Source of the DNA: Epinephelus fuscoguttatus
Taxonomy: Eukaryota; Chordata; Actinopteri; Perciformes; Serranidae
DNA: 64,000 nucleotides
Reading direction: 5' to 3'
Assembly: GCF_011397635.1 (NCBI RefSeq)
Contig: NC_064764.1
Location: 42,212,955-42,276,954, forward strand
Under the pieces are notes generated by a model. It saw only the letters and a list, made by a program, of their open reading frames with translations. It had not been told where the DNA came from and did no database searches. The position numbers and the translations under genes were made by a program. The stretch's first letter is position 1, and each line of letters begins with the position of its first letter. Shown here in pieces: positions 1-64,000 of this stretch.

Positions 1-24
1 TTTTTGTGCATTGTCTCTGTTTAT

Positions 25-115
25 CAGTCAATCAGTTTTATTTATAAAGCCCAATATCACAAATCACAACTTGCCTCACAGGGCTTTACAGCATACGACA
101 TCCCTCTGTCCTTAA
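25..115 (-). repeat. 3' tail of an L2-group LINE
   Basis: Read on the minus strand, this ends with a GGGCTTTATAAATAAAA-type tail and GATTGA repeats. The same tail, in the opposite orientation, closes the L2-type LINE near 55035-55130. Only the terminal UTR is present, so it is a heavily 5'-truncated insertion. Confidence 0.6.
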
Positions 116-122
116 AAAGATA

Positions 123-123
<1 letters not shown>

Positions 124-156
<33 letters not shown>
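124..156. repeat. (ATT)n microsatellite
   Basis: About eleven uninterrupted ATT triplets. The run of isoleucines in the overlapping frame is only a translation of this repeat. Confidence 0.9.
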
Positions 157-157
<1 letters not shown>

Positions 158-2640
158 CACTTTTCCACAGGCATAAATTGGCTTTTGTCCTTTACCCTTT
201 TGCAGGGCTGGCCCTAGCCATTTTGGGGCCCTTGGCGAGATTGGGATTTGGTGCCCCCTGCTCCGCCCCCCCACACACAGACTCATTCCACCACCACCAC
301 TTTACCCCACTAGTACTACCTCGTCACCACCCACTTAATCTACAGTAAAAATATGGACAATAAACACCAGATACCACAATGGTTTCAGAACAAAAATGTT
401 TTTTTATCTGTATAAATAAAAATTACATAACACAGAATGAGTAAATTGTTATATTGCCTACCTTTTGGCAACATCCCTACAGGCTGTTTCACTGGAGGTA
501 GCTAGAGTGCTTCATGCTACGTTTTGCTATGTTTTGTTGGGGCTGAACGTGCCGCTGCATTCCAACATATAGTACACAGCAGGGGCGAAAATCCCATTTC
601 ATTTCGCAGTAAAATTTCAGAGAGTGATTCCTGAAGGGGACATGAAAAAGACTGTCTTATTTTGCATATTTTCGTATGTCAGTAAAATAAATAATATCTA
701 TGACATTAATGTGTCCTCCTCTGACTGTCACTGCCTGTTGCAGCAGGTAGAGAGAGGAGGGGCTGTTTACAACAATCCACGCAATTTTAAAATTCATCGC
801 AAACTCAGATAAACAGCTGTGCCACATACAGTACAACTTTAATTTTAGATTCTTAACAATTATTAGCTATTAATGTAACGAGCACAATGTGGTTATGTAA
901 AATGTGCTGGCAGACTTCAGACAAAGCAGCTGAAATGTAGTTTTTCATGCTACATTTGTGCTTGTTGAACAAGTGGTTTGATAAATGACTAATATGCATT
1001 TTACTCATTAAGGTTTTATTGCACTTACAGGTGTCATATTATAACACAAATTATAAGATTAGTTATAACAGTCTAGTTATAAATTATTAGTGCTGTACAT
1101 TGTGATTTATTCTTTAATGCATAAAAGCAGTTACAACACAGAGATACAACACAACTCTGAGGAGCAACTGCACAGTGTCACACGCTCCTTTTGGTCTGTT
1201 TGAAAATTTCAGCACAGTGCCTGTATGTTGTAGGAATGAGCAGTTCTCCAGATGACACTGACTGTTTAGATTCATATCCTTCAATCTGCAGCCTGTCTGA
1301 GTCGAGATGCTATTGTAGCATCATTGGGCTTGTTTGAGATGAGCCAGGCCTGCACAGAATCGATCACCAGCGATCGCCGCACAATGCATGCCCAGGGCAT
1401 GATGGTTCTCACCTGTTCTAACAGCTGATTGGTTTAGATGTTGACTCTACCATATGACGTTTTACAAAAACTTTTCTATTTTGTTGAACTGGAGTTATTT
1501 TAATTTTATTTGTCTGATTTTAAAGGTTCATTGTGTTAACAGAATACATGTTGTGACAGTTAGTGATCAGGGACTAAATACATCAGTTTTATAAATCATA
1601 AACTGCATACAATATATCATAGTTGTTGTCTAATATATATTAACATCGCACTGATTTTATTATGGAAGTTTTTATCAAAACAAAAGCTTCTGGTAAGTGA
1701 TGTGATTGTTAAAAACGTGTGCAGACATGAAGCCCTGACAGTTTGAATATCTGACAGATCAATAATATGATACAGCTGTTGTCCTCTTTGTGTTCGACTA
1801 TTAATGTTTTTAATTTATTGATGTGGTTTAGAGGGACAGGTCTGGTCAGCTCATTTATATACTGCAGCAAACTGATATGATGCCGATTTACATGAGAATT
1901 CATGTCACATTGAGGTTGAACCATGAATAGAAATCACAAATCACATGTAGAACAGTTTAATGTCATAATTAAAACAACTGGAGAGACTGTGTACAAACTG
2001 ATATATGAGTCTGAGAATATTTTAAGAAATGTGAATTAGATCTAACGAGATGTGAGTGTTTCTACCTGCAATTAAACAAAAAGAAGAAGAAGACTGAAGG
2101 CTGCTGGAAACTGTCCAACGTGACCACAGCTTTTTGTCTCTGCCCCCTGCTGCTGCCACCTGATCTGCTTTCCAGGTGAGGCACAGTTCATCCCGAACAA
2201 GCCTATTATCTTGTTTTATTGCTGCTTAGCCAGCTACTGCTGCTACAAATAAAATGTCTCCACACAAAACAGCATTTTAAAGTTAACATAGGACAACATA
2301 CCTCTATATTGGGGTTTCTTTTCCTCCTCATCTTTCCTGTTTCTTCCTTGCATAGGTGAAGTCTTGGAGCTTTTTCCATTATGAAATAAAATGTGAAAAA
2401 TAGATATCTGCCTCTTGACAGTCTAGCAATCTCTCTGACACTGTGATGAGCACCAAACCCCAACTTTCAGTTTGCACAGTAGAAATGCAGGTCAGGGCCG
2501 ATGAAAAAATGTTTATTTCTGTCTTTGTTCATTTGTTATTGCAATGAAAAAAATTATTTACTTTTTGCTTTTAGGGCGATGAGCACCCAACAGACAGTGG
2601 CGCCCTATGCTACTGCCTATGAGACATGTCTAAGACCTAC
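157..2640. other. no gene seen; unassigned AT-rich sequence
   Basis: No reading frame longer than about 85 codons and no coherent exon set is visible on either strand. Around 205-260 lies a GGCCCTAGCC/GGGGCCCTTGG phrase that I associate with an interspersed teleost repeat. The rest reads as old intergenic or decayed repeat sequence. Confidence 0.4.
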
Positions 2641-4110
2641 TGTGAACTCTCTGTATTTCAGTCGTATGTATGAAAGTTTCAACTGTGTATGTAAAACTCA
2701 TTTCAGTTGTTTGTGTGAGAAGATTTCAGTAGTGTATGTATGAGCATTTCAGTTGTGTATATGAAAGAGTTTCAGTAGTTTGTGTGAGAGCATTTCAGTA
2801 GTGTATATGAAAGTGTTTCAGCAGTGTGTGTGAGAGCATTTCAGTAGTGTATATGAAAGCGTTTCAGTAGTGTGTGTGAGAGCATTTCAGGTGTGCATAT
2901 TAAAGCATTTCAGTAGTGTGTGTGAGAGTATTTCAGTAGTGTATATGAAAATGTTTCAGTAGTGTGTGTGTGAGCATTTCAGGTATACATATGAAAGCAT
3001 TTCAGTAGTGTGTGAGAGCATTTCAGGTATGCATATGAAAGTGTTTCAGCAGTGTGTGTGAGAGCATTTCAGTAGTGTGTGTGAGAGCATTTCAGGTGTG
3101 CATATGAAAGCGTTTCAGTAGTGTGTGTGAGAGTGTTTCAGCAGTGTATATGAAAGCGTTTCAGTAGTGTGTGTGAGAGCATTTCAGTAGTGCATATGAA
3201 AGCATTTCAGCAGTGTGTGTGAGAGCATTTCAGTAGTGTATATGAAAATGTTTCAGTAGTGTGTGAGAGCATTTCAGTAGTGTAAATGAAAGCGTTTCAG
3301 TAGTGTGTGAGAGCATTTCAGGTATGCATATGAAAGCGTTTCAGTAGTGTGTGTGAGAGCATTTCAGCAGTGTATATGAAAGCGTTTCAGTAGTGTGTGT
3401 GAGAGCATTTCAGTAGTGTATATGAAAGTGTTTCAGTAGTGTGTGTGAAAGCATTTCAGGTGTGCATATGAAAGCATTTCAGTAGTATGTATGAGAGCAT
3501 TTTAGCAGTGTACATGAAAGTGTTTCAGTAGTGTGTGTGAGAGTATTTCAGTAGTGTATATGAGAGTGTTTCAGTAGTGTGTGTGTGAGCATTTCAGTAG
3601 TGTATATCAGAGTGTTTCAGTAGTGTATACGAGAGTGTTTTGGTAGTGTGTGTGAGAGCATTTCAGTAGTGTATGTGAGAGCATTTCAGTAGTGTGTGTG
3701 TGAGAGCATTTCAGTAGTGTATATGAGAGTGTTTCAGTAGTGTGTGAGAGAGCATTTCAGTTGTGTGTGTGTGTGAGCATTTCAGTAGTGTATATGAGAG
3801 TGTTTCAGTAGTGTGTGTGAGAGCATTTCAGTAGTGTATATGAGAGCGTTTCGGTAGTGTATATGAGAGTGTTTCAGCAGTGTGTGTGAGAGCATTTCAG
3901 TAGTGTATATGAGAGCATTTAGCAGTGTGTGAGAGCATTTCAGTAGTGCGTGTAAGAGCATTTCAGTAGTGTATATGAGAGCATTTCACATGTGTGTATA
4001 AGAGCATTTCAGTAGTGTATGCGAGCGAATCATTTTTCAGTCATGTGTGTGACAGTGTTTCAGTAGTGTATGTAAAAGCATTTCACATGTGTGTGTGTGA
4101 GTGGTAATTC
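2641..4110. repeat. minisatellite, about 24-bp half-units pairing into about 48-bp units
   Basis: Roughly sixty degenerate half-units of the type GTGTRTATGAAAGYRTTTCA and GTGTGTGAGAGCATTTCAGTA alternate for about 1.45 kb. GTGTGTGAGAG units tend to alternate with GTATATGAAAG units, so the evolving unit appears to be the pair. From about 3530 rightwards the GTATATGAGAG variant becomes dominant, indicating regional homogenisation. Confidence 0.85.
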
Positions 4111-4871
4111 TGAATAATGTCCCTGTCGGCCCCTCATATTTAAGACTCCGTCCTACAGAGGAGGAAACATCCTGGTTTGAATCTCGACCCCATGTCCTCC
4201 TGTGTCTCCTTTTGTCGAATAAAGACAGAAATGATTGAGTGTGTATTGTTGTAAGTGTTGCTATTGACATAAAGTGTGAGCCTGAAGATGTGTCTCAGTT
4301 TCATTTAAACAGCAACCTGAGCTTTTACGGCCTGTACTGAAACCCCACCGCCAACATGGAGCACTCTGTTCATAACATTAGTGTGACACCACACACACTA
4401 TCTGCCCGTTCAGTGTAACAGACAGAACTCTAATAGAACTGTGACAGAACTCTTCGCTTGGATAAAACCTAGAGAGAACATTAAACTTTTAAAGAACTCT
4501 GATGGATCTTTCACATAACAAAGACAGAACTCTGAGAAAACTTCATTTTGACCAAAATCTCACAGAACGTTTAATAGAACACTGATGACACTTTGATAAA
4601 ACTGTGATGGAAAGTTGACAGAACTCTGATGGATCAGCTCAGTGTATTATCACCACTGACGTCAGGCTGTTCTGCAGGTGGAACTCAGTCACCAGAATAA
4701 ATGTTGACACTGAACATTTCTTCTAACCACAGATTCGTTACATTTGTACATTATTATATGTTGTGACTTTATGTTTCAACAGTTCTGTGGTTAACATGTG
4801 TTCAGAGACAAAAAAGATTATGTTTGGGGAAAGAGACGACTGGTCGCTCTGTATATGCAAACGTGGATAAA
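4111..4871. other. no gene seen
   Basis: Short frames only. A loosely repeated AGAACTCTGATGGA / AACTGTGACAGAAC phrase between about 4420 and 4630 suggests a decayed minor tandem repeat. Confidence 0.4.

Positions 4872-4917
<46 letters not shown>
4872..4917. repeat. (TG)n(TA)n microsatellite, target of the Tc1 insertion
   Basis: A short TG run passes into about twenty TA dinucleotides. The Tc1 inverted repeat starts immediately after it and TA repeats resume on the far side (from about 6547), so the transposon entered a TA tract, as its target preference predicts. Confidence 0.85.
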
Positions 4918-4920
<3 letters not shown>

Positions 4921-6545
4921 TACAGGCCAAAAGTTTGGACACACCTTCTCATTCAATGCGTTTTCTTTATTTTCATGACTATTTACATTGTAGATTCTCA
5001 CTGAAGGCATCAAAACTATGAATGAACACATGTGGAGTTATGTACTTAACAAAAAAAGGTGAAATAACTGAAAACATGTTTTATATTCTAGTTTCTTCAA
5101 AATAGCCACCCTTTGCTCTGATTACTGCTTTGCACACTCTTGGCATTCTCTCCATGAGCTTCAAGAGGTAGTCACCTGAAATGGTTTTCCAACAGTCTTG
5201 AAGGAGTTCCCAGAGGTGTTTAGCACTTGTTGGCCCCTTTGCCTTCACTCTGCGGTCCAGCTCACCCCAAACCATCTCCATTGGGTTCAGGTCCGGTGAC
5301 TGTGGAGGCCAGGTCATCTGCCGCAGCACTCCATCACTCTCCTTCTTGGTCAAATAGCCCTTACACAGCCTGGAGGTGTGTTTGGGGTCATTGTCCTGTT
5401 GAAAAATAAATGATCGTCCAACTAAACGCAAACCGGATGGGATGGCATGTCGCTGCAGGATGCTGTGGTAGCCATGCTGGTTCAGTGTGCCTTCAATTTT
5501 GAATAAATCCCCAACAGTGTCACCAGCAAAACACCCCACACCATCACACCTCCTCCTCCATGCTTCACAGTGGGAACCAGGCATGTGGAATCCATCCGTT
5601 CACCTTTTCTGCGTCTCACAAAGACACGGCGGTTGGAACCAAAGATCTCAAATTTGGACTCATCAGACCAAAGCACAGATTTCCACTGGTCTAATGTCCA
5701 TTCCTTGTGTTTCTTGGCCCAAACAAATCTTTTCTGCTCGTTGCCTCTCCTTAGCAGTGGTTTCCTAGCAGCTATTTGACCATGAAGGCCTGATTGGCGC
5801 AGTCTCCTCTTAACAGTTGTTCTAGAGATGGGTCTGCTGCTAGAACTCTGTGTGGCATTCATCTGGTCTCTGATCTGAGCTGCTGTTAACTTGCAATTTC
5901 TGAGGCTGCTGACTCGGATGAACTTATCCTCAGAAGCAGAGGTGACTCTTGGTCTTCCTTTCCTGGGTCGGTCCTCATGTGTGCCAGTTTCGTTGTAGCG
6001 CTTGATGGTTTTTGCGACTCCACTTGGGGACACATTTAAAGTTTTTGCAATTTTCCGGACTGACTGACCTTCATTTCTTAAAGTAATGATGGCCACTTGT
6101 TTTTCTTTAGTTAGCTGATTGGTTCTTGCCATAATATGAATTTTAACAGTTGTCCAATAGGGCTGTCGGCTGTGTATTAACCTGACTTCTGCACAACACA
6201 ACTGATGGTCCCAACCCCATTGATAAAGCAAGAAATTCCACTAATTAACCCTGATAAGGCACACCTGTGAAGTGGAAACCATTTCAGGTGACTACCTCTT
6301 GAAGCTCATGGAGAGAATGCCAAGAGTGTGCAAAGCAGTAATCAGAGCAAAGGGTGGCTATTTTGAAGAAACTAGAATATAAAACATGTTTTCAGTTATT
6401 TCACCTTTTTTTGTTAAGTACATAACTCCACATGTGTTCATTCATAGTTTTGATGCCTTCAGTGAGAATCTACAATGTAAATAGTCATGAAAATAAAGAA
6501 AACACATTGAATGAGAAGGTGTGTCCAAACTTTTGGCCTGTACTG
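4918..6545 (-). mobile_element. Tc1-family DNA transposon with long terminal inverted repeats
   Basis: Ends are CAGTACAGGCCAAAAGT on the left and its complement on the right. The inverted repeats are about 270 bp each (4918-5187 and 6276-6545) and nearly identical. Unusually they extend into the last 35 or so codons of the transposase. The left flank is TA, while the right flank reads TG before TATATA, so one copy of the TA duplication may have mutated. The single gene is antisense and broken by one frameshift. A deletion derivative of the same family lies at 12576-13201. Confidence 0.92.
5081..6132 (-). pseudogene. Tc1-type transposase, one frameshift
   Basis: A DDE transposase that would act in the nucleus by cut-and-paste at TA sites. 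From the Met at 6132 the order is N-terminal paired-like helix-turn-helix (MARTNQLTKEKQ, then RKIAKTLNVSPSGV), a basic GRPR motif, then the catalytic core. The three catalytic acids of DD34E are visible: WSDESKFEIFG, QQDNDPKHTS and SPDLNPMEMVWGEL. A one-base loss near 5535, just after GGGGVMVWG, shifts the frame, so the product cannot be made in one piece. Otherwise the length (about 345 codons) matches the family, suggesting recent inactivation. Confidence 0.9.
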
Positions 6546-6860
6546 TGTATATATATATATTTTTTTTTTTTTTTGGAGACACTTTCTCCCTATACAAGTT
6601 TCCCACTTTTCCTCTGTGAACACGACAACATGTATGAGCTCTTAAAGTCCAGGGATTGATAAACTGACATGAGGCTCCACATGCTCATTCAAAGATGTTA
6701 CTTTTCCAAAAAAAAGTCACTAAGGAGGACTGAGGAGTAAATTGTGTCCACATGTGTGTTGACTCAGCAGAGATAACATTAAATGAAGCTGATCTATAGG
6801 AGAGTAAATATTTCAAAGCAATACAAAACGCCCAGGAGCCCCACTGCGTTATATTCTGAT

Positions 6861-7043
6861 TCATTTTTCCTCTTCCTTTTCTTTAATTTTGTCAATGAAG
6901 TCGTCTCCAAAGTCGATCATTTTTCTCAGTGCGCTCAGGATCAGGATGTCAACATCATCTTTCATCTCGATTTCTTCACTGTAGTTCTTCACAGGAAAGA
7001 TGCAGTTCATTGGGATTCCCACAGCTGAGCTGAAGTCTTTCAT
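6861..7043 (-). CDS. IFI44-like last coding exon
   Basis: Acceptor CCCTCAG precedes 7043. Encodes [19 protein letters not shown] and the [16 protein letters not shown] segment characteristic of the family C-terminus, then a lysine/glutamate tail and the stop. Confidence 0.88.
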   Translation of the reverse strand: MKDFSSAVGIPMNCIFPVKNYSEEIEMKDDVDILILSALRKMIDFGDDFIDKIKEKEEEK

Positions 7044-10000
7044 CTGAGGGTTTCAGTCCATAAATTAGCGTGACTCAGTGTTTCTGTGCTCATATAGTAC
7101 AAATATAGTAAAATAACATGAGGTTGTGTTTCTGTTCAGACTCACAGAAAGACGGAACCTTACCTTCTGCTTCACGTACTTGCTCATGTACACATTCCTC
7201 AGGGTCTTTTCAGTTTCAGGACAGGCCTCATCAATTTTGGTGATTATCATCATCTGGGGGATCCCTGCAGACAGAAACACACTCACTATTTTAGCTTTTC
7301 AGCCAGTTTCTTTTCATCTTTTATTAGGTGGAAGCCATGACCCAAAGCTAACGTGATGAGGGTCATTTAGTCTTTGTTTCTGACAGCACTAAGTCTGACG
7401 TCTCATTTTATCAGTTTACCAAAGTATAAAGCTGGCAGGAACCCATAACACAAGAGAAATGACACATACATCTGTAGAAATGAACACGGCCCATCAGTCA
7501 TACCATGTTGTTGTTATATAGGTTACGCTGTGGTAAAGCCCTACATCAGCACTTTATCTACATGTTAGATAAATGATCCATCAATAGACTCCATCAATGA
7601 CCAGCTCAGTGTTAGCAGTGGTAATAATATTTTGAGTTCAACATGAGTACGTAATTTTTTTGAATGATTAAAAAATGTGAAGTAACAAGTGAACTATCTG
7701 CAGGATGAGAACATTTATACTTTGTGCAAACTATAAAAATCTCTGTTCAAACACTAAAGAGAGGAAAAAAGCTTCAAGCCTAAACAGTGTTTTTAGATAT
7801 ATTTCTTTGTATTATGGTCTGTATCAAACTGACGATGTGTTGATAAAATGACTAATGAATATGATGTAGAAGTGTTGGTGCTACACTTTGTGTTTTAACA
7901 CCATCGAGCCTCATGGGTAACTGTTGGAGTCTGATAACTGAGATAATCAGATCAAGTTAAAGCAGTTGGCACAAACACTCTGAGTAAACTCAGTGTTCTC
8001 AGCAGGATGTAACTTCTGTAAATGATCCTTTTTATACAACAGGAATATCAATACTCTACAAAACTGTGAATGAACAGAATAATTATCGTTGATCTTACCC
8101 AGGTCCCTGGCCATCTCTCTGACTTCTGCCATCTTCCTCAGAACTGAGTCTGTAATTTCTGCTGAGTTTGCAGAAAGAACACACACCAGGACATGAACTC
8201 TGTCGTCCAGAGAGGGGGATTTGTTGTAGCCCGGATTAGCATCTGACAGTGGACCAGCAGCATTGAACTGGAAAACAAAGAAGAACACTGTATGTATAAC
8301 ACAGTATTTCTCTTAACTGTGTTTCTGTACTTATCTTTATGTTGTAGGTGTTATAGCTTAAATGTAATGACCAGATTGAAGTTTAAATAAAGTTGTAGCT
8401 GAAATTAATCGGAAACATATTCCACCCAGTATTAAGTTTGATGATGTCAAACATTTAACAGTTGTACCATGTAACCCTCTTTCACGTGTCCTTCCATGGT
8501 CAGTTTGATGTCTGCAGGAAGAACTCCCTGGGTATCGCCTTCCTCCAGACCCATGATGTCATTGAAGACGATAGGATACGTCCCTTGGTTTCCTTTCCCA
8601 ATTTTGATATAATGAGTTTCATACTGTGACACAGAAACAAATGAAATGCTTGTTTTACTGACAGTGATGCCATGTACAGACGCACAGCTTTGATTTACAA
8701 GCTGCAGCTGAGGCTCATGGGTATTGTAGGTTTTTGAGTCAATCAGATTTCTCTTAAACAAAATTGAAATAACTGAAGTGTTTCTTCTGAAGATAAACCT
8801 ACAGCCGTAACACTGTCAGAGCCAAATTATTATGTTGTGTTAGTCTGATTTATGTTTTTACTGTGTTTCTTCATACATTTATTTCATTTGTTAGAGCTGA
8901 TGTTTCTGTTGAACACAAATCTTAAGGTTTTGTACTTTTGTGGTGAAACTTCTTCCAGCAGTTGTTGCACTGGCCGCAGCAGGAACACTCATTCTGCCTC
9001 GTATGGTGCTGACGACAGAGTTGATGAAGCTGGACTTTCCAGCTCCAACAGGCCCATACAGAAGAACTCGGAGAAGATTGATGCCATCTGTTACAGGCTT
9101 ATAGTCTCGCACACACTGAAGACTTTCTTCGTCTCTGTTTCACGAAAAAATGGGATAAATATTACTTTATCAATATATATGTGTGTATGTGTGTGTGTGT
9201 ATATATATACACATACATATATACATATATATGTTTAGGTTAAAATATTTAGATTGTAGCAGGTTATTTATTTTAACACCAATAAACCAACAAATAAGAA
9301 TCTTAATACACATTAAAGCCACTGAATTGGTTTTATCCTGACATAATATCAAATACACATTCACAAGACCTGTCCATATGACATAAAACAGACTCACAGA
9401 AACACAAATAAAAGAAATCAAGTTATTGTGCAGAATAATTTGTGTTAGTAAGCATCTAGAGATAAATGAGAGCAGGTATAAAGCTAGTACATAGCTGGAC
9501 CGTGTATGATATGATATGATTTGGCATAAGTGGCAGTCAGTGAGTGAAACTGCTGTAAAAACCTCACGTGGGTGTAAATGAGCACAGTTTGTACCTATTT
9601 ATTTGGAAAGAGAATGACTATAACTATAACAGGGAAATTGCAACAGTTGACAGACTAATGGTGTAACTTCAGCACTCACTCGGTAGGGACAGACTTCATT
9701 GTTTAAAGTCCTGAAGAAGTAAAACTCCAGCAACATTGGAATAGGCTATACAGAACATCTTGTACTTTAGGGCGCTGGGCAGTAGGCAGCCTTCTGCAGC
9801 CATTCTGTTGCTACTTATCTTTATTTTCCTCATTTTCCTTCTGTGTATTTTAAGCACTTTGTGTAGGCAGATTTGCACTATATTTTTTCTTGCATCTTTT
9901 TGGAGACCTGCACTCATATCCGAGGACATGTGGAGATACTGTTGTTGCAGTGAAACCCCACTACTTGTGTCCCTTCCTTGTCCCTTCAAGAAGCTGAGAG

Positions 10001-11354
10001 TCTATGGTGGTGGGGTTGGTGTCCTCTCGTGGTGGTATCTCCTTCGTGTGTGCTGTGCTCATCTGTCCACGCCCCATCTTAAGAATTCACATGTGTGTGT
10101 TGGGATATGTGTGCACGTGTGACATGGGGTGTGTCCTACATGGGCTACCGTCCTCCCTTGTTAGCCCACCTCTCTCTCTCTCAGCTTCAGTTAATTCCCT
10201 TGCACTTCTCTACTGAGTGTCTGAACATGTGCTAATTGGCCCCTTTAGTAGTATTGTTTATTTGTGATTGATTATTTTAAATTATTGTTAATAAAGAATT
10301 ACTGTTGGATGGAACCACGCCTCCTACCTCAGAGTATAACCAACCTGATATTGGTTATTGGTTATATATTACTAGTTAATGCCCTTAACAATGACATAAC
10401 TACTACCCAGCAACAGATGTAAAGTTAATATAATATAATATAATATATACATATAATGTATGTTTTCTTTAGTGTTTAATCAGCTGAAAATAAGAAGTGT
10501 TGTGTTCTCGTTCCCTCAGAATGAGCTGTTTACATCTACACAGGGAGCAGGTCCTCGTCTACAGAGATCGCCATGTTGCACCGCCATGTTTCTACAGTAG
10601 CCCAGAAGGGACAAACCAAACACTGACTCTAGATAGAGACATTCATGTTTTCACATCAGCCACTGTCATTCTCCTACACACAATATTTTATTTGTTTTCT
10701 GATTCACTGTCTAGTTTAAAAAAACAGCTGCGTAGATAGTAACTCAGCAAAGCAGCACAGACAACTTTATTACAACTCTCATAATCTATTATTATTATTA
10801 TTATTATTATCATCTATTATTTCTCACAACTTCTATAATGGAAACAAAGACAGAGAGTCTGTCTGTGAGCAAAAGACACTTTTTACATAATTTATTGTCA
10901 TTTCCATTCAGTTACATGTGAGCAGCGTCCAAAATGTACTTTTTGACTCACCGGCCATTACTGAAGCTCACCCCACTTGTTGAGTCTGTGCTAATCAAGT
11001 ATTCAGGCTCTCTTCCACATCATTCTGAGCTGGGCCCACACTGCTCTGCTGAGAGCACTCAGGTGAGTTTGTTTCTACATTTGTGTATCTAAAGGAAAGT
11101 TCAGAGACACACAGCACAGGGACACCACATATATGTTTGAATGAACTCACCCCCAGTTTATCTCCCTCCATTCCTCACTGAAAGCTGAAGAGAAAACTGT
11201 GTCATTATTTAGAAAACAAGCAAATCATGTGAATACACAAGTTGAGTAACAAAGTATATTTTCCCATATGAATAATGATTATAATAAAACTTGAAAGGAT
11301 GTTCAAAAAATAAACGTCATATCTTACTGAGAGATGGTGGGGGTGGTGGTGCAT
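6861..11354 (-). CDS. interferon-induced protein 44-like gene (seven exons seen; first coding exon not found)
   Basis: Minus-strand exons 11328-11354, 11151-11184, 8936-9134, 8468-8623, 8099-8267, 7164-7264 and 6861-7043 all have GT/AG borders and join in phase, giving about 289 codons. The order is a short proline-rich stretch, a WREINWG linker, a P-loop GPVGAGKSS, a FNDIMGLE switch-like segment, TKIDEACP resembling the NKxD guanine-recognition motif, [11 protein letters not shown] and a C-terminal [14 protein letters not shown] segment. This is the IFI44/IFI44L family, interferon-inducible cytoplasmic proteins with a GTPase-like fold. The product is shorter than mammalian IFI44 (roughly 440 residues) because it lacks the long N-terminal region; short versions are common in fish, from recall. 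The upstream exon supplying the first codons (ending one base into a codon) was not identified. I saw no clear interferon-response element because the promoter is not located. Confidence 0.88.
7164..7264 (-). CDS. IFI44-like exon with TKID motif
   Basis: 101 nt, acceptor CTGCAG, donor AAG/GTAAGG. Encodes [19 protein letters not shown], including the guanine-specificity-like TKxD. Confidence 0.88.
8099..8267 (-). CDS. IFI44-like exon, core helix region
   Basis: 169 nt, acceptor TTTTCCAG, donor GG/GTAAGA. Encodes [14 protein letters not shown] followed by the conserved [16 protein letters not shown] helix. Confidence 0.87.
8468..8623 (-). CDS. IFI44-like exon with FNDIMGLE motif
   Basis: 156 nt, exactly 52 codons, acceptor GTCACAG, donor [19 protein letters not shown] is the switch-II-like position following the P-loop exon. 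Confidence 0.88.
8936..9134 (-). CDS. IFI44-like P-loop exon
   Basis: 199 nt, acceptor GAAACAG, donor AAAA/GTACAA. Encodes [20 protein letters not shown] followed by [13 protein letters not shown], the Walker A motif. Confidence 0.9.
9176..9237. repeat. TATATG/TG microsatellite in the IFI44-like intron
   Basis: Imperfect TG and TATACA dinucleotide stretch just upstream (in gene sense) of the P-loop exon acceptor. The small peptides it encodes are artefacts. Confidence 0.75.
9660..10345 (+). other. intronic segment, possibly LTR-like; no gene
   Basis: Within the 2-kb IFI44-like intron. AATAAAGAATTACTG near 10289, followed by a short downstream segment, resembles the 3' part of an LTR, but I could not find matched ends or a target duplication. 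No coding potential was recognised. Confidence 0.2.
10430..10735. repeat. fragment of a teleost interspersed repeat related to the 11.5-13.4 kb element
   Basis: Contains CGCCATGTTGCACCGCCATG and a CAGTAGCCCAGAAGGGACA phrase that I recall as widespread in percomorph introns. Read in reverse, 10440-10515 parallels the right end of the 11545-13359 element (GAAAAC..AA..ATTTTATTTT..CGAT..), so it is probably an inverted fragment of the same family. Confidence 0.5.
11151..11184 (-). CDS. IFI44-like 34-nt micro-exon (WREINW linker)
   Basis: Between CTTCAG and GTGAGT this 34-nt exon encodes [10 protein letters not shown], the conserved linker just before the DYKP/P-loop exon. It enters with two bases and leaves with two, matching the 1-base start of the next exon 2 kb away. 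Confidence 0.8.
11328..11354 (-). CDS. IFI44-like 27-nt proline-rich micro-exon
   Basis: Acceptor TTTCTAG and donor CA/GTAAGA frame 27 nt encoding APPPPPSL in the phase required by the next exon. Proline-rich stretches before WREI are typical of fish members, from recall. It needs one base from an upstream exon that I could not find. Confidence 0.65.
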
Positions 11355-12052
11355 CTAGAAAGACGCCAGAGGAAACATTTAAATAAATTCTGCAACACTT
11401 TTCATGTGAGGCCTACAACATGTTGCCTGAACATGGAATTAATAAATATGCAAATATTGCAAGTTATATTGAAGTGTCTCTTAGACCCCATCCCAACAGA
11501 CTGACTCATTCATACCCACACATTCACATTCACTTTGCATCCATTTAAAGGCCCAGTGTGTAAAATGGGTTGAAAACAGTGACATCAGTGGTCAAATTCT
11601 AGATTGCAGGGCTCACTCGCTCACCCCTCCCGTCGGGTAAATGACGGTGGCCTCGTAGGGACAAAAAGCCTTGCGCACGAGTTTTTCAGGAGTAGGTCTA
11701 TCTAGTGACCAGGTGAATGTTCATTTAGAAATCTAAACCATGTTACGATATTGTAATGAATCCCTCACGAGCAGGAGACCAGAGGAGCGTTCGGGAAAAA
11801 GGCCCGTTTATTTGAGCACTCCAGAAACTCCGATAACACTCCAGGGGGTAAAAGACTCTGTCCCAAACTCTGACTCTTCTAGCATAACAGACACACTTCA
11901 TACACACATACTCGTTTACCATACCGAGTGGGGACCCCCTCCCCTCTCTGCTCCACCAATCTCCAGCCCGCACACTGACTGACAGCGTAGCCTGTAAACA
12001 GAGCTCAGCTGTTTATTTAGCCTAGCAATATCTCCGGACTACAGTAGCTGCA

Positions 12053-12343
12053 ATGGACGACTTTGAACGCGATTTTGAAGAGTTTCTTGTAGCGGACACA
12101 GACCCAGAGCCATACCTGTTTGAGCCGGAGCATACAGATGAGGAACTCCATGTGTTTGATGCTGAGCGGGCGAGAAGAGAGGCTGAATGCACAGAATGGG
12201 ATTCGGTGCTACTGCTGCCATCGCTGGGGAGATATATCATCAGGAGGAAAAGCGCTGTAGAGAGTGCATCACAAGGAGTGAAGTTGCATCTTTTTTTCCT
12301 CGCAGATGACGGTTCGGGTTCATTCTCTCCTGTTGTGTGGTAA
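12053..12343 (+). CDS. small acidic ORF inside a DNA transposon, possible first exon
   Basis: A 96-codon frame starting MDDFERDFEEFLVAD and containing EPYLFEPEHTDEEL. The acidic leader and the PYxFEPE phrase recall the N-terminus of multicopy fish proteins annotated as P2X purinoceptor 7-like (the zinc-binding ballast-type domain, not a channel); this is from memory. A consensus donor GTG/GTAAGTG sits at 12341-12347, so the frame may be spliced there and the last residues may not be translated. The cysteine-rich domain expected downstream was not found, so the copy is truncated or defective. Confidence 0.4.
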   Translation: MDDFERDFEEFLVADTDPEPYLFEPEHTDEELHVFDAERARREAECTEWDSVLLLPSLGRYIIRRKSAVESASQGVKLHLFFLADDGSGSFSPVVW

Positions 12344-12575
12344 GTGTGGTCCATTCGCAAACTTCATAACTAAAAAAACTTTTCACTACTCTCTACTGAC
12401 GAACTACTAACAGTCTGCTGTTTCCTCCTCCTTCTTCTTTCCTTCCGCTGTCTTCATTGGTTTATTTATACGCACGAAACGCGTTCTCTGGCTGGCTGGA
12501 TTGTCCACTCGGTCTGCCGTACATACATGGCGGCGCAAGATGGCGACCTCTGTAAAGCAAGGCCCTTGATATATA

Positions 12576-13201
12576 CAGTACACGCCAAAAGTTTGGACAC
12601 ACCTTCTCATTCAATGCGTTTTCTTTATTTTCATGACTTTCATGACATTCAAAACTATGAATGAACACATGTGGAGTTATGTACTTAACAAAAAAAAGGT
12701 GAAATAACTGAAAACATGTTTTATATTCTAGTTTCTTCAAAATCGCCAGGCTGTGTAAGGGCTATTTGACCAAGAAGGAGAGTGATGGAGTGCTGCGGCA
12801 GATGACCTGGCCTCCACAGTCACCGGACCTGAACCCAATGGAGATGGTTTGGGGTGAGCTGGACCGCAGAGTGAAGGCAAAGGGGCCAACAAGTGCTAAA
12901 CACCTCTGGGAACTCCTTCAAGACTGTTGGAAAACCATTTCAGGTGACTACCTCTTGAAGCTCATGGAGAGAATGCCAAGAGTGTGCAAAGCAGTAATCA
13001 GAGCAAAGGGTGGCTATTTTGAAGAAACTAGAATATAAAACATGTTTTCAGTTATTTCACCTTTTTTTGTTAAGTACATAACTCCACATGTGTTCATTCA
13101 TAGTTTTGATGCCTTCAGTGAGAATCTACAATGTAAATAGTCATGAAAATAAAAAAACCGCATTGAATGAGAAGGTGTGTCCAAACTTTTGGCCTGTACT
13201 G
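12576..13201 (+). mobile_element. Tc1 internal-deletion derivative (626 bp)
   Basis: Same family as 4918-6545, with CAGTACACGCCAAAAGT at the left and the complement of CAGTACAGGCC at the right, flanked by TA on both sides. About 1 kb of the centre is missing and the left inverted repeat has lost an internal segment. Only the transposase C-terminus remains. It sits inside the 11.5-13.4 kb transposon. Confidence 0.9.
12745..13038 (+). pseudogene. Tc1 transposase C-terminal remnant
   Basis: Starts within RLCKGYLTKKESDGVL and retains SPDLNPMEMVWGELDRRVKA with the third catalytic acid and the normal C-terminus. The DNA-binding domain and first two catalytic residues are deleted, so it is not a functional enzyme. 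Confidence 0.88.
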
Positions 13202-13359
13202 TATATATATAAAAGCATAATTATAAGGCTACGAAAACCAAACAAATTTTATTTTATAGCGATCATACACTTGTATAAACATATTAATGGGTAGAATATT
13301 CAGATTCAGATTCAGATTGACAATAAACCATGCCAAATATTACACACTGGCCCTTTAAA

Positions 13360-13981
13360 TTAAAATATACAACTGTAGAGCTGTACCAATATGTACACAT
13401 CCATGTAGAAGCAAATTAATACAGCCTTCATATTCTTGGTTCTTGTTTCCATTCAGGTAACGTTTGGGTCATGGTCTGCGCCTTTACTTCATTCCTCATG
13501 TGTCAGCTGTTTTCCCCCTCCCCTTTGTTTCTTGTGGATCCTTGTTTGTCTCTCTGTGTCTGGGTGTGGCTCATCAGTCCTGCTGCAAATCAACTCTTGC
13601 TGCCAATCTGCCTGCTCATCTGAAAGCCATCCACCAGTCAACTCCAGCAGTACAAATACCCCGGCTCTGCAGTCCAGTCTCCACCAGATCGTGCAGTCTG
13701 CCTTGCGCTACTAACCACCGCCTACTTGTTGCTGATTGCTTTTTTGTCCCCTTGTGGATTTTTACTTAAAATTGGCCTTTTTCTGCCTCACATCCACATT
13801 CACTGGTTACCCATTTGCCTGCCCTGTTTCTCCTGAGAGCCCAGCTTCAACCCAAGATATCCATTCTTCTTTTTAATAAAGACACTTAAAATTGAACAGC
13901 TATCTGGGTCTCACTTTTGGATCCAGTTCTCTCCATTTCATGCAACAGTTTGAGTTTCCTGCTTCTCCATAATGCTCATAT
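13360..13981 (+). other. no gene; possible LTR-like or LINE leader sequence
   Basis: CT-rich sequence with TTTTAATAAAGACAC at about 13872 followed by CTGGGTCTCACTTTTGGATC, resembling the end of an LTR. No matching start or target duplication was found; it may equally be the LINE 5' region. Confidence 0.25.
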
Positions 13982-16900
13982 ATGATTCCCAAAGATGAAA
14001 AAATGTCCTTTCGCTTTCCTTTAGCAATGAGTGGTGATTCTAAGAAAATCGCAAAGCACTTTCATTATACACACATGTTGAAATGCATTATTATGATTAT
14101 GTTGCTGATGTCGGGAAATGTGCAGCCTAATCCAGGTCCTGTCACTGATGTGATATCACTACAAACACCTGCTGATTTTTTAAATAGGTCTGGTACTGGT
14201 TTTGTACATATGAATGTGAGAAGTCTCCTGCCAAAGATTGATATGGTTAGAATTTGGGCCAAATCGACTGATGCTGATATTATGGTTTTATCTGAGACAT
14301 GGCTGGGTAGATCCACTCCTGATAGTTATATTTATATGGATGGGTATAACATCTTTCATACTGATCGCCGTGCTAAAGGTGGAGGAGTGGCAATCTATGT
14401 AAAAAATAAGTTTCAGGCAACGGTTCAACTATCCAAGTCTATGCCTAAACAATTTGAATTGCTCGTATTGAAAGTTAAATTTACAAAGAGCTGTGTTATG
14501 ACAGTTGTGGGGTGTTACAGACCTCCTTCTGCATCAAAGGATACATTATCCTTGTTGTCTGATTGTTTGTCATCTATAAATTATAATGAATTGGTTTTAT
14601 TGGGGGACTTAAATTGGGACTGGTTAACTCCTGCATCTGATCCTTTTAAATTCTTCTGTGATTCAGCGCATTTGACCCAAATTATAGACTCGCCAACTAG
14701 GCCAAACCTTAAACATCCTGAGAAGTCGTCGCTCCTTGATTTGTTTTTAACCAATGTTCCACAGAAATTCAAAGCCACTGCTGTTTTTGCAAATGATGTT
14801 AGTGATCACTGCGTTACTGCTAGTGTGAGAGACACAAGGTTATCAAAATGTAAAACACATATCATAATTAAGAGAAATTTTAAGTTGTTCTGTGAACAAG
14901 CTTTTTTAAATGACCTTTATCTTTGTGATTGGACCAAGGTAAATTTGATCCCAGAGCCTGAGATGGCATTGCAATATTTTAAATCATTATTTTTGGACAT
15001 TATAAACAAGCATGCTCCTCTTAGAAAATATAAGATTAAAGGACGTGATAATCCGTGGTTCTCAGAGCAACTGTCTGATATACTTCATGAGCGAGATCTT
15101 GCTTGGGCAACTGCAAGAAAATCTAAAAATAATTTAGACTGGCAACATTTTAGGCACCTGAGGAACAAATGTGTCTCTCAAATACGTAAAACTAAATCAG
15201 ATTTTTATGTTAAAGAAATGTGTGACAGTACAAACAACCTTTCTAAATTCTGGAAAGTTATTAAATCACTACCTTCAGGCTCCAGGGACACTATGCTGCC
15301 AAATGCATTAAAGCTGAATGATGAAATTATTACAGACAAAAAAAGTATGTTAGATTCCTTGAATCAGCACTTTATATCTTCTGGTTTGCTGTTTGAGCGT
15401 GAAACACAACAAGAGATGTGTCAAGAGGATTACTCTTTGCCCAAGGAAAATGTACCTTTTGATTTTGATCTTGTCCCTACTACTATAGGGGAGGTTTATG
15501 CTGCTCTTATAAGGTTTAACACCAAGAAATCCTCTGGCCCTGATGGGTTGGATCCTTACTTTTTAAAAATTGCAGCTGAACATATTGCAGAACCTTTGAC
15601 ACATATTTTCAACCTGACTATAGAAACTGGAATAATACCTAATGTATGGAAGACAGCATATGTCACTCCTTTATTAAAAGGTGGCGACCCATCAAATCCC
15701 AATAATTATAGGCCGATATCTAAACTATCTGTTTTAGCCAAGGTGTTAGAAGGGCTCATAAGTGACAAGTTGAAAGATTTTTTAACAACAAAAAAACATT
15801 TTAAATGAATTTCAGTCTGGTTTTCGTAAAAAACACAGCACTGTCACCGCCACTATGAAAGTGTTAAATGACTTCATAAGTGCTATTGATTCTAAAGAAT
15901 ACTGTGCTGCATAGTTTTTAGATCTGTCAAAGGCTTTTGACACAGTTGACCACTCTGTCCTGTCTCAGAGATTGGTGGATATTGGAATTTCTTCAAAAGC
16001 TGTCAAATGGTTTGGAAACTATTTGAGTGGGAGAACACAAAATGTTCAGGTTGATGGTGTATCCTCCAACTCCTTGATTATTCAAAATGGCGTCCCCCAG
16101 GGTTCCATATTGGGTCCCATTTTATTTACTATTTATATAAATATCTTGTGTCAAAATGTAACTGACACAAAGTTTCATTTTTATGCGGATGACACCATTT
16201 TGTATAGTTCTGCTTCATCATTAGCAAGTGCCATAGAACATCTGCAATCTGCCTTTAATATCGTTCAGAAAAATCTTTATAAATTGAGATTCGTACTCAA
16301 TTCTGACAAAACTAAAATTATGTGCTTTTCAAAGTCAAAGAATACAGATGATGATGTTTGTCAGTGTGATGGCCGCACTTGCAGCCACACAGTTGCATTA
16401 AGGTCTGTCCCCCGGTAGCACTCACACTTTGGTTTCTTTTACATTTGTAGTTCATTTTTCCCTCATTTAGCTAATCTTAATTACATTTCACATTACAAAC
16501 AAATAAATGACAACACATTGGATTTTGTTTCATACATCATACTCATTTTATTTTACAGTTTTGACAGTACATTAGTTTCTATTTGTAGCGCGCACATTTG
16601 GTTAACTTTTGTACAGTCACTAGTTTCTTTAAATTGTTCTAATTTTCATTTCTGAGTTACCAGTGTGCAGGTGCTGCTTCTGAAGGACATCTGGCCACGC
16701 TCAAGCAAAGGATGTGCCCCAGGAACTGAAACTGTTAAATACAGGAAGTGGCCAATTGGGCCGTACCAATTCCTGCCACCTCATAGGGAGAAACTGTTAT
16801 TTTTCCATTTAGTTATATTGTTTGTTTCTCTTGATTAAAAATTTAGTTTTGGTATTTTTGGTTTGGTTAATTTAGTTGAGTTAACCTTTTTTGGGGGGAA

Positions 16901-18060
16901 TTATTCTGTTTTGTTATTTATTGCTTAGTTGGTAGTGTTTGTCTGTCTGTCATCCCTCTTGTGTTTTAATGGTCTGATCAGCCAGTATATATGTTCCCCA
17001 TTGTGTCTACTTTGGAAGGTCTGTTGTTGGTGTTAAGGTCACTTAAGTTCAGTTTTGTTTATTTGACCTCTTTTATGGGCCCAGAACTTTAGTTATACAT
17101 TTATCATTTGTACCTTTTTTGTAGTATTGTGTAAAATAAAAGCTTTTTTTTTGAAAACCACCTGAGTCTCCTCTTGTCTGCCAGCTCGGTCCCTTACAGT
17201 CAGATTGTTACGCTATATGACAAAGTGATTGAACGAGTATCAGTCTACAAATATCTGGGATTTTTCTTTGAAGAAAATTTGTCTTTTAAACATCACACTG
17301 AGTGTCTTATGAAAAAACTCAGGGTTAAGTTGGGTTTCTATTTCAGAAACAAATGTTGTTTCTCCTTTAGTGCGAGAAAAAGACTTATACAAGCAACATT
17401 TCTATCAATACTTGACTACGGTGACATTTTATATATGCATGCAAATTTATCTTCTCTGAAAATGCTGGATTCAGTGTATCATGCAGCATTAAGGTTTGTA
17501 ACTGATTCTGGTTTTCGTACTCATCACTGCAGCTTGTATGAGAGTGTTGGTTGGCCTTCTTTGCACAATCGTAGATTGGAACATTGGTACATTTTTCTTT
17601 ATAAGGCCATATTGCGTGATTTGCCTTCTTATTTATGTTCTGTCTTGCTTCCTAAAGTCACCAGGAGCTGTAATCTTCGGTCAGATGGACAAATTACGTA
17701 TGTCGTTCCTCGAACGTGAACTGTCTTTGGTGAAAGTGCCTTTAAAGTATTTGCACCCTCGTCCTGGTGTGAGTTACAGAGACATTTTAAAATGGATTAC
17801 CTGCCAAGTATGGAACATTTTAAAAGTAGGATTAAGGACTATTAAAGTACTGAATGCACATGTCCTGTTACTGAGCGCTGCTGGTGATTACTGTCTTGAA
17901 GTGAATTGCCAACTGTTTTGTAACTGTTTGTTTCATGTTGTCTGTTTTAACCTATTGTGTTTTTTAGTGCAACTATTATGCTGCTGTCTTGGCCAGGACT
18001 CCCTTGCAAAAGAGATTCTGAATCTCAATGGGACTATTTCCTGGTAAAATAAAGGTTAAA
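13982..18060 (+). pseudogene. CR1/L2/Rex-group LINE, endonuclease and reverse transcriptase, split by a solo LTR
   Basis: An AP-type endonuclease domain begins at about 14110 after the group hallmark SGNVQPNPGP. Motifs include MVLSETWLG, GGGVAIYVKN, GDLNWDW and SDHC. The reverse transcriptase follows with KKSSGPDGLDP and NNYRPIS. An ordinary stop with a frame change lies at about 15806, a second in-frame stop precedes FLDLSKAFDTVDH at about 15914, and catalytic FYADDTILY is at about 16180. The frame is then interrupted by an 834-bp solo LTR and resumes at 17204 with YKYLGFFFEENLSF. The tail AAATAAAGGTTAAAATAAAA ends it at about 18060. The element is nearly full length but dead. Confidence 0.85.
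16365..17198 (+). mobile_element. solo LTR with 5-bp target-site duplication
   Basis: Starts TGTGATGGCCGCAC and ends GGTCCCTTACA. The base pairs GTCAG occur immediately before (16360-16364) and after (17199-17203). Removing the segment restores the LINE reading frame across the site. AATAAAAGC near 17136 is a plausible LTR polyadenylation signal. The 5-bp duplication suits a Ty3/gypsy-like element, but the family is not identified. Confidence 0.85.
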
Positions 18061-18061
18061 A

Positions 18062-18400
18062 TAAAAAAAAATAAAAATGTATGTTAGCCTTTCCAAACCA
18101 ATACAGCTTGCCAGTTCTCGAACCCACATCTGTAATGAAGGTGCATCCATACTTCTCCAATACAGGGCTATAACCTTGCTGGCTTGAACATGTCCAAAGT
18201 CCAGAAGTTTTGTCTTTTCAAATGTATGTGCAAAGTCCTGTGGGTATATTCCCAACACACAGATTTTGGCATTACATGGTACACTAACATTAAACATCTC
18301 TGACAGACACTTAGTAACATCTTTCCAGAAGCTTTGGATCTTATTACATTCCCATAGGCAATGAATCAGAGTTCCTTTCTCATTTAAACATTTTGTGGTA
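18062..18400 (-). pseudogene. L1-clade LINE ORF2 C-terminal fragment
   Basis: On the minus strand the translation includes GTLIHCLWECNKIQSFWKDV and continues through KICVLGIYPQD, the cysteine/histidine-containing C-terminal region typical of L1-like ORF2. Only about 110 codons survive between the preceding LINE tail and the DIRS element. Confidence 0.6.
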
Positions 18401-18554
18401 ACACTTTATATTAAGGTATTGTAATAAGCCGATTCCAAGGCTGTTAGAGTTTCTGTTTTGCAACATTACCGACATTATTCCTGGGCTGTGCTGGGTTCCA
18501 GTCTCCACCTGCTGATCACCTTCCGTCCTCCGCTCCTCAGAAAGCTCTAGCAAA

Positions 18555-19566
18555 ATGCAAACACCGCTCCCGAAACCCAGCAGACGCACCGACTCCAGCT
18601 GCTGCCCGCTGCCCAAAAGAGCTAGAGCCCCGGCCTCAGCAGTCGGCTCTGCGGCTCCGGCAAACGACGCCATCCGGTCAGCGCTGTCATCCATTCAGTC
18701 ATCTTTTTCAAGCATGAACTCAAGAATCCAGACCTTAGAGGCCTGTGCCGCTCCGTCTTCCAGCTCTCTCCAAGCCACCGTGTTTACATCCCGGTACCAG
18801 GCTGCTTCGTCCTCAGCTGGAGGACCATCGTCGCGGACCGACGACGTCACTCCGGCACCCCTCGATGGCATCACAATCCCCCGTAGATCTCTGGGAAGTG
18901 CAGTTCCAATCTCCACTGGTGTCCCATTCTACCCTCCTGCTGCTGCCATCTCCTCCAATCTGAGAAGCCAGATCCTCCCAGGTAATGATGCTAATCTTGT
19001 TAAAATCCTGCTGTGCTCAGATTTCAGCGATAGGCGTGTAGTAGACTGTGGTGATGTGTCTGTGATGCTAAAAGATAGTGATCCTAGACTTTCAAAGACT
19101 CTGACACTAGCAGAATTCACTGTAGCTTTTGGTGTGTTCAGAGATGTAATCTGTGAAGTCCATCCATCCCGCAGAGCTGAACTGGACACTTATCTTGCCA
19201 TCATTGCCGATCTTGCCATGACATACGGTGGAACTCTGTTCTATGAATACCACAAATCATTCTCTGCAAAAGCTGCCATGTTCATTCAGGTTTAATCAAA
19301 GACTGGACTGGTCTGTGGTTGACCTGGCTTTAATTAGCAGGCACTGCACTGGCCGACAAGCTCGTTCCTGTTCCATTTGTGGCTCTTTCTCACACTCCTC
19401 CAATATGTGCCTTAAACCCGTGGCTATAGTTCATCTGCCGGCTGGCCAAAATCTGAGACTAAGCTATTGTGGGGACGGGCATCCAAAGTCAGTGTGCCCC
19501 AGAAGAACCTGCCTTACGAGTACGGAAAAGAAAAATAAAACCTTCAACCCCAGTCAACGTGCCTGA
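18555..19566 (+). pseudogene. DIRS gag-like protein with zinc knuckle
   Basis: The first frame (18555-19295) is serine/proline-rich then structured (LVKILLCSDFSDRRVVDCGD, FTVAFGVFRDVICEVHP). A frame change near 19290 leads into RQARSCSICGSFSHSSNMC, a CX2CX4HX4C zinc knuckle at 19369-19410. Would bind element RNA in a particle. Broken by the frameshift. Confidence 0.7.
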
Positions 19567-19675
19567 GTTGGGAAAGGCTTTAAGGAAGCATCCAAACCGC
19601 TGCTTTGTTAATTATTTGATCACTGGACTGATCCAAGGTTTCATGGCTGGTCTAATTTGGTTGCCTAAAGTGTCA

Positions 19676-20030
19676 TTCATTCATTCATTCATCTTCTAAC
19701 CGCTTCATCCTCTTGAGGGTCGCGGGGGGGCTGGAGCCTATCCCAGCTGACACTGGGTGAGAGGCAGGGTTCACCCTGGACAGGTCACCAGACTATCACA
19801 GGGCTGACACATAGAGACAGACAACCATTCACACTCACATTCACACCTACGGACAATTTAGAGTTATCAATTAACCTGCATGTCTTTGGACTGTGGGAGG
19901 AAGCTGGAGTGCCCGGAGAGAACCCACACTGACACAGGGAGAACATGCAAACTCCGCACAGAAGGGCTCCCACGCCCGGGATCGAACCGGCAACCCTCTC
20001 GCTGTGAGGCGTCAGGAAGGGAAGTCAGGA
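19676..20030 (-). mobile_element. 5'-truncated SINE-like retroposon
   Basis: On the minus strand it carries GGTTCGATCCC, a perfect RNA polymerase III B-box-like sequence, then a long conserved body and a terminal (ATGA)n tail (read on the plus strand as CATTCATTCATT at 19676). The A-box side is missing. I recall this repeat as abundant in percomorph genomes (AFC-type). It lies inside the DIRS element, so it is younger than that insertion. Confidence 0.7.
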
Positions 20031-20034
20031 AGGG

Positions 20035-21101
20035 TTTCATGATCGGACGATAAATCACCCTTTCCTATAACGCGCAGTAACCCCATTAGTGTTGCTACCC
20101 GTAAATATTCTGGCAAAAAGCATCTAATTATCAATTTATCTGCTCCTCACAACGACGAAGCCCCAAGTATTAACAGTCTCATTCCGCTGCCGCCATTCTC
20201 ACTGTTTTATGCCTCAATCGACGATGCCATTAAGCTCATTAAACAGGCAGGTAGGGGTGCATGGTTATCAAAAGCTGATATCACTGACGCATTTAAAGTT
20301 ATGCCTTTACACCCTTCTCAGTGGCATCTGTTTGGCGTTAAATGGAGAGAGAAAATTTATTTTTCAGTTAGACTCACCTTCGGGTGTCGCAGCAGCCCAA
20401 AATATTCGATACATTGTCAGAGGCTCTTTGCTGGATTCATCTCAATTTCGCCATGCCTGTTATTCCTCAGGGCCGCTCCTTCATATCCAGGCTTCTCGAC
20501 CTCTCAAAAACTGTCGAAAATCTACACAGCATAGTTAATTTGGATGAAGGGTGCAGATCAGAGCTCCTGTTCTGGTCTTTGCTGCTCCAGGAATGGAATG
20601 GCATTTCTTTTTTCTATAACGATAATCCAGAATCTTCTGTGGTCATTATTATTCACTGACGCAGCTCCTTCCAGTGGTTTTGGGGGGTTCTTTAATAACC
20701 AGTGGTTCGCTGATGTGTGTCCAAAAGAACTGTCATCTTTACCAGCCAATGTTCTTTCTTCTGCATTAATGGAAATATACCCTATTGTTATAGCATGTCT
20801 TATTTGGGGGAAACACTGGTCCAGGAAGCAAATCCTCTTTTTCTGCGACAACGAAGCAGCTGTCCATATTATTAACAAAGGGCGTTCCTCCATACCATTC
20901 ACTAACACATTTGTAAGACGACTTACTTGGGCATCTGTGCTGGGGAATTTCATTATTCGAGCAGTCCATATTCCAGGATTAGATAATAAGATTGCTGATG
21001 CCTTATCTCAATTTGAATTTCAGAAATTCCACCAAATGTGTCCAGAAGCTTCGCCATCCAGCCTGCCTTGCCCTCCTTTCCACCAAACGGTGCTAGATTG
21101 A
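20035..21101 (+). pseudogene. DIRS reverse transcriptase/RNase H remnant
   Basis: RT motif A is seen in WLSKADITDAFKVMPLHP, with a frame change near 20365. The text then jumps from SEALCWI to LNFAMPVIPQGRSF at about 20440, skipping the region that should carry the catalytic aspartate pair, so the enzyme is dead. RNase H follows with FTDAAPSSGFGGFF, LMEIYPIV, FFCDNEAAVHIIN and DNKIADALS, all four acidic positions present. Confidence 0.78.
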
Positions 21102-22060
21102 CCCTGCAGTCATACATGCTGTCAGCGGCTCATTATATGCGTTCTGGATTAGCAAAATCCACATTAAAACTGTATGACTCTGCATGGTCCTATTTCACCT
21201 CATTTTGTTCAACTTTCTCAGTTGCTATTTTGCCTGTAAATATTCCCACTGTATGTGCCTTCCTGGTTCACTGCTTTGAGTCCCGCAAAATGCAGTCGTC
21301 CTCCATCAAAGGCCTTCTAGCAGGTGTGCAGTTCCCCCTGTGCTGTTTGGATCCATCCACCAACAGCCTGCTAGGAAATCCATCCATTCAACTCCTGCTA
21401 AACAGCTTTAAAAGAGAGAAACCACAAGGCAACGATATTCGTCTCCCTTTCACTCCACCATTATTGCACAAATTAATCACACACTTGAGGGATGGGTGCT
21501 TCGATTCATATACAGACTTACTTTTAGAAACTGTTTTCCTCACAGCTTTTTACGGCTTTTTAAGATACGTAGAGTTCACCACTCGCACAAGATCTTTTGA
21601 TCCTTCTCACGACCTCACTATAGCCGATGTAACAGTTAACAGCCACTACTTTTGTCTGTACTTGAAACATTTCAAAACTGATAGAGATAGGAAAGGAACT
21701 TCTGTTGTAATTGCTCAAACAAATTCTGCTTTCTGTCCGTTTTCTTCCATGGTCCGCTACTTGAGAAGCCGTGCTCAAGCCAGCCAGCAGGAGCCGCTGT
21801 TTGCCACAGAGAGAGGGGAGCCCATGTCATGTGCTTGGTTCACTGCTCGTCTCCGCCTCCTCTGCCAGTCCTGCGGACTCCAACAAGAACGCTACACAGC
21901 TCATTCATTCCGCATAGGAGCAGCTACAACAGCAGCAATGATAGCGCCTGTGTCCACCTTAAAAGCCATGGGCAGATGGTCATCATCTGCCTATGAATGT
22001 TATCTGCACCCTGAGGTTCGAGCCATCCTAGATGCTCAAAAAGCAATGAGTGCTCTGTAA
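21038..22060 (+). CDS. DIRS tyrosine recombinase, open
   Basis: A 340-codon frame without stops. Catalytic positions are visible: Arg in YGFLRYVEF, His and Arg in TAHSFRIGA, and the nucleophilic Tyr in SSAYECYLHP. It would cut and join DNA to integrate the circular cDNA of the element. It overlaps the end of the RNase H frame. It is the only intact gene of this element, so trans-activity is conceivable but there is no evidence of expression. Confidence 0.8.
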   Translation: MSRSFAIQPALPSFPPNGARLTLQSYMLSAAHYMRSGLAKSTLKLYDSAWSYFTSFCSTFSVAILPVNIPTVCAFLVHCFESRKMQSSSIKGLLAGVQFPLCCLDPSTNSLLGNPSIQLLLNSFKREKPQGNDIRLPFTPPLLHKLITHLRDGCFDSYTDLLLETVFLTAFYGFLRYVEFTTRTRSFDPSHDLTIADVTVNSHYFCLYLKHFKTDRDRKGTSVVIAQTNSAFCPFSSMVRYLRSRAQASQQEPLFATERGEPMSCAWFTARLRLLCQSCGLQQERYTAHSFRIGAATTAAMIAPVSTLKAMGRWSSSAYECYLHPEVRAILDAQKAMSAL

Positions 22061-22164
22061 ATGCTGGCTATCATAACAAAAATATAGACCATGGCTTGAC
22101 CATTTTAATCTCTTCATATTTCCATTAGGTTGAAGGTTTTGAGTAATTAGATTTAATTTCCAAA

Positions 22165-23865
22165 TTTCTATTTAAAGAGGTTTTTCCCACTGTGGGTCCA
22201 TCTGTGCTTGCAGTTATTAACAGCAGTCTGTCCTCAGGTGTGGTCCCTGAAAATTTTAAACATGCAGTTGTGCAACCTCTAATTAAAAAAACAGGTATAG
22301 AATCTGCAGTTCTGGCTAATTACAGGCCTGTTTCCAAACTGCCTTTTCTGTCAAAAATCCTTGGAAAGGTTGTCTACAGTCAATTAATGTCCTTCCTGGA
22401 GGAGCACGATATTCTCGAGGTTTTCCAATCCGGTTTTAAAACATTGCACAGCACAGAATCAGTGCTTTTAAGAGTTTTTAATGATATCTTTTTAGCTTCT
22501 GATTTCGGTGACTATGTTATTCTTGTACTTTTAGACTTAACTGCTGCTTTTGACACATTGGACCATGATATCTTGATCTCCCATTTGGAGCACTGGGTGG
22601 GCATCAGTGGCATAGCACTGGAGCAGTTCAGGTCATACTTGGCAGATTGAACTTTTTGTGTGAGCCTTGGTGACTCTGTATCCTCCTCCTCTCCTCTGTC
22701 GTGTGGTGTCCCACAGGGCTCAGTCCTAGGCCCGCTTCTCTTCTTTCTGTACTTGCTCCCACTTGGCTCCATACTTAGAAAGCATGGTATTTTATTTCAC
22801 TGCTATGCGGATGATACTCAGATTTATATGACTTTTAAAAAGAATGAAGCATACTCTGTCAGTCCATTACTTAAGTGTCTTGGTGACATAAAGGCCTGGA
22901 TGGCTCTGAACTTTTTAAATTTTTACGAAAAGAAGACAGAGATGATGGTTTTTGGTGGCACCACTGAGACGCTCTGTCTAGATCTGGGTTCCTTGGCCCA
23001 GTACACCAAACTGAACATCACTAACCTGGGAGTTAAAGTGAACTCTGATCTCAGGCTCGACAATCAGATCAAGGCAGTCGTTAAATCGAGCTTTTTCAAA
23101 TTGAGGCAGCTTGCCAAAATAAAACCAATTCTTCCCAGGCAGCACTTTGAAACAGTAATCCACGCATTTATCACCACTCAGCTGGATTATTGTAATGCAC
23201 TTTATGTGGGGGTTAGTGGGTCCTGCATCAGCCGTCCCCAGATGCTTCAGAACGCCGCTGCGCATCTTTTTAACTGGCACACGTAAACTTGACCACATTT
23301 CCCCCATTTTAGCCTCACTCCACTGGCTGCCCATACACTTTAGGATTCATTTTAAAATTCTTTTATTTGCTTTTAAATCCCTCAATGGTCTTGCTCCACC
23401 CTACCTCTCTGAGCTGCTGCATACGTATTCACCTACCCGCTCTCTCAGGTCAGCTGATCAGCTGCTCCTGAGTGTGCCAAAAACTAAGCGCAAGCTCAGA
23501 GGGGGCCATGCTTTCGCTGTGGCAGCTCCTAAAATGTGGAACGATTTGCCTCTTCACATTAGACAGGCGTCTTCTCTATTTTTAAATCTCTTCTTAAAAC
23601 CCACCTCTTCTCCCTGGCCTTTGACACCCTGGAAGACGTCGATTTTGTTTTTGTTTTATTGTTTGTTTTATTTTATTTTATTGTTTGTTTTTATTGTATA
23701 GCTGTTATTTTTTACAAATGTTTTATGTCTCTTAATTTATTTTACTTGTATTTTATGCCTTGTGTTAGCTGTTTTTGTCTTTTATTTATTCTTCTGTACA
23801 GCACTTTGGTACTCTGTGGTTGTTTTAAAGTGCTTTACAAATAAAGTTGGATTGGATTGCATTTT
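22165..23865 (+). pseudogene. 5'-truncated L2-group LINE, reverse transcriptase and C-terminus
   Basis: Begins within the RT (EVFPTVGPSVLAVINSSL) and contains [34 protein letters not shown] and CYADDTQIY. A stop at about 22650 and a frame change at about 23280 break it. The C-terminus [17 protein letters not shown] is typical of L2/Maui. The 3' end is an AAATAAAGTTGGATTGGATTG tail. The left breakpoint of the 11.1 kb duplication falls inside this element at 23118, so its last 750 bp recur at 34189. Confidence 0.85.
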
Positions 23866-24110
23866 CTCCGCAAACAATAATTATTTTGCCGTGGTCCTGC
23901 TTGATGCCGACTACTACTGCTATTGTTACTAGTCATTCCTCCACTGTTTTACTACACATATAATTATCATTGTCACAGACCTGTACTATCGCGATTAGTA
24001 CATACTCATAAGTGTAAAATACATACCATCATAAACAACTGTTATTGTTCAGCTTTCTATAATTGTTATTGTAGCTGTAGCTGTCATTATTGTTGTTGCT
24101 GTGCATGTGT

Positions 24111-24205
24111 CTCTCAATTCAACAGACTTTATTAGCATAGGATGACATTTAACATGCTGCCAAAGTACACATACAATTAAAAGGCAGTGAATAACATTTA
24201 AATAA
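24111..24205 (-). repeat. LINE 3' tail fragment (unit A)
   Basis: Minus-strand CTTTGGCAGCATG followed by AATAAAGTCTGTTGAATTGAGA resembles the tail of the antisense LINE at 52365-52440 (CTTTGGCAATATTG, AATAAAGATTATTGAAA). The copy in unit B is at 35183-35277. Confidence 0.5.
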
Positions 24206-24397
24206 TTACACAAATAATAGTCAACAGAGCAAACCATGTATCATAGGTGTACTGTATGTATCAGCTTATCAGATCCTCAGTGATCCTACCACCCTCTCCA
24301 CCTAAAAGAGGCAGCAGGTAAAACAAACTCCTGCAGCAGAAAATTAGAACAGCAAGGTACAGCAAATCATTTGCGCCTGCAGCAACTACATCAGTGA

Positions 24398-24900
24398 AAT
24401 ATAGCTGCAAGCAGCAATGCTGGACCTTTAAAGCTTTAAAGCTGGGTGGGATCAAGACCTTTGACGGGCGTCCAAATCTCTACCGGGCCACTCTGTCACT
24501 TCCTATAAGTCAACTGTAGGAACATTTTGGGGACATGCTTTAAAGGCTCAATTAAAGGTCCACTGAGTTTGGGTGATGTTTGAACAAACCTGCGTTGATT
24601 TATGGCCAAATTTTGCGAAAGGTTATTGCACTTGTTTGGAGCTTGTGGCGCCCCCTATTGACCAGTTTCAAAATGCTCTAACAGACGTGGTTCATCAGTA
24701 TTATTTAACATACCATGCAAGTTTTGCAATGATTGGTCACATGCCTTTTTTGCATGCGCTGTGCCCCTACGCATTGTTTTGGTCAGATTCATAAAGCTGT
24801 GCGGACACCTGATTCTCATTTATTAATCTCGATCATTGTGGTGCTGGGTACACGGGCTCGAGCCTCATTCCCACACCCACAGTTCATCATAAACATTTGT
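24398..24900. repeat. unclassified teleost interspersed repeat (unit A)
   Basis: ATAGCTGCAAGCAGCAATG and GTGGCGCCCCCTATTGACCA are phrases I recall from a very common fish repeat with no known coding capacity. It recurs at 35469-35970 by the duplication. Confidence 0.45.
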
Positions 24901-25626
24901 GCCCCTCCACCACTTATCAGACCTGTCTATGACAAATACAATAAAGAAACAACATGTGTTGCATCTGTGAGGTTCTCCAACTTCCGCCCCGATGCGCACA
25001 CACACACAGTTTTCACAGCTCATAAAGATAACACCAGGGAGATAAAAACAAACCTTCAAGAGCTTTCTTGAATTGTACAGGAATCAATTTTAAATATAAG
25101 ATGGCAGAGCACTCCATATCACTGAACCTCTTTGGATTAAACCAAACTGCAGCTGAGATGTTTGACAGACAGGAGACCTACGTTTGTAATTACTTTGGAT
25201 AAAATAATTGTGGCATTGATGATTGTAGGAAAAGTAGGAAAAGTGATCATGAAAATTTCAAGGATGGGTCCTGTTCGGGGAACTGTATGCAAACAGAGCA
25301 ATCTGTAATTAGTTGATTTGATAAACACTGATGATGCCTAACAATGGTTGAGAAGAGTGAGATTGATTATTCATACTGCTCATTTCTAAGGACATAAGAT
25401 ATGAGCAAGTTTGGTAGAATGAGTACTGTTCAAACTAAGTTACAGTGATAACTATATGGATAAACCAAAGGCTCCGTTAGTTATAGTTTAACATAGGTCA
25501 GACTTCTCCTATTTTAGTTATAACTGTGCTGATCTGTTATTTTTCCAAGATAGAGATTTGTAAGGTTGAAAACCCAGAAATTGCTCTGACTGCACTTTTG
25601 AAAAAATAGTGTTATTAATTTTGAAT

Positions 25627-27550
25627 TTAGACACTGGCTATTGTTCCCTGGCACGATGCCAAAGAGAGGTCAACAAGTTTTCTGTATATTGAGAGATTAT
25701 GTATACAGTGAAACAAATCACTTATCTTAACGAGTTCACTGTTTATTCCCGTAGCAGTTTTATCAGGGTTTTTGTATAACCTGAAAACTGTTGTGTCATC
25801 AGAAAATATACTTTGGACCACGTCCAGCCCAGAAGCAATCTTCAAGTGCCCAAGCTAAGGACTGGTATAGATTGGTATGGATTGATACAGATTGGTATGG
25901 ATTGGTACCGATTGGTATGTAATGGTATGGATTGATATGGATTGGTACCGATTGGTATGGATAGGTATGTCAAGGTATGGATTGGTACCGATTGGTACGG
26001 ATTCGTACAGACTGGTACGGATTGGTACAGACTGGTGTGGATTGGTACGGATTGGTATGGATTGGTATGGATTGGTACAGACTGGTACGGATTGGTACAG
26101 ATTGGTACGGATTGGTACAGATTGGTACGGATTGGTATGGATTGGTACAGACTGGTACAGACTGGTACGGATTGGTACGGATTGGTATGGATTGGTACTG
26201 ATTGGTATGGATTGGTACAGATTGGTACGGATTGGTATGGATTGGTACAGATTGGTACGGATTGGTACAGATTGGTACGGATTGGTACAGATTGGTACGG
26301 ATTGGTATGGATTGGTATGGATTGGTATGGATTGGTACAGACTGGTACGGATTGGTACAGATTGGTACGGATTGGTATGGATTGGTATGGATTGGTACAG
26401 ATTGGTACGGATTGGTATGGATTGGTATGGATTGGTACAGATTGGTACGGATTGGTACAGATTGGTACGGATTGGTATGGATTGGTATGGATTGGTACAG
26501 ATTGGTACGGATTGGTACAGATTGGTACGGATTGGTATGGATTGGTGTGGATTGGTGCAGATTGGTACGGATTGGTATGGATTGGTATGGATTGGTACAG
26601 ATTGGTACGGATTGGTACAGATTGGTACGGATTGGTATGGATTGGTATGGATTGGTACAGACTGGTACGGATTGGTACAGATTGGTACGGATTGGTACAG
26701 ATTGGTACGGATTGGTACAGACTGGTACAGACTGGTACGGATTGGTACGGATTGGTATGGATTGGTACTGATTGGTATGGATTGGTACCGATTGGTACGG
26801 ATTGGTACAGATTGGTACAGATTGGTACGGATTGGTACCGATTGGTACGGATTGGTATGGATTGGTACAGATTGGTACAGATTGGTACGGATTGGTACCG
26901 ATTGGTACGGATTGGTATGGATTGGTATGGATTGGTACTGATTGGTATGGATTGGTACCGATTGGTACGGATTGGTACAGATTGGTATGGACTGATATGG
27001 ATTGGTACCGATTGGTACGGATTGGTATGGATTGGTACTGATTGGTATGGATAGGTATGGATTGGTATGGATTGGTACTGATTGGTATGGATTGGTACGG
27101 ATTGGTATGGATTGGTACAGACTGGTACAGATTGGTATGGATTGATATGGATTGGTACTACTATTAAACCAGCCCCGGTGCAAAGTTAGTAAAGATCACA
27201 GTATTATATTATTTTCATTTTGTCTCAGCTGCTGAGACTAAGGAAAGATAATTACTAAAGTCACAAAAACTACACTGTTAACTGTAAATAAGTGCAGCAA
27301 AACCTTCGCTAATATAAAACCAATACTTTATCAGTACAGTGTTTATATTAAAGGCTGCTGACTGCTGACGATGTCCAGCCCATCAATATTTCCTGCTTTT
27401 AAAATCCAGTCCAGATGAATTTCTAATCAAATATCCCGGCTTTAGACAGTTTGGTTGAAACATTACTTCTTTTCTTAAATTCTTCTTCATTTGTTTGAAT
27501 GAAAGATAATGGCCCAGAGACTGATTCCTGAGGTACTCCACAAGTGATGT
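25627..27550 (-). pseudogene. decayed LINE reverse transcriptase, interrupted by a minisatellite (unit A)
   Basis: Minus-strand CGVPQESVSGPLSF (about 27502-27543) is the RT motif normally read [13 protein letters not shown]. The next RT block, FSDDTTVFRLYKNPDK (normally FADDT), is at 25627-25845. Between them lies the 10-bp minisatellite, so the array appears to have grown inside the LINE remnant. The unit B counterpart is at 36683-38192. Confidence 0.6.
25859..27160. repeat. 10-bp minisatellite GATTGGTAYR (unit A, about 1.3 kb)
   Basis: About 130 copies of a 10-bp unit, varying mainly at two positions (TACG, TACA, TATG, TACC), with occasional GACTGG. Because the unit has no stop and a period not divisible by three, long frames are open on both strands with a 10-residue peptide period. 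These are not genes. Confidence 0.97.
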
Positions 27551-27951
27551 AACATCAGATGGATGAATGTCATTATCATTATAAGAAAGGAAGAACTGTT
27601 ACCTGTCCTTGAGGTAACTCGAAAACTAAGGAAACTCAGTTTTATTTCCTATAAGATGGGAAAGTTAATGTACTTAAAGGTATGTAAAATATGCCGAACC
27701 AAATGATTCAGCAGTTTTTGAAAAACAAGTTTTTCCATGACAGGTAGACTTGAGATTGTTCAGTAATGACTGAGATTCGCTGGATCACCTTCTCTGTAAA
27801 CTGGAATGATCTACAGCAGTGACAACACATTACATGTGAGGGAGTGAATGAAACTTGTTACTACTTCTGATCAATGCACTGTATAACTGTGAGTTAATTA
27901 TGGTTATATTTTGGATTTTTAAACTGATCTGCAGCTAATAGTGTATCTTAC

Positions 27952-29317
27952 CTGGATCAGAAAAAAAAAAGCTCCTCATCCGTTCGACTACAGACAGAAA
28001 GGAAGACATGAAGAAAATTATTATTAACATACAGCACACTGGGAGTATAGTTATATACAGGAGTATAGTTATATACAGGAGTATATGTCATATACAGGAG
28101 TATAGTTATATACAGGAGTATATGTTATATACAGGAGTATATGTCATATACAGGAGTATAGTTATATACAGGAGTATAGTTATATACAGGAGTATATGTT
28201 ATATACAGGAGTATATGTCATATACAGGAGTATAGTTATATACAGGAGTATAGTTATATACAGGAGTATATGTCATATACAGGAGTATATGTCATATACA
28301 GGAGTATAGTTATATACAGGAGTATATGTTATATACAGGAGTATAGTTATATACAGGAGTATATGTCATATACAGGAGTATAGTTATATACAGGAGTATA
28401 GTTATATACAGGAGTATATGTCATATACAGGAGTATATGTCATATACAGGAGTATATGTTATATACAGGAGTATATGTCATATACAGGAGTATAGTTATA
28501 TACAGGAGTATATGTCATATACAGGAGTATAGTTATATACAGGAGTATATGTTATATACAGGAGTATATGTCATATACAGGAGTATATGTCATATACAGG
28601 AGTATATGTTATATACAGGAGTATATGTCATATACAGGAGTATAGTTATATACAGGAGTATATGTTATATACAGGAGTATATGTCATATACAGGAGTATA
28701 GTTATATACAGGAGTATATGTCATATACAGGAGTATAGTTATATACAGGAGTATATGTTATATACAGGAGTATATGTCATATACAGGAGTATATGTCACA
28801 TACAGGAGTATATGTCACATACAGGAGTATAGTTATATACAGGAGTATAGTTATATATAGGAGTATATGTCACATACAGGAGTATATGTCATATACAGGA
28901 GTATAGTTATATACAGGAGTATATGTATATGTTTGTTCTGAGACTAAACATTTTGGTAAGAAGAGAATGGGTACTTCACTCAATCATTAGAGAGACAGTT
29001 CATTGGCTCAAATGTTTAAACACACTGTTTCTGAAATGTTCAAATGTGGTTTAATAAAACACAACAACAGTGAGACTGCCAGGAATGCTTCACATCAAAC
29101 ACAAAGGCATTAGGGTGTAACTGAACTACAGAACTATTTACAGCACAAAACTTCTTGTTTAACTGAGTCTCACTTCTTTTTAAAAACATATTTATTCCAA
29201 ATATTTGATGGATTTAAAGCTTTACTTCAACAATCTGTCCAATCTATCATCAGCACAATACAGTTAACTGAGAGGAGAAACATCCTTACCAAGAGTTTTT
29301 TTAGGTGGCGTGGCCAT
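27952..29317 (-). CDS. first two exons of an unidentified minus-strand gene (unit A)
   Basis: Exon 1 (coding 29290-29317) starts ATGGCCACGCC and ends CTTG/GTAAGG. Exon 2 (27952-27987) lies between TCTGTAG and GTAAGA. They join in phase to give MATPPKKTL-VERMRSFFFSDP, with a ten-T run coding the phenylalanines. The intron holds the 18/19-bp array. No later exon was recognised downstream, where only LINE debris is present, so the gene may be truncated. Function unknown. A TATATAAAG-like box lies about 50 bp upstream of the ATG on the minus strand (about 29363-29373). Confidence 0.5.
28042..28926. repeat. 18/19-bp minisatellite (unit A, about 885 bp)
   Basis: Built from three interspersed unit variants: GTATAGTTATATACAGGA (18 bp), GTATATGTCATATACAGGA and GTATATGTTATATACAGGA (19 bp). 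There are no unique spacers. It lies in the intron of the minus-strand gene. Confidence 0.96.
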
Positions 29318-30065
29318 CTTATAGCTGTCATCGATCTGCAGCAAACAGAAGAACGAATGGACTCTTTATATGTCATGTAGCCTTCCTGTTTCATGAACCA
29401 CATGACTCACAAGAAATCTATCCAGTTCCCATCCAACCACTATGTGTGTATGTGTTGGGTTAGGATTGTATTGCTATCTTTGTGAGGATCATTTTTAGTG
29501 TTAAATCACTGTAGTGAGGACATAGAAGTGCAGAGTCAGGAGATGCTGTTGAGGCCCTCTTGATTTTAAGGTTATCATTCAAGATATAAACGTATTAAGT
29601 GAAATCTCTCAGGATAAGGACACAGTGAAGACCTGAGCACAAGCTATTCACTATCATCAAACAAGTTCCTATAAATACCAGTATAACTCATCTCTGGTGG
29701 AATATTTCCATTTCCATCACAACTTCTTCCTTGGCTCCCTCAATACTGGACCAACTGACATTGACATCAGTCTCTTTAAACAATTTACTGGGGGAAATTG
29801 GGTCCAAGTTACAAAATGCTAAAGTTATCTTTTAACCATACTTTGAGCATGCTTTTTAAGCATATATAAGCACATATTCACTCAGTGCAAGTGAAAGTCA
29901 CAGTGCTGGTTTAACAGAATGTGGTGAATGTCTTGTGAGTCATGTGGTTCATGAAAGAGGAGGAACCTGTTATTTAAAAAAAAAGGACCATCGTTCTTCT
30001 GTTTGCTGCAGATCACAGATCAGCCACAGCTACAGGATGGACAAGCAAGGGAGAAATCTTGGTAA
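29288..30065. promoter_or_regulatory. inverted-repeat bidirectional promoter and first exons (unit A)
   Basis: The arm at 29288-29414, read on the minus strand, matches the arm at 29931-30065 on the plus strand. Shared stretches include TCTTGTGAGTCATGTGGTTC, CGTTCTTCTGTTTGCTGCAG and the exon ends CTTG/GTAAG. Each arm spans upstream sequence, first exon and donor. The 516-bp centre is single-copy. The two divergent genes thus have paralogous 5' ends. Both arms contain palindromic TTCATGAA. Confidence 0.8.
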
Positions 30066-30118
30066 GTGTGTTTCTACTCTGTCAAAGTTTTGTGTTGTGA
30101 TGATTGATAGACTGGTTC

Positions 30119-30119
<1 letters not shown>

Positions 30120-30178
<59 letters not shown>
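30120..30178. repeat. (TG)n microsatellite (unit A)
   Basis: About 26 TG dinucleotides just after exon 1 of the plus-strand gene. The copy in unit B at 41332-41391 is of similar length. Confidence 0.95.
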
Positions 30179-30180
<2 letters not shown>

Positions 30181-30527
30181 TTTTATTAACGCTATTAAAA
30201 CACTTCATTCTGTCTTCAGACTAAATGTTGTAACATTTACTGCGTAACACGAACTTAAATAACTTTTACAGTAAACTGCACTTGTTGGAGAGAAGTTTTT
30301 ACACAGCATATTCTCAGCTGAGTAGATTTTTAGATAAAAATGATTACTTTCACTCTGTAATATCTGGATACATTCATCATGTTTTTTCTATCAAGACAAT
30401 AACACACTGAGAGGGAGTGCTGTTTGAGACGACTGAGTATCATCATGGCTGTAAGTTGGTCACTGGAGATAATAACAGCTGTGCTGATATTTAGTCACAC
30501 GGCACCACCTCTCCAGAAATAATGCTT

Positions 30528-31434
30528 TATACAACAGTTCCACAAGAGTCAGTTATTGGTAAACAATAAAAAAGTGACAACAGATTAAGATTTGTTTGTT
30601 TATTCTTTATTGAACTTCACCAACACAAATAGTTCAACAGCTGGACCGAGGCTGGACTGTTGCTAAGCAACACATTTAACATTCCTGCATACTAGCTTTG
30701 TGTCGGTCTGCATGTTACCACAGGCCAGCTAGGCTACTCCCATAATTAAGCAATATCACACGAGAGGGAGTGACGTTGTATTGTATATTGTCATGGCTGT
30801 GATTCAGTCATAGAAGACAGTCATAGCCGTGATGATATACAGTCCAACGTCACGACCTTGAGTGTGATATTGCTTTTATAGAACAGGTCATCAACAGCTT
30901 AAACAGCAATGCTGAGTAAGGAAATGTTAACAAAAGGTGATTAAATAAATTATTTAAGTATGTTATGTAGCTCTGCGAAAAAAAACCCAGTTCCCCCAGT
31001 CTGTTGCCAGGCAACGCAGCTCACACGCCAGGAACTCACAAGCTACTTTGTATTTACATTGATCTGCAGCTGTGTAACTTCGTCCAGTTCAGCTGATGAA
31101 ACACTGGCAAACCTGAATGTTACACAAACACACCTGGAGGTCTGCACTAAAGAGTCCTGGCTTTCCTTTTCCTCGTCCTCTCCTGACAACCACTCATAAT
31201 TTAATTCAAATGTAATTTTGGGGAAAATATAATATAGTGTAACGCTATAGTGTCCGTTTGCGTCAATGTAGCTAGTGTGACAGCTGGTTAATTAACGGTT
31301 GTATTTATATTTATAACACCTGTGAGCGGAGTGATTTTACTGTTACAAGTCCCAGTGATGTTATACTCTATATCAGCACTCACAGAATGCCTCTCGTCCG
31401 ATCAAATTACTCAGTCGGAACTAACTGTTGTATA
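30528..31434. mobile_element. non-autonomous DNA transposon with TA target duplication (unit A)
   Basis: Left end TATACAACAGTTCC and right end GGAACTAACTGTTGTATA form an inverted repeat flanked by TA, suggesting a mariner-like MITE of about 0.9 kb. It carries an internal imperfect palindrome (30748-30876) and no transposase. A 79-codon frame inside is not supported as a gene. It lies in intron 1 of the plus-strand gene. Confidence 0.65.
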
Positions 31435-32619
31435 ATGTACATTAATCTGTGTTTCCAGTGACATATGAGTCTGCTGACAGTCACTGTGGTGGAATACTGT
31501 CATTGTGATGAGTTAACAGCTGATCAGACAGAAACATCAGCTGATGTCACATAAGTATTGGACCCAGCTGCACAACCCTACCTTGCTGGAGTCACAGGAG
31601 AAGAGAGGGAGATTAAGCAAAGAAGCTGCAGTTTGTAGGCTTGCTGACATTCCAAGGGGTCACATGCCACTGTTGACCAATGGTAGCTGAAAACCAGCTC
31701 CACCAGCAAAACTTCATGCTGAGGTGTAAAGAAAATGAACAACCCTGGGACACTGACACTTTAATTCAATTACAGGTAGCTAGTTACTGCCCAAATGATG
31801 ACATATACTTAACAGGGCAATTATAGTAAACGTTGAAATTCACATGTGCACATGATAAAAACTGATCCAAACCCTGAAATTAGAAGGAAAGGAAGGATGT
31901 TTCAACCAGGAGTAACAAATCCAGGAGTACTAAATCCAGATGTTTGTTGATGGAATAACAGCTGTCACAACTGTCCTCCATGCTCTTTTAAAACAGAGTC
32001 CACACAGTGTTGTGAACCACTGACCCTTAAGCCACAAAACATAAAACCAGCAGTGAGTTTTAGCTGATGAATAAGAGCAGCAGTGACTGATGAGAGCAGA
32101 GTAACAATTTGTGTGAAACTCTGAAGGTTAATCCCACTTCTGTAGTTTATTGATGCTGAGGTAGAGACAGTCTGTCTGAATCCTGCAACATGACATCAAC
32201 ACTGAAATCCTCTCTGTTTGGACATTATAGACAGAACTGATGGAGGTAACCAGCCCAAAGGTGGAGTCAGCTCTAATGATGGTGGACCAGACAACCAGTC
32301 CAAAGGTGGAGGCAGCTCTGATGATGGTGGACCAGACAACCAGTCCAAAGGTGGAGGCAGCTCTAATGATGGTGGACCAGACAACCAGTCCAAAGGTGGA
32401 GGCAGCTCTGATGGTGGTGGTGGGCCACACCTACAGGTTAGTTCACTTTGCTATTATTTATTCTTATACAACTAAACTGCAACATTAAATTTGTGTTGAC
32501 AGAAACAACGTTTCAGTAAAATGTTTTCTGACAACATATTTTATTTGTTTTCCGTCAATTTATCTGGTTTTATAACACAAGCAGGATGTTTAGAGCACTT
32601 TGCTCAACCTGCTGCTGAT

Positions 32620-32764
32620 GGATGGAGGGATGGATGGAGGGAGGGAGGGAGGAAGGGAGGGAGGGATGGAGGGATGGATGGAGGGAGGGAGGGATGGATG
32701 GATGGATGGATGGATGGATGGATGGAGGGAGGGATTGAGGGATGGAGGGAGGGATGGACGGACG
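32620..32764. repeat. (GGAT/GGAG)n microsatellite (unit A)
   Basis: Tetranucleotide GGAT and GGAG tract in intron 2. In unit B the corresponding tract is longer (43789-43958), showing independent change after duplication. Confidence 0.93.
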
Positions 32765-34188
32765 GACTTTGTATCTGCTTTAAAGCAACCCGGTCTCAAT
32801 ATGTAGTCGTCTGGCACTTCATCAGTGACGTCTGCCTTCAGACACGGACAAAAAAACCATCCTTTCACAGTGGCATGATACATGTTATGGACTGCTGCAT
32901 TTATATCCAGCTGCCCCAGTAATCAGTCGGCCACATAATGCATAGATCTCTATGCTGCTACACTTCCATTATATTGTAATTTATTTCATGTACTTTCTGT
33001 GTTTATTTACATGTTTTCATCTCTGTGTTTTCTGTGTTTCAGGAAGAAAAGGAACTCAAGGAGAGTCTGCAGAAACTGAAAAAAAGGATGTCAGTAGAAT
33101 GTTTCACATGTATGTACAATATTTATCATCATTGTACATTATCATGTCATTTTATATTTTACAAATACTAATTATATAAATACACTTGGAAATACAAAAA
33201 CCATATGAAAAATATATAAAATGAGTCTCTGAGCATGTTTTCTCTTTGTAGGTGCTGAAGCGTTTGAAAGAGTGCTCTATCAACAAAACTCCAACTGACC
33301 TGAAGGATCTTTTATATTTCTTTAATCTTTTAGAGAAAGAATTACACCAGAAAGGGTTACTGACATGTGAGTGATTTAGTTAATATATATTATTATTTTT
33401 ATATATATAGACATTTTCAGTTCACTGCACCAGGAGGAACCCATTCTCTTCATTGCACCTACTTTGATTTGCATGAAAGCAGCTGAAACTGATATCACTG
33501 AAGTTTAATTGACTTTCTGTTTCACTGTGATCATTAATGAGTGTGACCATTCATTTTTTGAGCAGTGTATTTAAAATTAGCTCTGCCTCAGCAACCTGCA
33601 ACAGTAATAATATTCCAATAATATAATATGTATATGTTTATAAGTTATGGGGGGATTTTTTTTTTCTTTTACTGCTGATCATTTAAATAACACCTAAATT
33701 AACTTTATTATTTTGAGCGCAGGACTTTGTAACAAAGTCTTTTCACAGTGTGGTATTAGCACTCTTAGTCAGAGGGGGACACCAGCTGAATGAAGAATTC
33801 CAGTAAGTTCTTTCTGTGATCCAGGACAGTTCAATCAATGTAAGTGAACATGAGCTGCTCTCTCTCTGAGCCAGAAACCAGGGGAGGAAGTGTTAACCTT
33901 GTGATGTCATCAGGTACAAAGTCTGCAGCTGCTGCAGAGACGACGAATGGAGACTGATATAGTTTGATCTTTAAGTTCTCAGCATTGAAGCAGAAAATGT
34001 TCCCATATACTCAGAACATTCCTGAGAGCTCTCACTGTCATCTAGAACATCGTTCACCATTCATCGTCTGTGGAGCAGCTCCAGACTTTAAACCCTATGA
34101 CATCACAGATTTAAGTTTTAGTGCTCTGGATTTTGGATTTAGGAGAGAGTTGCTCATCTCATATTTTTGGACTGTTTTATACCAGAGG

Positions 34189-34931
34189 AATAAAACCAAT
34201 TCTTCCCAGGCAGCACTTTGAAACAGTAACCCACGCATTTATCACCACTCAGCTGGATTATTGTAATGCACTTTATGTGGGGGTTAGTGGGTCCTGCATC
34301 AGCCGTCCCCAGATGCTTCAGAACGCCGCTGCGCATCTTTTTAACTGGCACACGTAAACTTGACCACATTTCCCCCATTTTAGCCTCACTCCACTGGCTG
34401 CCCATACACTTTAGGATTCATTTTAAAATTCTTTTATTTGCTTTTAAATCCCTCAATGGTCTTGCTCCACCCTACCTCTCTGAGCTGCTGCATACGTATT
34501 CACCTACCCGCTCTCTCAGGTCAGCTGATCAGCTGCTCCTGAGTGTGCCAAAAACTAAGCGCAAGCTCAGAGGGGGCCATGCTTTCGCTGTGGCAGCTCC
34601 TAAAATGTGGAACGATTTGCCTCTTCACATTAGACAGGCGTCTTCACTATTTTTAAATCTCTTCTTAAAACCCACCTCTTCTCCCTGGCCTTTGACACCC
34701 TGGAAGACGTCGATTTTGTTTTTGTTTTATTGTTTGTTTTATTTTATTTTATTGTTTGTTTTTATTGTATAGCTGTTATTTTTTACAAATGTTTTATGTC
34801 TCTTAATTTATTTTACTTGTATTTTATGCCTTGTGTTAGCTGTTTTTGTCTTTTATTTATTCTTCTGTACAGCACTTTGGTACTCTGTGGTTGTTTTAAA
34901 GTGCTTTACAAATAAAGTTGGATTGGATTGC
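34189..34931 (+). pseudogene. duplicated 3' end of the L2 LINE (unit B)
   Basis: Begins abruptly inside the RT C-terminal region at the duplication junction and repeats 23118-23865, including the frame change near RKLDHISP and the GTTGGATTGGATTG tail. Not an independent insertion. Confidence 0.92.
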
Positions 34932-35182
34932 ATTTTCTCCGCAAACAATAATTATTTTGCCGTGGTCCTGCTTGATGCCGACTACTACTGCTATTGTTAC
35001 TAGTCATTCCTCCACTGTTTTACTACACATATAATTATCATTGTCACAGACCTGTACTATCGCGTATTAGTACATACTCATAAGTGTAAAATACATACCA
35101 TCATAAACAACTGTTATTGTTCAGCTTTCTATAATTGTTATTGTAGCTGTAGCTGTCATTATTGTTGTTGCTGTGCATGTGT

Positions 35183-35970
35183 CTCTCAATTCAACAGACT
35201 TTATTAGCATAGGATGACATTTAACATGCTGCCAAAGCACAAAAACAATTAAAAGGCAGTGAATAACATTTAAATAATTACACAAATAATAGTCAACAGA
35301 GCAAACCATGTATCATAGGTGTACTGTATGTATCAGCTTATCAGATCCTCAGTGATCCTACCACCCTCTCCACCTAAAAGAGGCAGCAGGTAAAACAAAC
35401 TCCTGCAGCAGAAAATTAGAACAGCAAGGTACAGCAAATCATTTGCGCCTGCAGCAACTACATCAGTGAAATATAGCTGCAAGCAGCAATGCTGGACCTT
35501 TAAAGCTTTAAAGCTGGGTGGGATCAAGACCTTTGACGTCCAAATCTCTACCGGGCCACTCTGTCACTTCCTATAAGTCAACTGTAGGAACATTTTGGGG
35601 ACATGCTTTAAAGGCTCAATTAAAGGTCCACTGAGTTTGGGTGATGTTTGAACAAACCTGCGTTGATTTATGGCCAAATTTTGCGAAAGGTTATTGCACT
35701 TGTTTGGAGCTTGTGGCGCCCCCTATTGACCAGTTTCAAAATGCTCTAACAGACGTGGTTCATCAGTATTATTTAACATACCATGCAAGTTTTGCAATGA
35801 TTGGTCACATGCCTTTTTTGCATGCGCTGTGCCCCTACGCATTGTTTTGGTCAGATTCATAAAGCTGTGCGGACACCTGATTCTCATTTATTAATCTCGA
35901 TCATTGTGGTGCTGGGTACACGGGCTCGAGCCTCATTCCCACACCCACAGTTCATCATAAACATTTGTGC
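35183..35970. repeat. LINE tail and unclassified repeat (unit B)
   Basis: Unit B counterparts of the repeats at 24111-24205 and 24398-24900, with small indels (for example a shorter CTTTGACGTCCAAATC near 35532). Confidence 0.5.
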
Positions 35971-36682
35971 CCCTCCACCACTTATCAGACCTGTCTATGA
36001 CAAATACAATAAAGAAACAACATGTGTTGCATCTGTGAGGTTCTCCATGCGCACACACACACAGTTTTCACAGCTCATAAAGATAACACCAGGGAGATAA
36101 AAACAAACCTTCAAGAGCTTTCTTGAATTGTACAGGAATCAATTTTAAATATAAGATGGCAGAGCACTCCATATCACTGAACCTCTTTGGATTAAACCAA
36201 ACTGCAGCTGAGATGTTTGACAGACAGGAGACCTACATTTGTAATTACTTTGGATAAAATAATTGTGGCATTGATGATTGTAGGAAAAGTAGGAAAAGTG
36301 ATCATGAAAATTTGAAGGATGGGTCCTGTTCGGGGAACTGTATGCAAACAGAGCAATCTGTAGTTAGTTGATTTGATAAACGCTGATGACGCCTAACAAT
36401 GGTTGAGAAGAGTGAGATTGATTATTCATACTGCTCATTTCTAAGGACATAAGATATGAGCAAGTTTGGTAGAATGAGTACTGTTCAAACTAAGTTACAG
36501 TGATAACTATATGGATAAACCAAAGGCTCCGTTAGTTATAGTTTAACATAGGTCAGACTTCTCCTATTTTAGTTATAACTGTGCTGATCTGTTGTTTTTC
36601 CCAAGATAGAGATTTGTAAGGTTGAAAACCCAGAAATTGCTCTGACTGCACTTTTGAAAAAATAGTGTTATTAATTTTGAAT

Positions 36683-38192
36683 TTAGAGACTGGCTATTGC
36701 TCCCTGGCACGATGCCAAAGAGAGGTCAACAAGTTTTCTGTATATTGAGAGATTATGTATACAGTTAAACAAATCACTTATCTTAACGAGTTCACTGTTT
36801 ATTCCCGTAGCAGTTTTATCAGGGTTTTTGTATAACCTGAAAACTGTTGTGTCATCAGAAAATATACTTTGGACCACGTCCAGCCCAGAAGCAATCTTCA
36901 AGTGCCCAAGCTAAGGACTGGTATAGATTGGTATGGATTGATACAGATTGGTACGGATTGGTATGGATTGGTACCGATTGGTATGTAATGGTATGGATTG
37001 ATATGGATTGGTACCGATTGGTATGGATAGGTATGTCAAGGTATGGATTGGTACCGATTGGTATGTAATGGTATGGATTGATATGGATTGGTACCGATTG
37101 GTATGGATAGGTATGTCAAGGTATGGATTGGTACCGATTGGTACGGATTCGTACAGACTGGTACAGATTGGTACAGACTGGTGTGGATTGGTACAGACTG
37201 GTACAGATTGGTACAGACTGGTACAGATTGGTACAGACTGGTACGGATTGGTATGGATTGGTACAGATTGGTACGGATTGGTACAGATTGGTACGAATTG
37301 GTATGGATTGGTACAGACTGGTACAGATTGGTATGGATTGGTACAGATTGGTACGGATTGGTACAGATTGGTACGGATTGGTATGGATTGGTATGGATTG
37401 GTACAGACTGGTACGGATTGGTACCGATTGGTACGGATTGGTATGGATTGGTACAGATTGGTACAGATTGGTATGGATTGGTACTGATTGGTACGGATTG
37501 GTACAGATTGGTACGGACTGATATGGATTGGTACCGATTGGTACGGATTGGTATGGATAGGTATGTCAAGGTATGGATTGGTATGGATTGGTACTGATTG
37601 GTATGGATTGGTACTGATTGGTACGGATTGGTACAGATTGGTACGGACTGATATGGATTGGTACCGATTGGTACTGATTGGTATGGATAGGTATGTCAAG
37701 GTATGGATTGGTATGGATTGGTACTGATTGGTATGGATTGGTACGGATTGGTATGGATTGGTACAGACTGGTACAGATTGGTATGGATTGATATGGATTG
37801 GTACTACTATTAAACCAGCCCCGGTGCAAAGTTAGTAAAGATCACAGTATTATATTATTTTAATTTTGTCTCAGCTGCTGAGACTAAGGAAAGATAATTA
37901 CTAAAGTCACAAAAACTACACTGTTAACTGTAAATAAGTGCAGCAAAACCTTCGCTAATATAAAACCAATACTTTATTAGTACAGTGTTTATATTAAAGG
38001 CTGCTGACTGCTGACGATGTCCAGCCCATCAATATTTCCTGCTTTTAAAATCCAGTCCAGATGAATTTCTAATCAAATATCCCGGCTTTAGACAGTTTGG
38101 TTGAAACATTACTTCTTTTCTTAAATTCTTCTTCATTTGTTTGAATGAAAGATAATGGCCCAGAGACTGATTCCTGAGGTACTCCACAAGTG
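36683..38192 (-). pseudogene. decayed LINE reverse transcriptase with internal minisatellite (unit B)
   Basis: Second copy of the remnant at 25627-27550: FSDDTTVFRLYKNPDK at 36683-36901 and the GVPQ-like block near 38150-38192 flank the 10-bp array. Confidence 0.6.
36914..37805. repeat. 10-bp minisatellite GATTGGTAYR (unit B, about 0.89 kb)
   Basis: Same unit as in A but about 410 bp shorter. A block containing GGATAGGTATGTCAAGG, found once in A, recurs here (about 37025, 37105, 37555 and 37685), so the array has been internally reshuffled. Confidence 0.97.
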
Positions 38193-38601
38193 ATGTAACA
38201 TCAGATGGATGAATGTCATTATCATTATAAGAAAGGAAGAACTGTTACCTGTCCTTGAGGTAACTCGAAAACTAAGGAAACTCAGTTTTATTTCCTATAA
38301 GATGGGAAAGTTAATGTACTTAAAGGTATGTAAAATATGCCGAACCAAATGATTCAGCAGTTTTTGAAAAACAAGTTTTTCCATGACAGGTAGACTTGAG
38401 ATTGTTCAGTAATGACTGAGATTAGCTGGATCACCTTCTCTGTAAACTGGAATGATCTACAGCAGTGACAACACATTACATGTGAGGGAGTGAATGAAAC
38501 TTGTTACTACCCACTTCTGATCAATGCACTGTATAACTGTGAGTTAATTATGGTTATATTTTGGATTTTTAAACTGATCTGCAGCTAATAGTGTATCTTA
38601 C

Positions 38602-40521
38602 CTGGATCAGAAAAAAAAAAGCTCCTCATCCGTTCGACTACAGACAGAAAGGAAGACATGAAGAAAATTATTATTAACATACAGCACACTGGGAGTATAG
38701 TTATATACAGGAGTATATGTTATATACAGGAGTATAGTTATATACAGGAGTATAGTTATATACAGGAGTATATGTTATATACAGGAGTATATGTCATATA
38801 CAGGAGTATAGTTATATACAGGAGTATATGTTATATACAGGAGTATATGTCATATACAGGAGTATATGTTATATACAGGAGTATAGTTATATACAGGAGT
38901 ATAGTTATATACAGGAGTATATGTCATATACAGGAGTATAGTTATATACAGGAGTATATGTTATATACAGGAGTATATGTCATATACAGGAGTATAGTTA
39001 TATACAGGAGTATATGTTATATACAGGAGTATATGTCATATACAGGAGTATAGTTATATACAGGAGTATATGTTATATACAGGAGTATAGTTATATACAG
39101 GAGTATATGTCATATACAGGAGTATAGTTATATACAGGAGTATAGTTATATACAGGAGTATATGTCATATACAGGAGTATAGTTATATACAGGAGTATAT
39201 GTTATATACAGGAGTATATGTCATATACAGGAGTATAGTTATATACAGGAGTATATGTTATATACAGGAGTATATGTCATATACAGGAGTATAGTTATAT
39301 ACAGGAGTATATGTTATATACAGGAGTATAGTTATATACAGGAGTATATGTCATATACAGGAGTATAGTTATATACAGGAGTATGTGTTATATACAGGAG
39401 TATAGTTATATACAGGAGTATATGTTATATACAGGAGTATAGTTATATACAGGAGTATATGTTATATACAGGAGTATATGTCATATACAGGAGTATAGTT
39501 ATATACAGGAGTATATGTTATATACAGGAGTATATGTCATATACAGGAGTATAGTTATATACAGGAGTATATGTTATATACAGGAGTATAGTTATATACA
39601 GGAGTATATGTCATATACAGGAGTATAGTTATATACAGGAGTATAGTTATATACAGGAGTATATGTCATATACAGGAGTATAGTTATATACAGGAGTATA
39701 TGTTATATACAGGAGTATATGTCATATACAGGAGTATAGTTATATACAGGAGTATATGTTATATACAGGAGTATATGTCATATACAGGAGTATAGTTATA
39801 TACAGGAGTATATGTTATATACAGGAGTATAGTTATATACAGGAGTATATGTCATATACAGGAGTATAGTTATATACAGGAGTATGTGTTATATACAGGA
39901 GTATAGTTATATACAGGAGTATATGTTATATACAGGAGTATAGTTATATACAGGAGTATATGTCATATACAGGAGTATATGTTATATACAGGAGTATAGT
40001 TATATACAGGAGTATATGTCATATACAGGAGTATATGTTATATACAGGAGTATAGTTATATACAGGAGTATAGTTATATACAGGAGTATATGTTATATAC
40101 AGGAGTATAGTTATATACAGGAGTATATGTATATGTTTGTTCTGAGACTAAACATTTTGGTAAGAAGAGAATGGGTACTTCACTCAATCATTAGAGAGAC
40201 AGTTCATTGGCTCAAATGTTTAAACACACTGTTTCTGAAATGTTCAAATGTGGTTTAATAAAACACAACAACAGTGAGACTGCCAGGAATGCTTCACATC
40301 AAACACAAAGGCATTAGGGTGTAACTGAACTACAGAACTATTTACAGCACAAAACTTCTTGTTTAATTGAGTCTCACTTCTTTTTAAAAACATATTTATT
40401 CCAAATATTTGATGGATTTAAAGCTTTACTTCAACAATCTGTCCAATCTATCATCAGCACAATACAGTTAAGTGAGAGGAGAAACATCCTTACCAAGAGT
40501 TTTTTTAGGTGGCGTGGCCAT
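38602..40521 (-). CDS. first two exons of the unidentified minus-strand gene (unit B)
   Basis: Exon 1 coding 40494-40521 and exon 2 38602-38637 are preserved with the same splice sites and the same short product (MATPPKKTL-VERMRSFFFSDP) as in unit A. Further exons are again not seen; the next recognisable sequence leftwards is LINE debris. The intron carries a longer 18/19-bp array. Confidence 0.5.
38692..40128. repeat. 18/19-bp minisatellite (unit B, about 1.44 kb)
   Basis: Same three unit variants as in unit A. A rare variant GTATGTGTTATATACAGGA occurs at 39381 and again at 39882 with matching neighbours, pointing to an internal duplication of about 501 bp. Confidence 0.96.
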
Positions 40522-41275
40522 CTTATAGCTGTCATCGATCTGCAGCAAACAGAAGAACGAATGGACTCTTTATATGTCATGTAGCCTTCCTGTTTCATGA
40601 ACCACATGACTCACAAGAAATCTATCCAGTTCCCATCCAACCACTATGTGTGTATGTGTTGGGTTAGGATTGTATTGCTATCTTTGTGAGGATCATTTTT
40701 AGTGTTAAATCACTGTAGTGAGGACATAGAAGTGCAGAGTCAGGAGATGCTGTTGAGGCCCTCTTGATTTTAAGGTTATCATTCAAGATATAAACGTATT
40801 AAGTGAAATCTCTCAGGATAAGGACACAGTGAAGACCTGAGCACAAGCTATTCACTATCATCAAACAAGTTCCTATAAATACCAGTATAACTCATCTCTG
40901 GTGGAATATTTCCATTTCCATCACAACTTCTTCCTTGGCTCCCTCAATACTGGACCAACTTCAAACATTGTTGACATCAGTCTCTTTAAACAATTTACAG
41001 GGGGAAATTGGGTCCAAGTTACAAAATGCTAAAGTTATCTTTTAACCATACTTTGAGCATGCTTTTTAAGCATATATAAGCACATATTCACTCAGTGCAA
41101 GTGAAAGTCACAGTGCTGGTTTAACAGAATGTGGTGAATGTCTTGTGAGTCATGTGGTTCACGAAAGAGGAGGAACCTGTTATTTAAAAAAAAAGGACCA
41201 TCGTTCTTCTGTTTGCTGCAGATCACAGATCAGCCACAGCTACAGGATGGACAAGCAAGGGAGAAATCTTGGTAA
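40492..41275. promoter_or_regulatory. inverted-repeat bidirectional promoter and first exons (unit B)
   Basis: Same head-to-head arrangement as 29288-30065, with arms at about 40492-40618 and 41141-41275. First codons and donor sites of both genes are unchanged. Confidence 0.78.
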
Positions 41276-41328
41276 GTGTGTTTCTACTCTGTCAAAGTTT
41301 TGTGTTGTGATGATTGATAGACTGGTTC

Positions 41329-41392
<64 letters not shown>

Positions 41393-44300
41393 TTTTATTA
41401 ACGCTATTAAAACACTTCATTCTGTCTTCAGACTAAATGTTGTAACATTTACTGCGTAACACGAACTTAAATAACTTTTACAGTAAACTGCACTTGTTGG
41501 AGAGAAGTTTTTACACAGCATATTCTCAGCTGAGTAGATTTTTAGATAAAAATAATTACTTTCACTCTGTAATATCTGGATACATTCATCATGTTTTTTC
41601 TATCAAGACAATAACACACTGAGAGGGAGTGCTGTTTGAGACGACTGAGTATCATCATGGCTGTAAGTTGGTCACTGGAGATAATAACAGCTGTGCTGAT
41701 ATTTAGTCACACGACACCACCTCTCCAGAAATAATGCTTTATACAACAGTTCCACAAGAGTCAGTTATTGGTAAACAATAAAAAGTGACAACAGATTAAG
41801 ATTTGTTTGTTTATTCTTTATTGAACTTCACCAACACAAATAGTTCAACAGCTGGACCGAGGCTGGACTGTTGCTAACACATTTAACATTCCTGCATACT
41901 AGCTTTGTGTCGGTCTGCATGTTACCACAGGCCAGCTAGGCTACTCCCATAATTAAGCAATATCACACGAGAGGGAGTGACGTTGTATTGTATATTGTCA
42001 TGGCTGTGATTCAGTCATAGAAGACAGTCATAGCCGTGATGATATACAGTCCAACGTCACGACCTTGAGTGTGATATTGCTTTTATAGAACAGGTCATCA
42101 ACAGCTTAAACAGCAATGCTGAGTAAGGAAATGTTAACAAAAGGTGATTAAATAAATTATTTAAGTATGTTATGTAGCTCTGCGAAAAAAAACCCAGTTC
42201 CCCCAGTCTGTTGCCAGGCAACGCAGCTCACACGCCAGGAACTCACAAGCTACTTTGTATTTACATTGATCTGCAGCTGTGTAACTTCGTCCGGTTCAGC
42301 TGATGAAACACTGGCAAACCTGGATGTTACACAAACACACCTGGAGGTCTGCACTAAAGAGTCCTGGCTTTCCTTTTCCTCGTCCTCTCCTGACAACCAC
42401 TCATAATTTAATTCAAATGTAATTTTGGGGAAAATATCCATCTTCTTGGTGTAACGCTATAGTGTCCGTTTGCGTCAATGTAGCTAGTGTGACAGCTGGT
42501 TAATTAACGGTTGTATTTATATTTATAACACCTGTGAGCGGAGTGATTTTACTGTTACAAGTCCCAGTGATGTTATACTCTATATCAGCACTCACAGAAT
42601 GCCTCTCGTCCGATCAAATTACTCAGTCGGAACTAACTGTTGTATAATGTACATTAATCTGTGTTTCCAGTGACATATGAGTCTGCTGACAGTCACTGCG
42701 GTGGAATACTGTCATTGTGATGAGTTAACAGCTGATCAGACAGAAACATCAGCTGATGTCACATAAGTATTGGACCCAGCTGCACAACCCTACCTTGCTG
42801 GAGTCACAGGAGAAGAGAGGGAGATTAAGCAAAGAAGCTGCAGTTTGTAGGCTTGCTGACATTCCAAGGGGTCACATGCCACTGTTGACCAATGGTAGCT
42901 GAAAACCAGCTCCACCAGCAAAACTTCATGCTGAGGTGTAAAGAAAAATGAACAACCCTGGGACACTGACACTTTAATTCAATTACAGGTAGCTAGTTAC
43001 TGCCCAAATGATGACATATACTTAACAGGGCAATTATAGTAAACGTTGAAATTCACATGTGCACATGATAAAAACTGATCCAAACCCTGAAATTAGAAGG
43101 AAAGGAAGGATGTTTCAACCAGGAGTAACAAATCCAGGAGTACTAAATCCAGATGTTTGTTGATGGAATAACAGCTGTCACAACTGTCCTCCATGCTCTT
43201 TTAAAACAGAGTCCACACAGTGTTGTGAACCACTGACCCTTAAGCCACAAAACATAAAACCAGCAGTGAGTTTTAGCTGATGAATAAGAGCAGCAGTGAC
43301 TGATGAGAGCAGAGTAACAATTTGTGTGAAACTCTGAAGGTTAATCCCACTTCTGTAGTTTATTCATGCTGAGGTAGAGACAGTCTGTCTGAATCCTGCA
43401 ACATGACATCAACACTGAAATCCTCTCTGTTTGGACATTATAGACAGAACTGATGGAGGTAACCAGCCCAAAGGTGGAGTCAGCTCTAATGATGGTGGAC
43501 CAGACAACCAGTCCAAAGGTGGAGGCAGCTCTAATGATGGTGGACCAGACAACCAGTCCAAAGGTGGAGGCAGCTCTGTTGATGGTGGTGGTGGGCCACA
43601 CCTACAGGTTAGTTCACTTTGCTATTATTTATTCTTATACAATTAAACTGCAACATTAAATTTGTGTTGACAGAAACAACGTTTCAGTAAAATGTTTTCT
43701 GACAACATATTTTATTTGTTTTCCGTCAATTTATCTGGTTTTATAACACAAGCAGGATGTTTAGAGCACTTTGCTCAACCTGCTGCTGATGGATGGATGG
43801 ATGGATGGAGGGAGGGATGGATGGAGGGAGGGAGGGAGGAAGGGAGGGAGGGATGGAGGGATGGATGGAGGGAGGGAGGGATGGATGGATGGATGGATGG
43901 ATGGATGGATGGATGGAGGGAGGGATTGAGGGATGGATGGAGGGAGGGATGGACGGACTTTGTATCTGCTTTAAAGCAACCCGGTCTCAATATGTAGTCG
44001 TCTGGCACTTCATCAGTGACGTCTGCCTTCAGACACGGACAAAAAAACCATCCTTTCACAGTGGCATGATACATGTTATGGACTGCTGCATTTATATCCA
44101 GCCGCCCCAGTAATCAGTCGGCCACATAATGCATAGATCTCTATGCTGCTACACTTCCATTACATTGTAATTTATTTCATGTACTTTCTGTGTTTATTTA
44201 CATGTTTTCATCTCTGTGTTTTCTGTGTTTCAGGAAGAAAAGGAACTCAAGGAGAGTCTGCAGAAACTGAAAAAAAGGATGTCAGTAGAATGTTTCACAT

Positions 44301-45731
44301 GTATGTACAATATTTATCATCATTGTACATTATCATGTCATTTTATATTTTACAAATACTAATTATATAAATACACTTGGAAATACAAAAACCATATGAA
44401 AAATATATAAAATGAGTCTCTGAGCATGTTTTCTCTTTGTAGGTGCTGAACGTTTGAAAGAGTGCTCTATCAACAAAACTCCAACTGACCTGAAGGATCT
44501 TTTATATTTCTTTAATCTTTTAGAGAAAGAATTACACCAGAAAGGGTTACTGACATGTGAGTGATTTAGTTAATATATATTATTATTTTTATATATATAG
44601 ACATTTTCAGTTCACTGCACCAGGAGGAACCCATTCTCTTCATTGCACCTACTTTGATTTGCATGAAAGCAGCTGAAACTGATATCACTGAAGTTTAATT
44701 GACTTTCTGTTTCACTGTGATCATTAATGAGTGTGACCATTCATTTTTTGAGCAGTGTATTTAAAATTAGCTCTGCCTCAGCAACCTGCAACAGTAATAA
44801 TATTCCAATAATATAATATGTATATGTTTATAAGTTATGGGGGGATTTTTTTTTTCTTTTACTGCTGATCATTTAAATAACACCTAAATTAACTTTATTA
44901 TTTTGAGCGCAGGACTTTGTAACAAAGTCTTTTCACAGTGTGGTATTAGCACTCTTAGTCAGAGGGGGACACCAGCTGAATGAAGAATTCCAGTAAGTTC
45001 TTTCTGTGATCCAGGACAGTTCAATCAATGTAAGTGAACATGAGCTGCTCTCTCTCTGAGCCAGAAACCAGGGGAGGAAGTGTTAACCTTGTGATGTCAT
45101 CAGGTACAAAGTCTGCAGCTGCTGCAGAGACGACGAATGGAGACTGATATAGTTTGATCTTTAAGTTCTCAGCATTGAAGCAGAAAATGTTCCCATATAC
45201 TCAGAACATTCCTGAGAGCTCTCACTGTCATCTAGAACATCGTTCACCATTCATCGTCTGTGGAGCAGCTCCAGACTTTAAACCCTATGACATCACAGAT
45301 TTAAGTTTTAGTGCTCTGGATTTTGGATTTAGGAGAGAGTTGCTCATCTCATATTTTTGGACTGTTTTATACCAGAGGAATAACAATGATGGATTTTGAA
45401 AACGGGCAAAGTTCCCCTTTAGCTAAATGATCCAAATACTTCCTCCACCTCTGAAACCTGAGTGTTGAAATGTATTCACAACTGTTTGTTTATCTTTCAG
45501 CAATGTGGCCTTTCACATTCAGTTGGTTTTGTCCAGCACTATCTGCAGTGAAGGTGTTCTCTGTCGTCACTGGTGAGACCTTTGGTGCTGATGAGGCCAT
45601 ACTGACACAACTGAAGAAAAGTGAAGCAGTGGAGACCAATGACCTGCACGAATGTGATGTCATCATCGTCTTCTGTTCAGTCAAGTCTCGTGTTGCATCA
45701 GATGTGGATGCAGCCATGAGAAAGGATTCAG
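41247..45731 (+). CDS. unidentified coiled-coil plus Rossmann-like gene (unit B, exons 1-5)
   Basis: Exons 41247-41271, 43444-43607, 44234-44300, 44443-44556 and 45501-45731 all join in phase (about 200 codons so far). The order is a short N-terminus, a glycine-rich segment with about two and a half 15-residue repeats, a charged helical segment ([17 protein letters not shown]), then a globular part. Exon 5 reads [20 protein letters not shown], then [20 protein letters not shown], suggesting an alternating beta/alpha fold. I recall similar multicopy uncharacterised fish proteins but no known function. Exon 5 ends at a donor (TCAG/GTAATG) and must continue, but a degenerate LINE begins 110 bp later and no next exon was found. 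Exon 5 lies outside the duplication, so this is the only copy that has it. Confidence 0.7.
41332..41391. repeat. (TG)n microsatellite (unit B)
   Basis: Unit B counterpart of the TG tract after exon 1. Confidence 0.95.
41740..42646. mobile_element. non-autonomous DNA transposon with TA target duplication (unit B)
   Basis: Copy of the 30528-31434 element by segmental duplication. Near 42437 it has ATCCATCTTCTTGG where unit A has ATAATATAG, a local block difference. Confidence 0.65.
43789..43958. repeat. (GGAT/GGAG)n microsatellite (unit B)
   Basis: Longer version of the unit A tract in intron 2; the apparent Met/Asp/Gly-rich frames are artefacts. Confidence 0.93.
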
Positions 45732-45843
45732 GTAATGAACAGACTCACAGTTCGTTCAGGATTAACACTCAGTCTGTTTCCATGACGACAGAGAAAATGA
45801 ATTAATTGTGTCAGACTTTTAAAATCCCTGTGAACATGTCAGT

Positions 45844-48068
45844 GTGAGTGAAATCGTCTCCGACCACCTGGCTATCATCATGGACATCCACCTCCCCATC
45901 CACCTTTCCAAAGAAAAACGTACAATATCCTTTAGAGACCTCAAATCCATCTCGCCACAAGACGTCTCAGCATCTCTGTACGCCACCCAGTCTACATCCC
46001 CTCCCCCACTATCTGATGACTTCAATGAGCTTGTCAACCACTATAACAACACTGTCTCCTCCTGCCTTGATCAATTATCTCTCATCAAAACCAAAACTGT
46101 TTCATTTAGACACTCAGCCCCCGGTTCACCCCTGAACTCCACCAGCTGAAATCGCGTAAGCGCCAGCTTGAAAGACTCCACAAAAACACCAGACTCACAG
46201 TTCATCTCCAAACATACACTGACCACCTTCAACTGTACAAAACAGCCCTCAACACTGTGCGCTCTGCCTACTTTTCAAACCTCATCCACACTGGTTCCAA
46301 TAACCAAAAGGCTCTTTTTTCCACCATCAACAAGCTTCTCAATCCCAGCGACAACATTTCAAACTCATTTACCACTGAAAAATGCAATTCTTTCCTCTCT
46401 TTCTTCCAATCCAAAATTGATACCGTCTACAGTTCCCTATCCTCCTCCCCCATCACCCATTCCTCCTCCCTCCCCCCTGCTCCTCTTATCACCTCTCCAC
46501 AGATTTTCACCCGTCTCCCCAGCTGATTTGTCCAAAATCATCTCAACCATGAAATCCTCCACCTGCATCCTAGATCCCATCCCATCCTCCTTTGTTAAAC
46601 ACTGCTTCTCCACCATCTCCCCAATTATTTCAGGGATTATCAACTCCTCCCTCAACCTTTCCACTGTTCAACTCCCCCATCACTGAAACTGGCTGCTGTA
46701 ACCCCCACCATCAAGAACCCTGGACTCAACCCTGACAGCATCAATAACTTCCGGCCTATTTCCAACCTCCCATTCCTGTCTAAAATCCTGGAACGTGTTG
46801 TTGTCTCACAAATCAAAGCCCATATCACCAATAATGACCTCTACGAACAATTTTAATCCAGATTCCGTACCCACCACAGCACTGAAACTGCCCTCCTCAG
46901 AGTAACAAATTACCTTCTCCTCTCCTCAGACTCCGGCCAAGTCTCCATCCTCATCCTCCTGGACCTTACTGCTGCCTTTGATACCATTAACCACTCCATC
47001 TTACTCTCCTGCCTACAATCTCTCCTCAACATCACAGATGATGCCCTCACCTTGCTTCAATCATACCTTACTCAAAGGAAGCAATTCATTTTCATCAACA
47101 ACTGCTCCTCTTCGACTGCCCCCCTGTCCCAAGGTGTCCCCCAGGGTTCGGTGCTTGGTCCTCTCCTCTTCATCCTCTACCTCCTCCCCCTCAGTCAGAT
47201 TATCTGTTGTCATGGCCTCCGTTTCCAGTGTTATGCTGACGACATCCAGCTCTAAATCTCCACCAAATCCATCACCTCTCAGACCCACTCCACCCTCTCA
47301 AACTGCCGCTCTGACATCAGACACTGGATGCAAACAAATCTCCTCAAACTCAACTACAACAAATCAGACTTACTCATAACTGGTCCAACATCCCTCACCC
47401 TGACAGCCAAAGACTTCCATCTCTCTATCAACAACTCCACCCTCTCCCCCTCCCCCAAATGCCGCAACCTTGGAGTCATCTTTGACAGCAATCTCTCCAT
47501 CAACCAACACAGCAAGCAGGTCACCAAATCACATAGCACCATCTCAAAAACATCGCCCGCCTTCACCCCTCTCTCTCCTTCCCTGCAGCTGAAACTCTCA
47601 TTCATACTTTTATTACATCTCATATCGACTACTGCAACAGTATCCTCTACGGCACAACCTCCAATCTCCTGAATAAACTTAGGTATATCCAGAACTCTGC
47701 TGCCCGCCTCTTCACCTACAAACGCTCCCGTGACCACATAACCCCTGTCCTCCAGAACCTACACTGATCCCTCTTCCTTACCATAACCAATTCAAAATCC
47801 TCCTACTCACCCACAAAGCACTTCACAACCAGGCCCCCTTCTACCTTAAAGACCTTCTCCCCCCCTACACTCCTTCCTGCACCCTCCGCTCCTCTGACGC
47901 CAACCTCCTCACCATACCTAGGACCAAGCACCGCACGTGGGGGGACAGAGCTTTCTCTGTTGCTGCCCCCACCCTCTGGAACTCCCTCCCACAACACATC
48001 CGCGGCTACACAGACCTCACCTCCTTCAAAACTCAACTCTAAACATACCTGTTCCGTTATGCATTTAT
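45844..48068 (+). pseudogene. degenerate L2-group LINE
   Basis: Starts at the end of the endonuclease (SDHLAIIMDIHLP), passes linker and RT blocks ([67 protein letters not shown]) and ends near WNSLPQHIRGYTD. The frame changes many times and several stops are present (for example at about 46146, 46855 and 47254). C-rich codon use sets it apart from the next LINEs. No tail is seen; it abuts another LINE at about 48070. Confidence 0.8.
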
Positions 48069-48069
48069 T

Positions 48070-48883
48070 TTTAGATAAAGTTATTATTGTAGGCGATTTT
48101 AACATTCATGTCGACGTTGATAATGACTCCCTGGGTACCGTGTTCCTGAACTGATCATTTTGTCAATAGCGCTGTAGGCTCGCTTCGAACAACACTTGAC
48201 TCTGTAGCTCCTCTTAAAAAGAAGTTAACAAAGCAAAGAAAGTTCGCTCCTTGGTATAACTCTCAAACCCGTAAGCTAAAACAAATATCGCAAAAATTTG
48301 AAAGGAATTGGCGATTAACCAAACTGGAAGAACCTCGTTTAATCTGGACAGACAGTCTCAAAACTTATAAGAGGGGCCTCCGCAATGCCAGAGCAAACTA
48401 TTACTCAGCATTAATAGAAGAAAACAAGAATAACTCCAGGTTTCTTTTCAGCACTGTAGCCAGGCTGACTGAGAGTCAGAGCTCTATTGAGCCTTGTATT
48501 CCTTTAGCCCTTAGCAGTAATGATTTTATGAGCTTTTTAATGACAAAATTCTAACTGTTAGAGGCAAAATTCATGACCTCCTGTCCTCAGATAGTACCTA
48601 TCTAACCTCAAACACAGCTGTAAAACCTAATATATATTTAGATTGCTTCTCCCCAATTTCTCTTCAAGAATTGACTGCAGTGATTTCTTCATCCAAATCA
48701 TCAACGTGTCTCTTAGACCCCATCCCAACTAGGCTACTTAAGGAGGTCTTTCCTTTAGTTAACACTCATATATTAGATATGATCAATATATCCTTATTAA
48801 CAGGCTATGTACCACAGTCTTTTAAGGTAGCTGTAATTAAACCTCTACTAAAAAAGTCCACCCTGGATCCAGAGGTGTTAAGA
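48070..48883 (+). pseudogene. broken L2-group LINE segment (endonuclease to early RT)
   Basis: DKVIIVGDFNIHVDVDNDSL is the endonuclease GDFN motif. Several stops follow, then ISSSKSSTCLLDPIPTRLLK of the RT. It stops abruptly at 48883 in DPEVL. The last 200 bp recur at 50694-50893, where the RT continues. Confidence 0.8.
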
Positions 48884-50678
48884 GAGAGAAGTTTACAGTT
48901 CAGTTCATTTAGTTCAGATAGGTGAGAGTGTTAAGGGGAGTATGAGGAGTATGAATGTAATCCAGTTCAGTTCAGTTTGTGTGTGTGTGTGTGTGTGAGT
49001 GAGTGGGGAAGTATGAATGTAATTCACTTCAGTTCAGTTCAGGTGGAAGAGTGTGTATGAAGTGTGAGTGTGAGTGAGGGGGGAGGGAAGGACCCAGGTT
49101 AGCTTGAAGCTTGAGTTTGGAGAAGCCAGGAGATTGTGGGGAAAAAAGGAACTTATCTGGGTTCACCCTTTTACTTGTGTTCTCTTTAGTTTCCCATTCT
49201 CACTTCTCCTTTCCATCCTCCTTCAAGTCTCCTTTGTTTGATTTCCCCGCTCTCTGTTCAGCTCACAGGTGTCCCTTAATTTATCACCTTCCTCTCCTCC
49301 TTCCTCTCCTGCTCAGGTGGACAAGGCTGTGATCTCACTTCCTTTTTCCTTCCTGCTACAGCTCTCTCTGGTGAACAAACTGTGATGGAGACTCCAAACA
49401 GATATTTGCTGTTACTGTTATATGATCAGTGGATTAAGGACAGTACATGGAGGGAGGTGCAAACACGTCTTTGTGCTAATAGAGCCTCTAATGTACGTTA
49501 TCATGATCGGTGTGAGATGTTCTCTGTGTTTAATAAGTGTTACAGGTTATTGCAGAGACTGTTTTTAACATCAAACGCAAGTTCTGTTTTACTTCAGCAA
49601 GAGTATTATTATCAGAGTGTAGAAATATGAATCCACTGAAGTATAAAAGTGTCACCATCAAAATAAAGAACCAGCAGTTAAAGTAAAGGTGGAGCTGATT
49701 GTGATGACTTTATAATAATACCTCATCACCTTTATTGTTGATTATATTTTGTATCAATAATCTGAAGCTGTCAGATAAATGGATGCAGTGGAGGAGGAGC
49801 ACAAACACCTCCATATCTGACTGAAGAAAATGCACTGAGTAACTCTGCAGCACTGATCACATTTCAGATTAGAGTGTGTGTCTGGTCGTGCTGGTGTTGT
49901 GATGTTCTGCAGGGACTGTGTGCGCGTGTGTGTGTGTGTGTGCTCCCTCTTACACCACATGTTAATGATACTGCAGACAAACACATTTCAACAACAAGAC
50001 ACGTCACTGTGCTTTTTTAAATTTCAACAAATCTGGACATTTAGACATTTACATACATCACAAATCAGGACTTCATTTTGTTCATGACCCAGTTTACAAA
50101 AAATATCAATTTGTATCCGCAAAGTTTTTTTTTTTATCTTTATGTTTTACTATTCATTGAAATATTTGCTTTATTTTATTTTTCAAAAAAACCTTTTTTT
50201 TTCTTTCTTGTGCAAAATTCAAGCCCAAAACATTTTCCGTGACAGAGAAATTGACATGTTGAAGAAAAGAGATGCTGATCCATGAACTAAAACTTTAAAG
50301 GTTTAATCACCTCGGCTGCTAGTATCTAAACAATGACACTGTTGCAGGGTTTATTTCTTTCTTTTTAATGATGTTTTTAGAAAAAGAAAAGTTTCATATG
50401 GAGCCAGAGATAAATGGTGTTCATCCTTCAGTCAGTCCCACAGAGCCAGGCAGCTGCCAGCTGTGACAGGGAGCGCACGTCCATATGGCGTTACATTTTT
50501 AGTTGATTAATATGTGACTGTAAATACTCAGACATGAATCAGAGTATGGTCGAAGAATATTTCTCCACCTCAGCCACATTTACTGTTGCACTGAAAGTCC
50601 ACACTGACTCCAACTTATGAGCTGAGACCTGATGTGAAATTTGATCGTAGCCTCTGCTCACATCCACACTGATGAATG
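48884..50678. other. 1.8 kb interval between two copies of the same LINE segment; no confident gene
   Basis: The left part (48890-49085) is a degenerate array of GTTCAGTTCAG, GTGTGTGAGTGAG and GTATGAATGTAAT. An 81-codon frame at 49385-49630 (METPNRYLLLLLYDQW) follows an acceptor-like CTGCTACAG but has no recognised relative. The right part contains T-rich tracts (50125-50210) only. Confidence 0.35.
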
Positions 50679-50791
50679 CTGAGCTTCAACAATTGTGATT
50701 TCTTCATCTAAATCATCAACGTGTCTCTTAGACCCCATCCCAACTAGGCTACTTAAGGAGGTCTTTCCTTTAGTTAACACACATATTAGAT

Positions 50792-52222
50792 ATGATCAAT
50801 ATATCCTTATTAACAGGCTATGTACCACAGTCTTTTAAGGTAGCTGTAATTAAACCTCTACTAAAAAAGCCCACCCTGGATCCAGAGGTGTTAGCCAATT
50901 ATAGACCAATATCTAATCTTCCCTTTATGTCAAAGATCCTTGAGAAAGTAGTCGCAGACCAGCTGTGTGATTTTCTCCATGATAATAATTTATTTGAGGA
51001 ATTTCAGTCAGGATTTAGAGTGCATCATAGCACTGAGACAGCTCTAGTTAAAATTACAAATGACCTTCTGATCGCTTCAGACAAAGGACTTGTCTCTGTA
51101 CTTGTTTTATTAGATCTTAGTGCGGCGTTTGACACTATTGACCATCAAATTCTACTGCTGAGACTGGATCACTTAATTGGCCTAAAAGGTTCTGCACTAA
51201 GCTGGTTTAAATCTTATTTATCTGATCGTTTTCAGTTTGTTCACGTTCATAATGAATCATCCTTACGTACTAAAGTTTGTTTTGGAGTTCCGCAAGGTTC
51301 TGTGCTCGGACCAATCCTATTTACTCTATATATGCTTCCTTTAGGTAACATCATTAGAAATCACTCTATAAATTTCCATTGTTATGCGGATGATACACAG
51401 TTGTATTTATTGATGAAGCCAGAAGAAAGTAATCAATTAACTAAACTCCATAACTGCCTTAAAGACATAAAAACTTGGATGAGCACCAATTTCCTGATGT
51501 TAAATTCAGACAAAACTGAAGTTATTGTTCTTGGCCCCAAACAACTCAGAGACTCTTTATCTGATGACATAGTTTCTCTAGATGGCATTGCTCTGGCCTC
51601 TAGCACTACCGTAAGAAACCTCGGAGTAATATTTGATCAAGATTTGTCTTTTAATTCTCATTTAAAACAAACCTCACGGACTGCATTTTTTCATCTGCGT
51701 AATATTGTGAAAATTAGGCCTATCCTGACCCAAGATGCAGAAAAATTGGTCCACGCTTTTGTTACCTCAAGGCTGGATTACTGTAACTCTCTATTATCAG
51801 GTAGCTCTAGTAAGTCCTTAAAAACTCTCCAGCTAATTCAGAATGCAGCAGCACGTGTATTAACAGGAACTAAGAAACGAGATCATATTTCTCCTGTTTT
51901 AGCTTCTCTGCACTGGCTCCCTGTAAAATCCAGAATTGAATTTAAAATCCTACTGTTAACTTATAAAGCTCTAAATGGTCAAGCTCCGTCATATCTTAGA
52001 GAGCTCATAGTGCCATATTATCCCACCAGAACACTGCGCTCTGAGAACGCAGGGTTACTCGTGGTCCCTAAAGTCTCCAAAAGTAGATCAGGAGCCAGAG
52101 CCTTCAGCTATCAGGCTCCTCTCCTGTGGAATCATCTTCCTGTTACGGTCCGGGAGGCAGACACCGTCTCCACATTTAAGACTAGACTTAAGACTTTCCT
52201 CTTTGATAAAGCTTATAGTTAG
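50792..52222 (+). CDS. L2-type LINE reverse transcriptase, long open frame
   Basis: A 476-codon uninterrupted frame. RT blocks in order: [62 protein letters not shown] and catalytic CYADDTQLY. The conserved C-terminal region [15 protein letters not shown] follows, then [13 protein letters not shown]. The true RT starts upstream, but two bases are missing near 50783 compared with the copy at 48768 (CACACATATTAG against CACTCATATATTAG), so the frame opens only at an internal Met. The endonuclease is absent. Confidence 0.82.
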
Positions 52223-52321
52223 GGCTGGCTCAGGCTTGCCCTGTACCAGCCCCTAGTTAGGCTGACTTAGGCCTAGTCTGCCGGAGGACCCCCCTATAAT
52301 ACACCGGGCACCTTCTCTCCT

Positions 52322-52327
<6 letters not shown>

Positions 52328-52364
<37 letters not shown>
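52328..52364. repeat. (CT)n tract, insertion site of the antisense LINE
   Basis: About 18 CT dinucleotides. The CT tract continues on the other side of the insert at about 54836-54848, so the insertion occurred within it. Confidence 0.9.
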
Positions 52365-52368
<4 letters not shown>

Positions 52369-54835
52369 CAATTTCAATAATCTTTATTGGCATGACTGTA
52401 GATTAACAATATTGCCAAAGACATCAAAATTTACAAATAAAGTACAATAATAAAAGTAAGTCAGAAAACTATAAAAAAAAAGATTAAATATATGATATAT
52501 AATACAAAATACACCAATCTACAATACAATACACCAATATATAATATAGGGAAAAAATGAATAAAGAAAAATGTAGATGGTGAGTTACAAGGACTGTAAA
52601 TATAGACAGGTGTGTCAGGTGTTGTGATGGTTGTCCCTCAGGCTGTGGCATAACCTGACATATGTTGCTGCTGCTAAGCTGCTGACTCTGTTCTCTCCAA
52701 GGATGTGTTGCATTTTAGTTTGATCAGGCAGAGAATCAAAGTCAGTGACTTTATGTTTTATTTTTGAGAGGAAGTCGGCTCTGATGTGTTCATACTTGCT
52801 GCAGTGCAACAGGAAGTGTGTCTCTGTCTCCACTTGTCTGTGTGGACAGAGCTCACACAACCTGTCCTCTCTGGGCAGCCAGGTCTGCCTGTGTCTGCCC
52901 GTCTCTATGGCCAAGCTGTGGTCACTGAGTCTGTACATGGTCAAAGTCTTCCTCAGTTTCTCATCAGTCACGGTGCTCAGATATTCTGCCACCGTGTACT
53001 GTCTATTTAGAGCCAAATAATACTGAAGTTTGCTTTGCGTTTTTGTGGTCGATGTCCAATAGCTAATGTAATGTCCTTTTTGTTTCTCTATAATTTGGTG
53101 GGTCCAGATTGTGTGAGGGCTGTGCTGAGGTCTTGTGTTGTTAGAGGAGCTGAGCCTCAGGACCAGCTGGCTGAGGGGGCTCTTCTCCATGTTCTCCTCT
53201 TGGCATTGCAGAGCTTTGTAGTGGTAGGAGTTGGGGTCACTTGTTTTAAGGTGTTTATAAAATTTGATGGCTCTTTTTTGAATTCTAATTAAAAGGGGGA
53301 CTTGGCCTAGCTCAGCTCGGCATCCGTTGTTGGGGTGTTCCTGTGCACTCTGAGGATGCTCTTGCAAATCTCTGTATGCAGGATTTCGATGGGGTGGTTG
53401 TCCCATTTTTCAAAATCTTGATTTGCAAGAGGACCCCACACCTCACTACCATACAGAATAATTGGTTCAATTATAGATTTGAATATTTTGAGCCAGATTC
53501 TAATGGGCATATTAATGTTTGAAGATTTCTTTATAGCATAGAAAGCCCTTCTTCCCTTCTCTCTGAGATCATCAACAGCCAGGTTAAAGTTTCCCGTGGA
53601 CGTGATGTGTAGTCCTAAGTATGTGTAGTCGTGTGTGTGCTCCACCTCATGAGAGCCCAGGAAAAACCTGGTTTGGTTTCCCTGACCCCTGGGTCGTTTC
53701 TGGAATATCATAATTTTGGTTTTGTCCAGATTAACTGTCAGGGCCCAGGTCTGACAGAAGGTTTGCAGATGATCCAGTTGCTGTTGTAGTGCTTCATGTG
53801 ATGGAGCCAGCAATATGAGATCATCTGCAAACAGTAGGCATTTAACCTGTGTGTCAGACAGAGTGAGACCAGGGATGTCAGATAGTTCTAGTGATTTGGC
53901 CAATTCATCGATATAGATGTTGAAGAGGGTGGGACTGAGACTGCAGCCCTGTTTTACTCCTCTACTCTGGGGGAAGAAATCTGTTTCCATGTTGTTAATT
54001 TTAACAGCACATTTCATATGACTGTACATGGTTTTGATGATGTCATAGACCTTCCCCCCTACACCCTTCTCAATTAATTTTAAGAACAGTCCATCATGCC
54101 AAATTGAGTCGAATGCTTTTTTGAAGTCTACAAAACAAGAGAAGATTTTCCTCTTGTTTTGCTGGACGTCTTTATTAAGGCGGGTGTGAAGGGTGTAGCT
54201 ATGGTCTGGTGTTCGAGGGTTGGGTGGTAATCCTATCTGGCTCTTGCTCAGGACAGCAGGTTCTCTGAGGAAGTCTTGCAGTCGGCTGTTTAGGATGCTG
54301 CAGAACAACTTCCCAGGTTGCTGCTGACACAGATGCCTCGGTAATTGTTTGGGTCGAATTTGTTTCCACTTTTAAAGATTGGTGTGATGATTCCTTCACT
54401 CCAGAGGTCAGGGAAATGTCCGACACCCAGAATAAGGTTAAATAACTTTAATATGGCAATGTTAAATTTATGGTCATCAAATTTTAGCATTTCATTTAAA
54501 ATGCCATCAGGACCGCTGGCTTTCTTTGGCTGCAGTGCCTGGATTTTAGCCAGCAGCTCTGCTTCAGTAATTTGGTAGTCTAGGGGGTTCTGGTTGTCTT
54601 TAATGACTGATTCTAAAATTTGTAATTTGTTGAGGAGATTGTTTTGGGCCGAATTCAGGGGAACAGCAGTATACAGACTTTCAAAGTGATTTTTCCAGAT
54701 GTCACCATTTTGAATAGCCAATTCTTCTTTTTGTGGTTTGCTGAAAGAGTGCCATTTCTTCCAGAAGTCATTGGAGTCAATGGACTCTTCAATTATTTGT
54801 AACTGATGCCTCACATGCTGTTCTTTTTTAGTTCT
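52365..54835 (-). mobile_element. antisense non-LTR retrotransposon (Nimb/I-like), 5'-truncated
   Basis: The 3' end (minus strand) is CAATAAAGATTATTGAAATT beside the CT tract; the coding part runs to 54814. It is nested inside the L2-type LINE and therefore younger. Clade assignment is tentative and rests on the C-terminal cysteine/histidine motif and tail. Confidence 0.75.
52615..54814 (-). pseudogene. reverse transcriptase of the antisense LINE, two frameshifts
   Basis: In translation order: LQPKKASGPDGILNEM, NNYRGICVSSNLG, a one-base loss near 54312, then VDFKKAFDSIWHDGL, GVKQGCSLSPTLFNIYIDEL and catalytic LLFADDLILLAPS. The C-terminal domain changes frame again near 53325 and ends with a CELC..H...HC cysteine/histidine motif (about 52780-52860). 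The endonuclease is missing. Only two lesions in about 730 codons suggests a fairly young copy. Confidence 0.82.
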
Positions 54836-55130
54836 CTCTCTCTCTCTGTCTCATTGTGTCATGTGGATTACTGTTAATTTATCATGCTGATCTGTTCTGT
54901 ACGACATCTATTGCACGTCTGTCCGTCCTGGAAGAGGGATCCCTCCTCAGTTGCTCTTCCTGAGGTTTCTACCGTTTTTTCCCTGTTAAAGGGTTTTTGG
55001 GGAGTTTTTCCTGATCAGCTGTGAGGGTCATAAGGACAGAGGGATGTCGTATGCTGTAAAGCCCTGTGAGGCAAATTGTGATTTGAGATATTGGGCTTTA
55101 TAAATAAAATTGATTGAATTGATTGATTGA

Positions 55131-55720
55131 TATGGGGAAAAGACCGTTTGCCGAGTTTTCTGTTGTACGTTTGTTTCATATATGAGGACCGTTGCAAGTG
55201 CGTCAAACATTTTTGGCAATTTGCTTTGCCTGGAACATGCCAAAGAACAGATCCTGTCTGTATTGTTTTGACTTTGCCTATGTGCCAAGGCCTTTGCAAA
55301 CTTCTTCTCTGGCAGACTAGACACAGATAGGGACAGTCCCTCTGTCACACACTGATTTTTAACATGAAACTGCTTAATTCAGTGTTTTTCCTGGTTTTAA
55401 TCAGCTGGTCTCTGTGTTTTTGGAGAGGAGACCTCTGTGGATAATTCAGCTCCCAGTAAAAAGTAGGGATGAGTTGTGATACTGAAGCTCTGAACTTTGT
55501 TTTTCTCTTGTTTCTGCATCCAGAGTGTAGCTAATGCTTGGGTGCTGAGTTGTTTTTAATTTCAGACATAGAGATGATAAGTGTGGGGAAAAAGTGGCAT
55601 ACTGAAGTGAAAGTTAGTATATTTATGTGTAACTGGGTGGTTATTTACAGTGTATATATTGTATTTCTCTTCTGTGTCCCTCAGTCTGTTTATGTTGCAG
55701 CAGGCATTGCGATTGCGGCA
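55131..55720. other. no gene recognised
   Basis: A minus-strand frame of about 100 codons (55028-55348) partly overlaps the LINE tail and has no recognised motif. The remainder is AT-rich with no supported feature. Confidence 0.35.
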
Positions 55721-55723
55721 GGT

Positions 55724-56334
55724 GTGTGTCACGCCCCTTACCGGCACCTGTAGTGCAGCCGCGTCATTGGCTGCTAATGTAGACCTGTTCATATAGCCCT
55801 GCCTTGCCTCTTACCTCCATAGTTTGTTTTCTTTTTGTTTTGCCTGGCTCACTTAGACAGCTGCTCTGCCGCTCTGCCTTCGTCGTTTAGACGCCCTTTT
55901 TTTAAAGTAGTGTACTGGAGTTCAGGACTGACCTCAGACCGTGACTCCATAGTGGGGGGTGGGAAGTTAACACAGTATTGAGGACTTGCTAAATTTATGC
56001 ATGTAGCATGTTTATTTTTGTTTCTTTCATTTTCATTTGAGTTTGCAGTTGTTTTGTGTATATATATATATTTTGTTTGGTTTCTTTTCTTTCTTTTTGT
56101 TTATTTGCGCAGTTGACCTCAAAAACAGCTAAAGTTGTTGCCTCTCTCTTTCTAACTTAATTTTTGAGTCATTGGTACAGATTAATATTGTACCCTTTGG
56201 AAATAAAAAGAACTATCTTACTGTTTTTTTTTTTTTTAAAAAAAAGGAGAACTTAATAAAGAAATTATTTTATTGTGAGTAATAAAACTTGTTAAACTTC
56301 TTACATCGTGCCTGTATTCATTTGTGTAACTTAC
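55724..56334 (+). mobile_element. possible solo LTR
   Basis: Begins TGTCACGCCCCTTACC and ends GTGTAACTTACA, with AATAAAAAGAAC (about 56201) and AATAAAAC (about 56280) near the end, an LTR-like layout. No clean 5-bp target duplication is visible, so the call is tentative. Confidence 0.35.
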
Positions 56335-56884
56335 AGGCGTATGGGTGATTTTTGGGAAACCCTCTGAGAAATTAAAGTGAAAAGTAGATTCTTTAGGTGA
56401 AAGTCCTAAGATGGCGTTGTTGGTGCCAATTCTCCAGATCTGCCTCTCGCAGTTCAACTGGTATTGCCACATATGCACATGACAGAAAACCACAGACACA
56501 TCAGCAAGACAGTAACTGTGAGAACATAGCTAATCAGCATTCAGATCAGACTTTAAAAACCCATTTTGGAGAACTGGTACATTCTGTGCCTGCATGACAG
56601 GAAATAAGTCTCCACAGCCGCAGACGGCGGTCGTCTGTACAGCCTCTGACACTGATTCAACATGCTGAATCAGCCAAGAAAAGGTGATAAGGCCCAGTGG
56701 TGTGGGACACAATGTGAAGTCTGGGGTGATAGATGCTCACTGACACATTTAGGGACTGAGTTTTTATAAATCTGATGGGTTGGGCAAGCTGTCAGTCTGA
56801 GAGATCTGTGCCCATCCAGGCGCACCCCTACATCTACCTTCGATTCACAAAGATTCATTCAGTTTTAGCACTGTAGCCATCTTG

Positions 56885-57255
56885 CTGCCCCGTGAGTTCC
56901 CCAGCAAAGACGCACAGATTCAGCACTCCAGCTTTATGCAGTACTTTTATTGACTATTGCCCAGCACAACAACAACATCAGTCCTAAACATGGGCCTATG
57001 GCTTACCCGGCTCCTCCTGCACATGTCTCCCAGTCCATTCAGTTTTAACCCAAAGCTCAGGCAGTGTCCTTCTCCTTGGTCTGGGCAGCAGTCCTCCGAG
57101 GGCCAGCACACTACTGCATGAAAAAGGGAGACATGTAATCAGAGCAAAGCAGCAGCAGCTGTGTCAATCAACTCACCTGGTAAGTACTCTCATGAGCCGT
57201 CCCCCCACACCTCTCCCCTGCAGCTGACTACTAACCACACACACCTCCACAAGCA
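56885..57255 (-). mobile_element. possible antisense solo LTR
   Basis: Read on the minus strand, the layout is a GC-moderate body, CAATAAAAGTACTGCATAAAG (cut here at the signal CAATAAAAG) and a short tail ending CACGGGGCA. Ends and target duplication are not resolved. Confidence 0.28.
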
Positions 57256-57433
57256 GATGAACTCTGTGGTGCTCACGTTATATTTATATCAGTGGGAGAA
57301 GTAGAGAGAGGAATCACTGAAAACTAGAATAACCACCTCGCCATCAATGTCTGCCCAGACTCACATGTAGCCATGACAGCTTATAACGATTCAAATGTTG
57401 CTGCAAAGGAGTTAACAAATTGTTAAACACACT

Positions 57434-57457
57434 ACACACACACACACACACACACAG
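57434..57457. repeat. (CA)n microsatellite
   Basis: Twelve CA dinucleotides. Confidence 0.9.
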
Positions 57458-57479
57458 AAGATCTATACAATCAGCACAG

Positions 57480-57780
57480 TTTCAAGATTAGAGTCACCAA
57501 TTCAGTATCTGACCAAATGTCTCCCCTTCTGTTCCTGAGATATGACGTTAAAACATGATGAGGTCACAGTCAAGCTGACCTTTGACCTTTTGACCTTCAA
57601 TATTTGATCCTGTTAGACATTTGTGTCAAGTTTGGTCAGAATTAGTTATTACAAAACATGTTTTGTGAGGTCACAGGGACCTTTGACCTTTGACAATGAA
57701 AATTATAATCAGTTTATCCTTGGGTCCAAGGGGATCTTTGTGCCAAATTTTAAGACATCCCATTCACGAGAATGCCATGT
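57480..57780. repeat. interspersed repeat with TGACCTTTGACCT motifs
   Basis: GAGGTCACAG, TGACCTTTGACCTTTTGACC and GGACCTTTGACCTTTGAC, with GTCAAGTTTGGTCAGA, belong to a repeat I recall as widespread in fish. No coding capacity. Confidence 0.45.
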
Positions 57781-58075
57781 GCATTGTACAGTCATTTATT
57801 GATCTATGTGACACTTCTAATGAGTCACATTGTGATTGTTGTTGTGATGATCATACTTATGTTCATGTCTCGTACATTGCCATTTTTATGCCTCAGTACC
57901 CGCGGTACCTGTGGCCACATGCATGTTTTCGGGTGTTGTGTCTGTACTGTACTTACTTACAGTACATAAAGATGAACCACACGTCTCCACCTCCTCCCCC
58001 TGTACAGTAATGAAACCAAAACATCTGGATACGGGTGCTGCCATCTTGTGTTGGTGACGTCATTAGGAGCCAGAG

Positions 58076-58583
58076 GGTGTTTCTCAAAGTCAAGTAGAGG
58101 CAAGGCAAGAGTCCTCCCTATCATTCAGTGAACACACATTGGAACAGACTGATGAATGATTCATTTAAAAAAATTATGTTTTATCTAAATTGCGTTATTT
58201 TGAAAATCTTATTATTCAGCAGTGGACACACTGAAAAGTGTAAATTATGAGGTTTCTGTCAAAATTGATTTCACCCTTGTGTGATAAAAACTTGTGGAGA
58301 CTTTAATCCAAATAAATGTCACATTTATTTAAGAGCTCTGCTGGCACAGGTTTCATTGAAGAGGCTCCGCCTTCACTTCCAGCAACTGTGTGCAAAGCTT
58401 TGCAGATTTTCTATACCTGTGGAGGATCCACACATGCATCCTTGGAGTTTCTCTGAAAGAAGGATTCAGTCCTTCAGGTAACTTGGAAGGATCCTTGACA
58501 TTGGAACAGTTGGTGTTGGTCGATGACGTAGCGTCCTTCAAATTCTGCCGTTTGAGGATCCTTCCTTGACTTTGAGAAACACC
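58076..58583. mobile_element. MITE with perfect 19-bp inverted repeats and 5-bp target duplication
   Basis: Left end GGTGTTTCTCAAAGTCAAG (58076-58094) is exactly complementary to 58565-58583. CAGAG flanks both sides (58071-58075 and 58584-58588). The 508-bp interior has no transposase; its frames are short. The superfamily is not assigned. Confidence 0.8.
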
Positions 58584-58599
58584 CAGAGTCTTTGCAGAT

Positions 58600-60420
58600 C
58601 TCTGTAGTATCAAGCTCCTGCAATCTGACCCAAACACAAGCAGCGCCACTGATCATGAGCACACTGACTGGCTCACACAGCTGTCAGTCATGATGTAAAC
58701 CCCTTTTTAGAACGTCAAATAACTTCTAACTTTTAATTAAACCTCAGGCTGTCAAACATTCCCACTTTAAGGGTAAGGCCTTTCCAGAGTGCAAGATGGC
58801 AGCAGGCAGGCAGGGCTGGTGTGTTGGCTCTCATCTACACATTCATCACAAACTTCTGTGGTACTGGAGCTCCATGTGAACACAACTTGTTGACCAGCCA
58901 AAGCAACGCTGCACATAAACACTTTGGAGTGACTCAAAGTGATCTGTTCAGTACTTTCATCAGACCAGGTATAGAAAACAGGGCTACCTACAAACAACAA
59001 CTCAACTGAAATACTCGATCGCATTTAACGTGCTGTTAGCCAGCGGCATTCATCAATGTCCAGGCCCACTGTTTGGTCCCAAACCTGAGCCAGTGTCTCC
59101 TATGACCCTCAAACCCACCACGGCAGGCGACTACCCCAGTCTGCAGGTGCACACACACACAAACATCATCAACACTACAAATACAGATTCTCATTACCCA
59201 CCTAATGTCACTGTCTGGTCGTTGAGCGCTTTGGAGACCATGTTGACCGCATCGACTGACACCAGTGGACAAGTCTGACGAGGCAAATACTTCAGCGGAG
59301 GATAGGAAAGAGTCACGGACACCTGGACAGCGTGCAGCAACACCGACACCCAGAGACAAACAGCAACAACTTGGCTTTTCTGTCAGAGCTTCTAAACTAT
59401 AGAACACTCTTACATCTGGTAGAACAAACTAACACCTATAAGGTCTGGCGTTTGGAAAATCAGACGTGAGCGTTTCTAATCAACACGGTACATCGTTGAT
59501 CAAACCACTACTGTTGTTATTTCTGGCTAATGTTGCTAACTTGCTTAAGAGGAGAGACACCAATAACAACAGCAGGTTTGTAGGGAGTAAAAGCAGAGGG
59601 GTGCACCTGGGACATCAGGTGTTGCTGATGAGCCCTCTGGAGGTGTTGAGCCTCTCACTGAAACTCCAGTGAAGGAGGGTACCCAGCTGATGACCCCAGT
59701 GAAGCCTTTACCCTCCCTTAACCCCCCAGCATGGCTCCAGCTGTCACTCACAATCACAAGCATGTGTTTAAAACAACTAACGAGTTAAAGTTTTTCTCCT
59801 CTTAGTTTCTTCTCTCATCAGACTGAAGGAGTCAGTGGAAGTAAAGTGTACAGCCTGGTCCGGTGGGGAAGAATTCAGTCTTGGCTCTGCCTTCCCTTTG
59901 CTCCTTCTGCTTCTCTATCCAGCTCATCTTAACCCTTTGACTCCCACCCAGAAACCCCCACTCATAGTTTCATGTCTGTGCATCAGGGGACTGTAACAGC
60001 TCGACCTAAACTGAACTGACTTTTGTTTACACAAATAAAACTCCAGTGTGGAATAACTTTGAGTACTGTGGTCTCTTAATATAGTCATATTAGTATTAGT
60101 AGATGTGCCATGAATGTGTGTGTCAAGTGTGTGTCCAGCCCACATCTAAGATCTAAGACCAAACACTGCTGTGGTTCAACAACGTGTCAGAAAACAGTTA
60201 CTTAAAGCACCCACGGTGTAAACAGAGAACTTTGTCTCCTCACTAAAAATATACAAATAAAATGTGGCACTAAGCACATCTCCATTTTATTACTCTCATT
60301 TTGAACTTGTATTGTTTTTGCTGCTTTATATTCGGTATCTCCCACATGAAGTGCTGTCAGTGGTCTGTGCAGTAGTAGGCTGATGCTGCCATCTTGTGGA
60401 CTGTTTCATCACTACATCAT
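58600..60420. other. no confident gene
   Basis: Several 60-120 codon frames on both strands overlap each other and lack recognised motifs or coherent splice sites. I see no supported feature here. Confidence 0.35.
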
Positions 60421-60424
60421 CAGA

Positions 60425-61050
60425 GACTCAAAATGACCTCAAAGACACAAAAACCAGACAAAGAGGCTCAACATGAGGAAAAAGGGTTGCTACAAACAAC
60501 GACAAAGAAATGCAGAGCAACTACAAACTGATTAAAAATGACTGAAAAGAGGGTTCAGTAGTGGGTCGTAGTCAGTCCAGTACTGAACAGGGGACCAGTG
60601 TAGTTGGAGGAGGATGATCACAGAGTCTCAAAATGACTACAAAGAGACACAAAGAGACAAAAGGGGTGGGATAACCTTAAAGAGGCACAAATAAACTACA
60701 AAGAGACACAATGATGGAGAGACAAAGAGACTCATAACGACTATGAAAAGTGACAGAACGACCACAAAGAGATGCAGAGCAACTAAAGACAGATTCAAAA
60801 CCACCACAGTGGCTACGAAGAGATTCAAAATAGTTAAAAAGAGACAAAAAATGACCACAGAGAGGCTCAAAATGAATACAAAAAATGTGAAAGCAGCTAC
60901 AAAAAGGGACAAAACATCCACAAAGAGACAGAAAGAAACTGCAAAGACACAAAATGAAAACAAAGAAGTTCAAAATTTATACAAAAAGACAACAAAACAG
61001 CTAAAAAGGGGACGGAATAACCACAAGAGACACAAGTCGACTACAAAGAG
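60425..61050. repeat. degenerate ACAAAGAGACACAAAATGAC minisatellite
   Basis: Loose tandem array of about 10-20 bp phrases (AAAGAGACAC, ACTACAAAGAG, AAATGACCACAA). It continues at 61519-61680 on the other side of a LINE fragment. The lysine/threonine-rich frames are artefacts. Confidence 0.8.
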
Positions 61051-61518
61051 ATGCAAACAGATTCAGATTCAGATTCAGATTCAGATTCAGAAAACTTTAT
61101 TGTCTGTCGTAAGAGAAAATCTTCTTCGACGTGGCTCCACATACAAGACAAGACAATACACTGATTAGAAACAATCGCACAGCATGGATTGTGAAAGCAC
61201 ACACAGTGTGTATAGATCTTAAAAACAAGTATAAAATTAAAACTGTAAAAACAGACCAGATAAAAGGTGTGGCTATGTGTGAAGTGACATAGTGCATCAG
61301 GGTTATTTTTGTCCATTGTTCATTGTTTATTTAAGATGCTTATGGCAGTGGGTATGATTGAGTTTTTGTGGATGTTTTTCTTAGATAGGAGGACTTTATA
61401 GCGGCGGCCCGATGGCAGCAGGCGGGAGGACTTGTGCAGGGGGTGGGCCGGATCCTGTGTAATGAGGCTGGCTTCCTTTTTTACTGTTTGGGTGTGGAGT
61501 GCTGATAACTGATTTATC
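61050..61518 (-). pseudogene. LINE C-terminus and 3' tail inserted in the minisatellite
   Basis: The minus strand encodes SLITQDPAHPLHKSSRLLPS and then NSIIPTAISILNKQ with a stop, the last residues of a LINE ORF2-type protein. It ends with CAATAAAGTTTTCTGAATC and a (TCTGAA)n tail. Strongly 5'-truncated. Confidence 0.7.
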
Positions 61519-61680
61519 TGCAAAGATACAAAATGAAAACAAAGAAGCTCAAAATTTATACAAAAAGACAACAAAAAAAACAGCTAAAAAGGGGACGAAA
61601 CAACCGCAAAGAGACATAAAAAACCACAAAGAGATGCAAAATGAAAACAAAGAGATGCAAAATTCCAAAAAGATTAGTCT
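61519..61680. repeat. continuation of the degenerate minisatellite
   Basis: 61519-61645 closely repeats 60937-61050 (CTGCAAAGAYACAAAATG, AAATTTATACAAAAAGACAA, AGCTAAAAAGGGGACG), so the LINE fragment sits between two copies of a longer unit. Confidence 0.75.
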
Positions 61681-61876
61681 TCCATGACTTTGCTCCACCA
61701 CCACCACCTGAGTATCAGCAGAAGATCAAATATTAATCGAGTCACTCGGGGTTCAGTAAGAGGAGTCGGTACGATTCCACTGAGCAACAGTGCCTTGCAG
61801 TCAGCCTGGTCCGTCAAAGACAACAATGGATGATTAATACACACACACGTCAGCACTAAACTCTTTTCTGCTGCTA

Positions 61877-61916
<40 letters not shown>

Positions 61917-61917
61917 G
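61877..61917. repeat. (ATA/ATG)n microsatellite
   Basis: TAA triplets followed by TAATGA units. Confidence 0.85.
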
Positions 61918-62309
61918 ACGTCCTGCTGGTGCCATGATGTTGCTCTATATAGAGACATGTCACTGCTGTCCTTAGTGCCTTTAACAATTCTGTTTTTATA
62001 TTGGATCATTTTTGCCTCAGGTTTTAGCACCGAAGCACAAATTTCACGGTCATTACTTTATTGTTACGAAAAATCAAGTTAAAATCAAAGTGTTTTATAT
62101 TGTTTGAACTGATTTCTTTTTCTTTTTTGAGTCTGTATTTTATTTTGTTTGCTTTTCTGTGTTTTGTTGTATTTTAGGTGCCCTCGTGAAACATCTTGGC
62201 CAAAGGGACAGCAGATGAAAAATAGCCTTTTGGAATTTTTATACTGTGTGTATTTATTAATGTGCACTGGCCCTTCTTAAATAAACTGAACTGAACTAAA
62301 ATGTCACAT

Positions 62310-62311
62310 CG

Positions 62312-62347
<36 letters not shown>

Positions 62348-62760
62348 AGGAGATCGGCACTGGCACAGAGCGCAGAGGAAAACTGATACCGTGAGCATTT
62401 ATCAGTACTACGCTCTTTGATCATGTAGCCCCGAGGCTAATTTAGTACCGGGTTTCAGTACCTATCCTTAATCAAAACACAAACGAAGTGAAGCTTGTAG
62501 AAATGAAATAAAGTTCGCAGCGGCTGCTCGTACCAGGAAGTGCAGAACGCTGCAAGTGTGTGTTCCACCAATCAGCGTTCTTCAGCACACAGCCCCGCCC
62601 CTCAAGATATCCGGGGAATCTGAAAAGTCCTACCCTCCTTGTTAGGTACTTTTTCAGGGAAAGTTTTTTTCTCGGGTAATTTCAGTGGAAACGCGCCGAG
62701 GCTTTTCAAAATCCTGGGTAAATGAGAAAAGTTCCTGAAAAGAGACAAAACAACAACAAG
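62310..62760 (-). repeat. interspersed repeat including a (TG)n tract
   Basis: Starts with about 18 TG dinucleotides. GAACGCTGCAAGTGTGTGTT, CACCAATCAGCGTTCTTCAG and GAAAAGTTCCTGAAAAG phrases are ones I recall from a common teleost non-autonomous element. Ends are not defined. Confidence 0.45.
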
Positions 62761-63072
62761 AAAGAGTCTAAACAAACATAAAGTCTGTGTGGTGGTGGGG
62801 CCCTCTGCATGTCTGAGCCCGGGGCCCATTGTCTCCTCATCCCCTGCACGTGCACGCGGAGAGGCGTGGGGCGTGCGTGTCGCTCCTGGTGAATGAAATG
62901 AAATGAGTAACTGCTCAGCGTCACTCATCCGAGGAAAAGACGCATCCTGTCCAACAGTGTGTGGACACTTTGACCCTCTGTCCCACAGTCAGTCCCGCAG
63001 TCCAACAACGGCCCTATTGTAGAGTCAGACCCCCCCCCATCGTGCCTCACCACAGCTAACGGACCTCCCGCT

Positions 63073-63075
<3 letters not shown>

Positions 63076-63110
<35 letters not shown>
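63076..63110. repeat. (CA)n microsatellite
   Basis: About 17 CA dinucleotides upstream of the candidate first exon. Confidence 0.93.
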
Positions 63111-63111
<1 letters not shown>

Positions 63112-63179
63112 GTCACCAGCTTTACGCACACGTATGATATGCGTGTGTGTGTCTGAGGTGTGCAGGGCCTCCGACACTC

Positions 63180-63374
63180 CGAGCGGAAGAAGTGAGAGTT
63201 GTTTGGTGGAACATTAACTCCAGTCTGCTTTAAGAGGATTCATGACCGAGCCTCTACACTCGTGTCCTCGGAGCAGAGACGGAGTGGGACGGACTTGGAA
63301 ATCAGTCAGCAGCTCCCGATGCGACAGCAAACATCCACAAAGTCTCCACAGCAAATAAAGCACCATGAGTAAGG
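63180..63374 (+). CDS. candidate 5' end of a gene: leader plus three-codon first coding exon
   Basis: CACCATGAGTAAG/GTAAGAAG at 63363-63382 combines a good initiation context with a strong splice donor directly after Met-Ser-Lys (coding 63366-63374). The sequence before it is GC-richer than its surroundings, as in many fish promoters and leaders. No stop intervenes before the donor. The next exon lies outside or was not recognised, so the product is unknown and the call depends on these two signals only. Confidence 0.35.
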
Positions 63375-63607
63375 TAAGAAGTGTGTGTGCAGCGGACTGT
63401 TTGAGGGGCTCAGACGTTTTTAACAAATGATTTAAAGCCACTGTTAAAGAAAAAAAAAAGTTTTCTGGAGTGTGTGTGGATCAGAGGCGAGGACAGAGGA
63501 CAGAGGACAGACGGAGCGGAGCGGCTTCTGGTGTCTGATAAATGGAGTGAAAATGCGTTTTCGTCTCGTCCTGTAAGTGAATCTGCAGCCGAGTGTTTGA
63601 GACTCAC

Positions 63608-63735
63608 AGATCAGGTCCGTCTCTGCAGACCAGGACTCAGAGATCAGATCCGTCTCTGCAGACCAGGACTCAGATCAGATCCGTCTCTGCAGACCAGGAC
63701 TCAGAGATCAGATCCGTCTCTGCAGACCAGGACTG
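63608..63735. repeat. 33-bp minisatellite, four copies
   Basis: Four units of AGATCAGATCCGTCTCTGCA followed by GACCAGGACTCAG; the third has lost two bases. It lies in the presumed first intron of the gene starting at 63366. Confidence 0.9.
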
Positions 63736-63751
63736 CAGGAGCGCTAAGTTA

Positions 63752-64000
63752 GTAGTGAGATGATGCAACAGGCGCTCAGGCTGCAGGGACCGTTTGGAGA
63801 TCTGGTGCCACACATGCACTCAGGACTTGTGTGGAGACACATGGTCACAGCTGAACATTTAAAGGGTCATTTCACCAACATAGAACACAGGGAGACTTAC
63901 AACCACCCACAGAGACAGACTATCAGCCTGGCTGAGCACACTTTGTTTTAATAGCACAGATTTTGACCTGGCCCAGCATCGGCCCAAACTCAGCACGCTG
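63752..64000. other. no gene recognised
   Basis: A 63-codon frame at 63760-63951 has no known motif; presumed intron. Confidence 0.3.

Follow-up and report, generated by a model that had tools for sequence, protein, structure and literature searches.

A window of 64,000 nucleotides from Epinephelus fuscoguttatus, the whole stretch analysed here (positions 42,212,955–42,276,954 of contig 13, C13, which is 43.7 Mb long in a genome of 1.047 Gb and 26 contigs), holds two very similar units of about 11 kb side by side. Their arrangement raises the question of whether both units lie on one chromosome and, if so, how the second came to be joined to the first. We consider it likely that the locus is a real and evolutionarily young head-to-tail segmental duplication, formed through a microhomology-mediated template switch or end joining. 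Coordinates below are those of the window unless a contig is named.

The two units and their edges

Self-alignment placed unit 1 at 23118–34188 (11,071 bp) and unit 2 at 34189–45378 (11,190 bp), both on the plus strand. Self-BLAST paired 23118–26738 with 34189–37804, and 28042–34193 with 39230–45383. The copies adjoin in direct orientation, as a microhomology-mediated tandem duplication demands. The motif AATAA occurs at the left edge (23118–23122), at the junction (34189–34193) and at the right edge (45379–45383). A preliminary description of this DNA had reported a direct tandem duplication of about 11 kb with AATAA at three breakpoints; self-comparison and self-alignment reproduced its coordinates exactly. 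At the junction, as had also been proposed, the sequence to the left of the right edge continues into the sequence to the right of the left edge, and the two have exactly five bases in common.

A LINE (approximately 22147–23863, plus strand; labelled "L2" in the preliminary description) contains the left edge. This element was recognized by a Pfam match to RVT_1 (reverse transcriptase; 22651–23283, E = 1.7e-14) and by dispersed copies that are about 88–93% alike. In all four LINE loci compared, an aligned piece spans the edge. Three of them cross 23118 in one aligned piece; the alignment of the fourth (L007) is divided, and the second of its two main pieces (23054–23813) spans the site. When the junction stretch was compared instead, all four loci aligned only from 34189 or 34193 on. 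The left edge is polarized by the LINE copies only, because the arm of the inverted duplication described below lacks the stretch around this edge. A 13-base inverted match (92%) joins 23116–23128, which covers the left-edge AATAA, to 23662–23674; such short pairs often occur by chance. At 18516–22060 lies a retroelement, presumably DIRS-like. It has a match to Phage_integrase (tyrosine-recombinase-like, E = 9.7e-05) and a weak one to reverse transcriptase, neither of which reaches its cut-off.

The right edge falls in a dispersed repeat of foldback type (about 44963–45421, plus strand), recognized by its dispersed copies and inverted arms. A 401-base query across the edge gave 48 matches. Those that span the edge are the query locus, 37 dispersed copies and the match in the inverted paralogue; the match in unit 1 stops at the edge, and eight short inverted pieces fall short of it. 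Since 40 of 1,806 candidates were scored, the copy number of the repeat is at least that listed. All five dispersed copies that were compared reach 45421, with left limits from 44963 to 45176 and some alignments in pieces. In the window, the inverted arms of the repeat (45040–45148 and 45239–45347) are 72% complementary and end 31 bp before the right breakpoint. A self-inverted match was present in three of the five dispersed copies and, at the threshold used, in neither of the other two. As single-stranded DNA, 45080–45460 is predicted to fold better than 100 of 100 shuffled sequences (z = −5.0). Inverted arms near the right breakpoint fit with fork stalling, although with so many repeats in the window such neighbors would be likely anyway.

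The preliminary description had placed the left edge in a LINE, which the reverse transcriptase and the copies bear out, and the right edge in a gene intron. The latter account was incomplete, as the edge lies within the dispersed repeat; a putative exon (45548–45730, plus strand), outside both units, follows about 165 bp downstream. The inverted paralogue preserves the open frame of this exon, with 90% of 61 amino acids alike; AG precedes the exon, which ends at AG|GT, and a Pfam search with it gave no match. Unit 1 lacks the exon and would therefore hold a partial gene copy if the gene to which the exon belongs reaches leftward into the unit. A search of the window for tRNA found none. Searches of solved structures, in which one query was the open reading frame 58737–59009 (without bearing on the duplication), gave no match.

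Other copies of the two repeats, the LINE and the foldback-type element, continue across the outer edges. Both ends of the unit therefore lie within older elements; the outer edges are ancestral and 34189 is derived. The same copies led us to reject the idea that AATAA is a target-site duplication left by the insertion of a mobile unit. The identical five bases at all three edges speak for such an insertion, but its probability is negligible given that other copies of both elements continue across the sites at which it would have begun and ended.

The junction and how it may have formed

How often would five bases be shared by chance? When about 362,000 joins were drawn at random in the window, 0.64% had five or more in common, and the figure was again 0.64% for all 360,000 joins no more than 300 bp from the two breakpoints. 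The microhomology at the junction is above chance expectation, though this is a single event, and it exceeds the minimum of two common bases given in passages of PMC4056370. No extended homology was found between the breakpoints when 1.5 kb on each side of them was compared; the best match (37 bp, 84%, E = 0.11) lies away from the edges. Homologous recombination is unlikely because the breakpoints lack alignable homology. Unequal crossing-over between repeats at both edges has in its favor that both edges do lie in dispersed repeats. However, apart from the five bases, nothing at the edges can be aligned between the two repeats, and the long homology at both edges on which non-allelic homologous recombination depends was not found; we rejected this explanation as scarcely credible. 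The claim of a microhomology-mediated origin, rather than recombination between long repeats, thus held up, with five bases in common, edges without longer homology, ancestral outer edges and a derived center.

The junction is simple and contains no inserted bases. A single template switch would leave none; extra bases or several switches are diagnostic if present and are not required. According to passages of PMC4056370, template switching and end joining cannot be distinguished by means of a simple junction; the same passages report simple ends with microhomology in 41% of 644 fly variants, a weak yardstick here because tandem duplications make up only 2 of 50 of the insertions in that source. 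PMC2518615 describes yeast segmental duplications that arose by template switching between microhomologies. The locus resembles FoSTeS/MMBIR and the yeast MMIR of that source in its head-to-tail copy, the few junction bases in common, the lack of long homology and the position of the edges in repeats. It differs from those cases in having one simple junction free of inserted bases and a mechanism that is only proposed.

We propose that, close to the foldback-type repeat, a fork may have stalled or an end broken at the right edge. The stalled or broken end would then have re-annealed through AATAA 11 kb back, in the LINE, so that the stretch was copied again in an event of the FoSTeS/MMBIR/MMIR type. 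Alternatively, two breaks on sister or homologous chromatids could have been joined by microhomology-mediated end joining, which would produce the same kind of junction and is here indistinguishable from template switching. A different route would leave an identical structure: excision or copying of the unit could have produced a circle, closed through AATAA, that then recombined into its own locus. Circular intermediates have been proposed for some human segmental duplications (PMC7450558). Nothing in the sequence demands a circle, however, and the one-step models are simpler; we regard the circular route as very improbable.

Divergence of the units and the possibility of two haplotypes

Outside the VNTRs, the units were compared in five blocks totaling 8,511 aligned columns, which contain 39 mismatches (0.46%; 24 are transitions) and 16 gaps totaling 52 bases. 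Nine of the mismatches fall in two clusters adjoining indels (29757–29760 and 31231–31236), without which 30 mismatches remain, or about 0.35%. A single alignment of the units minus only the two VNTRs gave 45 mismatches and 15 gaps. The VNTRs (all plus strand) are strongly unequal in copy number and in opposite directions: the 20-bp VNTR has 65.5 copies in unit 1 (25859–27158) and 44.5 in unit 2 (36915–37803), whereas the 37-bp VNTR has 23.9 copies in unit 1 (28042–28930) and 38.9 in unit 2 (38692–40134). Under the proposed mechanism, the units would have drifted apart after the duplication, the VNTRs most of all.

These differences also look allele-like. Heterozygosity in three vertebrates ranges from 0.22 to 0.95% in a table of PMC9516828; 0.46% is thus also an ordinary allelic difference, and the two units could be alleles. 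The assembly might then have placed two haplotypes of one 11 kb locus in series, with each chromosome carrying one unit only. False duplications beside their partner are documented in passages of PMC9516828, which give as their marks a read depth reduced to half, gaps separating the two copies, discordant read pairs and single-copy k-mers. The locus resembles these false heterotype duplications in its adjacent, slightly different copies and in the length differences of the VNTRs. It departs from them in that no gap separates the copies: the 214 kb around the seam contain no N, and gaps between copies are a primary mark in those passages, although the wrong gap filling also described there is conceivable here. 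The seam itself is exact, with five bases in common, a value that an arbitrary join reaches in 0.64% of cases. The exact seam and the uninterrupted 214 kb make haplotypes in series the less likely account, and we consider it unlikely overall.

A 501-base piece of the unit (29150–29650) was also used as a query; 40 of 99 candidates were scored, and 43 matches were obtained. Both units match over the full length and the inverted arm matches in part, at 87%; the other 40 matches are short or weaker, and many of them are to a dispersed repeat in which the query ends. Among the matches listed, there was no separate allelic copy of the unit.

An older inverted duplication around the units

The units lie in the right arm (441–45772, matched in pieces) of an inverted segmental duplication. 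The left arm (C13:42178379–42204402, or window-relative −34575 to −8552) lies outside the window, 9 to 35 kb upstream, the spacer is about 9 kb, and the arms are broken up by transposable elements. The inverted paralogue matches one unit's worth of sequence and runs on through the right edge. A three-way comparison was possible over 3,439 non-VNTR columns common to all three sequences (the unit has 8,462 such bases). The paralogue differs from unit 1 at 97 sites and from unit 2 at 100, and the units differ from each other at 11. The divergence of the paralogue from the units is 2.8–2.9% over these columns, a low estimate for the arms because the columns compared are the well-aligning ones. With 11 differences against 97 and 100, the tandem event is the younger; if rates were equal, the inverted duplication would be roughly nine times older than the split between the units. 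The best reading of these alignments is that the tandem duplication is probably nested in one arm of the older inverted duplication. Polarized by the inverted arm, the 11 usable sites comprise four changes in unit 1 and seven in unit 2, a distribution that does not separate alleles from paralogues.

Both inverted arms carry exons of a GTPase-like gene (window 7800–9149, minus strand), with Pfam matches to MMR_HSR1 and RsgA_GTPase that are both below cut-offs. We take this gene to resemble the interferon-induced IFI44-like family. One of its exons, used as a query against the genome, gave 21 matches: 2 local, 17 on C19 (27.32–27.47 Mb), 1 on C11 and 1 on C14. The inverted duplication and the hairpin-forming repeat might together act as a recurrent source of template switches, the tandem copy being one of several copy-number alleles that segregate beside the GTPase-like gene; we view this idea as unlikely.

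The arms have other features. A 23-bp VNTR with 61 copies (2699–4101) has a counterpart in the inverted arm. Copies of a Tc1-like transposon (Pfam HTH_Tnp_Tc3_2) that are about 99% alike occupy 4910–6546, 12571–13211 and window-relative −19163 to −17527. The left-arm copy is flanked by stretches that match 7800 and 7801 and is therefore at a different site from the copy at 4910–6546; this insertion is absent from the right arm.

The duplication looks ordinary in kind, like a usual accident of copying or repair, with nothing new in it. What the locus offers is a clean and polarized microhomology junction of young age, set within an inverted duplication that is older. It leaves the general view unchanged and is useful as a test case for telling true tandem copies from haplotype artefacts.
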